Source: Chitinophagaceae bacterium (GTDB lineage: Bacteria; Bacteroidota; Bacteroidia; Chitinophagales; Chitinophagaceae). From it: a DNA stretch of 64,000 nucleotides. Position 1 is the first letter of the stretch, and the number at the start of each line of letters is the position of its first letter. Positions 1 through 64,000 of the stretch are shown piece after piece. Under the pieces are notes generated by a model. The model worked only from the letters and a program-made list of their open reading frames with translations, was not told the origin of the DNA and ran no database searches. A program made the position numbers and the translations under genes. Location of the stretch: NCBI GenBank assembly GCA_024508725.1, contig JANINS010000004.1:142163-206162 (forward strand), read 5' to 3'.

Positions 1-1
1 A

Positions 2-1147
2 TCATATCTTAAGTTGAGAGCATCTGTTGCACAGGCAGGCTTTGATGCCAAGTCTCCTTACATGACAAGAAAATATTACGAGCAAAGTGAGTTTGCCGGA
101 TCTGCAACAGCACCAACCATTTTATTCAACGATCATCTTTTACCTGAGAAACAAACCAGCTTCGAAACCGGAATTGATTTGCGATTACTGAAAAGCAGGA
201 TCAAACTAGACCTCACGTATTATCGCAACACCACGGTTAACCAGATATTGGATGTGCCTGTTGATCCCTCAACCGGTTATTCAAGAAAAGTGATCAATGG
301 TGGTAAAGTAAGAAACACCGGGGTTGAAGTAGTGCTTAGTACAAAGAACATTGATAGAAAATATTTCGATTGGCAAACAACCATCACCTGGTCTAAGAAC
401 AATAATAGAGTGATATCACTTCCACAGGAGATCGAAAGCGATTTTCTCATCATCAATATCGGGGGTAATGCAACACAACAAACCCGTGTAGGTGGAACTT
501 CAGGCGATATTTATGGTTTTGGTTTCCTGCGTAATGAAGAAGGTAAGATCATTTATAATGCACAGGGTTTACCAGAAAGACCGGTTGATGTGCAATACAT
601 AGGCAGTGCTTATCCGGCATGGAAAGGTGGTGTTCAAAACGAGTTCAGTTTTAAGAATTTCAGATTCAGCTTCCTTGTAGATGGGCAGTATGGTGGCATT
701 ATCTATTCTCAAACACACCATAAAATGACTGAGCAGGGTAAACTGGAACATACACTCAGGGGAAGAGAAGAAGGTTACATCATTGGAGATGGTGTTGTAA
801 GAGATGCTTCTGGTAAATACCAGCCTAACACAGTTAAAGTGCTTCCTTCCGTTTATTATGCTGACTATTATCGCAGGGCAAATGTTGAAGCAAATTCTTT
901 CGACGCATCTTTCTTAAAACTCAGAGAAGTTCGCATTGAATATTCACTTTCTAAAAAATACCTGGGTCGTTTCTTCAAAGGTGCAAGTCTCGCTCTTTAC
1001 GGAAGAGACCTCTTAATGATCACCAGCTTCCCAATGTTCGATCCCGAAACGGCTGCATTAAATGGTACAACCATAATGCCCGGAGTGGAGATGGGACAAA
1101 TGCCTTCTACCAGAACAATGGGAGCCAACCTTACATTAAAATTCTAA
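2..1147 (+). CDS. SusC/RagA-type TonB-dependent outer-membrane receptor, C-terminal part (5' end outside window)
   Basis: The reading frame is open to the window edge, so only the last ~380 residues of a receptor that is normally around 1000 residues are present. The visible part is the C-terminal beta-barrel: it opens with a KLRASVAQAG-type strand, has repeated alternating aromatic/polar strands, and ends in a strand finishing with Phe (NLTLKF), as outer-membrane barrels do. Members of this family import glycans or peptides across the outer membrane, powered by TonB, with a SusD lipoprotein as lid. The SusD-like gene starts 10 bp downstream, which supports the call. Substrate cannot be inferred. 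Confidence 0.93.
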   Translation, partial: SYLKLRASVAQAGFDAKSPYMTRKYYEQSEFAGSATAPTILFNDHLLPEKQTSFETGIDLRLLKSRIKLDLTYYRNTTVNQILDVPVDPSTGYSRKVINGGKVRNTGVEVVLSTKNIDRKYFDWQTTITWSKNNNRVISLPQEIESDFLIINIGGNATQQTRVGGTSGDIYGFGFLRNEEGKIIYNAQGLPERPVDVQYIGSAYPAWKGGVQNEFSFKNFRFSFLVDGQYGGIIYSQTHHKMTEQGKLEHTLRGREEGYIIGDGVVRDASGKYQPNTVKVLPSVYYADYYRRANVEANSFDASFLKLREVRIEYSLSKKYLGRFFKGASLALYGRDLLMITSFPMFDPETAALNGTTIMPGVEMGQMPSTRTMGANLTLKF

Positions 1148-1157
1148 CCAAACGATC

Positions 1158-2594
1158 ATGAAAAAAATAAACATCCTATTTATATTTTTTGCCATCCTTG
1201 GTATCGCTACTTCCTGTGAAAAAGGTTTCGAAGAGATCAACACCGATCCCAACAGGATATCAACCATCAGCCCCGGAACATTATTAAATCCTGCTATCTA
1301 CGAGTTGGCAAGTTTCAACATGCAGAAGTGTGATGATATCACTTTCGATCTGATGCAGGTAGCACTTAACTTTCCAAGTCCTACCGGTGGCATTCATCGT
1401 TACGAGATCACTGAAAATACAGGTAGCAGCATCTGGAGCACTTATTACAGGTGGTTGAATAATATTAAAGAGATCAGGATCGCTGCTGATAGTGCAAAGG
1501 ATGCGAATTACAAAGCCATTGCAATGACTTTGGAAGCATGGGTATATTCTAATCTTACAGATTGCTTTGGTAACATCCCGATGGAAGAAGCTGTAAGAGC
1601 CGACGAAGGAGTGCTTCAACCAAAGTATAATACACAAAAAGAAGTGTATACTAAGATCATCTCTGATCTTGATTCTGCCAACAAACTGTATAACACATCT
1701 AAAGCAATGGTATACGGTACTGATGTACTGTACGGTAATAATGTTTCCAACTGGAAAAGATTTACCAATTCATTGCTCATGCGATTATTGCTTCGTGTGT
1801 CTAATAAATCAGATTTTGATAGTTGGACAAAGCTTAATGCGATGATCGGTAATCCAACACAATATCCTGTATTCACTGCAAACGATCAGTCGGCAATTCT
1901 TAAGTTAACAGGTATTACGCCACTTATTTCTCCATGGGGTCGTCCTCAGGATTTCACAACAGGCAGAGCGGCAGGAAAGTTTTTCTTTGACAGCCTCAAT
2001 GCAATGAATGATCCACGTCGTGCAAAATTTGCTTCACAGGCAAAGAACAGCACAGGTTCAACCAATATTGGTTACATGGGTATTCCTAATGGATATACTG
2101 GTAGTGAAAACCAGTTTCAATACATCCCTTCCAATCTTGTGCAGGCACTCATATCAGCTCCAATGGCGATACCGATTCTTCCATACGCAGAAGTTGAGTT
2201 CATTAAGGCTGAAGTGTATTTAAAAGCCAATAGGCTCGATTCTGCAAAAGCCACTTATGAACGAGGTACAAAAGCAGCGATCGAGCAATGGGGTGCTGTA
2301 ATACCTGCGAATTATTTTACTGATGCAGATGCTGCTTTTAATGGAACGCTTGACCGGATCATGTTACAGAAGTATTATGCATTATTCTTCGTCGATTTTC
2401 AGCAATGGTTTGAATATCGCAGAACAAAAATGCCTGTGCTGCCTGTTGCAGATGGTATGCTCAATAATAAGGTGATGCCTTCCCGTCTTATTTATCCTGT
2501 ATCACAAAGAGTATATAATCCTTCTAATTACCAGAAAGCAGTTACAGATATGGGAGGAGACAATATCAATATAAAAGCCTGGTGGCAGAATTAA
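1158..2594 (+). CDS. SusD/RagB-like nutrient-binding outer-membrane lipoprotein
   Basis: The 478-residue protein has a lipoprotein signal peptide: a positively charged start, a hydrophobic core, then a lipobox ending at Cys20 (IATSC). The following EKGFEEINTDPN stretch is typical of the SusD-like_2 group. SusD-like proteins are surface-exposed, TPR-like binding proteins that cap the SusC barrel. The gene lies 10 bp behind the SusC gene and probably shares its transcript. The C-terminal segment (RLIYPVSQRVYNPSNYQKAV) is a common ending in this family. Nothing is broken. The ligand is unknown. Confidence 0.93.
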   Translation: MKKINILFIFFAILGIATSCEKGFEEINTDPNRISTISPGTLLNPAIYELASFNMQKCDDITFDLMQVALNFPSPTGGIHRYEITENTGSSIWSTYYRWLNNIKEIRIAADSAKDANYKAIAMTLEAWVYSNLTDCFGNIPMEEAVRADEGVLQPKYNTQKEVYTKIISDLDSANKLYNTSKAMVYGTDVLYGNNVSNWKRFTNSLLMRLLLRVSNKSDFDSWTKLNAMIGNPTQYPVFTANDQSAILKLTGITPLISPWGRPQDFTTGRAAGKFFFDSLNAMNDPRRAKFASQAKNSTGSTNIGYMGIPNGYTGSENQFQYIPSNLVQALISAPMAIPILPYAEVEFIKAEVYLKANRLDSAKATYERGTKAAIEQWGAVIPANYFTDADAAFNGTLDRIMLQKYYALFFVDFQQWFEYRRTKMPVLPVADGMLNNKVMPSRLIYPVSQRVYNPSNYQKAVTDMGGDNINIKAWWQN

Positions 2595-2628
2595 ATCGAC
2601 GTTCATTATCATCATAAGAACAATAGCA

Positions 2629-4092
2629 ATGGAAAGAAGAAGTTTTTTGAGAAATTTTACGTTTGCCGGTGCATTGGTTGCAGTGCCTGCTGTTTCAACT
2701 TTAACTAAAACACCTAAGGATTCTTCTGGTATTACTGGTAAAGTGCATACTAATGGTAAAGGCATTGCACGTGTTGCTGTAACCGATGGACACAATATCG
2801 TATTAACAGATAATAGTGGCCGTTACGAGTTGCAACCCCATGATGATGCAGAATTTGTTTATATAACGTTGCCTCGTGGTTATAAAATACCAGAGCACAA
2901 TGGCATCGCTCAATTTTATCATCCCCTGCAGGGTAATACAAACAATTTTGATTTTGCATTGGAGCCAATTGATGGCGATGATACGAATCACTGCTTTGTT
3001 GTTTGGGCTGATACTCAAATGATCTCTAAAGAAGATTGTGAGCAGTTAAAACGGGAATCAGTTCCGGATCTTGTAGCACTGACAAAAACATATCCTGCAG
3101 GTACGCTTTTCCATGGTATTGGCTGTGGTGATCTTGTGTGGGATAAGTTCGAACTTTTCCAGGATTATCGTGAAGCCGTTGGTGCAACAGGTATTCCTTT
3201 CTTGAATGTTATTGGTAACCATGATATGGATATTGATGCATTGGGTGATGATGGTTCTGACAAAACATTTAAGCAAGAGTTTGGCCCAACTTATTACTCA
3301 TTCAATCGTGGAGCCATCCATTATATCGTTCTTGATGATGTATTTTTTGTGGGTACTGCGAAGAAATACATCGGCCATGTGAGTGAAGCACAATTGCATT
3401 GGCTTAAGAAAGACCTTGCTAATGTAGCACCGGGCAGTACCGTTGTGGTGAGTTTACATATTCCCACCAATACCGGTGCGGCAAGGCGCAATAAAAAAGA
3501 AGAAGAGATGGGTGGAACTGTTACCAATCGTAAACGTTTGTACGATATACTAAAGCCATACAAAGTTCACTTCATGTCAGGGCATACGCACTTTAATGAA
3601 AGCTGGGAAGAAGGAAACATGATGGAACACAATCATGGTACTGTATGTGGTGCCTGGTGGACAGGTCCGATATGTGGTGATGGTACACCTTCCGGTTATG
3701 GAGTGTATGAAGTAACAGGAAGCGACATCAAATGGTATTATAAGAGTACAGGCAAACCGCGTGAGCACCAGTTGCGATTATATGAGAAAGGAAGATTGAG
3801 ATCTGCACCTGATGAGATATCAGCAAACGTGTGGAATTGGGATATCAGGTGGAAAGTTGAATGGTTCGAAGATGGTGTGGCAAAGGGGGAAATGGAACAG
3901 CGGGTAGCACCAGATCCATGGGCAGTTGAATTATATGAAGGACCGAAGCTTCCTAAAAAACACAAATTTGTAGAGCCAACGCTTTCGGATCATATGTTCT
4001 TTGCAAAGCCATCAGCCGAAGCGAAAAAGATTATGGTAGTGGCAACAGACAGGTTTGGAGTCCGGTATAGTGAAGAAATTATACTCAGCTGA
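2629..4092 (+). CDS. Secreted calcineurin-like metallophosphoesterase
   Basis: A 487-residue protein with a twin-arginine-like N-terminus (ERRSFLRNF followed by a hydrophobic stretch), suggesting export. An Ig-like N-terminal region at about residues 35-110 (GKVHTNGKGIARVAVTD) precedes the metallophosphatase core. Metal-binding motifs are visible: GDLVWD, GNHD, SLHIP and SGHTH. The first motif reads ADTQ, where Asp-x-His is usual. A further ~100-residue C-terminal domain follows. It starts 34 bp after the SusD-like gene and is followed by a terminator, so it is probably the last gene of the SusCD operon. The substrate is unknown. Confidence 0.85.
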   Translation: MERRSFLRNFTFAGALVAVPAVSTLTKTPKDSSGITGKVHTNGKGIARVAVTDGHNIVLTDNSGRYELQPHDDAEFVYITLPRGYKIPEHNGIAQFYHPLQGNTNNFDFALEPIDGDDTNHCFVVWADTQMISKEDCEQLKRESVPDLVALTKTYPAGTLFHGIGCGDLVWDKFELFQDYREAVGATGIPFLNVIGNHDMDIDALGDDGSDKTFKQEFGPTYYSFNRGAIHYIVLDDVFFVGTAKKYIGHVSEAQLHWLKKDLANVAPGSTVVVSLHIPTNTGAARRNKKEEEMGGTVTNRKRLYDILKPYKVHFMSGHTHFNESWEEGNMMEHNHGTVCGAWWTGPICGDGTPSGYGVYEVTGSDIKWYYKSTGKPREHQLRLYEKGRLRSAPDEISANVWNWDIRWKVEWFEDGVAKGEMEQRVAPDPWAVELYEGPKLPKKHKFVEPTLSDHMFFAKPSAEAKKIMVVATDRFGVRYSEEIILS

Positions 4093-4115
4093 TGACAATG
4101 AGAAACCAATTAGAT

Positions 4116-4149
4116 AAAAGCGGGCACCAAAAAGCTCGCTTTTTCTTTT
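4116..4149 (+). terminator. Intrinsic terminator of the SusCD operon
   Basis: An inverted repeat AAGCGGGC / GCTCGCTT (one G-T pair) with an 8-nt loop is followed by a T-rich run. It lies 24 bp after the phosphoesterase stop codon. Confidence 0.8.
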
Positions 4150-4291
4150 GAACAAAATGGTCCAGGAATTTTTTGCGCAAATACAGTTGAGAAGATCGTT
4201 GTAGACCAATGGTAACTTCAATAGTACGATTATTAATATTAAGGTAATGTTGAGATAACATCCTGTTCTATTTCCTTTCCTTATTTGCAGC

Positions 4292-4411
4292 ATGAAATTT
4301 ATCTTCCTTTTTCGCAACAATCTTGTTTGGTGGGCAGCGATACTTATCCTGCTGGTGGTGATACTTGTCCGGCTCAGCAGGTTTTATTATTTTCTCCAGA
4401 TTTCCCACTAA
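4292..4411 (+). CDS. Putative 39-residue single-span membrane protein
   Basis: ATG at 4292 opens a 39-codon frame: a short basic N-terminus (MKFIFLFRNN), one strongly hydrophobic segment at about residues 11-27, then RLSR and an aromatic tail. That is the pattern of a small inner-membrane protein. It is one of three consecutive tiny frames (4292-4777), each starting soon after the previous one ends. There is no recognisable homology and no obvious Shine-Dalgarno. It could be a chance frame; the hydrophobic pattern and serial arrangement are the only support. Confidence 0.4.
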   Translation: MKFIFLFRNNLVWWAAILILLVVILVRLSRFYYFLQISH

Positions 4412-4422
4412 CTATTGTCCTT

Positions 4423-4578
4423 ATGAAAGTCATTTTCTTTGCGATATACAACCTGTTCATCACGCAGGAGGCAATACTTGGAAGATCTAAGGTTTACCGT
4501 CTTTTTACCAGCTCACTGGTGTTTATATCCTTGATACTATGCTTGTCTTATATCTGTGAACACTTATTTATCCCATAG
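4423..4578 (+). CDS. Putative 51-residue membrane protein
   Basis: The frame starts at the ATG at 4423, which gives MKVIFFAIYNLF; an upstream extension in frame looks non-coding. One hydrophobic segment occupies about residues 29-45 (SSLVFISLILCLSYI), and the N-terminus is also hydrophobic. It begins 11 bp after the preceding small frame and ends 1 bp before the next. No family is recognised. A role with its two small neighbours is only a guess from spacing. Confidence 0.45.
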   Translation: MKVIFFAIYNLFITQEAILGRSKVYRLFTSSLVFISLILCLSYICEHLFIP

Positions 4579-4579
4579 T

Positions 4580-4777
4580 ATGTACGCTGAATGTTTGCAA
4601 CACCTGGAAAATATGGAAAGTCAACTAACTGCGATGCTTGAAGAAGCAACCCGCCAGGACGCAGTTGAAGCAATCGCCGAATGCAAACGGCAATTGAAGC
4701 AAATAGAAAACGAGATAAAACGACTCAAATCCAACTCCGAATACGCTGTGTGTAGAAGTCTCCAGAATCTAACCTGA
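4580..4777 (+). CDS. Putative 65-residue coiled-coil protein
   Basis: From the ATG at 4580 the protein is rich in Glu, Lys and Gln with heptad-like hydrophobics (LENMESQLTAMLEEA, then KRQLKQIENEIKRLK), consistent with a short coiled coil. The start directly abuts the stop of the preceding frame. No family is recognised. The regular amphipathic pattern makes it more believable than a random frame. Confidence 0.5.
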   Translation: MYAECLQHLENMESQLTAMLEEATRQDAVEAIAECKRQLKQIENEIKRLKSNSEYAVCRSLQNLT

Positions 4778-5381
4778 TAATTCAACTGTTTAACGATAAT
4801 ACACAAAGCAGTTCAATGGATTGAGTATGATGAAACCGATGTTAGACTCGCAATTCTCAAAAGTGTTGCTTGAGTAGTAAATGAGTCATTTATTCCGTGT
4901 CGATCATTAGTATAAAATGCCGGCAAGCTGTTTTGCGGACTGCACCAGAATCGAACCTATCACATAATATCACTTCTAATCACAAGATTAGGCGTATAGT
5001 CTTGTGACGACTCACGAATTACTCACGAGATATGGTGAATGCATTTGCGAAAATCCCCCGTTGCAAGTGAAAATCGGCAGGAGAGATTCTGATTAGCCTG
5101 CTCTTGTCGTGTACCCCGATAGAAACTGCGAGCCGGTTGGCAACCCCAAATTTATGGCACTGCCGGCGATTATTTGCCAGTTGAAAATGTCTACAGGGTT
5201 AATAATTCGTCGACTAATATTTTGTTCATGGGATAAAGGAGATATCCTCAATCTGCTCACAATCCTAGGCTGTTTAGCAACAACTAAATCAGAAACTTTT
5301 TTTAAAACAAATAAGTGACTATTTTGTAGTGAGTCCTTTTGAGTTGCCAAAGACTGAAATAATCTTAAACCCCGACAACTA
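4778..5381. other. Gene-free stretch with att-like block A (4941-5030)
   Basis: No convincing gene is visible in 604 bp. Block A contains, in order, a sequence resembling the T-arm/3' end of a - strand tRNA (caccagaatcgaacc, near 4943-4957), an inverted repeat CTAATC-acaa-GATTAG (4976-4991), and two ACTCACGA direct repeats 11 bp apart (4976 excluded; 5010-5017 and 5021-5028). The same elements recur in the same order at 8611-8703, on the other side of the NACHT/RelA-SpoT cassette. I read the pair as decayed attachment or recombinase-binding sites. That is inference. Confidence 0.5.
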
Positions 5382-7505
5382 ATGATTGACAAGGATCAAC
5401 TTCAGAAACTTTATACTTCATATGGATTTGACGTCGATAGATTCGATGAGAATCTGGCAGTATTTGCCTATAGACGTAGCAGATATTTTGGTGTTGATAT
5501 AATTCTGTTTTCAGAAAATTCGGAATCCATTATAGCAGTTGAGAGTCTAAAAAAGCAGTATGCGGAAATAGGTTATGCCGTAAACCAAAAATCAATTTCG
5601 TCAAACGACGACGCAGAACTTGAATTGTTTAAGAGCTTTTTCGGTTTTGACTCTTCCATTCAGAGACTCAAGAGAAAATATAATGAATTCACTTCAAAAC
5701 AAACAATGGCGTTGCTTGGAAACAGGTACGAATATGTTGAAGCTCCGTTTGATATTTATAATGAAGTCAATTCTTCTCAGAAGCTTTTTGAGCTTTTACT
5801 GTATAAATTAAAAAGCGATAATGCCGAGTTAATCATCATTGAAGCTGCGGCTGGGTATGGTAAAACTTGTACTGCATATGAGGTATTGAATTGCTTGGCT
5901 ACAGAATCAAATAATCAGATCCCGATTTTTACAGAATTGTCGAGAAATCGAAGAGCTAAGATATTTCGGTACATTCTTCTTGACGAAATTGACACAGAGT
6001 TTTCTTCACTTAATTCTGAATTGGTAGTGAAGGAAATTAAAAATGGTAGGATACCAGTGATTGTGGACGGCTTTGACGAATTGCTGGATAAATCGACTAT
6101 TGAGTCAACAGTTGTTTCCGACAGCTTTGAAGAAGTAGAGTCAATGCTGGATACAATTGGAAATCTTCTCCACCATAAATGCAAAGTCATACTTACAACT
6201 AGAAAAACCGCAATTTTTACTGGACCTGAGTTTGATACTTGGATTAACAAGTGGAGTGGGAGTTTTATGCTAACACGAATTGCATTAAAGGAGCCGAGAA
6301 TCAAAGATTGGCTTGGACAAGAAAAATTCGAACTTGTAAAATCCAGAAATGTTCCTATTCGCTATGTTGCCAACCCTGTTATATTAACTTTTTTGAAAAA
6401 TGTGGAATTTGAAAACTTTTCCTATTTGCTAGATAGTCCCGAAATATTGGTGCAACAATATTTCAGGAAAATGTTAGAACGAGAACAGGAACGGCAGAAT
6501 TTACCAATGAGGGTTGAACATCAGCTCCAGGTTTTTAGGAATGTAGCACGCTCTTTCGTGGAATTTGATATCGTCTCAGAAGAAAAGGAATTCTTGAAAG
6601 AGATTATATATGATGAAAATAAGAGCCTTATTGAGGAGACCAGAAATCTTTATGGATCTGACAAGCCATCGGTAAAAAACCTTCTGGACACTTTATCAAA
6701 TCACGCATTATTAGATCGAAAAGGTCGCGACCAAAATCAAGTAGGGTTTATCAATGATTTTGTTCTAGGTACTTTTGTCGGAGAGTTGCTTATAGAAAGC
6801 ACACCTGAGACGGTGAGACAAACGTTTTCTCCCTATATGATTGAAACTGCCGTGACGGCTTACAGAGTACAAAGCCCAGGCAACAAATTGAAAATTTGGG
6901 AAAAGATCCAGGACTCTGTTGACAGGTTTTCTTCTGTGTCTGTATTCTCATTTGACATTTATCTAAGAGAAGCGGTAGTCAGAGAACATTCAGAGATATC
7001 TATTTACGATTTCACTTTTTTCAACATTCACTTCTCCGATAAGCCGATCATTTCATCAGTTTTTGTTAATTGCTATTTCCGAGGGTGCCAATTCACCATC
7101 GCATCGCTTCAAGGTGTAAGTTTTGTTGAGTGCATCTTCGATCGATGCACGGTAGTTGACAATCCTTTTCTTGATGATACTAGCGAAATTGCAACCATTA
7201 ATTGTAAAGAAGTTTCATGTTCTGTGTTGGCGGATGGTGACCGCTCCTATGAACTAAGTAATCAGGATACGTTAAGTAAATTCGAAAAGCAGGTCTTGTC
7301 CAAACTATTTGATATTTCCTACAAAAAGGGGCATCATATAGTACAGCTTCAATCCTACTTTGACAAAACCGAAAGAAAAGCAGTTTTTAAGTCATTAAAG
7401 GCTTTAGAAGAAAAGGATCTCATAAGAGTACGAGGTATTCACGTGAATTTTGATATTAATAAAATCGCAAAGATCAAATCAATCCTAGGCAGAAATGACA
7501 TATAA
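5382..7505 (+). CDS. NACHT-type STAND NTPase with C-terminal pentapeptide-like and winged-helix regions
   Basis: A 707-residue protein. Residues 1-120 are an N-terminal region I do not recognise. The NTPase follows: Walker A AAAGYGKT at 155-162 (the first Gly of the usual motif is Ala), Walker B VIVDGFDELLD at 226-236 (the NACHT signature), and a sensor-like LTTR at 271-274. Residues ~520-600 contain a short run of beta-helix/pentapeptide-like repeats (FVNCYFRGCQF, FVECIFDRCTV). The last ~70 residues look like a winged helix (KALEEKDLIRVRG). Such NTPases usually sense an intruder and activate an effector. The next gene overlaps by 11 bp, so the two proteins probably act together. Function is inferred. 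Confidence 0.75.
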   Translation: MIDKDQLQKLYTSYGFDVDRFDENLAVFAYRRSRYFGVDIILFSENSESIIAVESLKKQYAEIGYAVNQKSISSNDDAELELFKSFFGFDSSIQRLKRKYNEFTSKQTMALLGNRYEYVEAPFDIYNEVNSSQKLFELLLYKLKSDNAELIIIEAAAGYGKTCTAYEVLNCLATESNNQIPIFTELSRNRRAKIFRYILLDEIDTEFSSLNSELVVKEIKNGRIPVIVDGFDELLDKSTIESTVVSDSFEEVESMLDTIGNLLHHKCKVILTTRKTAIFTGPEFDTWINKWSGSFMLTRIALKEPRIKDWLGQEKFELVKSRNVPIRYVANPVILTFLKNVEFENFSYLLDSPEILVQQYFRKMLEREQERQNLPMRVEHQLQVFRNVARSFVEFDIVSEEKEFLKEIIYDENKSLIEETRNLYGSDKPSVKNLLDTLSNHALLDRKGRDQNQVGFINDFVLGTFVGELLIESTPETVRQTFSPYMIETAVTAYRVQSPGNKLKIWEKIQDSVDRFSSVSVFSFDIYLREAVVREHSEISIYDFTFFNIHFSDKPIISSVFVNCYFRGCQFTIASLQGVSFVECIFDRCTVVDNPFLDDTSEIATINCKEVSCSVLADGDRSYELSNQDTLSKFEKQVLSKLFDISYKKGHHIVQLQSYFDKTERKAVFKSLKALEEKDLIRVRGIHVNFDINKIAKIKSILGRNDI

Positions 7506-8421
7506 ACAACGTGATTTGGAGCGAGTTTCAAGGCAAGTCACAGCCACGTTGGAACAAGAAATCGTAAAAGCAGGAATTTTTTACAGGATTTTCAGTCGTT
7601 GCAAAGCTTCTGATTCACTTAATAAGAAGCTAAATGCTAAGATGGAGGATGGAAGTCCAAAGTATAGCAAAGGAGTTAAATTATTGCGCGACATCATAGG
7701 AATTCGAATCAACTTATATTTCGTTGATGATCTGGAATTGCTCACTTACTATTTTAAGACCTTGTTTAAGGATCAATTCGTAGAGGAAACCATAGATGAA
7801 AATAACACGACAGAGTTTAAACCCACTAGAGTTAATATCGTTTTTAAAATCCCAGACATCTTTATCCCAGAATTCAAAGAGGTAATAGCGGATAACAGAG
7901 TCGACTCGACTTTTGAGCTTCAATTGAGAACTGTTTTTTCCGAGGGATGGCATGAAGTGGAGCATGACTTAAGATACAAATGCAAAAATGATTGGGATGA
8001 GTACGACGAACTCTCGAGGACATTTAATGGTGTTTTGGCTGCTTTGGAAACGCACGATTGGAGCATGATTCAGCTTTTTGAAAGGTTAAGTTATTTGCAT
8101 TATAAGAATGAAAATCTAAGTGCAATGATTAGAACCAAGCTCAGGATTAGATTAACTGACATAAATGTTAGTTCACAATTATTGATGCAAATTGATGAAA
8201 CTTTACAGAAAGAAATATTCAAATTAGATAGACGAACTATTATCAATTTGCTTCTAAATAACGAACCTTTTTTTCCGTTAACGATCGATAATGTGATTTT
8301 TATGATCAATTATTTCTTTCTGAAAAATGAAGGAATCATCTCAATTACACCGACCCTGTTAATTGAACAGTTCAAGAATTTTAATAGTCTTATGACAGGA
8401 GAAATGATTGGTCGTTACTAA
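7495..8421 (+). CDS. RelA/SpoT-like nucleotidyltransferase, putative effector
   Basis: A 308-residue protein whose first ~180 residues match the RelA/SpoT synthetase fold. Visible motifs are SRCKASDSLNKKL (34-45), LRDIIGIRI with the putative Mg-binding Asp66, and FELQLRT with the putative catalytic Glu141, followed by WHEVEHDLRYK. Known members make (p)ppGpp or pyrophosphorylate other nucleotides or tRNA. The Y-x-S-x-H loop that binds the acceptor guanine in alarmone synthetases is not seen; the corresponding region reads TRVNIVFKIPD, so the substrate may differ. The C-terminal ~120 residues are unassigned. The start codon lies inside the end of the NACHT gene, implying coupled translation. 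A toxin/effector role is inferred. Confidence 0.75.
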   Translation: MTYKQRDLERVSRQVTATLEQEIVKAGIFYRIFSRCKASDSLNKKLNAKMEDGSPKYSKGVKLLRDIIGIRINLYFVDDLELLTYYFKTLFKDQFVEETIDENNTTEFKPTRVNIVFKIPDIFIPEFKEVIADNRVDSTFELQLRTVFSEGWHEVEHDLRYKCKNDWDEYDELSRTFNGVLAALETHDWSMIQLFERLSYLHYKNENLSAMIRTKLRIRLTDINVSSQLLMQIDETLQKEIFKLDRRTIINLLLNNEPFFPLTIDNVIFMINYFFLKNEGIISITPTLLIEQFKNFNSLMTGEMIGRY

Positions 8422-9090
8422 CTTTCCCCAATTTAGAGCTGAGTCTATCGTATATCTGGTTTTAGAGTTATTTAATTGTGCATGAGGTTTTTGACAACAC
8501 TCAATTCGCTTACGAATCGTGAAATGCATTTTAAAAATTTTTACTCTCTTCTCACTGAAACCATTTTTGGTAGTTCTCTTTATTTTGGTGTTTGTTCCCC
8601 GCTGAACTTCTGGTACCACCCGGATTCGAACCTAGCACATGATTACTCTACTAATCACAAGATTATCTATAAGCTCTCGTGGAAACTCACGAATGACTCA
8701 CGAATTCTCGTAATTATGGCTGTACAAAATCTCGTGATTTCACGAGAAATCAATAGGAGAGTGGTCCGTTGTGGACTCTGACCTATACTCTTTGGTCTTC
8801 GCAGCAAATCACTTATTACTTAACAGTAATTTCAGTGAACATCTGGAGAATTCATTTCTTGCCTTTGCTTATTGTCTTTCGAATTTATCTTGTACCGTTA
8901 CGTGTCCTTCCCCAATTGTTCGTCACCGCCGAGGCCTTGATCTGCAACTGCATATTCGCTATGGAGTGGCAATACGCTTGGTATTCTATAAGTTCGTCAT
9001 TTTGTCGTTTTGCCAGGATGTGTTGCCCTTCTCTAGGCACTTGATTTATAATCACTATACCTTACTGTGTTGATCGTTTTCATATTTAAT
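8422..9090. other. Gene-free stretch with att-like block B (8611-8703)
   Basis: No convincing gene in 669 bp. Block B repeats the elements of the block at 4941-5030: a tRNA-3'-end-like stretch (ccacccggattcgaacc, ending at 8632), the shared 15-mer CTAATCACAAGATTA (8651-8665), and two ACTCACGA repeats again 11 bp apart (8685, 8696). It then has an 18-bp palindrome TCTCGTGA-tt-TCACGAGA (8730-8747) and a 15-mer TGTGGACTCTGACCT (8770-8784) that recurs at 13981. Probably a decayed integration end (inference). Confidence 0.5.
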
Positions 9091-10551
9091 TCATGCTACC
9101 ATCTGCGTTTCCAATTCTTTTTCTTGGTGTGCAGCTGAGACAATGTTATTTTTTACATCCTCGAAGTGAAATTGTTTGATCAACTCACCATCAATGAATA
9201 CTGTTTCTAATTGATCCTGGAATTCGAGCATCATATTTTCTGCAATGGTTTTGTAACCATCATTTGCCTTCACCAATTTCAGCCTTCCTGCTTTCGATCT
9301 TTTAAATGACTGTATGAGTGTTCCATGTTTGTCCAATTCTATCGGGTGCTTTTGTACATTTACTTTTGTGTCACCTAACTCTGCATAAGAGCATTTAAAG
9401 GCAAATTTTTGAGTGTCTCTGTCAACTTTTTGTAACAATGCTCCACCCATGCCAAGTAACAGATTCTCCGCGCTGATACCATTTACTTTTAGCACGGCGT
9501 AAATCATTCGAATACTGTCGATATTAATGCCGTCACCTTGCAACACTCTTACTTGAGTCGGTAGCACTTTGTATCCCTTTTCATTGATTGAATAGCCAAA
9601 TTTGCTAAAAAGTATATCGAATACTTTCAGTAAAGTAAACACGGGATCGCCACTGTCAGGACGTATCACCAATGTTCCTTCTCTTGACAAAACGAGGTCT
9701 TTCAGATCTTCTCCCCAGTACTCACTGCATGCCTTAAATATATTATAAGAGTCAGACACGCAGGCTACGATACCTGTTGGAAAAGTCTTCAATACATGCT
9801 TAAAAATTTCAAGCTCTCCTTTTTCTCCTAACATTGTACAGATAGAGTGTTCTGTGGCTGGAACTGAGAGTCCATGTATCTTTTTAGCTTTATAATAGCT
9901 TTTTGCAAGTATAGAACCTGCGATATTATCACTGCCACTAAAATTCAGCAAATGTGCTGCACCTCCCAGACCTGCACTTTCTACGGAACTAACGCCACGA
10001 AACCCGAAATCGTTAAGCACAAAGTCAATGGAATTCTCCGACCTTTCTGAAGCAGTCTCTTTAAAATAGTATTCCACAATCTTCCGGATCTCATGACTAA
10101 GCGTTGCTGCAGTTGATGGATACCACACTTGCATTAGTAAAGTTTCTAAGAAGTTAGTTAGCCAGAAACATTCAGGATCAGTGTTCTCGATGGTCATCAG
10201 TACATTATTTACTGGTATGATCGATCCTTCGCTCACAGCTTTGATTTTTACAGGTAGGTATCCATTGTGTTTATTTAATATGTACTCAAACTTTGATCTG
10301 TCAAAAACATCTTTTCTGCCAAACACCTGCTCCATAACTGATTCAGCTTCCTCAATTTTTGCTTGAGTGATCACTTGTCCTTCTAGGTATTGCTTTAGAA
10401 AATACTGTAGACCAAAGAAAACCGTAGAATCAAATTGACCGCCCCTGCTTTCAAGGTATGAATACACTTTAGTGGTGCCGGGATAGTATAGTTTGTGGTG
10501 AGAATATTTGTATGCATCTGCAAGCAAGATGATGTTATGTTGTGTTTTCAT
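9091..10551 (-). CDS. nadV: Nicotinamide phosphoribosyltransferase (NAMPT type)
   Basis: A 486-residue protein of the usual NAMPT length. It joins nicotinamide and PRPP to make NMN, the salvage entry into NAD. Family motifs are visible: ADAYKYSHHKLYYPGT at the N-terminus, SRGGQFD, the region with the phosphorylated His (SVPATEHS), and the phosphate-binding VIRPDSGDP. The start codon lies 4 bp after the stop of the NMN adenylyltransferase gene, so the two consecutive pathway enzymes are co-transcribed. The palindromes upstream of that gene are the likely control point. Nothing looks damaged. Confidence 0.95.
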   Translation of the reverse strand: MKTQHNIILLADAYKYSHHKLYYPGTTKVYSYLESRGGQFDSTVFFGLQYFLKQYLEGQVITQAKIEEAESVMEQVFGRKDVFDRSKFEYILNKHNGYLPVKIKAVSEGSIIPVNNVLMTIENTDPECFWLTNFLETLLMQVWYPSTAATLSHEIRKIVEYYFKETASERSENSIDFVLNDFGFRGVSSVESAGLGGAAHLLNFSGSDNIAGSILAKSYYKAKKIHGLSVPATEHSICTMLGEKGELEIFKHVLKTFPTGIVACVSDSYNIFKACSEYWGEDLKDLVLSREGTLVIRPDSGDPVFTLLKVFDILFSKFGYSINEKGYKVLPTQVRVLQGDGINIDSIRMIYAVLKVNGISAENLLLGMGGALLQKVDRDTQKFAFKCSYAELGDTKVNVQKHPIELDKHGTLIQSFKRSKAGRLKLVKANDGYKTIAENMMLEFQDQLETVFIDGELIKQFHFEDVKNNIVSAAHQEKELETQMVA

Positions 10552-10555
10552 CTAC

Positions 10556-11476
10556 TTAATTTTTTGTGATTGTTTGGTAATTAGATAATGCATTGGACAA
10601 GAGTAGCCGTATCAAGAAATGATGTTCTTTCACTATCTTTTCTTCTTTTATCATCTGTTCAAGGTTTTGTACTTTGAACCACTGTACTTGTTCCAGGTCG
10701 TCAGCAGGAGAGGCATTGCCGTACATAAGGTCTGTTGCAAACAGTGTGGTCAATATTTTATCATCCTCGTGCCGATATCTCCAGTCGTCAATTTTTGCTG
10801 ATCCGATGTACTGCATGTTACTTGTTTCTAATGAGCCGCATTCTTCCATCAATTCACGTTGAGCCGCATGCTCATAACTTTCATCAGTTGCATCCACAAA
10901 GCCACCAGGAAGTCTCCATTCATCTGTATTGGGTTTTCTACCCAAGAGTAATTCCGTTCTTTCACTACGAAACAACGCTACATCCACTGTGGGATAAACC
11001 TTTGTGTAAGTATTGTGAAATGCATAGTTGATGCCCAACCTGAAGTCAACAGATGAAAGCACTTTATCCGCCTGTTGATCTCTTATATCAGAGGCAGAAT
11101 GCTGCCCCATTTCCGAAAACTCTTTAGTTATTAGCCTGCCGTGGTAGTAATCGATAAAACTCTGTCTGCCACCATAGAGTACAAATTGTTCTTTTGGAAA
11201 AGTGGAGTGGAGTAGGTAGTCAAGATTATGGCTCCAGGTTATATCCGATGGGTGGTCACTCAGTGGAAGTATGGTCAGCTCATTATCCCAAAGCTTGAGC
11301 ATTTTTTCCCGTGTGTAGAAATCGAAGGGGTTTCGCTTGCTTCCTTTCAACGGACTAATGCCCAGCACTATTACAATTTTGTGATGCTTAGCTTTGATCT
11401 CATTGATCAGCATCTCATGACCTTTATGCAAATAAGGCGTTTGGAACCGGGCTACTATAACTGCTGTTGCATTCAT
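10556..11476 (-). CDS. nadM: Bifunctional NMN adenylyltransferase / Nudix hydrolase
   Basis: A 306-residue two-domain protein. The N-terminal half is a nucleotidyltransferase with RFQTPYLHKGH (the HxGH site) and RNPFDFYTR, and makes NAD from NMN and ATP. The C-terminal half carries a Nudix box (GGFVDATDESYEHAAQREL, then MEECG), with one residue more than usual between the first Gly and Glu; Nudix partners of this enzyme hydrolyse ADP-ribose-type compounds. It sits directly upstream of nadV in the same operon. A palindrome ends at its start codon, so transcription is probably regulator-controlled. Confidence 0.92.
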   Translation of the reverse strand: MNATAVIVARFQTPYLHKGHEMLINEIKAKHHKIVIVLGISPLKGSKRNPFDFYTREKMLKLWDNELTILPLSDHPSDITWSHNLDYLLHSTFPKEQFVLYGGRQSFIDYYHGRLITKEFSEMGQHSASDIRDQQADKVLSSVDFRLGINYAFHNTYTKVYPTVDVALFRSERTELLLGRKPNTDEWRLPGGFVDATDESYEHAAQRELMEECGSLETSNMQYIGSAKIDDWRYRHEDDKILTTLFATDLMYGNASPADDLEQVQWFKVQNLEQMIKEEKIVKEHHFLIRLLLSNALSNYQTITKN

Positions 11477-11497
11477 TTTGCGTAATTAATACGCAAA
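11477..11497. promoter_or_regulatory. Palindromic operator immediately upstream of nadM
   Basis: A 21-bp near-perfect inverted repeat with arms TTTGCGTA and TACGCAAA begins at the base next to the nadM start codon (gene on the - strand). A second, longer copy lies 28 bp further upstream. The position suggests repression of nadM-nadV, presumably by the adjacent NrtR-type regulator (inference). Confidence 0.7.
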
Positions 11498-11525
11498 TAT
11501 AGGATTAGTAACTTCATATTTCCAA

Positions 11526-11550
11526 ATTTTGCGTAAAAAATACGCAAAAT
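11526..11550. promoter_or_regulatory. Second palindromic operator upstream of nadM
   Basis: A 25-bp inverted repeat with arms ATTTTGCGTA and TACGCAAAAT around an AAAAA centre. The outer arms match the copy at 11477-11497. Centre-to-centre distance is about 51 bp, roughly five helical turns. It lies between nadM and the end of the nrtR-like gene. Confidence 0.7.
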
Positions 11551-11554
11551 TAGG

Positions 11555-12244
11555 TTACACCTCGAAGTTCATCCCATCTTTAATCAATTGCTGATAGCGT
11601 TTCTTATTGAATTGATACATACGGCTGGGCCTGCCTTTTCCTTCTGGTTTGGCAAATTCTTCAGTTTCGTCCAGTATGCCTAGTGCGAGAAACTTCTTAG
11701 CGAAGTTCCTGCGATCTATCTCCCTGTCTAATACAGACATATATAACTTTTCAAGGTCCGCAAAAGGGAACTTTTTATCGAGTAGTTCGAAACCTATCGG
11801 TTGGTAACGCATTTTAGATCGAATGCGTTCAATTGCAGATTGTATGATCTGCTTATGATCGAAAGCAAGTTTTGGTAAGGCATGTATGTTAAACCAGGCT
11901 GCTTCCTCGGCATCCGTGCTGGCTTTTATTTCCTGGAACATACTGCTCTTAACTAAGGCAAAATAAGCAACAGATATCACCCGTTGTCTGGGATCCCTTT
12001 TTGGATCACCAAAGGTGTACAATTGTTCCAGGTAATTCACCTTGATCCCTGTTTCTTCTTCCAACTCACGCATTACGGCTTCTTCTAATGATTCTTCAGC
12101 TTTAATAAAACCCCCGGGTATGGCCCATTGATTCATAAAAGGCTCATATTTCCGGCGGATCAAGAGAACGCTAACACCCTCGTTTTTTTCATACCCAAAG
12201 ACTATTGCATCTGTCGCTAATTTGATGTCTTGTTTATGTGCCAT
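11555..12244 (-). CDS. nrtR: NrtR-type Nudix-related transcriptional regulator
   Basis: A 229-residue protein with an N-terminal Nudix domain and a C-terminal winged helix. The Nudix box GGFIKAEESLEEAVMREL followed by EEETG fits the full consensus, so unlike many regulators of this family it keeps the catalytic residues. The C-terminal part (FLALGILDETEEF, GRPSRMYQFN) is the DNA-binding winged helix typical of NrtR. NrtR proteins sense NAD-pathway metabolites such as ADP-ribose and repress NAD genes. It is upstream of nadM-nadV on the same strand and divergent from the methyltransferase-like gene, with palindromes at both promoters. Confidence 0.85.
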   Translation of the reverse strand: MAHKQDIKLATDAIVFGYEKNEGVSVLLIRRKYEPFMNQWAIPGGFIKAEESLEEAVMRELEEETGIKVNYLEQLYTFGDPKRDPRQRVISVAYFALVKSSMFQEIKASTDAEEAAWFNIHALPKLAFDHKQIIQSAIERIRSKMRYQPIGFELLDKKFPFADLEKLYMSVLDREIDRRNFAKKFLALGILDETEEFAKPEGKGRPSRMYQFNKKRYQQLIKDGMNFEV

Positions 12245-12254
12245 ATTGCAAAAT

Positions 12255-12276
12255 AACGGTTTGTATATTTACCGTT
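12255..12276. promoter_or_regulatory. Palindrome between nrtR and the divergent gene
   Basis: A 22-bp inverted repeat with arms AACGGT and ACCGTT and a mostly symmetric AT-rich centre lies in the 44-bp gap between two divergent start codons, so it can control both. Its sequence differs from the two GCGTA-type palindromes at nadM. It may be an autoregulatory site or the site of another regulator. Confidence 0.65.
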
Positions 12277-12288
12277 TCAACGAAGACA

Positions 12289-13881
12289 ATGTATCTACTG
12301 ATTCCGGGAAGACATCAACTTCTTACCCAATTTCAATACGACTACCTTCAATCGATTATTGATAACGTTCCAGGAGAGCTAACTGATGTGCATGGCAATT
12401 CATTAAAGATTAATGAGCCAATAGAAGCAGTTGTGTTTGCTGTCACCTCTTCTAATCATTCTAATACAAGAAGAAATCCGTTGCCTTTCTATTTAAGAGC
12501 TATTAGTATTGAGGCCTTTGGAAATGCACTGGATGTACCTGTATTTATTTATGGGATCGATGATGTCGGCTCACTCGATAGATTTGCAAGCTATACAATC
12601 AAAAAAATCAGACACGATAGCGAATTTCAATTAGACCTTAATTGTCAAAACACATTGGTTGTTTGTTCAACGTCAGTCATGAAAATGTACGAGGCAGAAG
12701 GATTTAGCATTTTGCCGGCAGAGTTGGATAATATGGAATTGTGGACATATCGAGCAGAAATGCCATGGGATATTGTCGAGTACATCGCTAAGACAGAACA
12801 GTGGAGAACAGATCCTTGGCTGCGACAGAAAATGCACCCGGCGTCATTTAAAGTTTGGAAGAAGTACAACTTGGGAAGTAAAGTACAGCTACTCTTCAAA
12901 GATCATATGATCGGTAGTGATGGTGATCTCACCACTACCAGGGATTACAACGTTTACGTTCGTCAAATGGATGAGATAGCGGAGATGAAGTACAGTGATA
13001 CTGCAACATATGTACAACCCGGCAGGGTAGGAGACATTGGTTGTGCTGTAGGTTCCTGGATAAGATTGGCTAGCAGTGATGAACGTTTTCGTGAGTCTGA
13101 TTTGTACGGTATTGAAGTCAGCCGCCACCTGTACGATATCTGTCAGCAGCGAAAACTCAATGGCGAATTCAGTAATCCATTTGTATTCTTCTCCCAGCGT
13201 AATGCAGTGACCGGGCTCGTGTTTGAGAAAGGTACAATGAATACCATTCACACTTCTTCTCTTACACACGAGATAGCTTCTTACGGAAGCATTGCCGATC
13301 TTCAAAAGTTTATAGGTAACCGCTTTCAAGAATTGATACCCGGCGGGGTTTGGATAAACCGGGATGTGGTAGGTCCTCCCGACAAAGAAAGAAAGGTGTT
13401 GATGTGGCTCAACAATACAGATGGAAAAGAAGATCTAACGCTTCACTCGTTTTCAAACAAACATGATTTGGCTTTACATCTTCATTCTCTTTCTACGAGG
13501 AGCAGGTTTTTTTGGTTTGCTAACGATTTCCGCAAAACAGAAGGATACAAACTGCAGTATCGAGTACACAATGTACAAAGAAGAGAGTTCATTGAACTGT
13601 CGTTACAAGATGCTGCTGAGTTCATGAGCCGTAAAGATTATACCGATAATTGGGAAAGCGAAATGCATGAAACTTTTTGTTTCTGGAATTTTGAAGAATG
13701 GCAGCAGCAGCTTGAAATAAGAGGTTTTAAGATCCATGCGGAAAGTAAAGCCTATACAAATGATTGGATTGTTAATGAACGCTTGAAAGGTAAGGTCCAG
13801 CTTTGGGAATATAAAGATGGAATTCTTGAAGAATTGCCATATCCTGTTACAACGATGATATTGATAGGCGTCAAACAATAA
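12289..13881 (+). CDS. Nucleotidyltransferase-like / SAM-dependent methyltransferase two-domain protein
   Basis: About 530 residues from the ATG at 12289; an in-frame ATG at 12238 would place the start before the palindrome and is less likely. The N-terminal ~170 residues resemble an NMN-adenylyltransferase-like fold: IPGRHQLLTQFQ at the start and RRNPLPFYLR, matching RNPFDFYTR of NadM, though the HxGH pair is not intact. The second half has Rossmann methyltransferase motifs: GDIGCAVGSW (motif I) and LYGIEVS with the acidic residue of motif II. It is divergent from nrtR across a shared palindrome, so a link to NAD metabolism is likely but unproven. Substrate unknown. Confidence 0.65.
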   Translation: MYLLIPGRHQLLTQFQYDYLQSIIDNVPGELTDVHGNSLKINEPIEAVVFAVTSSNHSNTRRNPLPFYLRAISIEAFGNALDVPVFIYGIDDVGSLDRFASYTIKKIRHDSEFQLDLNCQNTLVVCSTSVMKMYEAEGFSILPAELDNMELWTYRAEMPWDIVEYIAKTEQWRTDPWLRQKMHPASFKVWKKYNLGSKVQLLFKDHMIGSDGDLTTTRDYNVYVRQMDEIAEMKYSDTATYVQPGRVGDIGCAVGSWIRLASSDERFRESDLYGIEVSRHLYDICQQRKLNGEFSNPFVFFSQRNAVTGLVFEKGTMNTIHTSSLTHEIASYGSIADLQKFIGNRFQELIPGGVWINRDVVGPPDKERKVLMWLNNTDGKEDLTLHSFSNKHDLALHLHSLSTRSRFFWFANDFRKTEGYKLQYRVHNVQRREFIELSLQDAAEFMSRKDYTDNWESEMHETFCFWNFEEWQQQLEIRGFKIHAESKAYTNDWIVNERLKGKVQLWEYKDGILEELPYPVTTMILIGVKQ

Positions 13882-14085
13882 GGATCAAGCTGCTAAAAAC
13901 ATGTGTGTCTTATAGAGTGTACGAATACCTGCAAATAGCTGTTAAGTCCGATTTAAAACGGAAGAGTTCACGACATCTCGTGTGGACTCTGACCTCACCT
14001 GCAAAATTTTGCTAATCAGCAAAAATCATCGCCAGCAAATTTTTGGTGAAATAGGAGTGAAGGAGTTTTAGTGAGAGTTTATACC

Positions 14086-14125
14086 GTGCAAAAATTTTGT
14101 CAGCGCTACGAAAAATATGCAAAAA
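14086..14125. repeat. Imperfect 40-bp direct repeat, copy 1
   Basis: It shares GCAAAAA-TTTGT, CTACGAAAA and TATGCAAAA with the copy at 14336-14373 in the same order and nearly the same spacing, with about eight differences. Confidence 0.6.
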
Positions 14126-14335
14126 CAGGTGGCGTAACACAATGGAATATCGTGATTTCACGCAAATTCTTGGGATAACACATCTTTCCACGAAACACTT
14201 CACCATAACTATGCAAAAGGTGTGATCTGCATAATTATGCAGAAGGGAAATAGGTTTTAGGTAATTTGTTTTCCTAAGCTGCTCTTCTGATTTAGGAACT
14301 CGCATGACGGTCATTTCCTATTGTGCATATATTCA

Positions 14336-14373
14336 AGCAAAAACTTTGTAAGGTCTACGAAAAGTATGCAAAA
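14336..14373. repeat. Imperfect 40-bp direct repeat, copy 2
   Basis: Second copy of the repeat at 14086-14125, same orientation, about 250 bp downstream. It contains CAAAAACTTTGT, GTCTACGAAAA and GTATGCAAAA. Confidence 0.6.
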
Positions 14374-14671
14374 GATCAAACGACTACATATAGAGAAAGG
14401 CTCCTGAACCTGACCTCCTAATTATTTGAAATTCAGTACCCAAAATAGCCCCTGAATTTTGACTCACTCGATTACTCACCAGAATGGCAATTAGCGATCG
14501 CAAAGCTAATGTAGGAAAGTTTTTTAATCGTGCAAGTGCATTTTTGCACAAGCGAAACCGTGAATGATATCCAGCCAAAATAGCTGTGTGTGCGCATGTG
14601 TTACCGAAATAATTTTCTCAGCGACACACTTTGGCGTGGTCGCCTGCTACTTTCATTGAAAATTGATAACA

Positions 14672-15745
14672 ATGAATGGAGAAACTAATAGCAACGCATT
14701 TCCGAAACATTTCGATTATGGTCTGTTTGAGACATCTTGTATATCATACATACAAGGTCCACAGCTTCATTTTCACTACCATAGTCAAATAGCGAATATC
14801 AAAAGAATGGAAGATGTGGATCTGGGGAAAGCAATTCAACAATTTCAAGTCCATTACAAGGCTGACATCAAAATGCAACATGGTAAACAGCTTTTCCGAA
14901 GTCATGATAAATACATCTGCAATGAAATAATCTACTTTATCATGAAGAATGGGATTACCGTTGGTGCAGAAGATAGTACGGTTGAAATATGTTACAACCC
15001 GCAATCTCTTTGCGAAGCAGAAAAAATCCTTGACTTTTTTGCAACGTATTCAATCAAAGAAAAGCAGGTGCCTTGTATTTACCTTGTTGTAAATAAATTC
15101 AACGGTTTAGGGTTGTCAAAGATCAGGTTGAAAAAGCCAAGACTTAATATTAAAACCCATTACAACGAAGACCTACAGCTAATTCATAAAAGTTTGCTCA
15201 AAAAACTTCGCAGTCGGGACAAGGGTGGTCTGATACTGCTTCATGGCAAACCAGGTACAGGCAAATCAACTTATATTAGATATCTCATTTCACTAATCAA
15301 TAAGGAAGTAATATTTCTCTCACCTAAACTTGCCGGAAGTCTCGATTCACCGGGACTAATTCAATTATTGATAGACCATAGAAATGCTATATTTATCATT
15401 GAAGATGCAGAAGATCTGTTAGTATCTCGGGAAACTGCAGCTAACTCCAGCATCTCCATTCTTCTTAACATCACAGATGGGTTACTCAGTGAAGGGTTAG
15501 GAATACAGGTCATAGCTACTTTCAATACTAGTATTTCTAACATCGACAAAGCTTTGCTGCGTAAAGGAAGATTGCTGGCTATGTACGATTTCCAGGAACT
15601 TGAAATTGAAAAAGCGAAACTGCTGATGCAAAAACTAAACGGAAACCACCAAGAAGTAACTAAACCTATGGCATTAGCTGAAATCTATCACTTAAAACAG
15701 AGCAGTTTTGAGTTTAAAAAGAGAGAATTCCGATGGGATTTTTAA
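14672..15745 (+). CDS. AAA-family ATPase
   Basis: About 357 residues from the ATG at 14672. The C-terminal half is a single AAA domain: Walker A LLHGKPGTGKST (about residues 190-200), Walker B IFIIEDAEDLL, a sensor-1-like IATFNT, and an LLRKGRL that fits the arginine-finger/box VII region. This resembles Bcs1/Cdc48-like ATPases that remodel proteins. The first ~170 residues are unrecognised. It is the first gene of the island, 54 bp before a WYL regulator. No effector domain is fused. A defence role is inferred from position only. Confidence 0.8.
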   Translation: MNGETNSNAFPKHFDYGLFETSCISYIQGPQLHFHYHSQIANIKRMEDVDLGKAIQQFQVHYKADIKMQHGKQLFRSHDKYICNEIIYFIMKNGITVGAEDSTVEICYNPQSLCEAEKILDFFATYSIKEKQVPCIYLVVNKFNGLGLSKIRLKKPRLNIKTHYNEDLQLIHKSLLKKLRSRDKGGLILLHGKPGTGKSTYIRYLISLINKEVIFLSPKLAGSLDSPGLIQLLIDHRNAIFIIEDAEDLLVSRETAANSSISILLNITDGLLSEGLGIQVIATFNTSISNIDKALLRKGRLLAMYDFQELEIEKAKLLMQKLNGNHQEVTKPMALAEIYHLKQSSFEFKKREFRWDF

Positions 15746-15799
15746 ACTGGGCTAATTAGCCAGAATGTAGCATTTTCTAAAGTCCGTAACTTTAAGCCA

Positions 15800-16699
15800 A
15801 TGCCAAAGCAAACTTATTTCACCCGATACTCCCTCATTTTAAAAAGGCTTGAAAGGGGTCCTGCAACATTCGAACAGTTATACCGATATTTGGAAAAGGA
15901 GTTTGACTTGATTGATCAGCCTTTCACATGGTCACGACGAACATTGCAGCGTGATATAAAAGATATTTACGAAAGTTTCCAGGTAGAAATTCTGAATGAA
16001 CAAAAAGGTGACAGATGCTATGTCTTAGCCAGCAAACCGGAAAACCGGCAAATTTCTCAGCGTTTACTGGATGCCTGGGAATTGGTTCACATCCTCAAAT
16101 CATCACAGAATTATTCAGATGCTGTAATGTTAGAAGAAAGAAAGCCTGATGGCTTACAGCATTTTCATGGGTTGTTATTTGCCATTCAGAATAAACGCAT
16201 TACCAGTTTCACCCACATCAAGTATTATGATGATACGATAACTGAACGAAAAGTACATCCACTGGCATTAAAAGAATCATTAGGAAGATGGTACCTATTG
16301 GCGGTTGACACGCATGACGGAAAGCTAAAAACCTTTGGTCTTGACCGCATCAGGGATATTGATATCAGTAAAACAGCTTACCGTGATCAGTATGACTATG
16401 ACGTAAAAAATCTTTTCAAACACTCATTTGGTATTATACAAGGAGATGGTAAACCCCAAAAGATCAGGTTGGCTTTCTCTGATGAGCAGGCTAATTATAT
16501 CAGGAGTTTTCCCTTGCATCATTCCAAGGCAATATTCCACGAAAAGGAGGGCATTGTAGTAAAACTGGAAATGGTCATTACTCACGACCTGATCATGGAA
16601 CTCATGAAGTACGGCCCTGAAGTAAATGTGCTACAGCCTTTATCGTTAAGAAAAAAAATAGCTGCACAGGCAAAGAAGGTGATGCAGTTATACACTTAA
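15800..16699 (+). CDS. WYL-domain transcriptional regulator
   Basis: A 299-residue protein: an N-terminal HTH region (residues ~1-60; FEQLYRYLEKEF, WSRRTLQRDIKDI) and a central/C-terminal WYL domain with the signature around RWYLLAVDTHDGKLKTFGLDRI. WYL regulators bind a small ligand or nucleic acid and often control defence islands as repressors. A TAACTTTA box just before the gene (15787-15794) resembles a Bacteroidota -7 element. With the second WYL protein at 19965 it is a candidate to bind the six inverted repeats downstream (inference). Confidence 0.88.
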   Translation: MPKQTYFTRYSLILKRLERGPATFEQLYRYLEKEFDLIDQPFTWSRRTLQRDIKDIYESFQVEILNEQKGDRCYVLASKPENRQISQRLLDAWELVHILKSSQNYSDAVMLEERKPDGLQHFHGLLFAIQNKRITSFTHIKYYDDTITERKVHPLALKESLGRWYLLAVDTHDGKLKTFGLDRIRDIDISKTAYRDQYDYDVKNLFKHSFGIIQGDGKPQKIRLAFSDEQANYIRSFPLHHSKAIFHEKEGIVVKLEMVITHDLIMELMKYGPEVNVLQPLSLRKKIAAQAKKVMQLYT

Positions 16700-16744
16700 T
16701 TATGAATTGCTGGATAATAAAAGTAAAATGGAACGAGAGGTCTT

Positions 16745-17512
16745 ATGACTACTAATATTTTCGAAGCGTATGCTGATAGCCATGCTGATGGCGTTAATCG
16801 TTACATCAATGGACTTAGCCAGGTTTTATTAGCATATGCTCAAAACAAAATTGGCGATGATACTGAAGTACTGCAAACGCTATTCTCTGAATTTATTACA
16901 CAATCACGGAATTATGAGCAACTTTCTCAGGACCATTCCATCGGGCTGAATATTTTTAAAATGTTGGGTGTATCGGAGGTTTTGCATAGTTACCTGATAT
17001 CAGATCTTTTAGATCCTTTTGGAAGGCACGGGCAGAAAAGATTGTTTTTAGACCTTTTTTTACACCGACTGAAGATAGGCAGTTCCGTAACCGATAACTG
17101 GATAGTGACGGCGGAGACAGGTAGAATTGATATTTTGATCCGGCGGCAATCTCCGCCGACGGTGATCATAATAGAAAATAAATCAAATGGAGCCATAGAT
17201 CAGCCGAATCAATTATACAGGTATTGGTACCAGCAAGTATATAATATAGAGGGTGAAGATGCTTATAAAAATCCCTCCAATAAAATCATATACCTGGCCC
17301 CGGACGATTGGAAAACTCCTGCTCCCGATTCTTTGCTTAAACCAAAACGTTGGCGAAACAATTTGCCTGACAGGGTGACAATTGAACCGATGATTTGGAA
17401 TTACAGGAAAGAAGTGGTGGAGTGGTTGGAAGAAGCTTGCACTAAGATCAATGCTAACAATACAAGAATGTTACAATTCTTAAATCAATATATAGAATAC
17501 TGGAAACAATAA
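16745..17512 (+). CDS. PD-(D/E)XK nuclease family protein (PDDEXK_4-like)
   Basis: A 255-residue protein. LGVSEVLHSYLISDLLDPFGRHGQKRLFLDLFL is the typical opening of the PDDEXK_4 group, and GRIDILIRRQ followed by VIIIENKSNGAIDQPNQLYRYW supplies the nuclease core: Asp, then Glu-Asn-Lys, then Gln/Tyr. The start is the ATG at 16745, 45 bp after the WYL gene. Proteins of this group are common in accessory islands; most are uncharacterised. The next gene starts 10 bp later and may be its partner. Confidence 0.8.
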   Translation: MTTNIFEAYADSHADGVNRYINGLSQVLLAYAQNKIGDDTEVLQTLFSEFITQSRNYEQLSQDHSIGLNIFKMLGVSEVLHSYLISDLLDPFGRHGQKRLFLDLFLHRLKIGSSVTDNWIVTAETGRIDILIRRQSPPTVIIIENKSNGAIDQPNQLYRYWYQQVYNIEGEDAYKNPSNKIIYLAPDDWKTPAPDSLLKPKRWRNNLPDRVTIEPMIWNYRKEVVEWLEEACTKINANNTRMLQFLNQYIEYWKQ

Positions 17513-17522
17513 ATAACATACC

Positions 17523-18098
17523 ATGCATGAAGAATTACTAAACAGATCCATAAGTCTGTTTGATACTTATGATAAGTGGAATGCCTTTTTAGATTTAGCA
17601 GACGCCCGTATTGAGCTTAAGAATTTTTTGTACCGGAAGGGAAAAGCTGAGATAACACAGTACTTCAATACAAAAGATTTAAAAGAGGGATGGTCTTTCA
17701 CTTCCTGGAATAACTGGGATTACCAATGGTATCTTACTGAATTTGGTAAGGATTCACTTTGTATCTGGATGTATGGTAACCGGATCGGTTTATGGTGTAA
17801 TGGGAATTTATTCGATTTGACGAAGGTCTCCACAATGTTATCTAACAGTAAATATTCAGTGTTATTATCACTCTTAAGAAATGACGAAACAGGTACCGGA
17901 GACTGGAAGGTGATAGAATATGGCAATTTTGTTTTCAGCAGCCCATTTGATGGCAAAATTGGCCCTGACCGGCTGGCCTGGTTTGTAGCCAATCATACAG
18001 CAGAATATATAAAGCAGCTGGCAGAGAAGGTGAATAGGTTTAGAGACCCTGAAATGACCAAGTTGTTACGTGAAATAAACGAACATTCAAAAAAGTAA
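17523..18098 (+). CDS. Hypothetical protein, partner of the PDDEXK_4-like gene
   Basis: A 191-residue soluble protein rich in Trp and aromatics (KEGWSFTSWNNWDYQWYLTEFGKDSLCIWMYGNRIGLWCNGN). I recognise no catalytic motif. It begins 10 bp after the nuclease-like gene, so the two are very probably co-translated. Candidate roles such as inhibitor or specificity subunit rest on this arrangement alone. Confidence 0.7.
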   Translation: MHEELLNRSISLFDTYDKWNAFLDLADARIELKNFLYRKGKAEITQYFNTKDLKEGWSFTSWNNWDYQWYLTEFGKDSLCIWMYGNRIGLWCNGNLFDLTKVSTMLSNSKYSVLLSLLRNDETGTGDWKVIEYGNFVFSSPFDGKIGPDRLAWFVANHTAEYIKQLAEKVNRFRDPEMTKLLREINEHSKK

Positions 18099-18206
18099 TG
18101 ACGTAATAGATGATAAGGCGACCCATCTATTGAAACGTGGGGCTATTATTCTTTGAAATAATTTATAAACGTGGTATCTTCCACTTACTCAAACGAAGTG
18201 TACCCT

Positions 18207-18812
18207 ATGACCCCAAAAGAACTCCTAAACTTCCTTGCAAATACTTCAGTTGGCTCTTCTGCTGTAAGAAACCAGGGCAGGGGTATCATAGATGTTATAA
18301 GAGATTGCATTAAGTATGAATTTGATTTTGATAAGTTCTTTTCAGCTTTAACCACCTGTGATGCCAGCTATCAACATTATCTCGACCGTTTTACTTCAGT
18401 TATGGCATGGCTGCCCGGGTTTGATGAGCATGACGAATTAAACGGTCATTATGTAACTTGGGGAACTGCCAGAAAGTGCATTAACCTCTTCATTCGTTCA
18501 TGCGTATATAATAACCGTTTTTGTGAGACTTACGGTTTGCGGGTTAACGATTTCAATACAAAGAGCTATATGCAACGGCTGGAAATTCCTCTTGACAGTT
18601 ATGCTGTGGCAGCGATCAAATTTTATTGTAACAAATTTGAACTTAATCATGATAAAAAACATGTAGATCATTTCAGTATCATCAGCCTTACGCCAGAACG
18701 TTCAAAAGAACTGCAACTTCTTGCTCATTGTATAAGCATTAAGATGGACATGTGCAGAATTGATCTTGATGTCATCTTTTATAAAAATGATAATCTCACT
18801 GACCAGAACTAA
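18207..18812 (+). CDS. Hypothetical protein
   Basis: About 201 residues from the ATG at 18207; a GTG at 18171 in the same frame would add 12 residues. It is soluble with several Cys and His scattered through it, but no clear metal motif and no recognised family. It lies between two nuclease-like genes, 8 bp before the DUF4268 gene, and is read in the same direction. Confidence 0.65.
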   Translation: MTPKELLNFLANTSVGSSAVRNQGRGIIDVIRDCIKYEFDFDKFFSALTTCDASYQHYLDRFTSVMAWLPGFDEHDELNGHYVTWGTARKCINLFIRSCVYNNRFCETYGLRVNDFNTKSYMQRLEIPLDSYAVAAIKFYCNKFELNHDKKHVDHFSIISLTPERSKELQLLAHCISIKMDMCRIDLDVIFYKNDNLTDQN

Positions 18813-18820
18813 ATTAAATC

Positions 18821-19978
18821 ATGTACCTAATCAACAAACAAACCAATGCCATTGAGAACATTAAGGCAGTCACTTTTTCTGAATTAGGTTTTAGAGAAAG
18901 AGGGCATTTACAAGAGTGGCTGGCGGGGCATCCTGAGGCTTTGGGTGAAGAACTGCTGATCATTCAAAAGGAGTTCAGTGGTTTTAATGATACGAATGAA
19001 AGACTTGACCTGCTTGCATTGGATAAGAAAGGAAATATCGTGGTAATTGAAAACAAACTTGACGATACAGGAAGAGATGTAACATGGCAGGCATTGAAGT
19101 ACGCATCGTATTGCTCAACATTAACAAAGGAACAAATACGTAATATTTATCAAGAATATCTTGATAGGAAAGGAACCGGTGACGAAGCTAGGACTAGGCT
19201 TTCCGAATTCTTTAGTAATACGGAGTATGATGAGTTGAGTTTAAACAGCAGGCAATCACAAAGAATAATGCTTGTTGCTGGAAGCTTTAGAAAAGAAGTA
19301 ACATCTACGGTTCTATGGCTTCTGAATTATAAATTGAGAGTGCAATGTTTTAAGGCTACGCCTTACGCGTTAAATGATCAAGTTTTTTTGACAATAGAAC
19401 AAATTATACCAACTAAAGATGCTGAAGATTATGTGATAAGTATGGCAGATAAGGCACAGGAAGATTTTCATACACAGGAGGAGCTAAAAGAAAGGCATCA
19501 CATAAGATTAGCCTTTTGGAATATGTTGTTGCCTAAGATAAAAGGAAGGTCTCCGATATTTCAGAATACCAACCCCACTAAGGATCATTGGTTAAGTGCA
19601 GGGGGTACAGGAATAGCCGGCTTATCTTACGCGTTTGTAGTAACAAGATCGTATGTTTCGGTGGAGCTAACTATTGGTAAAGCTGAAACTGTTGAAAATA
19701 AGCAAGTATTTGATGAACTCATCAGGTTTAAAGATGAAATTACTGCTGCGTTCGGAGATGAGCTTTCGTGGGAAAGACTTGATAATCGAAAAATGTGTAG
19801 AGTAGCCTATTATAAAGAAGGAGTAAGCATCTTCGAAAAACAAGAATGGGAAAGTATGGCAGATTTTTTAATAATGAATATGATAAAACTTGAACAATGT
19901 TTCAGGGAGCCGCTGAAAAAAGTGAAGCAGCAACTGAATGTGCCGAGTGAAGTAATAATAGATTATGCCAAAGGTTAA
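18821..19978 (+). CDS. DUF4268 protein with N-terminal PD-(D/E)XK-like nuclease domain
   Basis: A 385-residue protein. The N-terminal half has ERLDLLALDKKGNIVVIENKLDDTGRDVTWQALKYASY: an Asp, Glu-x-Lys and Gln pattern of a PD-(D/E)XK nuclease (about residues 65-110). The C-terminal ~150 residues (RLAFWNMLLPKIKG to the end) match DUF4268, often found in such nuclease-like proteins in accessory regions. The end overlaps the next WYL gene by 14 bp, so the nuclease and a regulator are translationally coupled. The target is unknown. Confidence 0.8.
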   Translation: MYLINKQTNAIENIKAVTFSELGFRERGHLQEWLAGHPEALGEELLIIQKEFSGFNDTNERLDLLALDKKGNIVVIENKLDDTGRDVTWQALKYASYCSTLTKEQIRNIYQEYLDRKGTGDEARTRLSEFFSNTEYDELSLNSRQSQRIMLVAGSFRKEVTSTVLWLLNYKLRVQCFKATPYALNDQVFLTIEQIIPTKDAEDYVISMADKAQEDFHTQEELKERHHIRLAFWNMLLPKIKGRSPIFQNTNPTKDHWLSAGGTGIAGLSYAFVVTRSYVSVELTIGKAETVENKQVFDELIRFKDEITAAFGDELSWERLDNRKMCRVAYYKEGVSIFEKQEWESMADFLIMNMIKLEQCFREPLKKVKQQLNVPSEVIIDYAKG

Positions 19979-20966
19979 AGACTTCTATAAACGTATTGAA
20001 ATAATTGATGAGTGTTTTCGTCAAAAAGGAAAGAAATGGACTGTTGACAATCTGCTAGAGACTGTCAACGAGAAATTAAGAGATCGTCTGGAAGAAGGCA
20101 TTAGCAAGAGAACATTACAGTATGCCTTAGACCATTTAATAAACGAAAAGCAAGCACCTGTAGGAAAGGAAACTATCGGCAGAGAGGTTTATTACTTCTA
20201 TGAAGATGCCAATTATTCTATCAAGAACTTACCCCTTAATGATGAAGAGATCATCTTATTAAAAGATGCAGTCGACGTAATTAAGCAAATAGGCGGAATC
20301 TCTATCGCCAGCGAGCTGGTAGAAGTAGTTACTAAACTTGAGAATACAATTGGCAAAAAAGAAGCGGAACCAAAGTCTGTAGTTCAGTTTGAAAAACACA
20401 CCCAAATCACTGGGCTAGAGTACCTGCATGATCTTCTAGTTGCGGTAAAACAGAAAATAGCCCTTAATGTGACCTATCAGCCGTTTGGAAAAGAACCTTA
20501 CATTCAAGTGATACACCCATATCTTTTAAAAGAATACAGAAATAGGTGGTTCCTTATTGGTAGAAACGGCGGCTTTAATACACTCTGCAATCTAGCATTA
20601 GACCGTATAAAATCTATAAAAACCGCAAAGAATGATTTTCAGGAGAATGATTTGTTTGATCCTGACACATACTTCAACAGTATGATTGGAGTTTCGTTAC
20701 CAATCAATGCTGAAGTGCAGCATATTATCATAAAAGTGAAAGGTTCTCTTTGCCCCTACATTCGCACTAAACCTATTCATACCTCGCAGAAACATGAACA
20801 AACACTTGAAGACGGAAGCGAATTGTTTACATTAAACGTCGTTGAGAATTATGAATTAAGATCTACACTTCTGAGTTATGGTAATGATCTTGAAGTATTG
20901 CAACCCCAAAGTTTAAGAGACGAGTTGAAGAAGATTTTCAAACACGGAGCAGACATGTATCATTAG
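19965..20966 (+). CDS. WYL-domain transcriptional regulator
   Basis: A 333-residue protein: an N-terminal HTH region (RIEIIDECFRQKGKKWTVDNLLE, then SKRTLQYALDHLI) and a WYL domain (YLLKEYRNRWFLIGRNGGFNTLCNLALDRIKSI; here WFL replaces WYL). The C-terminal region (YELRSTLLSYGNDLEVLQPQSLRDEL) is the usual WYL tail. It ends 1 bp before the first of six inverted-repeat promoter modules, so it is the best-placed candidate regulator of that set. This link is inference. Confidence 0.88.
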   Translation: MPKVKDFYKRIEIIDECFRQKGKKWTVDNLLETVNEKLRDRLEEGISKRTLQYALDHLINEKQAPVGKETIGREVYYFYEDANYSIKNLPLNDEEIILLKDAVDVIKQIGGISIASELVEVVTKLENTIGKKEAEPKSVVQFEKHTQITGLEYLHDLLVAVKQKIALNVTYQPFGKEPYIQVIHPYLLKEYRNRWFLIGRNGGFNTLCNLALDRIKSIKTAKNDFQENDLFDPDTYFNSMIGVSLPINAEVQHIIIKVKGSLCPYIRTKPIHTSQKHEQTLEDGSELFTLNVVENYELRSTLLSYGNDLEVLQPQSLRDELKKIFKHGADMYH

Positions 20967-20967
20967 C

Positions 20968-21002
20968 GTGCAAATACCTTGCACACAATGTAATGACATT
21001 TG
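20968..21002 (+). promoter_or_regulatory. Operator/promoter module 1 (inverted repeat + -7-like box)
   Basis: GTGCAA-ATACC-TTGCAC (20968-20984), then exactly 10 bp, then GACATTTG (20995-21002), a one-mismatch Bacteroidota -7 box. It lies 1 bp after the TAG stop of the WYL gene and heads the broken gene at 21019. The repeat sits where a -33 element would be. Confidence 0.75.
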
Positions 21003-21018
21003 GACCTTAATTGCATAT

Positions 21019-21386
21019 ATGAGCACAAACGTTCTGAAAACCGTCTTTAAGCCTGATATTAACTTTAAGGTTGAGCTTCTTTCTGATCAGGAACGAGCAA
21101 CAATCATTCATTGTACTGTTTGACTGATACTTTGATAAGAATTTGGAAAAGCACATACCTGGTTCAGCAGGACGGAGAACAGAAAAAGCTGTTACTGGCA
21201 TATAATATTCCAGAATATCCCTTTTGGAAATCTGTTGAACCTGGGCATGTCTTTACGCTTGTGTTTGAGGCTCTGGATAAAGCCTGCACCCTTTTCAATC
21301 TGGAAGAACAAATCTCGGAACCAGGTGGATTTATCGTTAAGAGAATAAAAAGGAACTCTACTGATGTATACCAACTTTTCATTTAG
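21019..21386 (+). pseudogene. Frameshifted ~120-residue gene of unknown family
   Basis: ATG at 21019 opens MSTNVLKTVFKPDINFKVELL and stops at TGA (21121-21123) after 34 codons. The frame two bases on continues at once as TDTLIRIWKSTYLVQQDGEQ and runs to 21386 (EPGGFIVKRIKRNSTDVYQ). Joined, they give a compact ~120-residue protein with no internal gap, so a small indel near 21120 has split one gene. A sequencing error is possible. The joined protein reminds me of small uncharacterised Bacteroidota proteins, but I cannot name a family. Confidence 0.65.
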
Positions 21387-21387
21387 G

Positions 21388-21422
21388 GTGCAAATAGATT
21401 GCACAAGAGAATTTCATCTTTG
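21388..21422 (+). promoter_or_regulatory. Operator/promoter module 2, upstream of rmuC
   Basis: GTGCAA-ATAGA-TTGCAC (21388-21404), 10 bp, then CATCTTTG (21415-21422). The module starts 1 bp after the TAG stop of the broken gene, and rmuC starts 21 bp after the -7-like box. Confidence 0.8.
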
Positions 21423-21443
21423 ACCAGTAAAAATTAATTTGCT

Positions 21444-22958
21444 ATGACAGAAGTTATCTTATATCTCGTCTTTGCCTTCGTGGGTGCGTCAATTGCCTGG
21501 ATAATTCGTAAACTCATATTTGAAAAAAACAGTGTCTCTATTACGGAGTTAGATCAAGTGAAACAACAACTGCAGGCAAAATCGTCAGCATTGGCTGTCG
21601 CTGAAAATCATGCGAATCTGTTGAAAGGAGAAAAGCAAGAAATGACAGTCGCCTTAAATGAAATGAATGAAAGACTAAAGGAAGCAACTAATAGCGTAAC
21701 GGCTAAAGCCACTCAAATAGAGAATTTAGATTTGTTATTATCAGATACGAAAACTGCATTGAGCACAGTCAACACTGAAAGTGATCAGTTACGTAGACAA
21801 TTAAGTGAAGCAAGAGAAATTATTGTCAATTTAAAAGCAGAAGCTGAGTTCAGGCAGGAAAAACTAGAAACTCAAAAAACAGAGATCGACAACCTCGGCA
21901 AGAAGTTCGAAGACAGCTTCAAGGTGCTGGCACAGCAAATTTTGGATGATAAAACGAAAACTTTTTCTGAGACACAGGAAAAGAACCTGAAAGGAATATT
22001 AGAGCCTTTGGAGAAGGAGATTAAAAGGTTTAAAGAAGACATCGAAACAAAGCAGAAGCATGAAAGCGAAGAAAGAGTTTCGCTGAAGGAACAGGTGAAG
22101 CAGATGACATCATTGAATCAAACACTCTCTGAACAAGCAAATAAACTTACCGAAACCTTAAGGCTGCAGGTTAAGCAACAAGGAGATTGGGGAGAATCAA
22201 TACTGGAAGCCATACTTGAAAATTCGGGTCTTCAGAAAGATCTCCAATATTTCACGCAACATAGTGCCCGGAATAATGATGGTAAACTTATCAGACCTGA
22301 TGTGGTGGTTAAATATCCAGACGATCGAAAGATCATTATCGATTCTAAGGTATCACTTACACATTATTATAACATGTGCAGTGCCGTAACGGAAGATGAA
22401 CAAAAGGCGTGTCTAGCTCAGCTGATAGCCTCTATTCGCAGCCATATTGACGGGCTTAGCTACAAGAACTACGCTGATATCGCTCAGGCATTGGACTTTA
22501 TCATCATGTTCGTGCCTGTTGAGCCTGCCTACATTGCAGCTATGCATGGCGATCCGGAGTTGTGGCAATACGCATATAAAAGAGGCATACTGCTAATAAG
22601 TCCTGCTAATTTGATCGCAACGCTGAAGTTGGTAAAAGACATGTGGCAGAAGGATGCAGTGGATAAGAATGCACAGGAAATATCGGAGAAAGCTGGAAAA
22701 TTGTATGATAAGTTAGTTGGCTTTGTAGAAACTTTTGAAAAAGTAGGCACTCAGTTAGGGAAAGCGAGTGACTGCTGGGAGGATGCAAGAAAGCAGCTAA
22801 CCTCAGGTAAAGGGAACTTAATCAGCCAGGCTGCTAGAATGAACGCCTTAAAGATTAACTCCAAAAAGGAACTTCCTGAGCAATTGATTAGTGAAGCGAT
22901 ACTGAATGATGATTTAATAATAGAACCGCCAATAGAAGAAACTCTGGAACAAGCATGA
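21444..22958 (+). CDS. rmuC: RmuC-family DNA recombination/nuclease-like protein
   Basis: A 504-residue protein with one N-terminal membrane segment (residues ~3-20), a long coiled coil to about residue 240, then the RmuC core: GDWGESILEAILENSGL, RPDVVVKYPDDRKIIIDSKVSL (a PD-(D/E)XK-like Asp...Asp-Ser-Lys) and the AALDFI/FVPVEPAY region. RmuC limits certain DNA rearrangements, and rmuC relatives often travel with restriction systems. It is the first gene of the unit under module 2, and its last codons overlap the next gene (ATGA-type, 4 bp). Confidence 0.9.
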   Translation: MTEVILYLVFAFVGASIAWIIRKLIFEKNSVSITELDQVKQQLQAKSSALAVAENHANLLKGEKQEMTVALNEMNERLKEATNSVTAKATQIENLDLLLSDTKTALSTVNTESDQLRRQLSEAREIIVNLKAEAEFRQEKLETQKTEIDNLGKKFEDSFKVLAQQILDDKTKTFSETQEKNLKGILEPLEKEIKRFKEDIETKQKHESEERVSLKEQVKQMTSLNQTLSEQANKLTETLRLQVKQQGDWGESILEAILENSGLQKDLQYFTQHSARNNDGKLIRPDVVVKYPDDRKIIIDSKVSLTHYYNMCSAVTEDEQKACLAQLIASIRSHIDGLSYKNYADIAQALDFIIMFVPVEPAYIAAMHGDPELWQYAYKRGILLISPANLIATLKLVKDMWQKDAVDKNAQEISEKAGKLYDKLVGFVETFEKVGTQLGKASDCWEDARKQLTSGKGNLISQAARMNALKINSKKELPEQLISEAILNDDLIIEPPIEETLEQA

Positions 22959-25678
22959 CATTACACGAAGCAATAGAAGTCGTATTACGAGAAGCTCGAC
23001 GTCCTTTGAAACCGTCGGAAATCGCAAATACAATTAATTCAAGAAGATTATACTTAAAGGGTGATAGTAGTGAAGTTGGAGCTAACCAAGTTTCTGCCAG
23101 AGTAGCTAAACACGCTGATTTATTTCGATTAACCCAACAGGGTGTCTCTCTTCATGATATTAGTCTTAAGCCTTACCGTGACTTCATGTTGAGATTAACG
23201 GATATCCTGCGAAAAAACCTTCCGGCCGATGCGATTATTATTAACGATCATGTAGCATCATTCATGACATTAATCTATCATCAAGGTCATGACACTCCGA
23301 TATCTCCTAACGATATCTATTCACCGAAAGGGTTTATCATCTCTTTGTTTAGAACAGTCGAGAATAGAGATCCAAAACTGCTCAACCTTTTTGATGATAC
23401 AGTTCATTTGGTATCGTCGATTTTATCCGAGTTCGAAACTGAACAGATTTTAAGATTAATTGCAAGCTACCGGTTTATCGAGCTGCCAAAACCTTCTCGA
23501 GAGGAGTTTAGCTCATTCTTTAATGATACGGTTAACTTTTTTAATTGGAGAAATAATTTCAAAGGAGGAGAATTATCAACTCCAACGATTTTATCAACTC
23601 TTATGGCGTCTTTATACCAGCTACCGCCAAATTCAACGGTATTTGATCCATTTGCTGGAAGAGCAAGCACTTTATTCGAACTCGTACAAAAGCATAGGGA
23701 GGATATCCAAGAAGTGGTAGCTGGAGATTTAGTTCATAGTTCAATTGTTTCCGGCTCCTTGAATTTATATAATTCGGGATTGCAGAACTTTCAGTATGAA
23801 AAATGTGATGCGTTTCTTGGGTGGAAGAGAAAGATAAATGCAGATCTTTTCATTTCTAATCCACCATTTGGAGGGAAATATAACTTCTATGATCATCATA
23901 CTGAATGGCAATTTGAACCCACTACGGATAGCAGCTCTAATGTTATACAACTTGCATTATTTCATTTAGACCACAAAGGAAAAGCAGTACTAATTCTGCC
24001 GGAATCTTTTCTATTCAACAGTAATAAACCTGCAGTTGCTTTAAGAAAGCGTTTGATCGAAGACGATATTTTACATGGGCTTATCCTACTGCCTAAGAAT
24101 TCATTCAAGCCTTTTACGTCAGCTAATGCAGTAGTCGTTCTTTTGGACAAGAGTAAAACAAGTAAGAGTACTGGGATTTACATTTATGATGCGTCTGATG
24201 TTGCTGTAGGCGACTTACAAAATGAAGTAGGTGATATTGCAAGTGCTTTCCATAGTGAGGTTTCCAAAAAAGATAAGGCACGTTGGGTGCGGAAAGAGGA
24301 ATTTGAGAAAAACAGGTATGACTTTTCCGTCAAGCGTTATCTATTACAGGATTTGGAAGGAGCAGGATTTACTAAACTAAAAAATCTGATAGAGGAATAC
24401 TTTATTGGAGCATATATACCCTCTGACAATCTTAATAGCGTCGAAGGTATTCCTTACATCCAAGTTGGAGATCTATCAGATAGAGAAGGCTTAGAAACTA
24501 TAGCAAAGTCAAACATTAAGAGCTACATATCAGATATCGAGCTCGTGAACCCCTCAGTTAGAAGAGTTGAATCAGGATGTGTTTTGATTGCAAAAGTTGG
24601 TGCAAAACTTAAGCCTACTCTCTTTGATGAGAAATATACAGCAATACCAAGCTCAAATATTGTCGTTTTACGACCGAAATCAAATGTTATCTCTGCTGAA
24701 TATTTGATTTCTCAGCTTCAAAGCGAGTATGTTCAACAACAAATTGATGTTATTAGAAGGTATAATACTATTCCAAGCTTCAATTTGAAAGATTTATTAG
24801 AGACTAAAATCAAGATACTGACCTATGTAGATCAGCAAAGGTATGTCGCCACTTACTATTCCAGAAAAGCCACTATAATTGAAAAAGCTGAAGCAAAAAG
24901 CAAAGACGATGAACTGTACAACCTGATATCGAGAATTAAACATGAGGTGAAGCAGCCTGTATCCTCAATTGGTATCGATATTTCAATTTTGCTAGATTAT
25001 TTATTACAAAAACAAAATGAAAATGATACTATCTCTCTGCAAGATTATGCTATAGAACCGCTGCCGGGGCAGAATGACAAAGATTTGGAAGCTACAAAGG
25101 TCATCAATATCATAAACCGGATTAAAGCTTCAGTTGAAGATGCACAAGAAACCCTAACTAAAGCAGAAGAAACCCTTAATATCGGGAAAGGTGCTATCAA
25201 ACTCCAGGGTGTAGAAATTAAACATTTTCTTGAGACTAAGATATTCCCGTTGTATGCTAATGCCAACTGCCTTCTTGAAGTTACAGGGAAAGAATATGTT
25301 GTATCAGGGGACGAATACCAATTGAAAGTTTTATTCAAGCATTTAATTGATAATGCTCTCAAATATGGATTTTTTAAAAGAACTAAGAAGGATGAGAATT
25401 TAATTAGAATAGAATTAAACAAAGATGTTCAGAGGAGTTTTGCCGAAATCATTGTAATGAACAACGGTGAACCATTTTCAAAGGGATTCAATAAAAAGAT
25501 TTTTGAAACAAAGGGGTTGACCAATAACCGAGATAATGGTTCTGGCTTTGGCGGCTATCACATTAAACGAATTATAGAAAACCATAAAGGTGAATTTTAT
25601 ATAGCACCGGAAGAAGAAGTTCAGTTCAGTGAGTTCAAAGTGAAATTCAAAATTTATTTACACTTAAATCTCAAGTAA
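22955..25678 (+). CDS. HARE-HTH / N6-adenine methylase / HsdS-like / histidine-kinase-like fusion protein
   Basis: A 907-residue protein with domains in an unusual order. Residues 1-70: HARE-HTH-like (PLKPSEIANTINSR). Residues ~190-400: a class I N6-adenine methylase core, motif I FDPFAGR (230-236) and catalytic NPPFGG (302-307). Residues ~470-625: a target-recognition-like region similar to an HsdS half (YIQVGDLSD, IPSFNLKDLLETKI). Residues ~655-905: a histidine-kinase-like module with IKHEVKQP (putative phospho-His663), N-box HLIDNALKYG (Asn800) and a GSGFGG lid (862-867). It overlaps rmuC by 4 bp and the receiver-like gene by 1 bp. It may modify DNA and signal to its neighbour (inference). 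Confidence 0.8.
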   Translation: MTLHEAIEVVLREARRPLKPSEIANTINSRRLYLKGDSSEVGANQVSARVAKHADLFRLTQQGVSLHDISLKPYRDFMLRLTDILRKNLPADAIIINDHVASFMTLIYHQGHDTPISPNDIYSPKGFIISLFRTVENRDPKLLNLFDDTVHLVSSILSEFETEQILRLIASYRFIELPKPSREEFSSFFNDTVNFFNWRNNFKGGELSTPTILSTLMASLYQLPPNSTVFDPFAGRASTLFELVQKHREDIQEVVAGDLVHSSIVSGSLNLYNSGLQNFQYEKCDAFLGWKRKINADLFISNPPFGGKYNFYDHHTEWQFEPTTDSSSNVIQLALFHLDHKGKAVLILPESFLFNSNKPAVALRKRLIEDDILHGLILLPKNSFKPFTSANAVVVLLDKSKTSKSTGIYIYDASDVAVGDLQNEVGDIASAFHSEVSKKDKARWVRKEEFEKNRYDFSVKRYLLQDLEGAGFTKLKNLIEEYFIGAYIPSDNLNSVEGIPYIQVGDLSDREGLETIAKSNIKSYISDIELVNPSVRRVESGCVLIAKVGAKLKPTLFDEKYTAIPSSNIVVLRPKSNVISAEYLISQLQSEYVQQQIDVIRRYNTIPSFNLKDLLETKIKILTYVDQQRYVATYYSRKATIIEKAEAKSKDDELYNLISRIKHEVKQPVSSIGIDISILLDYLLQKQNENDTISLQDYAIEPLPGQNDKDLEATKVINIINRIKASVEDAQETLTKAEETLNIGKGAIKLQGVEIKHFLETKIFPLYANANCLLEVTGKEYVVSGDEYQLKVLFKHLIDNALKYGFFKRTKKDENLIRIELNKDVQRSFAEIIVMNNGEPFSKGFNKKIFETKGLTNNRDNGSGFGGYHIKRIIENHKGEFYIAPEEEVQFSEFKVKFKIYLHLNLK

Positions 25679-26544
25679 TGAAACCGATCAATGTTCTTAT
25701 GTATGAAGATAATGTTCCTTATAGCGAAAGCTTTAAATTGAAAGCGCAGCAGAAAAGGATTCTTGTCGAAATCACTAATAATGTAGATAATTTGCTCGAA
25801 GCACTGGAAGCGAATCCAAGAAAGCACAAATTTGTGGTGCTTGATGCCAGAGCTTATTTGCATGAGGGACAAACCCAGGGAACTGAATCGGAAGCAAATT
25901 TGCACAAAATATTTAAGCAAATTGATCGAATTGCAAAAGCCCAAGACAGAGTAATTCCATATTGTGTAAATACGGGTTTTGCCGAAATAAAACTTCAATA
26001 TAACGAAGTACTGGAGTGTCCTATTTACGAAAAAGGACAAGAAGATGACCTCATTGAATTCATTTGGCAAACGTATAACGACACAGATGCAGCCAAACTC
26101 AGACAAGACTTCCCAGAGCCATTTGATTTCGCTGATAGCTATTTTGATGATGCTGATTTAGAAGTATTATCCCAGCTGCTGTATAAAAATGCCTTTAAGT
26201 CTGAAAAGATTGCTGACAGAATCGATAACCTTACTAGACTTCGACGTATAGTAGAGCACACCATGGATATTATTTATCATCATCACCTAAATCAACAATC
26301 TGGAATAATTCGCAATCGATCCTCAAGAGCCTCAGATATTACTAATTATTTAAAAGGATTAGGGGTTGTGCCTCCGCAGATTTCTGGTTCAATTTTTAAT
26401 ATTCTGAGTACAGCAAGTAGCTTTGGAAGCCATACACCAGAGCAGGCTGAACAAATTGAAGATTATCCGACAAGTAATTCGATTGTAAGTCTCACCTTTG
26501 GGCTGTTCGAAATTTTTATTTGGGCAAAAAAACTATTAAACTAA
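25678..26544 (+). CDS. Receiver-like (response-regulator-like) protein with unknown output domain
   Basis: A 288-residue protein. The first ~120 residues look like a receiver: an acidic pair at Glu10/Asp11 (MYEDN), and VVLDARAYL placing Asp56 where the phosphorylated Asp sits. A clear conserved Lys near residue 105 is not obvious. The helical C-terminal part (SQLLYKNAFKSEKIADRIDNLTRLRRIVEH to the end) is unrecognised and has no HTH. Its start overlaps the stop of the kinase-like fusion (1 bp), which makes it the natural phosphorylation partner. hsdM starts 3 bp after it. Function inferred. Confidence 0.65.
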   Translation: MKPINVLMYEDNVPYSESFKLKAQQKRILVEITNNVDNLLEALEANPRKHKFVVLDARAYLHEGQTQGTESEANLHKIFKQIDRIAKAQDRVIPYCVNTGFAEIKLQYNEVLECPIYEKGQEDDLIEFIWQTYNDTDAAKLRQDFPEPFDFADSYFDDADLEVLSQLLYKNAFKSEKIADRIDNLTRLRRIVEHTMDIIYHHHLNQQSGIIRNRSSRASDITNYLKGLGVVPPQISGSIFNILSTASSFGSHTPEQAEQIEDYPTSNSIVSLTFGLFEIFIWAKKLLN

Positions 26545-26547
26545 CCC

Positions 26548-28053
26548 ATGCTAACTCCCGATCTCCGCTCTGATATAGACAAAATTTGGAACGCCTTCTG
26601 GACTGGTGGTATTTCAAACCCGCTAGCTGTTATTGAACAGATCACTTACCTGTTGTTCATTAAACGGCTGGATGAGTTACAAATTCTGAAAGAGAAGCAA
26701 GCTACTTTATTAGGTGAAGCTATTGCAAAGCCTATTTATACTGAAGAACAAAAGCAATTACGCTGGAGCACCTTTAAAGATCTCGATCCTGAGAGCATGC
26801 ACCGTATGTTCACGAAAGATGAAGGTGTATTCGATTTCATGAAGAACTATGGCAGCAAAGACAGTGCATTTGGCAAATTCATGAAAGGTGCTGTGTTCAT
26901 GATACCTACACCAAGGTTATTAAGCAATGTTGTTGACATGATCAGCAACATTGATATGAAGGATAGAGACACCAAGGGTGATGTATATGAGTACCTGTTA
27001 AGCAAGATCGCTACTGCCGGACAAAATGGACAATTCCGTACTCCTCGTCATATCATCAAGATGATGGTGGAATTGATGCAACCAACACCGGATGATGTGA
27101 TCTGTGACCCCTCTGCTGGAAGCTCAGGTTTTCTGGTTACCGCAGCAGAATACCTGAGAGAAAATCATAAGCAGGCATTCATGAAAGAAGAGTTCAATAA
27201 CTATTTCTCTTCCGAAATGTTTATGGGTATGGAGTTCGACCCCACTATGATTCGCATTGGTGCGATGAACATGATCCTTCATGGTATTGAAAATCCTCAG
27301 TTAAAAGATGTAGATGCCTTGAGTGAAGCTAATAGCTCATTTACAGAGCAGGCAACACTTATTCTTGCCAATCCTCCATTTACCGGTAGCCTGGACAATG
27401 ATGCCGTTGATGCTTCAATTTTGAAAACTGTATCGAGCAAGAAAACTGAACTGTTATTCCTTGCTTTAATTCTGAGAGGGTTGAAAAAAGGCGGAAGGGC
27501 TGCAGTGATCATACCGGACGGTGTGTTGTTTGGCAGCAGCAAAGCACATAAGCAGATAAGGCAGGAGATTATTGATAAACATAAACTGGAAGCAGTGATC
27601 TCAATGCCAAGCGGTGTGTTTAAGCCTTATGCTGGTGTAAGTACCGGTATTCTCATCTTCACCAAAACAACTACTGGTGGCACAGACAAGGTTTGGTTTT
27701 ATGATATGAAAGCTGATGGATTAAGTCTGGATGATAAACGTACCGAACTGGTGAAAACCGGACCAAACGAAACAATGAAATTTCCGGAAGATTTCGCAGA
27801 CATAAAGGATATTATAGGTAGATATAAAAAGCTTTCAGCAGAAGCAAATCGAACCAGAACAGAACAGAGTTTCTTTGTGCCAGTTGATGAGATAAGAAGT
27901 AATGGCTATGATCTAAGCATAAATCGATATAAAGAAGTGGTATACGAAGAAAAGAAGTATGATAAACCTGAGGTAATTATTTCGCAGATAAAAGAATTGG
28001 ATAAGGAAAGAATTTCTGCACTAACTGAATTAGAAGGATTACTCAAAAATTAA
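26548..28053 (+). CDS. hsdM: Type I restriction-modification methylase subunit HsdM
   Basis: A 501-residue protein of normal HsdM length. An N-terminal helical HsdM_N region (DIDKIWNAFWTGGISNPLAVIEQITYLLFIKRLDE) precedes the methylase core with motif I DPSAGSSGF and catalytic NPPF (LANPPFTG). With HsdS it methylates adenine within a bipartite target. It follows the receiver-like gene by 3 bp, so it shares the transcript with the fused methylase: two different N6-methylases in one unit. Confidence 0.95.
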   Translation: MLTPDLRSDIDKIWNAFWTGGISNPLAVIEQITYLLFIKRLDELQILKEKQATLLGEAIAKPIYTEEQKQLRWSTFKDLDPESMHRMFTKDEGVFDFMKNYGSKDSAFGKFMKGAVFMIPTPRLLSNVVDMISNIDMKDRDTKGDVYEYLLSKIATAGQNGQFRTPRHIIKMMVELMQPTPDDVICDPSAGSSGFLVTAAEYLRENHKQAFMKEEFNNYFSSEMFMGMEFDPTMIRIGAMNMILHGIENPQLKDVDALSEANSSFTEQATLILANPPFTGSLDNDAVDASILKTVSSKKTELLFLALILRGLKKGGRAAVIIPDGVLFGSSKAHKQIRQEIIDKHKLEAVISMPSGVFKPYAGVSTGILIFTKTTTGGTDKVWFYDMKADGLSLDDKRTELVKTGPNETMKFPEDFADIKDIIGRYKKLSAEANRTRTEQSFFVPVDEIRSNGYDLSINRYKEVVYEEKKYDKPEVIISQIKELDKERISALTELEGLLKN

Positions 28054-28057
28054 AGTA

Positions 28058-28444
28058 ATGACAATTCCGACCCTTGAAGAATTCGATAGAGCCTTGCATG
28101 ATATTTCTCAAGAGGTGCATCAAGTTGCTTCAGCAATTTATAATAAAGCTAAGGAAGAAGGTAAGATTGCATTAAACGGGGATCTGAATGATGCTTGCAG
28201 TATTGGTTCAACTATTATGTATTTGGACATGCGTAAAAAACTTTACAAGTTCTTCAGTAGTATACAAGGAAATTCTGGTAAGGGATATGTGATCTTCGTT
28301 CATGATAATCAGGTAAGCATAGCATTAGAAAAAGTTAGCGGAAGCCAATCTTATGAAATACGCAACGCTGGATATGAGATGCTTGCGCAGAGATTGAAGC
28401 AGAAGTTTGGTTGGGAAATTTATTGTGATGTAAGAATTGATTAA
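28058..28444 (+). CDS. Hypothetical protein between hsdM and hsdS
   Basis: A 128-residue protein, mainly helical at the start (FDRALHDISQEVHQVASAIYNKAKEEGK) with a beta-rich end. No family is recognised and no catalytic motif is seen. It starts 4 bp after hsdM and ends 16 bp before hsdS, so it is co-expressed with the restriction system; an accessory or anti-restriction role would be speculation. Confidence 0.7.
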   Translation: MTIPTLEEFDRALHDISQEVHQVASAIYNKAKEEGKIALNGDLNDACSIGSTIMYLDMRKKLYKFFSSIQGNSGKGYVIFVHDNQVSIALEKVSGSQSYEIRNAGYEMLAQRLKQKFGWEIYCDVRID

Positions 28445-28460
28445 TGTCTAACTATTTAAA

Positions 28461-29606
28461 ATGAAAGATTGGCAAAAAATTGCTTTAGGAGAATTAGTTA
28501 CAATCACAAAGGGTAAAAAGCATGTTGAAACTGATGATGTTTCTGCATTTCGCTATTTGCAAATAGAGGATCTGAATGGTCATTACACAACGAAGTATAC
28601 AAAAGAAACAGGAACTCATGTTCATGAGAAAGATATAGTGATTGTGTGGGATGGTGCAAATGCCGGAAAAGTTGGATGCGGATTTGCGGGAGTTATTGGT
28701 AGCACTTTAGCAAGACTTTCATTCAAAGAAGAGAAAATTGAAACCAGATTTGTCAAGCGTTATCTCGACTATCAATTTGAGTTTATTAAGTCTCAAAGAA
28801 CAGGTGCGACAATTCCTCACGTCTCCTCAGATGCATTAAAGAAATTGATTGTACCACTTCCTGCTTTTTCGATACAACAAAAAATAGCTGCTATTCTCGA
28901 CAAAGCAGATGAGCTTCGTCAAAAAGATCAACAGCTACTTACCAAGTATGATGAATTGCTGCAAAGCATCTTTTACCAGATGTTTGGTGATCCAGTGAAG
29001 AATGAAAAAAGATGGACCAAGGTTAAACTTGAAACCATTTGTGATGTAGGATCGAGCAGAAGAGTATTTGTAGAAGAATTAGTTGAAACGGGAATTCCAT
29101 TTTATCGAGGTACAGAAATTGGAGTATTAGGTTTAGGTGAGAATATCACCCCAACATTATTTATAACAAAAGAACATTATGAAAGCTTAAAAAAAGAGAC
29201 TGGAGTTCCTCAAATTGGAGACTTGCTACTCCCTTCAATTTGTCCTGATGGAAGAATTTATGAGGTATCAGATACTACTCCTTTTTATTTCAAAGATGGT
29301 CGAGTCTTATGGATAAAGGTTAATAAAACAAAGATCAATAGCACTTTCCTAAAAATATTGCTGAAACAAATCTTTTATTTAGACTATTCTAAAATTGCAT
29401 CTGGAACCACTTTTTCCGAGTTGAAAATTTTTGAGCTAAAAAAGCTTCAAACACCTCTTCCTCCATTTGAATTACAAAATAAATTCGGCTGCATCGCTCA
29501 AAATCTTCTAGCTCAAAAGGAAATCATGCGGCGTGAAAATCAAGCGAGTGAACAGTTGTTTCAGTCTCTTCTGCAAAAAGCCTTCAAAGGAGAACTCGTA
29601 AGTTAG
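28461..29606 (+). CDS. hsdS: Type I restriction-modification specificity subunit HsdS
   Basis: A 381-residue protein with the two target-recognition domains and connecting helices typical of HsdS. TRD1 is about residues 1-135, the first helical spacer follows (IQQKIAAILDKADELRQKDQQLLTKYDELLQSIFYQMFGDP), TRD2 covers ~185-335, and a second spacer ends in SLLQKAFKGELVS. It sets the bipartite DNA target of the HsdM/HsdR complex. It is the last gene of the module 2 unit; its TAG stop is 1 bp before module 3. Confidence 0.95.
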   Translation: MKDWQKIALGELVTITKGKKHVETDDVSAFRYLQIEDLNGHYTTKYTKETGTHVHEKDIVIVWDGANAGKVGCGFAGVIGSTLARLSFKEEKIETRFVKRYLDYQFEFIKSQRTGATIPHVSSDALKKLIVPLPAFSIQQKIAAILDKADELRQKDQQLLTKYDELLQSIFYQMFGDPVKNEKRWTKVKLETICDVGSSRRVFVEELVETGIPFYRGTEIGVLGLGENITPTLFITKEHYESLKKETGVPQIGDLLLPSICPDGRIYEVSDTTPFYFKDGRVLWIKVNKTKINSTFLKILLKQIFYLDYSKIASGTTFSELKIFELKKLQTPLPPFELQNKFGCIAQNLLAQKEIMRRENQASEQLFQSLLQKAFKGELVS

Positions 29607-29607
29607 T

Positions 29608-29642
29608 GTGCAAATAGGCTGCACTTTACGGAAATAAGTTTG
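29608..29642 (+). promoter_or_regulatory. Operator/promoter module 3, upstream of the vWA gene
   Basis: GTGCAA-ATAGG-CTGCAC (29608-29624; one mismatch between arms), 10 bp, then TAAGTTTG (29635-29642), a perfect Bacteroidota -7 box. It starts 1 bp after the hsdS stop. The vWA gene's ATG is 21 bp after the box, as in module 2. Confidence 0.85.
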
Positions 29643-29663
29643 TTGCTCATTAAACATTATAAC

Positions 29664-30293
29664 ATGAGCAACAAACACCAGGTACATAATCTTATCATTT
29701 TAGATGAAAGCGGTTCAATGGAGAGCATTAAGCCCGCTACCATACAAGGCTTCAACGAGATCGTTCAAACCATCAAAGGCGTAGAACAACAATTTCCCGA
29801 ACAACAACATTTCATTTCACTGATTAGCTTTAATGGTCTGAGCAGGAAAACTCATTTATGGAGGCAGCCTGTCAGTTCACTAAATGCCCTGACTGCTGAT
29901 ACTTATAAGCCGGATGCCAGCACTCCTTTGTTTGATGCTATGGGCACGAGCCTGGGCAGGCTTTCAGCAGAACTGGATGGAGAGGCAGATTATAATGTAC
30001 TCGTTACCATTCTTACGGATGGTGAAGAGAATGCTTCAGTAGAGTTCACTGGTTTAGCGGTAAAGAACCTGGTAGAGAAGCTGAAAGCTAATCGGTGGAC
30101 ATTTACCTATATTGGCACGGACCACGACGTAGAGAAGATTGCGTTATCCCTTTCTATCACCAATGTTTTAAGATTTGAGAAGAATGCAGACTCGATGAAA
30201 AGCATGTTTCTCAATGAGAGTATCGCCAGGACTGCTTACAGTAAGAAAATCAGGGATAAAGAAGACACTTCGGATAACTTCTATAAGCAGTAA
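29664..30293 (+). CDS. von Willebrand factor type A domain protein
   Basis: About 209 residues from the ATG at 29664, which fits the promoter box at 29635. The domain is nearly the whole protein: the MIDAS motif LDESGSM (Asp-x-Ser-x-Ser) near the start, a STPLFDAMG loop that supplies the Thr ligand, and ILTDGEEN with the Asp ligand. Such cytosolic vWA proteins bind partner proteins through a metal. It is the first gene of the unit that ends with hsdR, so a role as scaffold for the restriction complex is possible but unproven. Confidence 0.88.
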   Translation: MSNKHQVHNLIILDESGSMESIKPATIQGFNEIVQTIKGVEQQFPEQQHFISLISFNGLSRKTHLWRQPVSSLNALTADTYKPDASTPLFDAMGTSLGRLSAELDGEADYNVLVTILTDGEENASVEFTGLAVKNLVEKLKANRWTFTYIGTDHDVEKIALSLSITNVLRFEKNADSMKSMFLNESIARTAYSKKIRDKEDTSDNFYKQ

Positions 30294-30350
30294 GTTTCTT
30301 ATATTAGTCATGGGAACGTACCCTAACCAATAAGAAATGCCCGCCATTTA

Positions 30351-33300
30351 ATGAATAGCAACTTCTCATTTTTACAACAAGAATTCAACGAGATGTACGA
30401 TACTGCTTATCGGGCAGAGCAGTATGTGTACAGCGATCCTGTGTCTTGTGCCATTCATTGCAGAAGAAGCCTGGAGCAATTTGTAAAATGGTTGTATGAG
30501 AACGATTCTGACCTGGAGAAACCTGTAGATACTACGCTGAATTCCTTATTACATGAACCAAGTTTTCAAAAGCTGCTTCCCTTTACGCTGTTTCGGCAGG
30601 TGAACCTGCTAAGAAAGATTGGAAATGTTGCCGTTCACACTACGAAGAACATTAGCGAAAGAGAGGCATTATCAGTAGTCAAAATACTGCATGATTTTGC
30701 ATTATGGGTGGTCAGGTTATACAGCAAAGCCCAAACTCCGGTTCATACTTTCAACGAAGCCGTTATTCCTACTGAGAGAATAGTGGCAATGAAATTTCAG
30801 AAACAAACCAGACCTGAAATTTTTGAGGGACTTGTTAATTACAGCCTGGCTTCAGAGCCATCTGTTCATTTGGAAGAAACACATTCTAAGCTTTACAAAG
30901 AGATTAAAGAAGCCAATCTTCAGAACCTCGAAGTCCAGCAGCCTCCATCCAGCTTAACCGAAGCAGAAACAAGGAGAATATACATAGATGCTATGCTGAA
31001 AGAAGCTGGCTGGGATCTTACTCAACCTAATGTAATTGAATTTGAACTTCAGCATATAAGTGATCCTGACAGTAGTCGCTATGCAGATTATGTGCTTTGG
31101 GGAGATAATGGAAAGCCTTTGGCAGTTGTTGAAGCCAAGAAAACCCTGGTGGATGCCTACAAAGGAAAAAGGCAGGCTGAGGTATATGCCGATTGCCTGG
31201 AGAAAATGTTTGGTCAGCGTCCGATTATCTTCTTCACCAATGGATATGAAACACAAATATGGGATGATACTTTTTATCCATACAGGCAGGTAGAAGGATT
31301 CTATTCAAAAGAAGAGTTAGAACTGCTAATTAACCGGAGAACTTTACGAAAGTCGTTAAGCAGTCATCCAATTAACACCGACATAGCTGACAGATATTAC
31401 CAGGCTGAAGCGATCAAAAGAGTAGCAGAAGATATAGAAGCAGGAAGAAGAGGTGCTTTATTAGTCATGGCTACAGGTAGCGGAAAAACAAGAACCGCAG
31501 CTGCAATAGTTGACCTGCTCACCAGTTGTAACTGGGCAAAGCGAATTTTATTTTTAGCTGATCGAAATGCACTTGTGACGCAAGCAAAAAATGCATTTAA
31601 TACTTATCTGCCAAACCTTACTTCAATTGATTTGACGAACGAAGACGCAGATACATCAAGCCGGATCATCTTCAGCACCTACCCTACAATGATGAACCGG
31701 ATCGATAATACCAAAGTAGAGGGAAGACGCTACTTTGGTATTGGGCATTTTGACCTGGTGATCATTGATGAGGCACACAGGAGTATATACCAGAAATACA
31801 AGGCACTGTTCCAATATTTTGATGCATTATTCATTGGTTTAACAGCAACCCCTAAAGCTGAGACACATAAAGACACTTATGAGCTTTTTGGTCGTGAGAT
31901 GCATAATCCAACTTACGCATATGAGTTGGATAAGGCTGTGAATGATCAGTATTTAAGACCTCCGAAGGCTATTCCTGTACCAATGAAGTTTCCAAGAGAA
32001 GGCATCCGATACGACGATCTTTCTGAACAGGAAAAAGAAGAGTACGAAAAGGAATTCCTTGAAAACTTTGGAGCAGTACCTGATGAAGTATCAAGCACTG
32101 CAATCAATACCTGGTTATTTAATGAAGATACTGTGAACAAGGTATTGGAGCTGTTAATGCAGAAAGCACTTCGGATTGAAGGTGGAGATAAATTGGGTAA
32201 GACAATCATTTTTGCGAAGAACCACGAGCATGCTGTCTTCATCGAGAAGTGCTTCGACAAACTATTCCCAAAGTATGCAGGTAAGATGCTGAAGGTGATT
32301 GACAACTACTCTTATGATGCTCAATCAATGATTTATGAGTTTTCTGATCCTGAAAAAACTGAGTTCCAAATTGCTGTTTCTGTAGATATGCTGGATACGG
32401 GTATCGATATTCCCGAAATACTGAACCTCGTTGTTTTCAAACCAGTCAGATCAAAAGCCAAGTGGTGGCAGATGATTGGTAGAGGTACAAGGCTGCGGAA
32501 GGATCTTTTTGGTCCCGGATTGGACAAAGAGTTCTTTTACCTGTTTGACATATGTGGCAATATTGAATTTTTTAAGAGTGATATAAAAGAAACTGAACCT
32601 GGTTTAAGAGGTACTTTAAGTGAACAGATATTTAAGGTAAAATTGAATCTTGCTTTCCTGTTGCAGCAAAGCCCTTCAGAAGAAAATAAGGAATTGCAGC
32701 ACCAGTTAATTCATGAATTGCACAGTATAGTGGCTGGGTTTTCAGCTGATGATTTCAGAGTTCGAATGAAGTTACAATGTGTGGATAAGTACAAGGACTT
32801 ACAACAATGGAATGCACTTTCGCAACTAGAAGTAATAGAAATCGATCAGCATCTGGCTCCGCTATATTTAGATGAAGATTCAAATGAGTCTGCAAGAAGG
32901 TTTGATTTGATGATGCTGAATTGCATGATTGCAAAACTTGAGCAGATGCCAAGAGAGCAGTTATATAGAATGCAGGTGCAGGATACTGTAAGAGGGCTGC
33001 TGAAAAAAATGGGTATTCCTGCAGTAAAGGCTAAGGAAAACCTGATAAAGTATGTTTTAGAAGATGAATTCTGGCAGCAAGCTGACATTGCCGGGCTTAA
33101 TACTACAAGATTGGATTTGCGTGATCTGGTACAATACATAGATCCCAGCAGAAGAAAAAACCTATATACAAACTTCGAAGATGAGATAGGTGAAATCCAG
33201 GTACAAGAGATGATTGCAACTTATCAGGAACTCGGTAGTTATAAAAGAAGAGTAGAAAAATTCATTAGAGAAAACAGGAACCACATCACCATCCACAGAA

Positions 33301-33704
33301 TTTGCAATAATCAGCCGATCACAAAAGAAGAACTAACTGAACTTGAGAAACTCCTATTTTCTATTGATACCTCTATTACCCAAGAGGCATTTGATAATGT
33401 GATCGGTCGGCAGCCATTAGCCAAGTTTGTCCGTTCAATTTTAGGCTTAGAAGTGAATGCAGCCAAAGCTGCATTTGCTGCATTTCTACAAACTGAAAGA
33501 TTGAACGCTACGCAACTACACTTCATCAACACCATTATAGATTATCTCACCGTAAATGGCACAATAGATAAAAAGATGCTGTTCAGTAAGCCGTTCACTG
33601 ATATTAATGACCAGGGATTGGCTGGAGTATTTGATATGGAAACAGCCGGAACGATTGTGAGGATTATTGATGAGATCAATGGGAATGTGGTGGAGGTGGG
33701 GTAG
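30351..33704 (+). CDS. hsdR: Type I restriction endonuclease/translocase subunit HsdR with N-terminal DUF4145-like domain
   Basis: A 1117-residue protein. Residues ~1-125 resemble DUF4145 (CAIHCRRSLEQFVKWLY, VNLLRKIGNVAVH), which is often fused to such subunits. The nuclease domain follows with ADYVLWGDNGKPLAVVEAKK (Asp...Glu-x-Lys) and a QAEVYAD segment. Then the helicase motor: Walker A MATGSGKT, DEAH box IIDEAHRS, and LTATP. Motif VI is seen as MIGRGTRL. It cleaves and translocates unmodified DNA with HsdM/HsdS. It has its own promoter module, separate from hsdM/hsdS. It ends in TAG directly before module 4. Confidence 0.95.
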   Translation: MNSNFSFLQQEFNEMYDTAYRAEQYVYSDPVSCAIHCRRSLEQFVKWLYENDSDLEKPVDTTLNSLLHEPSFQKLLPFTLFRQVNLLRKIGNVAVHTTKNISEREALSVVKILHDFALWVVRLYSKAQTPVHTFNEAVIPTERIVAMKFQKQTRPEIFEGLVNYSLASEPSVHLEETHSKLYKEIKEANLQNLEVQQPPSSLTEAETRRIYIDAMLKEAGWDLTQPNVIEFELQHISDPDSSRYADYVLWGDNGKPLAVVEAKKTLVDAYKGKRQAEVYADCLEKMFGQRPIIFFTNGYETQIWDDTFYPYRQVEGFYSKEELELLINRRTLRKSLSSHPINTDIADRYYQAEAIKRVAEDIEAGRRGALLVMATGSGKTRTAAAIVDLLTSCNWAKRILFLADRNALVTQAKNAFNTYLPNLTSIDLTNEDADTSSRIIFSTYPTMMNRIDNTKVEGRRYFGIGHFDLVIIDEAHRSIYQKYKALFQYFDALFIGLTATPKAETHKDTYELFGREMHNPTYAYELDKAVNDQYLRPPKAIPVPMKFPREGIRYDDLSEQEKEEYEKEFLENFGAVPDEVSSTAINTWLFNEDTVNKVLELLMQKALRIEGGDKLGKTIIFAKNHEHAVFIEKCFDKLFPKYAGKMLKVIDNYSYDAQSMIYEFSDPEKTEFQIAVSVDMLDTGIDIPEILNLVVFKPVRSKAKWWQMIGRGTRLRKDLFGPGLDKEFFYLFDICGNIEFFKSDIKETEPGLRGTLSEQIFKVKLNLAFLLQQSPSEENKELQHQLIHELHSIVAGFSADDFRVRMKLQCVDKYKDLQQWNALSQLEVIEIDQHLAPLYLDEDSNESARRFDLMMLNCMIAKLEQMPREQLYRMQVQDTVRGLLKKMGIPAVKAKENLIKYVLEDEFWQQADIAGLNTTRLDLRDLVQYIDPSRRKNLYTNFEDEIGEIQVQEMIATYQELGSYKRRVEKFIRENRNHITIHRICNNQPITKEELTELEKLLFSIDTSITQEAFDNVIGRQPLAKFVRSILGLEVNAAKAAFAAFLQTERLNATQLHFINTIIDYLTVNGTIDKKMLFSKPFTDINDQGLAGVFDMETAGTIVRIIDEINGNVVEVG

Positions 33705-33739
33705 GTGCAAATAGGTTGCATTAAAACATCTGATTTTTG
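33705..33739 (+). promoter_or_regulatory. Operator/promoter module 4, upstream of the retron
   Basis: GTGCAA-ATAGG-TTGCAT (33705-33721), 10 bp, then GATTTTTG (33732-33739), a one-mismatch -7 box. It abuts the hsdR stop codon. Transcription from here would begin at about the a1 arm of the retron ncRNA. Confidence 0.8.
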
Positions 33740-33741
33740 TA

Positions 33742-34009
33742 AAGTTCTTTGAAGCTCGCTTACATTATTGATTTGTGCCAACTGGGAACTTCTTAGAAGT
33801 TTCAGAGCGGTTGGTGTTCCATCTAACGATGGGATGAAGGTTTCGGTTGTAATCTGTCTGTGGCACTGCTGTGAAGCTTTCTACGGACAACTCATCCTAA
33901 ACCCCTTCTTATGGAGTAGATATATATTCTTCTTCAACCCCTTCTTTAGATTTTATTTTTTATTATACGGGATTCATATACAAAGAATAAAAAGCGGGCT
34001 TCAGAACTT
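33742..34009 (+). ncRNA. Retron msr-msd RNA
   Basis: The gene-free stretch before the reverse transcriptase has the retron layout. The 20-nt a1 arm (33742-33761, AAGTTC...TCGCTT) pairs with the a2 arm (33992-34009, AAGCGGGCTTCAGAACTT): 18 bp with one G-T pair and a two-base bulge. Between them GTGCCA (33775) pairs with TGGCAC (33861), enclosing two perfect hairpins, AACTTCT-t-AGAAGTT (33787-33801) and CCATC-taac-GATGG (33819-33832), as expected for msr. The msd is probably in 33870-33990, where AACCCCTTCTT occurs twice. The RT start is 8 bp after a2. Exact ends are inferred. Confidence 0.85.
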
Positions 34010-34017
34010 ATTAAATT

Positions 34018-35664
34018 ATGCTGCTTCAACAGGAACATATCGAACTTTTCAGAGAAGCCTTCAGTAGAATGGAGACAAGGGAAGACTTATTGGTTGTTAT
34101 GAATGAAGCTAAAAAAATTATCTATGGGGAAAAAGCTGTTCCATTTGAATTAAAGCAGCTTACCTGGTATAGCAACCCCGCACACTTTCAAAATAAGGTT
34201 AACCAAGAAAGTACTTCTGCTGACTCACTTTCAGTAGAAAATATGACCCTTATACGCAAACCAGATTCTCGCTTTGTATATGGCAATCGAAGGATTTTTG
34301 TACGTTATGAAGAATTTTTTATAAGAAAGAAATCAGGTGACAAAAGGCTCATATCCAGTCCTGTGAAAGGTCTCAAGCTATTGCAAAAAGCCCTTGCACT
34401 TGTGTTACAATGTGTTTATGAACCTCAAGAAGCTGTAATGGGTTTTGTACCAGGGAAATCAATCGTTGATAACGCAAGGCTACACGAAGGGAATAAATAT
34501 GTTTATAATATTGATCTCAAAGACTTTTTTGGTTCAATTGACCAGGCCAGAGTATGGAAGTGTCTTCAATTAAAGCCATTCAATTTGAGCAATGGCGACT
34601 CAGCAACTCAACAAAAAGACCCTACGCTTGAAACAGGTGTTAGGCAGTTCGTAACGGAATTCAATGAAGTAATTTATTATAAGATCAGTAATAACGTTTT
34701 ATCTCTCATAGTTGATAAACAGGGCCATTACAAAACTTATTATAACAGGATAACGAGCCACCTTGAAAAGCCTGTATCAAATGACAGCGACCGACCCCAT
34801 TTACTGCAGTGGTTGAAACAGCAGCAGGAATTCAGAAAGAAAGCTAACGAGATCGTTTTTGAGGACGCTCGTAAATACATTTTTTCCGCAGACAATGTTG
34901 TTAAGCTAAGGCGCTTGTTTTCTTCACGTTTAAGTTTGGCTAACATTATAGCAGCGTTGTGTTGCACTGAGATCGAAGTTGAAAGATTAAATGAGCATAA
35001 TGACTGGGTGAAGGTGAAACGAAACGTGCTACCACAGGGAGCGCCAACTTCACCTATTATCACCAACATCGTTTGCCAGCGATTAGACTTCATATTGACT
35101 GGTGTTGCTAAAAGGTTTGGCTTAAAGTACAGTCGTTACGCTGACGACATTACGTTTAGCTCCATGCATAATGTTTACCAGCCCGGAAGCGAATTTCTTT
35201 TGGAGTTACACAGGGTAATAAAAGAACAAGGGTTTCATATTAAAGAAAGCAAAACACGACTACAGAAAGAGGGCTACAGAAAAGAAGTGACTGGCCTAGT
35301 GGTGAATGCTACAGCAAATGTGCGCAAGCGTTATATTAAACAGCTACGGATGTGGTTGTATTACTGGGAAAGGTATGGTTACGACAGGGCATATTCTTTT
35401 TTTCTTCAACAGTATGTATCTGATAAAGGGCATATAAAAAAGGGTAAGCCTGATATGGCTAACGTGATACAAGGGAAGCTAGATTATTTGAAGATGGTAA
35501 AGGGAAACAGTAGGCAATATTTAGAACTTAAAAAGAGATATACGTATCTTACGGGAAAGGTGGTTGATTCGGTGGATAGATCCAACTATTTAAATGAGGT
35601 TATTGATGTCTTTGGAAATAAAGGTTTAGTAAAAGCCATGCAATATTATAACCCTGTGAAATGA
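34018..35664 (+). CDS. Retron-type reverse transcriptase
   Basis: A 548-residue protein with retron marks: FFIRKKSGDKRLISSP, NARLH (152-156, the NAxxH motif), IDLKDFFGSI with the first catalytic Asp, QGAPTSP (340-346), YADD (374-377) and VTGLVVN (424-426). It would copy part of the upstream ncRNA into msDNA. Residues ~187-305, between the first Asp motif and QGAPTSP, hold a ~120-residue insertion not usual for retron RTs, with several charged helices. An N-terminal extension of ~90 residues is also present. Its stop overlaps the next gene by 4 bp. Confidence 0.93.
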   Translation: MLLQQEHIELFREAFSRMETREDLLVVMNEAKKIIYGEKAVPFELKQLTWYSNPAHFQNKVNQESTSADSLSVENMTLIRKPDSRFVYGNRRIFVRYEEFFIRKKSGDKRLISSPVKGLKLLQKALALVLQCVYEPQEAVMGFVPGKSIVDNARLHEGNKYVYNIDLKDFFGSIDQARVWKCLQLKPFNLSNGDSATQQKDPTLETGVRQFVTEFNEVIYYKISNNVLSLIVDKQGHYKTYYNRITSHLEKPVSNDSDRPHLLQWLKQQQEFRKKANEIVFEDARKYIFSADNVVKLRRLFSSRLSLANIIAALCCTEIEVERLNEHNDWVKVKRNVLPQGAPTSPIITNIVCQRLDFILTGVAKRFGLKYSRYADDITFSSMHNVYQPGSEFLLELHRVIKEQGFHIKESKTRLQKEGYRKEVTGLVVNATANVRKRYIKQLRMWLYYWERYGYDRAYSFFLQQYVSDKGHIKKGKPDMANVIQGKLDYLKMVKGNSRQYLELKKRYTYLTGKVVDSVDRSNYLNEVIDVFGNKGLVKAMQYYNPVK

Positions 35665-36539
35665 GCTATAAAAAAGAACACTTATTAAAGCTATTAAACT
35701 TAATTGAAGAAGTTGCAAGTCAACCTGAAAGTAAATGGTTTAAGGATAAGCTTTTTCAGCTCTGTAATGACCAACTATCCTCAGCTACTGAGGCTTCTTT
35801 GGTTGAACGGAAAATAAATGCTATTCATGATTATTTAGCAATCGATATCTCTAAACTAATAGATTATTCCGCATTTGAGGAGCCATCCAGAGAGCAATTA
35901 TTTAGAGATTGTTTAGAAATGATAAGACATCAAAAAGGCACGCCCAATCATAAGATAGACTTTGGTGAATTTTGTAGATATGCTCATTTGCAGGCCGAAG
36001 AAATGATCAATTATTATTTGAACAAAGTCAGCGATGGGATGGTACATAAAGTTGATCAGTATGTGCAGCAAAACTGTGCTAGTTATAATCCCAGAACTAA
36101 GCCTACTTTAATACATCATATTGGGTACACTTATAAACTCAATTCATTAAAAAGGGATCTGGATATTAAAACGACAACTGTGGATATGCTTTGGTTTTTG
36201 AATGATTTTAGAAATGAGTTAAGTCATAGAAATAGCTTTACTAACAGTAACGAGGATAAGTGTTTGGTTTCTTTTGAGAAGGCTGGTTTTGTATCTGCTT
36301 CAATTAATATAAAAACATTGTCGGGTCAGGAAAAAGACCTCTATAATAAAGGTAGCTATATTCTAAAAAAAAGAAAAGCTGATTACTCTTCCGTTTATAC
36401 AAACCTTGAACAGTTAAAAAAAGCAGTGGTATCCAACTTGTTTGCGGGAAAAAAGATTGTTGACCAAACGGTAACTATAGGCAAAGCGAATCCTGGATTG
36501 GAAGCCTTAAAGGAGAAAATGAAAAGTGAAGGATTATAA
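35661..36539 (+). CDS. HEPN-like protein, candidate retron effector
   Basis: A 292-residue, largely helical protein. FLNDFRNELSHRNSF contains R184-N-E-L-S-H189, the R-x4-H motif of HEPN ribonucleases. I recognise no other domain. ATG at 35661 overlaps the RT stop (ATGA), so RT and this protein are translationally coupled, as retron effectors usually are. HEPN proteins cleave RNA when activated; that this one is the retron toxin is inference. The match rests on one short motif. Confidence 0.6.
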   Translation: MSYKKEHLLKLLNLIEEVASQPESKWFKDKLFQLCNDQLSSATEASLVERKINAIHDYLAIDISKLIDYSAFEEPSREQLFRDCLEMIRHQKGTPNHKIDFGEFCRYAHLQAEEMINYYLNKVSDGMVHKVDQYVQQNCASYNPRTKPTLIHHIGYTYKLNSLKRDLDIKTTTVDMLWFLNDFRNELSHRNSFTNSNEDKCLVSFEKAGFVSASINIKTLSGQEKDLYNKGSYILKKRKADYSSVYTNLEQLKKAVVSNLFAGKKIVDQTVTIGKANPGLEALKEKMKSEGL

Positions 36540-36548
36540 ATAATTCAA

Positions 36549-38723
36549 ATGGCAATTTTTGAACATTTTAATGAGTTAAAGTTGACTGCTGATCAGAAGG
36601 GTGCTTTGACAGCTTTGGACAACTTTTTGGATAATGACTCACAAATTTTTCTTCTCAAAGGATACGCCGGAAGCGGTAAAACAACAATTCTAAGGGGCTT
36701 TCTAGAATATCTTACTTCAATAAAGACTGAGTATGTTTTAATGGCTCCAACAGGAAGAGCTGCCAAAGTGTTGCGGGAGCGGACCGGCAAGGATGCTTTC
36801 ACTATTCATAAATCAATATACAGTTTTGATGAACTGGTTGAATTAGAAAATGGAGATTCATTTCGCTATTATTATAAGCTCAGGAATAATTCAGAAGTTG
36901 CACACAGGATATTCATTGTGGATGAATCGTCTATGATATCCGATATGGAAAGTAAGGGAGAGTTCTTCCAGTTTGGCACAGGATGTTTATTGTCTGACCT
37001 AATTGAGTTCAGCAGGGTGCAACATCCTGGTGCCGCCACAAAGATCATCTTTGTTGGTGACCCCTGCCAGTTACCTCCAGTGAATGACAGTAGTTCAAAA
37101 GCTTTCGATAAGAATTATTTGCACTCAAGGTTTGGGGTCTCAGTAGAAGAAACAGAAATGAAAGAAGTGTACCGCTATGGATCTGCAAGTGGCATAGCTA
37201 AGGCTGCCATGAAGATCAGGAGATCTATGTCCTCCGGTTATTTCAATGATTTTGACCTTCGGCAAAATGATGTTGATATTTTCAATCCAACTCATTCAAC
37301 ATTTCTTAACCAATACGATAGTATCGATGGAAGCAAGATCATTGTCGCATATAAAAACAAGACCTGTCTTGACCTGAACCAGGATATACGGAAAAGGAAG
37401 TATGGAACAAGAAATCTACCGGTACAGAAAGGTGACATAGTTATTATGGGAGGTAATAACTATAGGAAAGGAATTTACAATGGCGAGTTTGCAGTTGTAA
37501 ATGAAGTTTCGCCTAACAACGAATTAAGAACCATTTATTTAAAGGGGCAGCAACCTGTAACGCTTACATGGAGAACTATTGATCTAGTATTCCCCTCTGC
37601 TGGAGGGGAACATAAAGTAGTTGATGGAAAGATCATAGAAAATTTCCTGTATGGTGACAATTATTTGAAGCCGGAAGAAATGCAGGCGTTATACGTTGAT
37701 TTTTTACAACGTCATCCTCGTCTTAAAAAAGGAACCGATGAATTCAAGGAAACTATTATAGATGATGAATACTTTAATTGTTTAATGATCAAATATGGTT
37801 ATGCTGTAACCTGCCATAAAGCACAGGGTGGGGAATGGGACACGGTGTTCACTGTGTGGGATCATGATAACCGGGAGAATTTTAATTATTTAACTGATGA
37901 GCAGGCTACGGCAGGAAAGACAAATGATAGATTTTATCGTTGGGCTTACACTGCAGTCACAAGGGCTTCAAAAAAGTTATATGCTATCAATCCACCGCAT
38001 TTTACGTCTTTCAGTAAGATGCGTTTTATTGATCCCGAAGTCTCGCAATCGTTACATCAATTGGAAGGGGTAGATCCGATATCTGAAGAGGTTGTATTAG
38101 ATAATATGTTGAGTGAAGCAATGGAGAATTTGCAGCTGTCAGAGCAGCCTATCCAAATCCAGGATCACTTTATTAACGTTCGTCATGCCGTTGCAAAGCA
38201 GCACATCAATGTAATTGGATGGGAGAAAAGAAACTATGAGATATGGTATCACTTTTTGCGAGAAGAAAAGAAAGCCGTTCTAAAAACCTGGATCAATGGT
38301 AATCTCCAGTTTAACGGCAGGTATATGATACAACCGGTTAAGGGTAGTAATGATGCTCTGGCAAAGGAACTGGAGATTATGCTCTCAAAACTGCCTAAGG
38401 TTATTGTGAAACGTAATACAGAGAAGCCGGTGCAACAGGCTATAGAATTTGATGCGGAAGTAGAAGAAAGGTTGCCATTTACAAGAACATTGTTTGATAG
38501 TTTACAAGGGTTGATGATTGAAGCTGGAATTTCGATCGATAAAGTAGAACACTACCCACACAGAGAACGGTACCTATTCTCTAAAGCAAGTGATAAAACA
38601 GTTATAGATTTTGAGTATGATGGAAAGGGATTTTTCGGCCGTGTTCTGCCAGTTCAAAGCCAAACAAACAATATTGCTTTACTGCTTCACCTTAAGGACT
38701 TCCTGATTAAACTAAACGAATGA
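36549..38723 (+). CDS. RecD/Pif1-like superfamily 1 DNA helicase
   Basis: A 724-residue protein. The N-terminal motor has Walker A GYAGSGKT (38-45), APTGRAAKVLRERTG (motif Ia), FIVDESSMIS (motif II) and FVGDPCQLPPV (motif III). The C-terminal UvrD_C-like part has YAVTCHKAQGGEWDTVF and YTAVTRASKKLY (motif VI). A C-terminal ~220-residue extension follows. It unwinds DNA using ATP. It starts 9 bp after the HEPN-like gene, in the transcript that begins at the retron. Whether it belongs to the retron or to a separate module is open. Confidence 0.9.
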   Translation: MAIFEHFNELKLTADQKGALTALDNFLDNDSQIFLLKGYAGSGKTTILRGFLEYLTSIKTEYVLMAPTGRAAKVLRERTGKDAFTIHKSIYSFDELVELENGDSFRYYYKLRNNSEVAHRIFIVDESSMISDMESKGEFFQFGTGCLLSDLIEFSRVQHPGAATKIIFVGDPCQLPPVNDSSSKAFDKNYLHSRFGVSVEETEMKEVYRYGSASGIAKAAMKIRRSMSSGYFNDFDLRQNDVDIFNPTHSTFLNQYDSIDGSKIIVAYKNKTCLDLNQDIRKRKYGTRNLPVQKGDIVIMGGNNYRKGIYNGEFAVVNEVSPNNELRTIYLKGQQPVTLTWRTIDLVFPSAGGEHKVVDGKIIENFLYGDNYLKPEEMQALYVDFLQRHPRLKKGTDEFKETIIDDEYFNCLMIKYGYAVTCHKAQGGEWDTVFTVWDHDNRENFNYLTDEQATAGKTNDRFYRWAYTAVTRASKKLYAINPPHFTSFSKMRFIDPEVSQSLHQLEGVDPISEEVVLDNMLSEAMENLQLSEQPIQIQDHFINVRHAVAKQHINVIGWEKRNYEIWYHFLREEKKAVLKTWINGNLQFNGRYMIQPVKGSNDALAKELEIMLSKLPKVIVKRNTEKPVQQAIEFDAEVEERLPFTRTLFDSLQGLMIEAGISIDKVEHYPHRERYLFSKASDKTVIDFEYDGKGFFGRVLPVQSQTNNIALLLHLKDFLIKLNE

Positions 38724-40231
38724 TCATGCCTGCTAATGAGATAAAGGATCTAAGACGTGCCGGGAACACTGATGAGGCTTATGCAATGGCGAAGGCAGAG
38801 CTGGATGCAGATCCAAATAATATTTGGACTAAGAGAAATATTAGCTGGGTATTATATGATTATGTAAAACAAAATGCTGATGCTATTCATTATGATAATT
38901 TTATAACCAGGCTTAGGGAAATAGCATCATTACAATTGCCCCCGGATGAAAAGATGTTGTTTGATAATCTTGCCTGGCAAATTGGTAAAGTGATCTTTGC
39001 TCTCAGTAAAGATGAACATTTGGACAGGGCGAAGCCACTTGAGCTTTTCAGGCTGGTGAATTCGTTCAGTTTCACAAAACCTTCAGAAGCATATAGCTTT
39101 TTAGGCAAGGCGTTGCATAAGATCTTTAAGCTTTCCGACATGTATATACCTGTTATTGATTGGTGGGGCCTAGATCATATAACAGAAGATGACTTTGCCA
39201 AAGAAAGACTTCCGAATGGAAAGGAATATATGTCCTTTGCTGAACAGGTATATATTGCCTATGCTAAGCATTTGTTGCCAAAAATTCTCCCTACCGGTGA
39301 AAAGATCTTTGATAAGGATAAAGTGAATGCTTTTCTACTTGTATTGGAAAATTTATTAGAAGTACATCCAGACCTTCAATACCCTTCTTATTATAAAGCC
39401 AAATTATTACTGGCGTTGGGTAGCAATGAGAATGCACTTTCAGCTATTCTTCCCTTTGCTAAAAGAAAGCGTAATGATTTTTGGGTGTGGGATGTATTGA
39501 GTGAAGCGTTTCCTCACGACGAACATAAACGAATTGCTTGCTTATGTCGGGCTTTGCTTTGCAGAACAACAGATGACTTCCTGATCAATATACGTCAGAA
39601 GCTTGCTGCATGGTTAATTGAAAAGCAAAGGTGGGATGAGGCAAGAACAGAGATTGAATTATTAACCACAGCAAGAACAGCCCAGGGATGGCCAATACCA
39701 TCTTTAGTACAAACCTGGATGGCTCAACCTGCATATATAAATGCTTTAAAGAAACAGTCCAACCAAAAGTTTTATAAGGACAAAGCACCAGAGGCAGAAA
39801 AATTACTATACAGTGATATACCGGAAGAGGCTGTCCTTATTGAATTCGTTAATACTGATAAAAAAATTGCCAATTTTATTGCATCTGATTCCAGGTTTGG
39901 TTTCTTTAAATATGAACGCTTCGTTGATAAACTGGAAGTGGGCGATACAATGAAAGTTCGTTTTGAGAGCGGGAATAATGAAGGTGCTTATCGGTTGATC
40001 ACAGCAGAACTGACTGAGGTGCAGGCAATGAAAGATAAATACATGAAAGTGATAGAAGGGAATATAAAAGTTCCTTCGGGTAAAGCTTTTGGTTTTGTTG
40101 AAGATGTATTTATACCTCCGGCATTAATTGGCAAGCATAAATTGAATGACGGGATTAAGGTTAAGATTAATGCAATTAGAAGCTACAATCAGCAGAAGAG
40201 AGAGTGGACATGGAAGGCCTACCATATTTAA
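38720..40231 (+). CDS. TPR-like repeat protein linked to the helicase
   Basis: A 503-residue protein. The N-terminal region has TPR-like helical pairs (DEAYAMAKAELDADPNNIWTKRNISWVLYDYV), and more helical repeats follow to about residue 360. The C-terminal ~130 residues are beta-rich (GFFKYERFVDKLEVGDTMKVRFESG, GFVEDVFIPPALI) and resemble an OB- or cold-shock-like fold. The start overlaps the helicase stop by 4 bp. I think it is a dedicated helicase partner, because the coupling is tight. No catalytic motif is seen. Confidence 0.75.
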   Translation: MIMPANEIKDLRRAGNTDEAYAMAKAELDADPNNIWTKRNISWVLYDYVKQNADAIHYDNFITRLREIASLQLPPDEKMLFDNLAWQIGKVIFALSKDEHLDRAKPLELFRLVNSFSFTKPSEAYSFLGKALHKIFKLSDMYIPVIDWWGLDHITEDDFAKERLPNGKEYMSFAEQVYIAYAKHLLPKILPTGEKIFDKDKVNAFLLVLENLLEVHPDLQYPSYYKAKLLLALGSNENALSAILPFAKRKRNDFWVWDVLSEAFPHDEHKRIACLCRALLCRTTDDFLINIRQKLAAWLIEKQRWDEARTEIELLTTARTAQGWPIPSLVQTWMAQPAYINALKKQSNQKFYKDKAPEAEKLLYSDIPEEAVLIEFVNTDKKIANFIASDSRFGFFKYERFVDKLEVGDTMKVRFESGNNEGAYRLITAELTEVQAMKDKYMKVIEGNIKVPSGKAFGFVEDVFIPPALIGKHKLNDGIKVKINAIRSYNQQKREWTWKAYHI

Positions 40232-40239
40232 AAAAGCAC

Positions 40240-40701
40240 ATGAACTTAAAAGATTTTTTAGATAAACAAGAAAAGCAAAAGAATGGTCTAGTTTTTTATT
40301 CCTCTTTTGACCGAGAGTTAGTCTTTAATTTTTCTGCGTATAAACTCACGTTAGTTGAACCTATAGCGAAGGTGCGCAGGGTTGCTTTGCCTGGCGAATG
40401 TTTGTCTACTGATGCTCAGAGACGCTGGCATGACTTTGATAAATATCTAGAGAATGTGCGAGAAATATATATTGCAAGTAAATCTGATTTTGATTTATTG
40501 CAAAATGAAATCACTATTGAATATGATAAGTGGATATATACTGGCAACTCATTGCACCTGACGATTAGTAACCCAATTTATCATAAAAAACTTGTGATTC
40601 AGGATGCGAAATGTTGGCTGACCTCAGACTCAGGACATTTAGGAAACTATATAAATAGTATTGATTTTGGCCTAATATACTCATACTTTGATAAGAATTG
40701 A
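40240..40701 (+). CDS. Hypothetical protein in the retron/helicase operon
   Basis: About 153 residues from the ATG at 40240; the in-frame ATG at 40210 or GTG at 40204 would overlap the TPR gene. It is a soluble, mixed alpha/beta protein of no recognised family. The stop overlaps the start of the next gene, so the two are coupled. Both are unknown. Confidence 0.65.
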   Translation: MNLKDFLDKQEKQKNGLVFYSSFDRELVFNFSAYKLTLVEPIAKVRRVALPGECLSTDAQRRWHDFDKYLENVREIYIASKSDFDLLQNEITIEYDKWIYTGNSLHLTISNPIYHKKLVIQDAKCWLTSDSGHLGNYINSIDFGLIYSYFDKN

Positions 40702-41249
40702 GGGTGCCATATTCATCTGATCAATGGTTTGAAATTAGTAGATCTTTGCAGCTTACGGCTGTCGAAGAACCCGTTGTCACTCGTCGTACTAAATACTTTC
40801 TTAGAAAAGCCTACACTGGAAATTATCACACTACAAGTTATCGAAATACCTACGAAATTTTTGATTATCAACTTTACGACAGGAAGTTTCAATCTGTACA
40901 AATAATCTATAAGGGATGGAAACTGTCAAAGTTCGAAGAGCCAGTACATAAGAACTTGTTCTTTCATGTTATCATTTGCATCCAAGATCCTCTGGGAAAT
41001 GAGCGAATCTTTACGGATAGCTTTGCTGAAAGTCATCAAAATGCTTTTTTAAAGCAGAAGGGTATTAGCTCAAATACTGGAATGATCATAACTTTTGGCT
41101 GGGAGGAAAAGGCCCTGGTGCAAGCACTAAACTATATTAAAAAACTTTCGAAATTTAGTTGCTGGGACCATCACGACTGTGCATTAGAAAACAGTCATCT
41201 AAAGAAAGCAATAGCTATCCTAAAAAAAGAAGCTTCGAAAGAACAATAA
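40698..41249 (+). CDS. Hypothetical protein, coupled to the preceding gene by a non-ATG start
   Basis: About 183 residues from a TTG at 40698 that overlaps the TGA of the previous gene, or about 181 residues from a GTG at 40704. There is no ATG near the start of the frame, so the start relies on coupled translation. A Cys/His-rich spot occurs near the end (SCWDHHDCALENSH). No family is recognised. It is the last gene before module 5. Confidence 0.6.
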   Translation: MRVPYSSDQWFEISRSLQLTAVEEPVVTRRTKYFLRKAYTGNYHTTSYRNTYEIFDYQLYDRKFQSVQIIYKGWKLSKFEEPVHKNLFFHVIICIQDPLGNERIFTDSFAESHQNAFLKQKGISSNTGMIITFGWEEKALVQALNYIKKLSKFSCWDHHDCALENSHLKKAIAILKKEASKEQ

Positions 41250-41323
41250 CTCATACCAAGGTCTTGTTCTTCACTGCATTTTTAATTCAACAAGTTTGAG
41301 ATAGTTTTTTTCTGCCATCTTGA

Positions 41324-41358
41324 ATGCAAATAGGTTGCATACCTACCTCTCATCTTTA
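41324..41358 (+). promoter_or_regulatory. Operator/promoter module 5, with no real gene behind it
   Basis: ATGCAA-ATAGG-TTGCAT (41324-41340), a perfect 17-bp inverted repeat, then 10 bp, then CATCTTTA (41351-41358), a weaker -7-like box. Only a nine-codon frame (41376-41405) follows before module 6, so this unit appears empty or worn down. Confidence 0.7.
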
Positions 41359-41375
41359 CATCGTTGAAAGAAATC

Positions 41376-41405
41376 ATGATAAACTTAGTTTTCTTCAGTG
41401 GTTGA
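41376..41405 (+). other. Nine-codon mini-frame between modules 5 and 6
   Basis: ATG at 41376 gives a 9-residue peptide (MINLVFFSG) ending at TGA 41403-41405, 1 bp before module 6. It may be a leader, a remnant of a lost gene, or chance. Confidence 0.3.
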
Positions 41406-41406
41406 C

Positions 41407-41441
41407 CTGCAAATAGATTGCATCTTTTAATACAACCTTTA
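41407..41441 (+). promoter_or_regulatory. Operator/promoter module 6, upstream of the HNH/DUF4407 cluster
   Basis: CTGCAA-ATAGA-TTGCAT (41407-41423; core TGCAA/TTGCA perfect), 10 bp, then AACCTTTA (41434-41441), a weak -7-like box. The ATG of the HNH gene is only 4 bp after it, so the start site may differ or the transcript may be leaderless. Confidence 0.7.
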
Positions 41442-41445
41442 AACT

Positions 41446-41715
41446 ATGACAGACAATTATAGTTATGACAGTTTGCTCCAAATGGCTCCATGGAAAGCGA
41501 AAAGAGAAGAGATACTGAGAAGGGACCAGCAAAGATGCCGTAACTGTGGCAGTAAAACCGGTTTACAGGTGCATCACAGGCAATATCATATCAACCCGGC
41601 AACCGGGTTAAAAAGAGAACCATGGCACTACAGCAATAAATACTTGGTGACACTTTGCGATAAATGCCATAAAACCGGGCATCAACATTACACCATACCA
41701 GTTTTTAAACATTAA
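41446..41715 (+). CDS. Small HNH-like zinc protein
   Basis: An 89-residue protein. CRNC (31-34), VHHRQYH (42-48), and CDKCHKTGH (71-79) give two Cys pairs plus several His, the arrangement of an HNH endonuclease built around a structural zinc. The size fits a stand-alone HNH nuclease or an RNA/DNA-binding relative. It is first in the unit under module 6, 10 bp before the next gene. Confidence 0.75.
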   Translation: MTDNYSYDSLLQMAPWKAKREEILRRDQQRCRNCGSKTGLQVHHRQYHINPATGLKREPWHYSNKYLVTLCDKCHKTGHQHYTIPVFKH

Positions 41716-41725
41716 AAGTTTCTGT

Positions 41726-42268
41726 ATGAAATTATTCAATATGTTCCGTAAGTCAGAGAAAGCCATTAGTAACAATGCAGATGTAGTGTCTGATAGTGTA
41801 AATAGGCAATTATTTGTTGAAGAGCAGGCTCCAGTTGCAGAAGATCAAGCAATCGCAGGTACATTACTGACTGATTTCCTGAACAGGAATTATGAGATAC
41901 TCGGTTTCAATGATGGGTATACGTATCCCAATGCAGAAGTTTTGAATGCTAAACTTCGTAAGCTTAGCACAGATTTTAGGATAGTGCTCGATAAGATGAT
42001 CGACGAAAAGCGTTCTTGTGTGAATGAGCTAAAGTTCCATCTTATCAATACAAGAGGAGTTTCGGAAAGATTGGAAGAAGGCATTCATGCAAAGATAACT
42101 GAGGTCGAGAACCTGGTTCATGAGCTGGACCTGCAGAAGGTTTTGTCCGTAGAGGATGAAGGAATGATAGCTCCAGTGATCAATAACTACAGGCTTGGCT
42201 TTTTACAAGGACTGGAACGATACAACCAGGAAAAAATATTAGCCTGCAGTACCAAATTGTTTAACTGA
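41726..42268 (+). CDS. Hypothetical protein upstream of DUF4407 gene
   Basis: A 180-residue soluble protein, mostly charged and helical (LNAKLRKLSTDFRIVLDKMIDEKRS, RLEEGIHAKITEVENLVHELDLQ), probably a coiled coil. No family is recognised. It starts 10 bp after the HNH gene and ends 14 bp before the DUF4407 gene. Confidence 0.65.
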   Translation: MKLFNMFRKSEKAISNNADVVSDSVNRQLFVEEQAPVAEDQAIAGTLLTDFLNRNYEILGFNDGYTYPNAEVLNAKLRKLSTDFRIVLDKMIDEKRSCVNELKFHLINTRGVSERLEEGIHAKITEVENLVHELDLQKVLSVEDEGMIAPVINNYRLGFLQGLERYNQEKILACSTKLFN

Positions 42269-42282
42269 TAAAATATTTTTTT

Positions 42283-43266
42283 ATGCTGAAGATATATTGC
42301 TTTTTAACAGGGGATGATCATGCTATGTTGAAGGAAGACACTCCTAAAAGCAGGCAGAAGGTGGCATTAATGGCAACCACTTTAATGCTACCGGTATTAA
42401 TGTGGATCATTAACGGATATCTATTATCAAGACAAGTGCTGAATGCTTCTTTTGCACAGGCCATAATAGTGAGTATATTTTGTGGTGTATTCATCTACTT
42501 AGTTGAACGTGTGATACTAATGAGTGCTACAGGATCAGCAATGACAAGACTACGTATTACCATGGGTATTGCAGTTGCTTTCCTTGGGGCATTGGCAATG
42601 GATGAGGTGGTATTTAAAACCGATATCGATCAGCAAATTGGGAAGAATAGGAATGCATTCGCAGACAAAAAGGCAAAGGAAAAGGATTCTGAAGTGTCAA
42701 ACCAATACCAATTAGATCTAAAGCAAAAGGATTTAAATAAGACTAAAGAGGAGTTTAACGAGGCGGAGAAAAAAGCTACAGATGAAATGGATGGTAAAGG
42801 AAGCGGTAGAAAAGGGCTTGGTAAGATCGCTATGAAAAAGCTGGAACTTGCCCAGGAAAGAAAGCAAGGCTTTTCGGCTGCCTATAGTGAATATGAGAAC
42901 CTGCTGAAGCAAAAAGCAATTGTGGTAGAAGCTGAAAGAAAAAAGGCAAAAGCTGAATATAAAGATGGTTTGATAGTAAGAATAGCTGCCTTATTTCAAT
43001 TGGTAACCTCAGAATGGATCATGTTCTTTGCGTACCTGGCATTTACCGTTATAATGTTTTGTATAGAATTCATTGTAGTACTCGTAAAGATGAGAACTCC
43101 GGAGACTAATTATGAAAGAAGGTTGAAAATGATAGAGGAGATAGGGGAAAAACGAATGAAAATATTAACAGGCGAGAACTCACCGCTGCAGGATCCGGGT
43201 TATTGTTTGCCGAATGCTTTGGCAGCAAGGGATATGATCAACAAGCAACAAAGGATATTGAATTAG
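42283..43266 (+). CDS. DUF4407-family membrane protein
   Basis: A 327-residue protein with four predicted membrane segments: about residues 28-47, 54-75, 88-110 and 242-268. A long charged region of ~120 residues (KNRNAFADKKAKEKDSEVSNQY, coiled coil) lies between the third and fourth. This is the DUF4407 layout. Function in this family is unknown. The gene follows the coiled-coil protein and precedes a small membrane protein 19 bp later. Confidence 0.8.
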   Translation: MLKIYCFLTGDDHAMLKEDTPKSRQKVALMATTLMLPVLMWIINGYLLSRQVLNASFAQAIIVSIFCGVFIYLVERVILMSATGSAMTRLRITMGIAVAFLGALAMDEVVFKTDIDQQIGKNRNAFADKKAKEKDSEVSNQYQLDLKQKDLNKTKEEFNEAEKKATDEMDGKGSGRKGLGKIAMKKLELAQERKQGFSAAYSEYENLLKQKAIVVEAERKKAKAEYKDGLIVRIAALFQLVTSEWIMFFAYLAFTVIMFCIEFIVVLVKMRTPETNYERRLKMIEEIGEKRMKILTGENSPLQDPGYCLPNALAARDMINKQQRILN

Positions 43267-43285
43267 ACCTTGCAAATTGCCAGCT

Positions 43286-43486
43286 ATGGAACAAATATTT
43301 GACCACTGTGTGCAATTTCTTTTATGGCTTGCTGCACTGTTTGGTACTACTTATAAGACTATCAATGTTGTATTATTCTGTATGATCTTACCTACTATTC
43401 AAATTAGCACATTGGTAATGTTTATTTCCGCAAGAAGAAAATTAAATAAGTTCAGGACAGACGTTCACCGATTTCAGGAGCTTTAA
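43286..43486 (+). CDS. Small two-span membrane protein
   Basis: About 66 residues from the ATG at 43286, with two hydrophobic segments (FLLWLAALFGTTY and NVVLFCMILPTIQISTLVMFI) and a basic tail (SARRKLNKFRTDVHR). It lies 19 bp after the DUF4407 gene and probably belongs to the same unit. No family recognised. Confidence 0.55.
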   Translation: MEQIFDHCVQFLLWLAALFGTTYKTINVVLFCMILPTIQISTLVMFISARRKLNKFRTDVHRFQEL

Positions 43487-43821
43487 TAAAGTAAACGCGA
43501 GACGAACATTTCCACCTGTGTTAAATTAATCATTATGTTCTCTTTTGCGTTAGTCTGGGACCGCGCCGATCGTAGTAAATTAAGGATGTAGACTTCACTA
43601 ACATTCACTCGAGCTTTGATAAACGGTGAGTCTGAAGTGAGTTTGCAAACACAGCTTTTTTAAAATGCTTGTATATCAATGCCTACAAAGACGGGTTCAG
43701 GAGGGGAGTCCTCCGATACACTAGATATGCCGTAGTAGACAAAATCCACTTCGCAATGCGATCGCTTGCACATCGATATTCAGCAGTTTCCAGCAAGACG
43801 TTATCAAGGTTCAGAAAACGT
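43487..43821. other. Gene-free stretch between island cargo and integration module
   Basis: No convincing gene in 335 bp. A small hairpin GGAGG-ggagt-CCTCC is near 43700. Convergent genes meet here: the DUF4407 unit (+) and the integration module (-). No strong terminator seen. Confidence 0.4.
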
Positions 43822-44025
43822 TCATGATGAAGTTCCTCCACCTTTCTCAGTGTCACCCTGGCTAGGTTTTGTCGCTCTGGTCCTTTCCAACGACAACCAT
43901 ATGCATGTACCTCCTAAAACAACAGCAATAGCTATGGCTATGTACATACCATTTTTGTAAGCTTTGTTTATTGGTTGGGCTGGTAAGTTTTCAATTATTC
44001 CTGCGTTATCAAAATAGTAATCCAT
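43822..44025 (-). CDS. Small single-span membrane protein of the integration module
   Basis: About 67 residues from the ATG at 44025; an upstream start at 44052 is possible. One hydrophobic segment (MYIAIAIAVVLGGTCIWL) is followed by a charged, Gly/Ser-rich tail. Its start overlaps the end of the zinc-finger-like gene by 17 bp, so the two are coupled. No family recognised. Confidence 0.5.
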   Translation of the reverse strand: MDYYFDNAGIIENLPAQPINKAYKNGMYIAIAIAVVLGGTCIWLSLERTRATKPSQGDTEKGGGTSS

Positions 44026-44410
44026 GTTTAGAGATTTTATATTTTTTCTCACCAGTTCGTTCTATCATATATTCCAGAAACCACCCTTTATACATTCCAT
44101 CTATAAATTCGAACTGAACTGGTCTGAACAAGTTGATACGGTACCTGTTTATCTGTTCATGCTCTACTGTATAACCATTTGCTTTCACTAGAGCTTCTAT
44201 TCGTTGATGCATCTTTTTGTGGAACAAGGCTAGAGATCTGAGCCTGTCCTCTGTATCCTTATTCTTAGCCGAGTGAAAGTCATCTTTACAACACTTTATC
44301 GTTCCGTCATCTAACTTTTCTCGGTGGCAAAATTTCCTGGATGCATGCGCCTGGTCAGCTATAGGGGTAGCACAGTGAAGGCATTTTCTATTATTAGTAT
44401 AGGAGTACAT
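44009..44410 (-). CDS. Zinc-ribbon-like protein of the integration module
   Basis: A 133-residue protein with Cys pairs at the N-terminus: CLHC (10-13), FCHREK (Cys28) and IKCCKDDFH (39-45), so a treble-clef or zinc-ribbon fold is likely. The rest is basic. Proteins like this accompany excision modules of Bacteroidota islands in my experience; the exact job is unknown. It is 2 bp from the excisionase-like gene. Confidence 0.6.
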   Translation of the reverse strand: MYSYTNNRKCLHCATPIADQAHASRKFCHREKLDDGTIKCCKDDFHSAKNKDTEDRLRSLALFHKKMHQRIEALVKANGYTVEHEQINRYRINLFRPVQFEFIDGMYKGWFLEYMIERTGEKKYKISKHGLLF

Positions 44411-44412
44411 AG

Positions 44413-44673
44413 TTAGCGTTTAACAACTTTTGATTCGATTAGATTGACGATAGATTTTTTACTGATGAATATCCGTTTGCCAACTTTTGCAGTTATTATT
44501 AAAGGGTTTTTTTCCAGCTGTGTGATTTGGGTTTCACCGTACTTGAAAAATTCCTTAGCATCGTCTCTGGACACCCAGTCATCCGAAATACGTGGGCGTG
44601 CCGGTTGTTGTAATGCTGTTTTGAGTTCTTGAATTTCATCAAGGATCTTCTGGAGATGTTCGTTTTGTTCCAT
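44413..44673 (-). CDS. Excisionase-like/HTH DNA-binding protein
   Basis: About 86 residues from the ATG at 44673 (MEQNEHLQKILDEIQEL). The C-terminal ~55 residues (WVSRDDAKEFFKYGETQITQLEKN, VGKRIFISKKSIVNLIES) are a MerR-like/excisionase HTH. Such proteins direct the tyrosine recombinase toward excision. The gene lies upstream of the zinc-ribbon-like gene, and its promoter region shares an exact 18-bp repeat with the integrase promoter. Confidence 0.75.
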   Translation of the reverse strand: MEQNEHLQKILDEIQELKTALQQPARPRISDDWVSRDDAKEFFKYGETQITQLEKNPLIITAKVGKRIFISKKSIVNLIESKVVKR

Positions 44674-44719
44674 AAAAATGAGTTTTAATGGAACAAATGT
44701 GTGAATTACTCTATGGAGT

Positions 44720-44737
44720 TGGTGAACCAAAATGCAA
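44720..44737. repeat. 18-bp repeat in the excisionase promoter region
   Basis: TGGTGAACCAAAATGCAA is identical to 46915-46932 upstream of the integrase gene. It contains a TTGGT-ga-ACCAA inverted repeat. Likely a shared regulator or recombinase site (inference). Confidence 0.7.
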
Positions 44738-44813
44738 CGTAATAGGATAGTCGACGCTATTTCACGAGAATGGTATACATCCGTTTGGCTTTATAGTCGT
44801 CATAGGACCCATC

Positions 44814-45620
44814 TTATTTGGAATATTTTCCATTAAAGGTTAAAAATGTATTCTCGTCCACTAAATCTTCATCTTTCATTACCAGTTTACCAAGGTCAAA
44901 GAAAGACCGACACCTTTCCATTAACCTGGTTTCGGAGTCTGGAAATGTTGGATTCGCTATTATGCAATTGTTGAAGACCTCTCCAATAAACATACGCTCC
45001 ACATTTCCGCCTGCTGCTTTTTTCATTTCAGTTTTATCCTTCAGAAAGGGTATGTCTACTGTTTCTATCTTAGCAAATAGTTGTTCCAATTGTAAGTCAA
45101 AGGCAGAACGTGGAGGCGTCTTTCTCGAATGTGAACGGAGAAGATATTTATGCAACGCTACTTCAGATAGATTAGTTTCTCGCCTGAATATCTTTCCACT
45201 ATATCCAAACTCCTTTAACAGCGTATCCCATATTTTTTGATCCAAATAGAACCTTATGTATTGCAGGGCAGATGCGGTTTCAATTAGGAATTTCCCTTCA
45301 GAAACAATTGGGGGTAAAACTTTCAGAATGGCTGCAATGTCAGTATACCACCTTAGCGAATTAGACGATATGTCTAACAGCCTATATTCTTCTTCTAGGT
45401 CATTATTCCAATAGAATACCGTGTTTTGATACACTTTCGTTAGATAATGCACAAATTCAGGCAATGTCTCGTTCTTTCTCGCGGTTTCTCGAAGAGTCAC
45501 GTTATCTATCGAATAAAAAACTGTAGCCCAGGCTTCAGCTTTTGTATGCAATGCCTCTAGGACCTGCCTAGCAAGTTGGTTGCTATTCTCGATAAAGGTT
45601 GTGATTTCACGAGAACTCAT
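44814..45620 (-). CDS. Hypothetical protein downstream of integrase
   Basis: A 268-residue soluble protein, largely helical, with no recognised motif. Its start overlaps the integrase stop by 4 bp, so the two are co-translated. It may be a regulator of excision, as RteC-like genes sit in similar places, but I do not see clear RteC features. Bases 45601-45614 (GTGATTTCACGAGA) match the palindrome at 8730-8747. Confidence 0.65.
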   Translation of the reverse strand: MSSREITTFIENSNQLARQVLEALHTKAEAWATVFYSIDNVTLRETARKNETLPEFVHYLTKVYQNTVFYWNNDLEEEYRLLDISSNSLRWYTDIAAILKVLPPIVSEGKFLIETASALQYIRFYLDQKIWDTLLKEFGYSGKIFRRETNLSEVALHKYLLRSHSRKTPPRSAFDLQLEQLFAKIETVDIPFLKDKTEMKKAAGGNVERMFIGEVFNNCIIANPTFPDSETRLMERCRSFFDLGKLVMKDEDLVDENTFLTFNGKYSK

Positions 45621-46870
45621 AGGAAACGGTTTAAATAAATCTGGAATTTCTCCTTTGCTGCCAGTAATTTATTGTCTGTAACAAGATAGTAAATGTCATC
45701 TATATCATAGCTCCTAATCTGACCCATCATTTTCTTGATGACTGCCATATCCTCAATTTCTGCTTCTGCCAATAATTGTCTGTATGTATGACGGGCAATG
45801 TGGTGGCTTAGCTTCATTGGAATATTGGCTAAATCTGCCAGATACTTTAGTTGCAGATTGACCTCCTTATTGGAACGATAGGGTAGAATATTACCTCTAA
45901 TATTTTGTTCTAATTGATTACTGTATCGGTCAGTAATTTCAGCAGCTTGTTTTGTGAGGAATAACTCTGTTTGCACACCAGTTTTGGTACGATCAGTTTT
46001 TAATTTGATTTCGCCAGAGGGCAAATATTGGAGTTCAGTTTTTTTAAGATACATAGCGTCCTGGTAAGCCAGACCTGTAAATACTGAAAATAGAAAAATG
46101 TCTCTATACACTTTCTGCGCTTCAAAATTGGTCAAATCCAACTCTGCCAATTTTTTCACCTCGTTTATTGACAGCCTTCCTCGTCTTGCTGACCGGTGTT
46201 TGAGTTTCACAATTTTAAAAGGATTTTTTTCCAGTTTTCCTTCCAGTATCGCACGATCAAAAATTGTCCTGAACTTCTTTACAATAACTGCAGCAGATGG
46301 CTCAGTCATTGCAATTTTTACTTTTTTAGGACTTAAGCTGAGTTCAACTTCTTTCAGTAAATAATCCTTGAATTGTAGTGCAATAGAATTGGAAAGACTT
46401 GATATTGTCAGATTTTCATTATTGGAATACTTCAGAAAGTTCCGAAAGTGATTTATTGCTTTCTTGTATATTTTCTTAGTTCCTTCAGCCAGGTTACCGT
46501 TGTTCGAAACTGTGTCTTGATAATAGCCTTCGCTATATGAAAGTGCGAGAACAGGTTTTTCTTTTACTTCACCAATAATGAAGTTCATTATCGATTCGGG
46601 TGTGTGCTCGTGTAAATTGAGACAATATGAACCAAGAAACTGTCCGAATCTGACGTCGATTACGGAAATGACTGTATTACCATAAAAGGATCTGTCGCTA
46701 AACCGCATGGAGATAGGATTCCATTTCAATAACTCGGTCTCCGTCACTTCTATGTTTAGACGACGCTCGCATTTTTTGCCGTTAAGACAAACGCGTGCAT
46801 AGAGTGGGATTCTACCGGATTTACTGCTCTTTTTCTCTGGCTTTGGAAGAAAATTCAATGATGCTTTCAT
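45617..46870 (-). CDS. Tyrosine recombinase (integrase) beside tRNA-Lys
   Basis: A 417-residue protein of the usual Bacteroidota mobile-island integrase type: an N-terminal arm-binding region (LNFLPKPEKKSSKSGRIPLYARVCLNGKKCERRL), a SAM-like core-binding domain and a catalytic domain with HHIARHTYR (His-x-x-Arg) and a C-terminal DDIYYLV (nucleophile Tyr). Where the first catalytic Arg usually lies (TGLR) it reads TGLAYQD, a substitution known for IntDOT-like enzymes. It faces tRNA-Lys, so it probably integrated the island there. Its start is 155 bp from the tRNA. Confidence 0.9.
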   Translation of the reverse strand: MKASLNFLPKPEKKSSKSGRIPLYARVCLNGKKCERRLNIEVTETELLKWNPISMRFSDRSFYGNTVISVIDVRFGQFLGSYCLNLHEHTPESIMNFIIGEVKEKPVLALSYSEGYYQDTVSNNGNLAEGTKKIYKKAINHFRNFLKYSNNENLTISSLSNSIALQFKDYLLKEVELSLSPKKVKIAMTEPSAAVIVKKFRTIFDRAILEGKLEKNPFKIVKLKHRSARRGRLSINEVKKLAELDLTNFEAQKVYRDIFLFSVFTGLAYQDAMYLKKTELQYLPSGEIKLKTDRTKTGVQTELFLTKQAAEITDRYSNQLEQNIRGNILPYRSNKEVNLQLKYLADLANIPMKLSHHIARHTYRQLLAEAEIEDMAVIKKMMGQIRSYDIDDIYYLVTDNKLLAAKEKFQIYLNRFL

Positions 46871-46880
46871 TACTTCTGAT

Positions 46881-46932
46881 TTTGGTGAAAAGTTGATTTC
46901 GTTTGGTGAAAAACTGGTGAACCAAAATGCAA
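46881..46932. repeat. Reiterated TTTGGTGAAAA/TGGTGAACC sites upstream of the integrase
   Basis: Three copies of a TGGTGAA core lie within 46881-46920, the last being part of the 18-bp repeat shared with the excisionase promoter (46915-46932). Plausible arm-binding or autoregulatory sites. Confidence 0.6.
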
Positions 46933-46960
46933 TGGAAAGCGGTGTTTACCGAAAGTGTAG

Positions 46961-46999
46961 AAACAAAAAAGCCTTGAAATTCATTGATCTCAAGGCTTT
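46961..46999 (-). terminator. Intrinsic terminator downstream of tRNA-Lys
   Basis: On the - strand, AAAGCCTTGA and TCAAGGCTTT (46990-46999 and 46968-46977) form a perfect 10-bp stem with a 12-nt loop, followed by TTTTTTGTTT. It ends the tRNA transcript 26 bp after its 3' end. Confidence 0.85.
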
Positions 47000-47024
47000 C
47001 TGAAGTGTAGTGAAACTTAATTCG

Positions 47025-47097
47025 TGATCCCGCTGGGACTCGAACCCAGGGCCCATACATTAAAAGTGTATTGCTCTACCAACTGAGCTACGGAATC
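47025..47097 (-). tRNA. tRNA-Lys (UUU anticodon)
   Basis: The cloverleaf is complete: acceptor GATTCCG/CGGGATC (with T-G), D-arm GCTCAGTTGGTAGAGC, anticodon loop CTTTTAA on ATACA/TGTAT, T-arm CTGGG-TTCGAGT-CCCAG, discriminator A. CCA is not encoded. It is the likely integration target of the island; the integrase gene lies on its 3' side. Confidence 0.95.
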
Positions 47098-47239
47098 ATC
47101 CTTTTTACTTCAACAGTGCGATACCGTTTTTGTAATTGGGAGTGCAAAAATAAGGGGAAACAGTATCGCACCAAAACTTTCCTCAAAAAAATATTCACAT
47201 CACTTATTCACTTCATCCCCAAAAACAAAACCACAGCTT

Positions 47240-47247
47240 TATTTTTG
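47240..47247 (+). promoter_or_regulatory. -7 box before the SDR gene
   Basis: TATTTTTG fits TAnnTTTG and lies 18 bp before the start codon. No clear -33 element. Confidence 0.4.
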
Positions 47248-47265
47248 TTGCATTAACATACACTT

Positions 47266-48069
47266 ATGTATTTCAAAGATAAGGTTGCAGTGGTCACAGG
47301 TGGATCGGATGGAATAGGAAAAGCATTGGTACAGCTGCTCTTAAGCAATGGAGCAAAAGTGGCAACCTGCGGAAGAAATTACGATAAACTATATCAGCTC
47401 AAAGCTTTTCATCCGAATGATGATCTGTTTATTTATGCAGCAGATGTGAGTAAAGAAGCAGATTGCAAAAAATTTATAGATGAGGTAGTAAAACAATTTG
47501 GAAAAATTGATGTGCTCATCAACAATGCAGGTATATCTATGAGAGCTGAGGTGGCAGACACAGATCTTGAAACCATCAAACGTGTGATGGACATCAACTT
47601 CTGGGGAACCGTGTACTGCTCAAAATTTGTATTACCCGAAATATTGAGATCCAAAGGAACGATCGTAGGCGTTTCTTCTGTTGCAGGTTTCAGGGGCTTG
47701 CCCGGCCGAAGTGGTTACTCTGCTTCTAAAGCTGCGGTCAACAGTTTTCTCGAAGTATTACGAACTGAATTATTAGAGAGTGGCGCCAATGTAATGTGGG
47801 TATGCCCTGGTTTTACTACTTCTAATATCCGTAATGCAGCACTCAACAAAGATGCAAAACCACAGGGCGAAACACCAATGGATGAAGGCAGCATGATGAG
47901 TGCCGAAGAATGTGCCCAACATATTCTCCACGCCATTGAGAAAAGAAAGCGAACATTGGTACTTACATTTACCGGCAAAAGAGCTGTATTCATGAACCGC
48001 TTCTTTCCTTCCCTTGCAGATAAATTGGTTCGTAAGTTTTTTTATAAAGACGGTAAACTGGTAAAATAA
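47266..48069 (+). CDS. Short-chain dehydrogenase/reductase
   Basis: A 267-residue SDR. The cofactor motif TGGSDGIG (residues 11-18), NNAG, catalytic Ser and YSASK are all present. A typical Rossmann-fold NAD(P)-dependent oxidoreductase; the substrate cannot be told. It ends 12 bp before the SAM hydrolase gene, so they may be co-transcribed. Confidence 0.92.
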   Translation: MYFKDKVAVVTGGSDGIGKALVQLLLSNGAKVATCGRNYDKLYQLKAFHPNDDLFIYAADVSKEADCKKFIDEVVKQFGKIDVLINNAGISMRAEVADTDLETIKRVMDINFWGTVYCSKFVLPEILRSKGTIVGVSSVAGFRGLPGRSGYSASKAAVNSFLEVLRTELLESGANVMWVCPGFTTSNIRNAALNKDAKPQGETPMDEGSMMSAEECAQHILHAIEKRKRTLVLTFTGKRAVFMNRFFPSLADKLVRKFFYKDGKLVK

Positions 48070-48081
48070 CCGCTACACTTC

Positions 48082-48897
48082 ATGCCTGTACTAACCCTCA
48101 CCACCGATATTGGCCAGCAGGATTACCTTGTTGGTGCCATCAAGGGGCAATTTGTACAGGCAGATCCATCCTGCAATACGGTTGATATCTCTCATTACTT
48201 ATCGCCGTATAATTATTTGCATGCAGCTTACATCTGCACGAATGCTTTCAAACATTTTCCTGCCAACACATTTCATTTAGTGATCATTAACCTGTTTGAA
48301 GGAGAACCCAGAGAAATGTTATTGGCAAAACACAATAACCAGTTCATTGCCTGTCCAAATAATGGTGTACTCACCATGATCACCGGTACACGTCCGAAAG
48401 AACTGATCGCTCTTCCCATCAATACAAGTTCAAAAGGATTGCTTGACTTTACTAAAGTTGTAGCCGATACTTTTGGCAATATTTTCTCCGGCAGATCAAA
48501 TACACTGCAAGGCGATCCTGTAACCAACCTCGTAGAGAAATATCCGCTGCGTTCAACAATAGGAGGTGACTGGATCGAAGGACAGATCATCTTCATCGAT
48601 AATTTCGAGAACGTAGTAGTGAACATTACCAAAGAAGAATTCGAAGAACAACGCAGGGGCAGGAACTTTAAAATTGTTTTCACCAGGGAAGTGATTGAAA
48701 CACTTAGTGAAAATTATTCATCCGTAAATGAGGGAGAATTATTGGCATGGTTCAACTCTGCCGGATATTTAGAGATTGCCATGAGCGGTGGAAAAATGGC
48801 CGGACTCTTTGGTTTACAGGGGTTCTCAGAAAAACAACAGAACGCTGCACTGCAAAACAAATGGTTCTATCAAACAGTGAGAATATTCTTCGAATAG
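48082..48897 (+). CDS. SAM hydrolase / SAM-dependent halogenase-fold protein (DUF62)
   Basis: A 271-residue protein of the DUF62 fold. The opening TLTTDIGQQDYLVGAIKG, VDISHYLSP and ACPNNGVLTMI are hallmarks of the N-terminal domain; WIEGQIIFIDNFENVVVNITKE marks the C-terminal domain. Characterised members convert S-adenosylmethionine and water to adenosine and methionine; a few make fluoro- or chloro-adenosine. The catalytic Asp (near residue 8) is present. Hydrolase is the likely role. Confidence 0.88.
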   Translation: MPVLTLTTDIGQQDYLVGAIKGQFVQADPSCNTVDISHYLSPYNYLHAAYICTNAFKHFPANTFHLVIINLFEGEPREMLLAKHNNQFIACPNNGVLTMITGTRPKELIALPINTSSKGLLDFTKVVADTFGNIFSGRSNTLQGDPVTNLVEKYPLRSTIGGDWIEGQIIFIDNFENVVVNITKEEFEEQRRGRNFKIVFTREVIETLSENYSSVNEGELLAWFNSAGYLEIAMSGGKMAGLFGLQGFSEKQQNAALQNKWFYQTVRIFFE

Positions 48898-48984
48898 TTA
48901 TCCACTCTCAAACACGCATAGCCTTACTTGTTCATTAGTAATCCACATCTGTAGCTGAAACGCTTATCTGCTTTAGGTTTAGGA

Positions 48985-48992
48985 TAATTTTG
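48985..48992 (+). promoter_or_regulatory. -7 box before ftsK
   Basis: TAATTTTG is a perfect TAnnTTTG box, 17 bp before the ftsK start codon. No clear TTG at -33. Confidence 0.5.
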
Positions 48993-49009
48993 ACCCATCG
49001 AATTGCATT

Positions 49010-51664
49010 ATGGCCAACCGACTGAAAAAGAAAACGCCTGCACCTCCCGATCCCGAAAAACTGGTTGAAGAAAAACCGGTAGAAGTAACGGTTGAGGAAG
49101 TGGTGAAAGATGAACGTACCTGGAAGATTCTGGGTGCTGTGAGCTTGCTATTCTGCATATTTCTTTTTGTGGCCTTCACATCTTATTTATTTACCTGGCA
49201 GGAAGACCAGGATAAAGTACACCAGTTCGGTATTAAGATATTTGCCATCGATGATGTTAGAGTAAGTAACCTGCTGGGAGTTTTGGGTGCTTATACAGCG
49301 CATCTTTTTTTATACAAAGGATTTGGATTGGCCTCGTACATGCTCTGCACTTTCTTTTTTGTTTTAGGTGTAAACCTGCTTTTCGAAAAGAGGGTGTTCA
49401 ACTTGCTGCGCAATGCCAGGTATGTTGTTGTAGGATTGGTGGTCTTAAGTATGACTTTGGCTTACATCGCTCCCGACACTGCATTCTCGTTTGGCGGAGC
49501 TGTAGGAGAGTTGATGTGTGAGTGGTTCAACAAATGGATCGGTAAAGTGGGAACGGGTGCAGTGTTGTTGGTAGCAGGATTTAGTTATGTGATCTGGAGG
49601 TTCAATCCAACATTTAAATGGCCAGAACCTAAACCTAAACCACAGAAGCCAAAGCAGGAGGATATTGCTTTAGATGAATTAAACATAAATCCTGAAACAG
49701 GAGAGGAGTTGGTGTTGACTGAAGTAGATGAAGAGGAGATTGAAGAAGAACTACCAAATACTTCCGGCAGATCAATAAATGATCTGTATGCTGACGGGAC
49801 ACTTTCTCCTGAAGAAGAACCTACTAGTAGCAATAAGTTGAAAGGTAACGGTGTGTTTGTAATGATGCCGCAGGAAGAAGCTGTAGCCAATGCACTAACC
49901 GAGTTTGATCTGCAGGAAAAGGAACTACAGGCTGAAGAAGAAGAAGAGGAAGAATTGATCGATCCGAGAATGCAGGAAGAACCTGAACCCGAGATCGAAC
50001 AAACTGTAACGCCTGTTGTTGAATTACCCGTTGAGGTGAAGCCAATCGTTCAGCGTTTGCCTGTTGAAAAAGCAGAAGGATTAGAGTTAGAGATCAATGA
50101 AGCGATTGAAGAAGAGGAAGTGCCGGAAGAAGAAATCCCGGTAAAAGCACAACCGGTTTCTAAATACGATCCGATACTTGATCTGCGTGATTATAAGTAT
50201 CCTTCATTAGATCTGTTAGAACAGCACGGCAGCGAAAAGATCGTTCACAATCCCGAAGAACTCGAAACACACAAGAACCAGATCATTGCTACATTAAAAA
50301 ATTACGATATCACTATCCAGCGTATTGCTGCAACGGTGGGTCCTACGGTTACTTTGTATGAGATCGTTCCGGCTCCTGGTGTTCGTATCAGTCGTATCAA
50401 AAATCTGGAAGATGATATTGCATTGAGTCTTGCTGCATTGGGTATTCGTATCATCGCACCAATACCTGGAAAAGGAACCATTGGTATTGAAGTGCCGAAT
50501 GTGAAGAAGACTGTGGTGAGCATGAAAACGCTACTCGCTTCAGAAAAATTCCAGAACAATAACTACTCACTTCCGATAGCGATAGGTAAGAAGATCGATA
50601 ATGAGAACTTCATTGTTGACCTTGCCAGTATGCCGCACTTATTGATGGCTGGTGCAACAGGCCAGGGTAAATCGGTTGGGGTAAATGCTTTACTTGTATC
50701 CTTATTATATAAGAAGCACCCTTCTCAATTAAAATTTGTATTGGTCGATCCGAAGAAAGTGGAACTGAGTCTTTACCGCGTAATAGAAAAACATTTCTTA
50801 GCGAAGTTGCCGGGTGAAGAAGAATCCATTATCACTGATACGAAGAAAGTGATCAATACATTGAATGCATTGTGTATTGAGATGGATAACCGTTACGATC
50901 TGTTGAAAGAAGCCCATTGTCGTAATATCAAAGAATACAACGAGAAGTTCACTGCAAGAAAACTCAATCCTGAAAAAGGGCATCAGTACCTTCCATTCAT
51001 TGTATTGGTGGTAGATGAGTTTGCAGATCTTATTATGACAGCAGGCAAAGAAGTAGAGTTACCCATTGCACGACTGGCTCAGTTGGCCAGAGCTGTGGGT
51101 ATTCACCTGATCATTGCAACACAACGCCCGTCTGTAAATATCATCACAGGTACCATCAAAGCAAACTTCCCGGCTCGTATCGCATTTAAAGTATCGTCTA
51201 AGATCGATAGCCGTACTATTCTTGATGCAGGAGGTGCAGAACAGTTGATAGGTAAAGGAGACATGCTCATCAGCTATAACGGTGAGATCGTTCGTTTGCA
51301 GTGTGCTTTTGTAGATACCCCTGAGGTGGAGAATGTTTGTCATTTTATTGGTGATCAGCGTGGTTATCCCAGTGCCTTCCTGTTGCCTGAATATGTGGAT
51401 GAGAAAGAAATGGAAGGAAGAGATTTTGATCTGAACGATAAAGATCCATTGTTCGAAGATGCTGCAAGACTAATTGTAAGCAGTCAGATGGGTAGTACTT
51501 CTCTCATTCAACGTAGGATGAAACTTGGATACAACAGGGCTGGCCGTCTAATGGATCAGCTTGAAGCAGCCGGAGTTGTTGGTCCGAACCAGGGTTCCAA
51601 AGCTAGGGAAGTGATCATCAAAACTGATGTAGAACTACAGGAACTGTTCAATACAATGATATAA
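49010..51664 (+). CDS. ftsK: DNA translocase FtsK/SpoIIIE
   Basis: An 884-residue protein that pumps chromosomal DNA through the division septum. It has several N-terminal membrane segments (residues ~40-190), a long acidic Glu/Pro-rich linker (~200-390), and the motor: Walker A GATGQGKS (around 550), Walker B FIVLVVDEFADLI, IATQRPS. The C-terminal gamma winged helix (QMGSTSLIQRRMKLGYNRAGRLMDQLE) recognises orienting DNA sequences. Complete; a stand-alone gene with its own -7 box. Confidence 0.96.
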   Translation: MANRLKKKTPAPPDPEKLVEEKPVEVTVEEVVKDERTWKILGAVSLLFCIFLFVAFTSYLFTWQEDQDKVHQFGIKIFAIDDVRVSNLLGVLGAYTAHLFLYKGFGLASYMLCTFFFVLGVNLLFEKRVFNLLRNARYVVVGLVVLSMTLAYIAPDTAFSFGGAVGELMCEWFNKWIGKVGTGAVLLVAGFSYVIWRFNPTFKWPEPKPKPQKPKQEDIALDELNINPETGEELVLTEVDEEEIEEELPNTSGRSINDLYADGTLSPEEEPTSSNKLKGNGVFVMMPQEEAVANALTEFDLQEKELQAEEEEEEELIDPRMQEEPEPEIEQTVTPVVELPVEVKPIVQRLPVEKAEGLELEINEAIEEEEVPEEEIPVKAQPVSKYDPILDLRDYKYPSLDLLEQHGSEKIVHNPEELETHKNQIIATLKNYDITIQRIAATVGPTVTLYEIVPAPGVRISRIKNLEDDIALSLAALGIRIIAPIPGKGTIGIEVPNVKKTVVSMKTLLASEKFQNNNYSLPIAIGKKIDNENFIVDLASMPHLLMAGATGQGKSVGVNALLVSLLYKKHPSQLKFVLVDPKKVELSLYRVIEKHFLAKLPGEEESIITDTKKVINTLNALCIEMDNRYDLLKEAHCRNIKEYNEKFTARKLNPEKGHQYLPFIVLVVDEFADLIMTAGKEVELPIARLAQLARAVGIHLIIATQRPSVNIITGTIKANFPARIAFKVSSKIDSRTILDAGGAEQLIGKGDMLISYNGEIVRLQCAFVDTPEVENVCHFIGDQRGYPSAFLLPEYVDEKEMEGRDFDLNDKDPLFEDAARLIVSSQMGSTSLIQRRMKLGYNRAGRLMDQLEAAGVVGPNQGSKAREVIIKTDVELQELFNTMI

Positions 51665-51743
51665 TGAATGGTGCTTGTTAATGTTCTTCTCTAATTGCTT
51701 TTTTTAAGATGAATGCTCAGGATTATTGATTTTATTTGTCTTT

Positions 51744-52298
51744 ATGAAACAAGGCATACTCCCGGTACTGGCAATAGCATTGGCGTTTACAGCATGCAAG
51801 AGTGATGAAAGTGGCTATCTGCCAACCTCGGCAAAAGCTCCTGATGCAGCTTCTGCTCAAACAATAGATACTACAAAAGGATTGAATCTGAACATGCCTT
51901 CCCAGATAAGCACTGCGGTAACACCTGTTTCGACCAATCCGGCTCCGGCAACCATTACAACCGTAACACAGCCTGCAACAACTGCAACGGCAAAAGGAAT
52001 GAACCCTCCTCACGGTCAGCCAGGTCATAGATGTGATATTGCTGTAGGGGCTCCATTAAATTCACCTGCTCAAAGTACTGCTGTACAACAGCCTGGTGCA
52101 GTAAAAACGACGGTTACGCCATCAACACCAGCTACTCCTGCAGGAATGAATCCACCTCACGGACAACCAGGACACAGGTGCGACATCGCTGTAGGTGCTC
52201 CTCTTAACTCAAAACCTACCGTTCAGCCAGTTCAACCTGCAGAACAAAATGCTCCGGCCCAAACTGGAGGGAAAGACAGTGCTGCTGGAGGTAAATAA
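51744..52298 (+). CDS. Pro/Thr-rich lipoprotein with duplicated PPHGQPGHRCD motif
   Basis: About 184 residues from the ATG at 51744. A lipoprotein signal ends at a Cys (AFTAC). The rest is low-complexity Ala/Thr/Pro, with two near-identical copies of GMNPPHGQPGHRCDIAVGAP about 45 residues apart. The motif carries two His and one Cys, which might bind metal. Function unknown; I have a sense the motif occurs in other Bacteroidota lipoproteins but cannot verify it. Confidence 0.75.
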   Translation: MKQGILPVLAIALAFTACKSDESGYLPTSAKAPDAASAQTIDTTKGLNLNMPSQISTAVTPVSTNPAPATITTVTQPATTATAKGMNPPHGQPGHRCDIAVGAPLNSPAQSTAVQQPGAVKTTVTPSTPATPAGMNPPHGQPGHRCDIAVGAPLNSKPTVQPVQPAEQNAPAQTGGKDSAAGGK

Positions 52299-52460
52299 TT
52301 GATTATTAACTACCTTTCTAATGATGATTTCCGTCTCTCATTGAATTGTAGTTTGATAATCGGAATGTCAGAAGGAGCTGTTCTGTAAGAGAAATATTAA
52401 GTTTTACACAAAATCCTCAAGATTTTCAAACTGATTTTTCGTATTTCGGTTGCAACTCAA

Positions 52461-52468
52461 TATCTTTG
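52461..52468 (+). promoter_or_regulatory. -7 box of the infA-ribosomal operon
   Basis: TATCTTTG fits TAnnTTTG perfectly, 17 bp before infA. It probably drives the infA-rplQ cluster. Confidence 0.55.
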
Positions 52469-52485
52469 CAGCCCCGAAAAATCAT

Positions 52486-52704
52486 ATGTCGAAACAACCG
52501 CTGATCAAACAGGATGGAGTTATTATCGAAGCATTAAGTAATGCTATGTTCAGGGTGAAGTTAGAAAATGGGCATGAGATACTGGCAACCATCTCCGGAA
52601 AAATGAGGATGCACTACATCAGAATTCTTCCGGGTGATAAAGTAGGAGTGGAGATGAGTCCGTATGATTTAACAAGGGGAAGAATAATCTTCAGGTATAA
52701 GTAG
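52486..52704 (+). CDS. infA: Translation initiation factor IF-1
   Basis: 72 residues from the ATG at 52486, the normal IF-1 length. The single S1/OB fold is evident: [44 protein letters not shown] and [10 protein letters not shown]. It binds the ribosomal A site during initiation. First gene of the ribosomal cluster, as is usual. Confidence 0.97.
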
Positions 52705-52780
52705 TACAAGTACCAAGTACTAAGTACTTAGACAAATAGTTTGAAACCAAATCTTAGTACTGAGTACTAAGCACTAAAGT
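52705..52780. repeat. AGTACT-rich intergenic hairpin between infA and rpmJ
   Basis: CCAAGTACTAAGTACTTAG and CTTAGTACTGAGTACTAAG face each other as imperfect inverted copies of a short repeat. Likely a dispersed genomic repeat. Confidence 0.6.
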
Positions 52781-52789
52781 CTAAAGGAA

Positions 52790-52906
52790 ATGAAAGTTAG
52801 AGCATCTGTAAAAAAGCGTAGCGCCGACTGCAAAATTGTTCGCAGAAAAGGTAAGCTGTATGTGATCAACAAAAAGAATCCTCGTTTTAAACAAAGACAA
52901 GGATAA
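52790..52906 (+). CDS. rpmJ: Ribosomal protein L36
   Basis: 38 residues, [38 protein letters not shown]. The full-length L36 is present, with one Cys rather than the zinc-binding CxxC/CxxxxH set of the four-ligand form, so it is probably the zinc-free form. Standard position before rpsM. Confidence 0.95.
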
Positions 52907-52939
52907 TTAAACATTCAATAAGTAAACAGTATATAAATT

Positions 52940-53320
52940 ATGGCTCGTATTGCCGGTATAGACTTACCAAAAAATAAAAGAGGCGAAATCGGTCTTACCT
53001 ATATTTATGGTATTGGTCGTGCTACTGCTCAGTATATCCTTGAAAAAGGTGGAATTTCTTTAGACAAGAAAGTACATGAGTGGAATGATGAGGAGTTGGC
53101 TTCTATTCGTAACACCATCACCAACGAATTTAAAGTTGAAGGTGCTTTACGTTCTGAAACACAGATGAACATCAAGCGTTTGCTTGATATCGCTTGTTAC
53201 CGTGGTCTTCGTCATCGTAAAGGTCTTCCTGTACGTGGACAAAGAACAAGAACCAACAGCCGTACAAGAAAAGGTAAGCGTAAAACGGTTGCCGGTAAGA
53301 AAAAGGCAGCGAAGAAGTAA
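52940..53320 (+). CDS. rpsM: Ribosomal protein S13
   Basis: 126 residues with [28 protein letters not shown] and a C-terminal [25 protein letters not shown]. Complete; head of the 30S subunit, contacts the P-site tRNA. Follows rpmJ by 33 bp. Confidence 0.97.
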
Positions 53321-53444
53321 TAATAGCCTTAAGCTCATTGCTAAACGCTTTGAGCTTTTGGTTTTTTATAAAGCCACCAGATCTCGTGCAGCTTAGCTGA
53401 TCGAAGTAGGGGCATATTTCAGAAGATTACCTCAAAAAAGAACA

Positions 53445-53855
53445 ATGGCAAAACCACAAAAAGCTCAGAACAGCGCAAAAGCCGCTGCGAAGAAAAGAAT
53501 TGTAAAAGTAGACGCATATGGCGATGCTCATATCAACGCTACTTTCAACAACGTTATCATCAGCTTGACCAACAAACAAGGTCAGGTGATCAGCTGGTCT
53601 TCAGCTGGTAAAATGGGTTTCAAAGGCTCTAAGAAAAACACTCCATATGCTGCTCAGATGGCAGCTGCAGACTGTGCAAGAGTTGCAGTTGAAGCCGGTG
53701 TGAAAAGAGTTGATGTTTATGTAAAAGGACCAGGTGCTGGTCGTGAAAGTGCGATCCGTGGATTGGCACAGAACGGCATCGAGGTTACAATGATCAAGGA
53801 TATTACACCATTGCCACACAATGGTTGCCGTCCTCCAAAGAAGAGAAGAGTTTAA
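53445..53855 (+). CDS. rpsK: Ribosomal protein S11
   Basis: 136 residues with the S11 core ([52 protein letters not shown]). Located on the platform of the small subunit. It is 124 bp after rpsM. Complete. Confidence 0.97.
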
Positions 53856-53860
53856 GAAGT

Positions 53861-53918
53861 ACAAATTCCAAATCAGAAAATTCCAAATCCCAATGGGGAA
53901 GCGGAACCTGGAATTTGT
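53861..53918. repeat. ATTCCAAA-type intergenic hairpin between rpsK and rpsD
   Basis: ACAAATTCC (53861) and GGAATTTGT (53910) are inverted arms; ATTCCAAATC occurs twice between them. A different repeat family from that before rpmJ. Confidence 0.55.
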
Positions 53919-54026
53919 GATTTAAATATTTGGTATTTCATTTTACAACAGGGTACTCCATTAATTTTTTACGATTTTTTACCGATGGAAGTACCGATAC
54001 AAAAAAAATCGAAATGAAAAACAATT

Positions 54027-54632
54027 ATGGCACGTTACACAGGTCCAAAGACCAAAATTTCCCGCATTTTCGGTGAGCCTATCTTAGGCAATGGAAAGTA
54101 TCTTACTAAGAACAGCAATCCTCCAGGTCAGCATGGTGCTTCAAAGAAGCGTAAGACACTAGGAGAGTATGCACTTCAGTTAAGAGAAAAGCAAAAAGCT
54201 AAATACACTTACGGTGTTTTAGAGCGTCAATTCCGTAACACATTCGAAGAGGCTGCAAGAATGAAAGGCGTTACCGGTGAAAACCTGATCAAGCTGTTAG
54301 AAGCAAGACTGGATAACACTGTTTTCCGTATGGGAATCGCTCCTTCACGTCCTGCAGCACGCCAGCTTGTTTCTCACAAACACATTACTGTTAACGGAGA
54401 AGTATTGAATATCCCTTCTTACACTTGTAAGCCAGGTGACATCATCGCACTTAAACCTAAGAGCAATGACAACACAGCGGTTACAAGCCAGATCCGTGGA
54501 AAAAATCCAAAATTTGGTTGGGTTGATTTCAACGAAACTGAGAAGAAAGGTACATTCATCACTTTCCCTGAGAGAGAAAACGTTCCTGAAAATATCAAGG
54601 AACAACTGATTGTGGAATTGTATTCTAAGTAA
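54027..54632 (+). CDS. rpsD: Ribosomal protein S4
   Basis: 201 residues with the S4 N-terminal domain ([17 protein letters not shown]) and the S4 RNA-binding fold ([39 protein letters not shown]). One of the first assembly proteins of the small subunit. Complete. Confidence 0.97.
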
Positions 54633-54785
54633 GGTGAATAGTGAATGGTGAGTGGTCAATAGACGATCACTTGTTCACAGCCTCACTTGCTCATGTCAGT
54701 TCTGAAAGTTGAAGAGTGCGACGCAAGAGACGCTCAACAAAATTCTGAAGCTGGCTAACTAATAAAACAAAAAACCGAAGTATAA

Positions 54786-55784
54786 ATGGCAATTTTAAAC
54801 TTCCAGAAGCCTGACAAGATCGTTCTTCAGAAAGCAAACGATTTTGAAGGTCAATTCGAATTCCGTCCGTTAGAGCCAGGTTATGGTTTAACAATCGGAA
54901 ACGCACTTCGCAGAGTATTATTGAGCTCGTTAGAAGGTTTTGCAATTGTTGGTATCAAGATCGAAGGCGTAGACCACGAGTTTGCTACTATCAAAGGCAT
55001 TACTGAAGACGTTACTGAGATCATTCTTAACCTGAAACAAGTTCGTTTCAAGAAGAATGTTGATCATGATGTTCCTACAGAGCGTATCAACTTATCTATA
55101 AAAGGCAGAACTGAATTCACAGCAGGTATGATTGGTGAATTAAGCCAAAGCTTCCAGGTGATGAACCCTGAACTTCTGATCTGCACAATGGATGTTACTT
55201 CTAAGCTGGATATTGAACTTACGATCGCTAAAGGTCGTGGTTACGTTCCGGCTGAAGAGAACAAACAGAAAGATGCTGCATTCGGATGGATCGCTATCGA
55301 TTCTATCCATACTCCGATCAAGAATGTTCGTTACTCTATCGAGAACTATCGTGTGGAGCAAAGAACCGACTATGAGAAGCTGATCTTAGATGTTGCTACA
55401 GATGGTACCATCCATCCTGAAGAAGCAGTTAAGCAAGCTTCAAGAATTTTGATCCAGCATTTGATGATCATCACCGACGAGAACATCACTTTCGACAACA
55501 AAGAAGATAAGAAAGAAGATGTGGTAGATGAGCAAGTGTTGCAACTGAGAAAAGTATTGAAGACTCCATTGGAAGATCTTGATCTTTCAGTACGTGCCTT
55601 CAACTGCTTGAAGGCTGCTAAGATCAACTCTCTGAGTGAACTGGTACAGTATGAGCAGGAAGACCTGATGAAGTTCAGAAACTTCGGTCAGAAGTCTTTG
55701 GCTGAGATCGACCAGGTATTGAACGAAAGAGGTTTGAGCTTTGGAATGGATCTGCATAAGTTAGGATTGGATAATCTTGATTAA
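54786..55784 (+). CDS. rpoA: RNA polymerase alpha subunit
   Basis: 332 residues of normal length. The N-terminal domain has the assembly interface ([32 protein letters not shown]); the C-terminal domain carries [24 protein letters not shown] and [13 protein letters not shown], which contact promoter UP elements and activators. Preceded by rpsD with a 153-bp gap containing GTGAATGGTGA-type repeats. Confidence 0.97.
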
Positions 55785-55792
55785 GTTCACAC

Positions 55793-55863
55793 GTTCCAAA
55801 GTTCGCAAGTTCACAAGTTAGGGTACACAACTCGTGAACAAGTGAACTGGTAAACTTTGGAAC
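55793..55863. repeat. Large intergenic hairpin between rpoA and rplQ
   Basis: GTTCCAAAGTT (55793-55803) pairs perfectly with AACTTTGGAAC (55853-55863); inner AAGTTCAC / GTGAACT pairs extend the stem. A third, distinct repeat family in the cluster. Confidence 0.65.
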
Positions 55864-55919
55864 TCTTTATATCACACTCTATAATTCCTGACACGGTATA
55901 GAGTTTAAAACAATAAGTC

Positions 55920-56456
55920 ATGCGTCACGGAGACAAAATCAAAAACCTGGGTCGTAAGAAAGCACACAGGGAAGCGTTGCTGGCTAACTTAGCTACAGCG
56001 TTGATCACACACAAGCGTATCGTTACCACTCTTGCTAAAGCAAAAGCTTTGAGAGTGTACATCGAACCACTGATCACTAAAACAAAGAAGAATGAAAGCA
56101 AAGAGCAGATCATGCACAACAGCAGGATCGTGTTCAGTCACTTGCAGGATAATACTGCAGTGAAAGAATTGTTCTCTGTAGTAGGCCCTAAAGTAGCTGC
56201 AAGGCCAGGTGGATACACAAGAATCATTAAGCTGGGTATTCGTCCTGGTGATAATGGTGAAAAAGCAATGATCGAGTTGGTTGACTTCAACGAGATCTAC
56301 GGTAAAGGTGTTGAGAAAGCTGCTGAACCAGCTAAGAAAACAAGAAGAAGCCGTAGTACCGGTGGTGCAAAGAAAACAGCTAAAACTGACGCTGCACCTG
56401 CTGCTGAAACTACAGAAGCTCCTTCAACTGAAGAAACGCCAAAGACAGAAGAATAA
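55920..56456 (+). CDS. rplQ: Ribosomal protein L17 with C-terminal extension
   Basis: 178 residues. The first ~120 are L17 ([54 protein letters not shown] with I/L changes). The remaining ~55 residues are a Lys/Ala/Thr/Glu-rich disordered tail, common in Bacteroidota. It lies near the polypeptide exit tunnel. A terminator follows. Confidence 0.95.
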
Positions 56457-56483
56457 TAATGTTGAAAAGTTTCACATAATAAG

Positions 56484-56509
56484 GGCAGAACATTGGTTCT
56501 GCCTTTTTT
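56484..56509 (+). terminator. Terminator of the ribosomal cluster
   Basis: GGCAGAAC-attg-GTTCTGCC, a perfect 8-bp stem, followed by TTTTTT. It lies 27 bp after rplQ. Confidence 0.9.
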
Positions 56510-56675
56510 ATTTTGACCTCATCCTCGATCTTCTCCAAAAGGAGAAGGAGGCCAGGCCAATAATGATGATGGACTTCAGTAGTAACAGATCAATTTCATA
56601 CTTTCCTTCGGCTGTTTAAAACTTGATAAGAAAGTAAACCATAGATTTTATTTTTTTGCATAAACAAACCTTACG

Positions 56676-57776
56676 ATGTCAAACACTGCTCAGCCTGCAA
56701 TTTTAGTTTTAGAAGATGGAAATGTTTTTAAAGGATGTGCTTTTGGTAAGATAGGTACTACAACAGGAGAGATCTGCTTTAATACAGGCATGACGGGCTA
56801 CCAGGAAGTTTTTACTGATCCTAGTTATTACGGACAGGTGCTCATCATGAATAACGTTCATGTGGGTAATTACGGTGTTAATGATGCAGATATTGAAAGT
56901 GATTCAATAAAGATCAAAGGGCTTATCTGCCGTAACCTTGAAGAGCAGTTTAGTCGTTTCCAGGCGAAAGGATCACTAGATGAATACCTGAAGAAGAATA
57001 ACATTGTTGCCATTGAAGATGTAGATACAAGAGCATTGGTAGCTCATGTAAGGCAGAAAGGTGCTATGAACTGCATCATCTCTTCTGAAGAACTGGATAT
57101 TGAAAAGCTGAAGCAACAACTTGCCCAGTGTCCGAATATGGATGGACTGGAACTGGCAAGTGTAGTAAGCACTGAAAAGGAATACGAATTAGGTGATCCC
57201 AAATCACCAATCAAAGTTGCAGTACTTGATTACGGTGTAAAAAAGCACATACTCGAATGCCTTGTACAAAGAGGAGCACATGTAAGAGTGCATCCTGCGA
57301 AAACTTCTGTTAGCAGGTTAAAAGAATTCAATCCGAATGGATATTTCATCAGCAACGGTCCTGGAGATCCTGCTGCAATGGATTATGCTATTGATACAGT
57401 AAAAGAATTGATGAATGAAGGCAAGCCAATGTTTGGTATTTGTTTAGGACATCAGTTACTGGCGCTTGCAAATGGTGTTGATACGTTTAAAATGCATCAT
57501 GGCCATAGAGGATTGAATCACCCGGTAAAAAATCTTGTTACAGGACAATGTGAGATCACTACGCAGAATCATGGCTTTGGTGTAAATCCGGAATCAATAA
57601 GAAACAATCCCAATTTAGAAATAACACACGTTAATCTGAATGATGGATCAATAGAAGGTATTCGTGTAAAAGGTAAGCCTGCATTTAGTGTACAATACCA
57701 TCCTGAAAGTACACCGGGTCCACATGACAGCAGGTATTTATTTGATGAGTTTGTGAAGATGATGAAATCTAATTAG
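56676..57776 (+). CDS. carA: Carbamoyl-phosphate synthase small subunit
   Basis: 366 residues. The N-terminal half has LVLEDGNVFKGCAFG and GEICFNTGMTGYQE; the glutaminase half has GICLGHQLLALA (nucleophile Cys) and QYHPESTPGP (His and Glu). It splits glutamine and passes ammonia to CarB for pyrimidine and arginine synthesis. carB is not adjacent in this window. Confidence 0.96.
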   Translation: MSNTAQPAILVLEDGNVFKGCAFGKIGTTTGEICFNTGMTGYQEVFTDPSYYGQVLIMNNVHVGNYGVNDADIESDSIKIKGLICRNLEEQFSRFQAKGSLDEYLKKNNIVAIEDVDTRALVAHVRQKGAMNCIISSEELDIEKLKQQLAQCPNMDGLELASVVSTEKEYELGDPKSPIKVAVLDYGVKKHILECLVQRGAHVRVHPAKTSVSRLKEFNPNGYFISNGPGDPAAMDYAIDTVKELMNEGKPMFGICLGHQLLALANGVDTFKMHHGHRGLNHPVKNLVTGQCEITTQNHGFGVNPESIRNNPNLEITHVNLNDGSIEGIRVKGKPAFSVQYHPESTPGPHDSRYLFDEFVKMMKSN

Positions 57777-57967
57777 CCAATTCGATAATTAGCTGTTTTG
57801 ATAATGTCTCTAGTTGCTGCTGTAGATTACTTCAGTACAAGTGTGCGACACAACGGTAGCTTCATTGTTATTCTACAGCTGGTCTCATAAAAAACAATGC
57901 TTCTCTTGGCACTGTATTGGATTTCGCAATACTGTAAATATTGATCAATATTAAAACAGGAGGCGAT

Positions 57968-58264
57968 ATGCAAAACGAGCAAACAGCAACAGAAAGAACA
58001 TTGCAGAGAGGTACGAGTTCGAATGGTCATGGAGGAAGCAAACCAGAACATAGAGAAGGACCTGTGGCAGAGACAATTGAAAACCAGACTGCCAAAGTTC
58101 CATCTGATATTTATCTCTGGGCTTCTGTAGGTGCAATGGCAACTTCAGCTGTACTCCAGATACTTGGTAAGCGTAAAGTGAGCCTGTTCATTGGACAGTG
58201 GGTAGCACCTGTACTGATCATGGGCTTGTACAACAAGATCGTTAAAGTAGCAGGTCATGATTAA
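57968..58264 (+). CDS. Small two-span membrane protein
   Basis: 98 residues from the ATG at 57968, preceded by a clear Shine-Dalgarno (AGGAGG), unusual here. The first ~45 residues are polar and disordered; two hydrophobic segments follow (IYLWASVGAMATSAVLQIL and SLFIGQWVAPVLIMGLY). No family recognised, but the layout suggests a real small protein. A terminator follows. Confidence 0.65.
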   Translation: MQNEQTATERTLQRGTSSNGHGGSKPEHREGPVAETIENQTAKVPSDIYLWASVGAMATSAVLQILGKRKVSLFIGQWVAPVLIMGLYNKIVKVAGHD

Positions 58265-58289
58265 ACGCTCATGAACAATTTGTAAAAAG

Positions 58290-58312
58290 ATCCCGGAAAG
58301 CGGGATTTTTTT
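58290..58312 (+). terminator. Intrinsic terminator
   Basis: ATCCCG-gaaag-CGGGAT followed by a T run, 25 bp after the small membrane protein gene. Confidence 0.85.
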
Positions 58313-58343
58313 ATGCCCTCAACTTATTGTGTATTTTCACCTT

Positions 58344-58763
58344 ATGAAGATCGCTATCATTAATGGTCCAAACTTGAACCTGCTGGGAAAACGGGAGCCG
58401 GGTATTTATGGAAGTGAAACTTTTGAAGATTTTTTCAGCAAGCTGAAAGCGAAGCATTCCGCAATTGAATTGAGCTATTTTCAAAGTAATGTAGAAGGAG
58501 AACTGATCAATGAATTACACAGGATCGGTTTTGACGTGGATGGTGTAGTGATGAATCCTGGTGGCTACACTCATACTTCTGTTGCTATAGCCGATGCAAT
58601 ATCTGCAATTACAGCTCCTGTGATAGAAGTGCACATCAGTAATATTTATGCAAGAGAAGAATTCAGAAAACATTCTATTGTATCATCTAAATGCAAAGGA
58701 TCGATCAGTGGGTTAGGATTAAGAGGTTATGACCTGGCTGTTAAATATTTTATTGAGCAATGA
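58344..58763 (+). CDS. aroQ: Type II 3-dehydroquinate dehydratase
   Basis: 139 residues from the ATG at 58344. Hallmarks: IINGPNLNLLGKREPGIYG (catalytic Arg and Tyr), SNVEGELI, NPGGYTHTSVAI, and HISNIYAREEFRKHS. It catalyses the third step of the shikimate pathway. Complete. Its stop overlaps the next gene by 4 bp. Confidence 0.96.
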   Translation: MKIAIINGPNLNLLGKREPGIYGSETFEDFFSKLKAKHSAIELSYFQSNVEGELINELHRIGFDVDGVVMNPGGYTHTSVAIADAISAITAPVIEVHISNIYAREEFRKHSIVSSKCKGSISGLGLRGYDLAVKYFIEQ

Positions 58764-59614
58764 GCAAGATCAGTTTAGTAGAATGTCCGAGAGATGCGAT
58801 GCAGGGATGGAAACATTTTATTCCAACAGAACAAAAGATCCGTTATATCAATTCTTTGTTGAAGGTTGGCTTTGATACGATTGATTTTGGAAGTTTTGTT
58901 TCGCCGAAGGCTATTCCGCAGATGGCAGACACCAGGGAAGTAATTGGGAATTTGGAATTGGGACTTAGTAGGAGTAAACTACTTGCTATCGTTGCGAATA
59001 CACGTGGAGCTGAGGATGCTGTGCAATATGATGAAATATCTTACTTAGGATTTCCATTTTCTATTTCTCCAACTTTTCAAATGCGTAATACGAATAGTAC
59101 GATGGAAGAAAGTATTATTCGTGTAGAAGAGATACAAAGCTTATGTGTTAAGCACAATAAGCAATTGGTTGTTTATTTAAGTATGGGCTTTGGTAATCCT
59201 TATGGTGATGCATATAATGAAGAGATATTATTGAAATGGGCAGATGAGATGGTGCAGCGTGAAGTGAAGATCATTTCTCTTGCCGATACTGTGGGTGTAG
59301 CAACTGCTGAACAGATCAGTTTTGCATTGAATACATTGATCCCGAAGTATTCTAACACTACAATTGGAGTTCATCTGCATTCTACTCACTTTAACTGGCA
59401 GGAAAAAATGCAGGCTGCAGTACAAGCTGGGTGCAAGCGTTTTGACGGTGCTTTGAAAGGTATTGGTGGTTGTCCGATGGCACAGGATGATCTCGTAGGT
59501 AATATGAATACGGAGTTGATGATCAGTTATCTTGAAACGAATAACTTAATATCTGGTTTGAATAAAGAAGCACTCGCTGAAAGTTTGCAAATTGCATCCG
59601 AAATTTTTGTGTGA
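58760..59614 (+). CDS. Hydroxymethylglutaryl-CoA lyase family protein
   Basis: 284 residues. A DRE-TIM metallolyase: LVECPRDAMQGWKHFIPTEQKI, HLHSTHFNW for metal binding and GIGGCPMAQDD, close to the GxGGCP signature of HMG-CoA lyases. These cleave HMG-CoA to acetoacetate and acetyl-CoA during leucine breakdown. Overlaps aroQ by 4 bp and the next gene by 4 bp. Confidence 0.87.
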   Translation: MSKISLVECPRDAMQGWKHFIPTEQKIRYINSLLKVGFDTIDFGSFVSPKAIPQMADTREVIGNLELGLSRSKLLAIVANTRGAEDAVQYDEISYLGFPFSISPTFQMRNTNSTMEESIIRVEEIQSLCVKHNKQLVVYLSMGFGNPYGDAYNEEILLKWADEMVQREVKIISLADTVGVATAEQISFALNTLIPKYSNTTIGVHLHSTHFNWQEKMQAAVQAGCKRFDGALKGIGGCPMAQDDLVGNMNTELMISYLETNNLISGLNKEALAESLQIASEIFV

Positions 59615-60594
59615 TGCAGTTCATGACGCCTATCAATATTAAACCCTTAGATCCTGCAATCAATTACAGGAACAAACTATTGCTCATTGGTTCATGTTTT
59701 ACTGAACATATTGGCAATTACCTGTCTGATGTGAAATTCAACACATTGCAGAATCCTAATGGAATTTTGTTCGATCCTGTGAGTGTATGTAACAGTCTTG
59801 TATCATACATACAGAACAAGAGATATACAGAAGATGAACTTTTTACATTGAACGAAGGATGGCATAGCTGGCAACATCACAGTCGATTTTCTAAACCTGA
59901 TAAAGATGAATCCCTGCAGATGATCAACCAGTCACAAGAAACTGCTCATCTTTTTTTAAAGCAAACAGACTGGCTGATCATCACTCTAGGCTCTTCTTTC
60001 GTTTATAAATTGGCAGAAAGTGACACACCTGTTGCGAATTGTCATAAAGCTCCACCCCAAACATTTCATAAACACCTTTCAACGATAGAAGAAATCGTTA
60101 CAAAATTTGATGAAACCATCCACCAGCTCTTTCAGTTCAATCATCACCTGAAGATCATTTTCACCATAAGCCCGGTAAGACATTTAAGAGACGGGGTTGT
60201 AGATAATAACAGGAGCAAGGCAAGATTGATAGAAGCAGTTCATCATTTGGTAAATAAATTCGACAGGCTTTATTATTTCCCTGCTTATGAACTGGTGATC
60301 GATGTATTGAGAGATTACCGCTTCTTTGATATCGACATGGCTCATCCCAACTATGCAGCTACTCAGTTCGTGCTGGAGAAGTTTTCACAAGGTTGTTTAG
60401 ATGAAGAAGCACAGCAATTATCTGAAGAAATAAAAAAGCTGGTGATAGCAAGAAATCACAAACCATTTAATGCAAATAGTAATCAGCATAAAAATTTCTT
60501 ACAAGTCCAGTTAAATAAAGCCAATCAATTACAGGAGCGATATCCTTTCCTTGACTTGAGTAAAGAGATTGGACATTTTTATAGTAATGAGTAA
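59611..60594 (+). CDS. GSCFA-domain protein
   Basis: 327 residues with LLIGSCFTEHIGNYL, the motif naming the GSCFA family, plus TLGSSFVYK and an SPVRH pattern that suits an SGNH-like hydrolase fold. Substrate unknown. Coupled by overlap to the HMG-CoA-lyase-like gene. Confidence 0.85.
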   Translation: MMQFMTPINIKPLDPAINYRNKLLLIGSCFTEHIGNYLSDVKFNTLQNPNGILFDPVSVCNSLVSYIQNKRYTEDELFTLNEGWHSWQHHSRFSKPDKDESLQMINQSQETAHLFLKQTDWLIITLGSSFVYKLAESDTPVANCHKAPPQTFHKHLSTIEEIVTKFDETIHQLFQFNHHLKIIFTISPVRHLRDGVVDNNRSKARLIEAVHHLVNKFDRLYYFPAYELVIDVLRDYRFFDIDMAHPNYAATQFVLEKFSQGCLDEEAQQLSEEIKKLVIARNHKPFNANSNQHKNFLQVQLNKANQLQERYPFLDLSKEIGHFYSNE

Positions 60595-60603
60595 CATGAT
60601 GTA

Positions 60604-61652
60604 ATGATTGCATTAATTAATATTACTTCCAAGCATCAGAAATACGTTTTGGTATTTCTCATTCTTTGCATAACAGCATGCTCAAAATCTTCCGATCAAT
60701 TCATCGGGCAGCAAAATACAAATTCATCATTTGCAAAGGGTGCTGATGTGAGCTGGATCTCTGAGATGGAAGCCTCTGGTCGAAAGTTTTATAATAGCAG
60801 TGAATTGAAGAAGACGTTTTTTCTATTTTAAATAAAACCGGCATCAACAGCATACGTTTACGTGTATGGGTTCACCCTTCTAATGGATGGAACGACTTAC
60901 AGGATGTAGTAAAAAAAGCAGTACGAGCAAAAAATGCGGGAATGAGGGTGTTGATTAATTTCCATTTCAGCGATTCCTGGGCTGATCCCGGACAACAAAC
61001 AAAACCACAAACATGGTGTGGTATTACTTTTCAACAACTCCTTGATTCAGTCGCCATCCATACAACCGTTGTTTTACAAAAGCTACAACAGGCAGGGGTT
61101 TCTCCAGACTGGGTACAAATCGGCAATGAAACAAACGATGGCATGCTTTGGCCCGACGGGAAAGCATCTTTATCAATGCAAAATTTCGCATCATTACTAA
61201 ATGTAGCCTATGCTGCCGTAAAAAAAATTAATGCCGGCACAAAGGTGATTATTCATCTTTCTAATGGTTGGGACATTAATTTATATCGTTGGATGTTTGA
61301 TGGACTGGTTGCACAAGGAGCAAAGTTTGATGTTGTAGGAATGTCATTATATCCCACAGTTAGCAATTGGCAAACATTTACATCTTTATGTTTAGATAAT
61401 ATGAATGATGTGGTAAGCCGGTATGGCAAGGAAGTGATGATAGTAGAGGTAGGAATGAGTTGGGATCAGCCTGTAGTATGCAAACAGTTTTTAAAAGATA
61501 TAATTGCCAGGCAAAAAAATGTTAGGAACAATAAGGGTCTGGGTGTATTTTATTGGGAACCTCAAAGCTATGCTAACTGGCAAGGATATACCTTAGGAGC
61601 TTTTGATAATACTGGTAAACCTACATTGGCTTTAACAGCTTTTGGCGAGTAG
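60604..61652 (+). pseudogene. GH53 endo-galactanase gene, frameshifted
   Basis: The first frame begins MIALINITSKHQKYVLVFLIL, has a lipoprotein Cys (ITAC) and the GH53 start (GADVSWISEMEASGRKFYN), then stops at TAA after 75 codons (60829-60831). From GAC at 60813 the frame one base back reads on as DVFSILNKTGINSIRLRVWV through catalytic GNETNDGMLWP (acid/base Glu) and MIVEVGMSW (nucleophile Glu) to 61652. A single-base loss in an A-rich stretch near 60808-60812 explains it. It may be a pseudogene or a sequencing error; the active-site residues are otherwise intact. Confidence 0.8.
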
Positions 61653-61657
61653 TTTTC

Positions 61658-62266
61658 TTAATGAATTCTATCACCTCTCACTTCCAATTCATTCATCACC
61701 TTCGCTTCATAATCCAACCACTCCTGCCAGCGTTTACGAACGATCTCTTTATCGATATAGCTTTCCGCAAGATCAATGAATAAAGTATAATGACCGGCTT
61801 CACTTTCCATGAATCGTCGATAAAAGTTTCTCAGGTACTCATCTTCCAAACCTTCGCTCAAACGTTTGAAGCGTTCACAACTTCTTGCTTCGATCAAAGC
61901 CATGGTTAGCATTTGGTCTAAAAATCTATCTTCTAACTTTCCCCCTTGTCGTTGAAATTCGATCAGCTTATTTACATATGCATCTTTTCGCTGCTTTCCC
62001 AACTTCAATCCACGTTTATGCAGCTCATTTAGCACCAACCGAAAATGTCCCCATTCTTCTGTAACAATCGGGGCAAGTTCGGTAACTACTTTTTCCCGTT
62101 CTGAGTAACGCTGGATCAACGAAATACACGTAGTTGCCGCTTTTTGCTCACAATATGCATGATCTGTTAAGATAGCCTCAAGGCTGATGCTGGCAAGATC
62201 AACCCACCTGGGATCTGTAGGTAATTGAAGACCAAGTATATTTTTTGTGTCTTGTGAAAGTTCCAT
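61658..62266 (-). CDS. miaE: tRNA-(ms2io6A)-hydroxylase
   Basis: 202 residues from the ATG at 62266 (MELSQDTKNILGLQLPTDPRW). Ferritin-like di-iron helices are visible: TDHAYCEQKAA, EEWGHFRLVL and ESEAGHYTLF supply Glu/His ligands. MiaE hydroxylates the modified base next to the anticodon of some tRNAs. Length and motifs are normal. It reads toward the GH53 gene. Confidence 0.88.
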   Translation of the reverse strand: MELSQDTKNILGLQLPTDPRWVDLASISLEAILTDHAYCEQKAATTCISLIQRYSEREKVVTELAPIVTEEWGHFRLVLNELHKRGLKLGKQRKDAYVNKLIEFQRQGGKLEDRFLDQMLTMALIEARSCERFKRLSEGLEDEYLRNFYRRFMESEAGHYTLFIDLAESYIDKEIVRKRWQEWLDYEAKVMNELEVRGDRIH

Positions 62267-62324
62267 GGTTATAGCAGCTTGGCAAGTAAGTTGCAAATAT
62301 CTATAGAATCCCTATTGTGTGGAA

Positions 62325-63482
62325 ATGAGGTACAACGACGATTTTCTTTCAGCAAGACTCAACGAACGTAAAGAGCAAAACCTGCTAAGGCAATTGCATT
62401 TGCCTGCAGATAATATTGATTTCTGCTCTAATGATTATTTAGGCATCATCCGTAACCGATTGTTGCGTAACAGGCCAACCGGCTTGCATACAGGCTCGGG
62501 AGGAACAAGAACTTTATCAGGAAACTATCGGTTGATCGAGAGTACTGAAGAAAAGATCGCTGCATTCCACAATGCAGAAGCTGCTTTGATCTTCAGCTCA
62601 GGATACGATGCGAATCTTGGAGTGCTGGCTTCGGTTCCTCAAAAAGGAGATACACTTTTGTTTGATGAGCTTTCGCATCCATCAGTTAAAGATGGCGCAA
62701 AGATCACAGCAGCACAGGCTTCAACATTTGCACATAATGATCTCAACGATCTGAAAACTCAATTGCAACAATCCACAGGAAACATCTTTGTTTTTACTGA
62801 AGCTGTTTTCGATGCTGACGGTAGTAAAGCCCCATTAGAAAAAATGGTGAGATTGTGCAACGAGTTTCATGCTCATCTCATCGTTAATGAATCACATTCT
62901 ATTGGATTATTTGGCGAGAAAGGAGAAGGTTTGGTATATGAGCTGGGTTTGGAAGAAGTGGTTTTTGCAAGAATTCATGGATTTGGTAATGCCTGTGGTT
63001 GTCATGGAGCTGTGGTAATGGGTTCTGAACAGTTAAAACATTACCTGCTCAACTTCTGTAACCAGTTAATGCATTCTACAACTTTGTCTGAACAAACTGT
63101 TGCAACGATCTGGGAAAGTTATAAGATACTTCCGCAGCTTTGGCAGGAGAGAACTCATCTCAACACGATCATTCAAACATTCCAGGATGCAGATCTTCCG
63201 TATAAAAAACTGGAATCAGATACACCGATACAGCACTTGTTGGTAAACAGTTTAGAAGAAGCCAATCATGTTGCAGAGCAGATTAAACAAGCTGGATTTG
63301 ATGTTCGTCCTGTGTTTTATCCTGCAGTACCAAAAGGAGCGGAACGTGTAAGAGTTGTATTACACTCGTTTAATACAAGAGGTGAAGTTTCATGGCTGAT
63401 ACAAGCCATCAACGGCATCACACCGGTAAGAGAGATCACAACATCATCAGAAGATCCGGCAGCAGAAATCAATGCTGCATAA
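62325..63482 (+). CDS. BioF-like PLP-dependent transferase homologue lacking key active-site residues
   Basis: About 385 residues from the ATG at 62325. The fold-type I alpha-oxoamine synthase pattern is clear (CSNDYLGI, GSGGTRTLSGNY, DANLGVLAS). In these enzymes a VDEAHS Asp holds the PLP ring nitrogen and a Lys in TFGKALG forms the PLP link. Here the positions read VNESHS (GTT AAT GAA) and HGFGNACGCHGA (GGT AAT GCC): both Asp and Lys are Asn. It is probably not a normal PLP enzyme, if this alignment is right. The end overlaps a convergent gene. Confidence 0.8.
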   Translation: MRYNDDFLSARLNERKEQNLLRQLHLPADNIDFCSNDYLGIIRNRLLRNRPTGLHTGSGGTRTLSGNYRLIESTEEKIAAFHNAEAALIFSSGYDANLGVLASVPQKGDTLLFDELSHPSVKDGAKITAAQASTFAHNDLNDLKTQLQQSTGNIFVFTEAVFDADGSKAPLEKMVRLCNEFHAHLIVNESHSIGLFGEKGEGLVYELGLEEVVFARIHGFGNACGCHGAVVMGSEQLKHYLLNFCNQLMHSTTLSEQTVATIWESYKILPQLWQERTHLNTIIQTFQDADLPYKKLESDTPIQHLLVNSLEEANHVAEQIKQAGFDVRPVFYPAVPKGAERVRVVLHSFNTRGEVSWLIQAINGITPVREITTSSEDPAAEINAA

Positions 63483-64000
63483 TTTTTTCACCAACAGCCT
63501 GGTTGAGAAAGTTTGGCAAGATATGACTGTACGTCCACATGATCTTATCGGGATCACTCAATTGTTCGATCATGCTCTGCCATTTTTCTTCACCATGATT
63601 TTCGATCACGGTTTTCTTCTTGTCTTCCCGCTGTAAGTACATGCTCATACCTTCAGCATCAGCTTCAGGATGGAATTGTGTACCGATGAAATAATCATTG
63701 AAACGAACAGCCATGATCGCTCTTTCCAATGGAACATGCGGTCTTTCTTTTTCAATCGCCAGGACGTTTGCTCCTGATCTCATCAGCTGAACAAAATTTG
63801 GTTCGATCACCTGGAATTCCCTGCTATCCACTGCATAAAATGGATCAGGCATGTTATCAAAAACAGGCTCATTCTTTCCTGCATCATTCATATGAATCGG
63901 GAACACACCGAAAGCAGTAGACTTACGCTTACAAACATTGCCAATATTGTAATGCCTGCAGGCTAACTGGTAGCTATGACAAATAAAGAAAACATGTTTT
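63469..64000 (-). CDS. Class I glutamine amidotransferase-like protein, N-terminus outside window
   Basis: The frame is open to the window end, so the start is missing. The visible part has the nucleophile-elbow FFICHSYQLA, then STAFGVFPIHMND, and YFIGTQFHPEADAEG with the catalytic His and Glu. Class I amidotransferase-like proteins of this type hydrolyse glutamine or related amides; the acceptor is unknown. It overlaps the BioF-like gene by 14 bp, tail to tail. Confidence 0.85.
   Translation of the reverse strand, partial: KHVFFICHSYQLACRHYNIGNVCKRKSTAFGVFPIHMNDAGKNEPVFDNMPDPFYAVDSREFQVIEPNFVQLMRSGANVLAIEKERPHVPLERAIMAVRFNDYFIGTQFHPEADAEGMSMYLQREDKKKTVIENHGEEKWQSMIEQLSDPDKIMWTYSHILPNFLNQAVGEKIMQH

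Follow-up and report, generated by a model that had tools for sequence, protein, structure and literature searches.

What a type I DNA methylase gains from being fused to a histidine kinase, and what such a fusion does among restriction genes, is the question raised by a locus in a 64,000-nucleotide stretch of a Chitinophagaceae genome (the whole stretch analysed is called the window below). Restriction-modification (R-M) is usually regarded as autonomous, with the methylation state of the DNA alone deciding whether it is cut. Our preferred answer, to which we assign a probability of about two in three, is that the fusion and its neighbour form a soluble two-component signalling cassette, with a sensor made from a type I restriction methylase, that switches the defence operon. 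The switch lies beside restriction genes and is likely to govern how the cell restricts foreign DNA.

The first-pass annotation had placed two overlapping genes between rmuC and hsdM in a type I restriction unit, and this layout was borne out. The open reading frames run from 22955 to 25678 (+, 907 aa) and from 25678 to 26544 (+, 288 aa), sharing 1 bp; rmuC (21444-22958) and the first frame have 4 bp in common, and hsdM starts at 26548. The residues singled out there (H663, N800 and GSGFGG in the first protein; E10, D11 and D56 in the second) are all as described, and the neighbouring module is type I R-M, with hsdM, hsdS and hsdR all present (Pfam, PADLOC). The features are as follows.

19965..20966, +, WYL/WCX-domain transcription regulator, 333 aa (Pfam WCX 2e-13, WYL 1.4e-9)
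21444..22958, +, RmuC-family protein, optional member (Pfam RmuC 5.9e-98; 4-bp overlap with sensor gene)
22955..25678, +, putative methylase-derived sensor histidine kinase, 907 aa
22955..23137, +, HARE-HTH, sensor residues 1-61 (Pfam 2e-6)
23534..24343, +, N6-adenine methylase-like domain, sensor residues 194-463 (Pfam N6_Mtase 1.1e-27)
23645-23659, +, sensor methylase motif I, DPFAG
23858-23869, +, sensor methylase motif IV, NPPF
24362..24823, +, single HsdS-like target-recognition domain (TRD), sensor residues ~470-623 (PADLOC Specificity_I 1.4e-9)
24824..25018, +, continuous predicted helix, sensor residues 624-688 (AlphaFold2 model)
24941-24943, +, codon of the putative phospho-acceptor His663, within helix 624-688
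25307..25642, +, HATPase_c (CA), sensor residues 785-896, with N800, G1 NNGEPF and G2 GSGFGG (Pfam 1.2e-8)
25678..26544, +, putative receiver partner, 288 aa (1-bp overlap with sensor gene)
25678..26082, +, predicted REC domain with E10/D11, D56, T99 and K119 (fold match, conserved set)
25843-25845, +, receiver D56 codon
26086..26541, +, predicted helical output domain, receiver residues 137-288 (near-invariant R189, E193, S251, H252)
26548..28053, +, hsdM, type I methylase subunit (Pfam N6_Mtase 6.5e-65, HsdM_N 1.8e-14)
28461..29606, +, hsdS, specificity subunit (Pfam Methylase_S 8.5e-27)
30351..33704, +, hsdR with N-terminal DUF4145 (Pfam ResIII, HSDR_N, EcoEI_R_C, DUF4145 2.9e-12)

Recurrence of the sensor-receiver pair

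The same architecture was found in 71 non-redundant sensors, the window's included, mostly from Bacteroidota, and the sensor-receiver switch recurs across dozens of other species. These sensors were taken from 84 loci with a sensor reading frame after removal of nine duplicates (>90% identical) and of four loci with frames shorter than 700 aa, namely L046 (broken by stops), L047 (contig end), L065 (receiver 377 bp on, with another reading frame between) and L093 (no receiver found). The receiver gene lies no more than 70 bp from the sensor gene in all 69 loci where a receiver was found, and the other two (L073, L075) stop at contig ends. An assembly error or a frameshift fusion, the former raised in the first-pass annotation together with a proposal to look for the fused protein in other genomes, is excluded because the architecture repeats in 71 non-redundant loci.

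The 71 sensors are not a random sample, most having been drawn from patterns of one subfamily. Even sampling found the system in 7 of 395 genomes across the phylum (G150 was missed and found later by profile) and in 12 of 345 across the class, the window's own genome being included in both counts. A receiver-only scan of genome contigs with the window receiver as query confirmed no relative, and a tblastn search of plasmids with the window proteins gave no match. When the relative L021 served as query, three plasmids of Myroides were returned, along with a partial match in Cetobacterium, and one IMG/VR contig carries a further relative (L121). On the sole Myroides plasmid whose annotation was examined, the label "N-6 DNA methylase" is given to the sensor and "hypothetical protein" to the receiver. 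Because of such names, the system is both easy to overlook and easy to mine.

Domains of the sensor and the receiver

The 907-residue protein is, as judged from its sequence, a HisKA-type histidine kinase fused to an HsdM-like domain and one HsdS-like TRD. The HARE-HTH, N6_Mtase and HATPase_c matches each exceed their curated Pfam cut-offs, and together with PADLOC and a kinase profile they uphold the original four-part description. Among 54 sensors scanned with Pfam (E ≤ 0.01), 51 matched HATPase_c. The HisKA model matched neither the window sensor (E ≤ 1) nor any of the 54 (E ≤ 0.01), the H-box helix being divergent. A profile of the kinase part, built from eight sensors including the window's, matched solved histidine kinases across both the DHp and ATPase domains (HK853, entry 2c2a, E = 4.3e-13), and in this alignment the conserved sensor His falls on the HELRTPL motif of HK853. 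H663 is kept in all 71 sensors, and N800, G864 and G866 in all 70 that have a residue aligned there. In the G1 box, Asn replaces Asp in all 70 aligned sensors, and the kinase of entry 3a0r likewise has Asn there. Most HisKA kinases carry an acidic residue, the general base, directly after the phospho-acceptor His; since it is present in just 5 of the 71 sensors (E664 of the window among them; T or S in 47), kinase activity is uncertain in many relatives. In an AlphaFold2 monomer model, helix 624-688 is unbroken from the end of the TRD through His663, with middling confidence (block pLDDT 57-87).

The top Foldseek matches of the sensor head were type I methylase subunits (7eew, 7vs4 and 2okc among them). 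PADLOC type I specificity models matched residues ~458-656 (best 1.4e-9), and Pfam Methylase_S matched 35 of the 54 sensors scanned, the window's sensor being without a match. The methylase motifs were scored by a strict rule (motif I [DE]PxxG and motif IV [NDS]PP[FYW]) and by a loose rule that also allows Asn in motif I. Under the strict rule both motifs are canonical in a single sensor, the window's own, compared to 45 of 46 neighbouring HsdMs; under the loose rule 35 of the 71 have a plausible pair. The motif I Asp is replaced by Asn in 63 of 71 sensors and motif IV is non-canonical in 35. L020, L023 and L039, which have the best motif I after the window, carry DLPS or DLPI at the position of motif IV. 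The earlier suggestion that DNA modification and phospho-signalling are built into one unit is thus supported in its signalling half and, for the family, not supported in its modification half.

Mean pairwise identity among the sensors is 0.35 for the methylase domain, 0.35 for the TRD and 0.34 for the ATPase domain. TRD identity tracks that of the sensor's own methylase, with means of 0.66 at methylase identity 0.6-0.7 and 0.76 at ≥0.7 (single pairs down to 0.24); HsdS mean identity is at most 0.39 even where the HsdMs are at least 0.9 identical. The sensor TRD shows no HsdS-like hypervariation. Because the motifs are mostly changed and the TRD is not hypervariable, a repurposed sensor is the best interpretation of the methylase part. 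Most relatives probably have a head that reads rather than writes, and the window's copy, with both motifs kept, may still methylate. Like a type I M2S assembly (HsdM/HsdS), the head combines an HsdM fold with half an HsdS; unlike M2S, it is a single chain with mostly changed motifs and a TRD that is not hypervariable, and its post-TRD helix enters a histidine kinase. The HARE-HTH-like N-terminus was rejected as a core part, since only the sub-branch of the window sensor has it (4 of the 71: window, L020, L039 and L043); a separate Pfam count of 1 in 54 left out loci L019-L045.

The partner had been described as receiver-like, and profile and fold searches, used in place of HHpred, found the receiver. 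Of the three outcomes named in the first-pass annotation as refuting its reading, namely no kinase match in residues 650-905, no receiver match in the partner and an assembly error, none came about. The Pfam receiver model did not match the window partner at E ≤ 1, the REC domain being divergent, and Response_reg matched one of eight receivers weakly (0.087). In the predicted structure, the first 139 residues adopt a receiver fold (VIA Z = 14.5 to PorX; Foldseek TMt ~0.7 against the DivK and PmrA receivers), and a 16-member receiver profile found solved receivers (best 8.2e-5). The full catalytic set (acidic pair, D56, T99 and K119) is intact in 69 of 69 receivers, the window's included, with D11, D56 and K119 themselves kept in every one. 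The fold model and the conserved residues indicate that the window partner is a true receiver with a (βα)5 fold.

The helical output domain of the window's receiver had no Pfam match, no DNA-binding output domain was found on that protein, and the Foldseek and VIA matches of its model covered the receiver half alone. R189 and H252 occur jointly in 68 of 69 receivers; the exception, L023, carries a Schlafen AlbA_2 domain (6.4e-15) instead. In a comparison of the output domain with DUF4145 from the N-termini of 17 HsdRs, hhalign gave a probability of ~1% and a rank of fifth among 46, the other 45 being decoy segments. A Pfam scan of 53 receivers, with 25 of 38 families listed, matched the S1/CSD-like OB domain of TOTE conflict systems in 17 of the 53 (E ≤ 0.1; best 2e-6 among the matches listed), and 52 of 69 receivers extend at least 45 residues past the C-terminus of the window's receiver.

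Genomic neighbourhood and restriction partners

A WYL gene is present in 61 of the 71 sensor loci, compared to none of 18 control hsdM loci under the same phmmer rule. By clustering, a WYL relative lies within three genes upstream in 57 loci, directly upstream of the sensor in 49 of these. The gene is absent from 10 loci in the stretch examined, some of which are cut by contig ends, and it is still present in 8 of the 13 loci without a clustered HsdM. RmuC was rejected as a core member by locus clustering. RmuC, also found in L108, or a DUF2130 gene, which in L043 sits between the WYL and sensor genes, is a recurrent optional member; the cluster with DUF2130 as its scanned member occurs in 8 of 71 loci.

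Clusters for HsdM, HsdS and HsdR are all present in 40 of the 71 loci. The count for HsdM alone depends on the rule: 46 by similarity to the window's HsdM (the motif control set above), 58 by clustering and 51 by phmmer. The partners beside the sensors are diverse, comprising type I HsdMSR, GmrSD, McrBC, AAA_15, PLD and NACHT. Pairwise distances were compared by Spearman rho, with the number of 200 shuffles that reached the observed Pearson value; shared ancestry and low-identity saturation are uncorrected in these figures. The correlation is strong between sensor and receiver (rho = 0.83, 0/200 shuffles), and also between HsdM and HsdR (0.85, 0/200) and between HsdM and HsdS (0.70, 0/200). 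The sensor shows no such correlation with HsdM (0.05, 23/200), and the values for HsdS (0.09, 29/200) and HsdR (0.11, 4/200) are similarly low. Because sensor-receiver distances correlate and sensor-HsdM distances do not, the pair forms a portable two-component cassette that is combined with many unrelated restriction systems. From these comparisons the unit is better described as two cassettes, one for signalling and one for restriction, shuffled against each other. A target site shared by the sensor and the adjacent HsdS was rejected on the sensor-HsdS correlation, on the way TRD identity follows the sensor's own methylase while HsdS identity stays low, and on a search in which the sensor TRD matched the HsdS of its own locus best in 1 of 55 loci; the mean score was 14.4 bits for the own HsdS and 11.6 for others, and the own HsdS was found at all in 33 of the 55.

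Proposed switch, alternatives and related systems

We propose a dimeric sensor, held together by its kinase helices, in which both methylase/TRD heads would be turned towards DNA or a protein that mimics it. Once the heads are engaged, the unbroken helix that follows the TRD and corresponds to the spacer helix of HsdS would relay the signal to the helix carrying His663, and autophosphorylation and the transfer of phosphate to receiver Asp56 would change. The helical output domain would then switch the defence operon via the WYL regulator and transcription; alternatively, it may act on the restriction subunits or on RNA. With a phosphorelay of this kind, conserved, portable and equipped with a sensor derived from a methylase, a signal could gate restriction. 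If so, DNA or an anti-restriction protein would be the input to the histidine kinase, and the system would provide a testable case of the ways in which cells keep damage to themselves in check and might respond to the anti-restriction proteins of phages.

The conservation of the output domain fits another reading, possible although we lean against it, in which the receiver C-terminus is itself an effector, such as a HEPN-like RNase, and the pair a stand-alone abortive infection system that merely shares an operon with restriction. The near-invariant polar residues R189, E193, S251 and H252 resemble an active site more closely than a surface for interaction, the AlbA_2 domain of L023 occupies the position of the output domain, and the OB-domain matches listed, the C-terminal extensions and the interchangeable restriction partners all point the same way. 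However, the window's helical domain matched no Pfam family and the DUF4145 comparison gave no support; the raw count of 58 in 71 loci with a clustered HsdM may also suggest more than an incidental neighbour. The sensor could instead be a working methylase that marks DNA while its kinase reports modification state or SAM occupancy. The window's DPFAG and NPPF, the plausible pairs under the loose rule, and methylase and TRD conservation equal to that of the ATPase domain are consistent with this, but the substitutions in both motifs, including DLPS or DLPI in the sensors closest to the window in motif I, set against almost uniformly intact HsdMs, make it unlikely.

Very unlikely, in our view, is an ATP-driven conformational machine in which the GHKL part has no phosphotransferase activity and the receiver-like partner is just a binding subunit. 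GHKL ATPases of the paraMORC type are known beside R-M systems (PMC2292703, in the portion of the article available), and the acid after His663 is missing from 66 of 71 sensors; yet a pure ATPase needs neither an invariant His on the HisKA motif nor an invariant REC set. As far as that portion goes, paraMORC resembles our pair in being a GHKL-fold ATPase encoded with restriction genes, and differs in that the window's HATPase sits at the C-terminus behind a helix of HisKA type, in which the His is invariant, and is paired with its own receiver. A more specific version of the signalling cassette, which we regard as doubtful, would make the head a restriction-enzyme decoy: a mimic of HsdM and half an HsdS, catalytically dead for the most part and constant in its TRD, that binds Ocr/ArdA-like DNA-mimic proteins used by phages against restriction, or a fixed DNA feature, and fires the histidine-aspartate phosphorelay to launch a second defence layer. 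If true, restriction would have a guard of its own, assembled from a restriction enzyme and a two-component switch.

The first-pass annotation knew of no described system with this arrangement. For the architecture itself this agrees with the literature searched, in which no methylase-histidine kinase fusion was recognised (most subscription papers and bioRxiv preprints lay outside its reach); it does not extend to two-component pairs beside R-M genes, which are in print. The HEF_HK/Response_reg_2 pairs (PF19191/PF19192), each a soluble histidine-kinase-like protein and a receiver-like protein whose adjacency is conserved near R-M genes, were described in PMC8011034, whose authors, in the available part of the text, speculate that the pairs control R-M systems. 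Both types have kinase-like and receiver genes side by side with R-M genes nearby. In that same part, however, the HEF_HK N-terminus is GHKL HATPase_c_3 or nothing known, none of the four architectures listed has a methylase or TRD, and the genes nearby belong above all to type II R-M systems with C5 methylases and Vsr, whereas the window sensor begins with HARE-HTH and methylase and its type has mainly type I partners. The window pair matched neither family at E ≤ 1; PF19192 was not matched in eight receivers (full list), and the 12 families matched by the 54 sensors did not include PF19191.

Detocs comprises three genes, with a PNP as its best-known effector. The window locus has one receiver gene, then hsdM, and does not show the three-gene build. 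In the available part of PMC11249213, Detocs is a defensive two-component system that acts against phage and degrades ATP; it thus shares a defence setting with our pair but has three genes and an ATP-degrading or similar effector, whereas the window has a two-gene build with a methylase/TRD sensor and shows no recognised effector domain. Measured against the accessible parts of these papers, the new part is the methylase-derived sensor, while two-component pairs beside R-M (PMC8011034) and Detocs were already in print. The WYL repressors BrxR/CapW of BREX and CBASS (PMC12255303, in the portion available) likewise place a WYL regulator within a defence operon; by comparison, the WYL gene here, a putative regulator, travels with a phosphorelay pair.

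The window locus and its two-component pair

The methylase-derived sensor and its receiver constitute a two-component cassette attached to restriction systems that is real, widespread and undescribed in the literature searched. In the window, which derives from a 3.88 Mb genome in 8 contigs, ORF calls confirmed the positions at which the first-pass annotation had placed the two genes. The main features referred to here are:

19965-20966, forward strand: WYL/WCX-domain transcription regulator (WYL)
22955-25678, forward strand: sensor, 907 aa
25678-26544, forward strand: receiver, 288 aa
30351-33704: HsdR with an N-terminal DUF4145 domain
34018-35664: reverse transcriptase (Pfam RVT_1, 1.4e-25)

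The genes are tightly packed, with a 4 bp overlap between rmuC and the sensor, a 1 bp overlap between sensor and receiver, and a 3 bp gap between receiver and hsdM. Downstream of hsdM follow, in order, a 128-aa ORF that no family matched convincingly, hsdS, an ORF weakly resembling vWA proteins, and hsdR. The sensor matches Pfam HARE-HTH, N6_Mtase and HATPase_c, all exceeding the curated cut-offs, and type I specificity models (PADLOC) cover residues about 458-656, a stretch that includes the target-recognition domain (TRD). HARE-HTH is found in only 4 of the 71 sensors in our set, which consists of the 71 sensors and 69 receivers, window included, that were left after removal of short ORFs and duplicates.

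At the sequence level, both the sensor kinase and the receiver look genuine. At E ≤ 0.001, a profile of the kinase part, built from eight sensors including that of the window, found 32 different sequences with solved structures, which bear the name of a sensor protein or a histidine kinase. Alignment of HK853 to this profile covered the dimerisation and ATPase domains and placed the invariant histidine on the HELRTPL motif. This histidine, H663, is kept in all 71 sensors. Three points call for caution: H663 is followed by an acidic residue in only five sensors, that of the window among them; Pfam HisKA matched neither the window sensor nor any of 54 sensors scanned (E ≤ 0.01); and the G1-box aspartate is replaced by asparagine in 70/70 aligned sensors, as it is in the kinase of entry 3a0r in the alignment with HK853. 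We take 3a0r to be ThkA, an active kinase. The window receiver is too divergent for any Pfam receiver model to match, and its predicted structure has a receiver fold by fold comparison. A 16-member receiver profile found solved receivers (best E 8.2e-5), and the catalytic set is complete in 69/69 receivers. Because the signalling residues are conserved, a phosphorelay between the two proteins is likely.

The methylase head and the receiver output domain

Methylase motifs were considered canonical when they matched [DE]PxxG (motif I) and [NDS]PP[FYW] (motif IV). By this definition both motifs are canonical in just one of the 71 sensors, that of the window, versus 45 of the 46 HsdMs from the same loci. 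Allowing asparagine in motif I raises the number of sensors with the motif pair to 35/71. Motif IV is non-canonical in 35/71, and catalysis has therefore probably been lost in about half of the sensors. Apart from the window sensor, motif I is best preserved in L020, L023 and L039 (related loci), and in these three DLPS or DLPI replaces motif IV.

The sensor TRD is on average not hypervariable, unlike HsdS. We considered the possibility that it reads the same site as the neighbouring restriction enzyme, and rejected it because the TRD is unlike the HsdS of its own locus. On the best reading of these sequences, the head would recognise something that varies little, rather than the target site of the restriction enzyme next to it. 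In the predicted sensor structure (mean pLDDT 76, 54 sequences), a single helix, residues 624-688, leaves the TRD and carries H663, although this is a monomer model of middling confidence in that region. A signal could plausibly pass along this helix from the TRD to H663.

The second half of the receiver is helical, and 68 of the 69 members retain both R189 and H252 in it. The exception is the L023 receiver (L023:2438-3385), in which a Schlafen AlbA_2 domain replaces the helical domain. An extra C-terminal part, absent from the window receiver, is present in 52/69, and among 53 receivers tested, 17 gave matches at E ≤ 0.1 (best 2e-6) to an OB domain known from TOTE conflict systems. These observations hint at nucleic acid as the target of the output, which would fit regulation and an effector role alike. 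A HEPN/DUF4145 identity of the helical domain, suspected from its R..E and SH pattern, gained no support from profile comparison. The DUF4145 domain of the window HsdR has a similar R..LE and H pattern, again without statistical support.

Distribution and association with restriction modules

The fusion was found in 7 of 395 genomes in an even sample of the phylum and, with a more sensitive profile, in 12 of 345 in an even sample of the class (one stop-broken, one at a contig end), the window genome being counted in both. When the species collection was scanned with one subfamily, 67 loci were obtained, nearly all of them from Bacteroidota, with one Leptospiraceae MAG and one Fibrobacter MAG besides (assignment as binned). 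The receiver gene lies ≤70 bp downstream of the sensor in 69/69 cases, and the two sensors without a receiver are both at contig ends.

Neighbours were clustered over four genes upstream and eight downstream of the sensor at the 71 loci, yielding HsdM at 58, WYL at 57 (49 immediately upstream), HsdS at 55 and HsdR/SF2 at 43. By one phmmer rule, WYL was present at 61/71 sensor loci versus 0/18 control hsdM loci, which were taken from class genomes regardless of the sensor and of which several are cut by contig ends; neither sensor nor receiver occurred at these 18. Clustered HsdM is lacking at 13/71 loci (some cut by contig ends), eight of which still have the WYL gene. Other partners are McrB/McrC-like genes downstream of the L023 sensor, GmrSD proteins (L019, L025 and 4/48 pooled neighbours), an AAA_15 ATPase (L024), a PLD protein (L098) and an upstream NACHT protein (L020). 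At L023, the McrB-like AAA and McrC genes (L023:3403-6686) follow the AlbA_2 variant receiver.

Pairwise distances correlate strongly between sensor and receiver (rho 0.83), as they do between HsdM and HsdR (0.85) or HsdS (0.70), but the sensor correlates poorly with HsdM (0.05), HsdS (0.09) and HsdR (0.11). Thus, sensor and receiver appear to be passed on together and to have been combined anew with various restriction modules. The value for sensor and WYL is 0.22. Since an IMG/VR contig (L121, 43.9 kb) encodes a sensor relative, followed by a 409-aa ORF, the cassette may be carried by a prophage or another kind of mobile element. At L046 (843-4000), a sensor gene with several stop codons lies beside a WYL gene and a receiver gene that looks intact; judged by its sequence, it is a decaying copy. 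The L108 sensor ORF (7568-11956, 1463 aa), with an RmuC gene nearby, has an N-terminus several hundred residues longer than the others, and the extra region has no Pfam match.

Known systems and surrounding defence genes

The closest prior work, as far as the excerpts of the cited papers extend, is that on HEF_HK and Response_reg_2 pairs, which adjoin mainly type II R-M systems (PMC8011034). The four HEF_HK architectures given in those excerpts include none with a methylase, in contrast to the sensor described here, and the window pair matched neither Pfam model. Detocs, a defensive two-component system, is built differently in the sections consulted (PMC11249213). HATPase and REC are named in part of another report among the domains of computationally predicted defence systems, which might include a relative of the cassette (PMC13092281). 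Schlafen RNases fused to a minimal histidine kinase occur near BREX, according to an extract of PMC12839542. On a Myroides odoratimimus plasmid, the locus is annotated as WYL protein, 'N-6 DNA methylase', 'hypothetical protein', methyltransferase, subunit S, hypothetical protein, phospholipase D-like and subunit R.

Directly after hsdR, at 34018-40231, the genes of the window resemble a TOTE-type conflict system that includes a reverse transcriptase: they comprise that enzyme, a 292-aa ORF, a RecD-like helicase bearing a TBP-TOTE domain (2.1e-29) and a TPR-DUF7017-S1CSD-TOTE protein. Reverse transcriptase genes also lie near the sensor in L023 and L089. The upstream stretch at 14663-19978 encodes an AAA ATPase, another WYL/WCX regulator (15800-16699), a PD-(D/E)XK nuclease, two proteins that match no Pfam family and one with DUF4268; this suggests that the locus extends into a longer defence island. 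A 45% relative of the upstream AAA protein is encoded near the sensor locus of G150, a sample genome of the same family (L025, 14651-15730).
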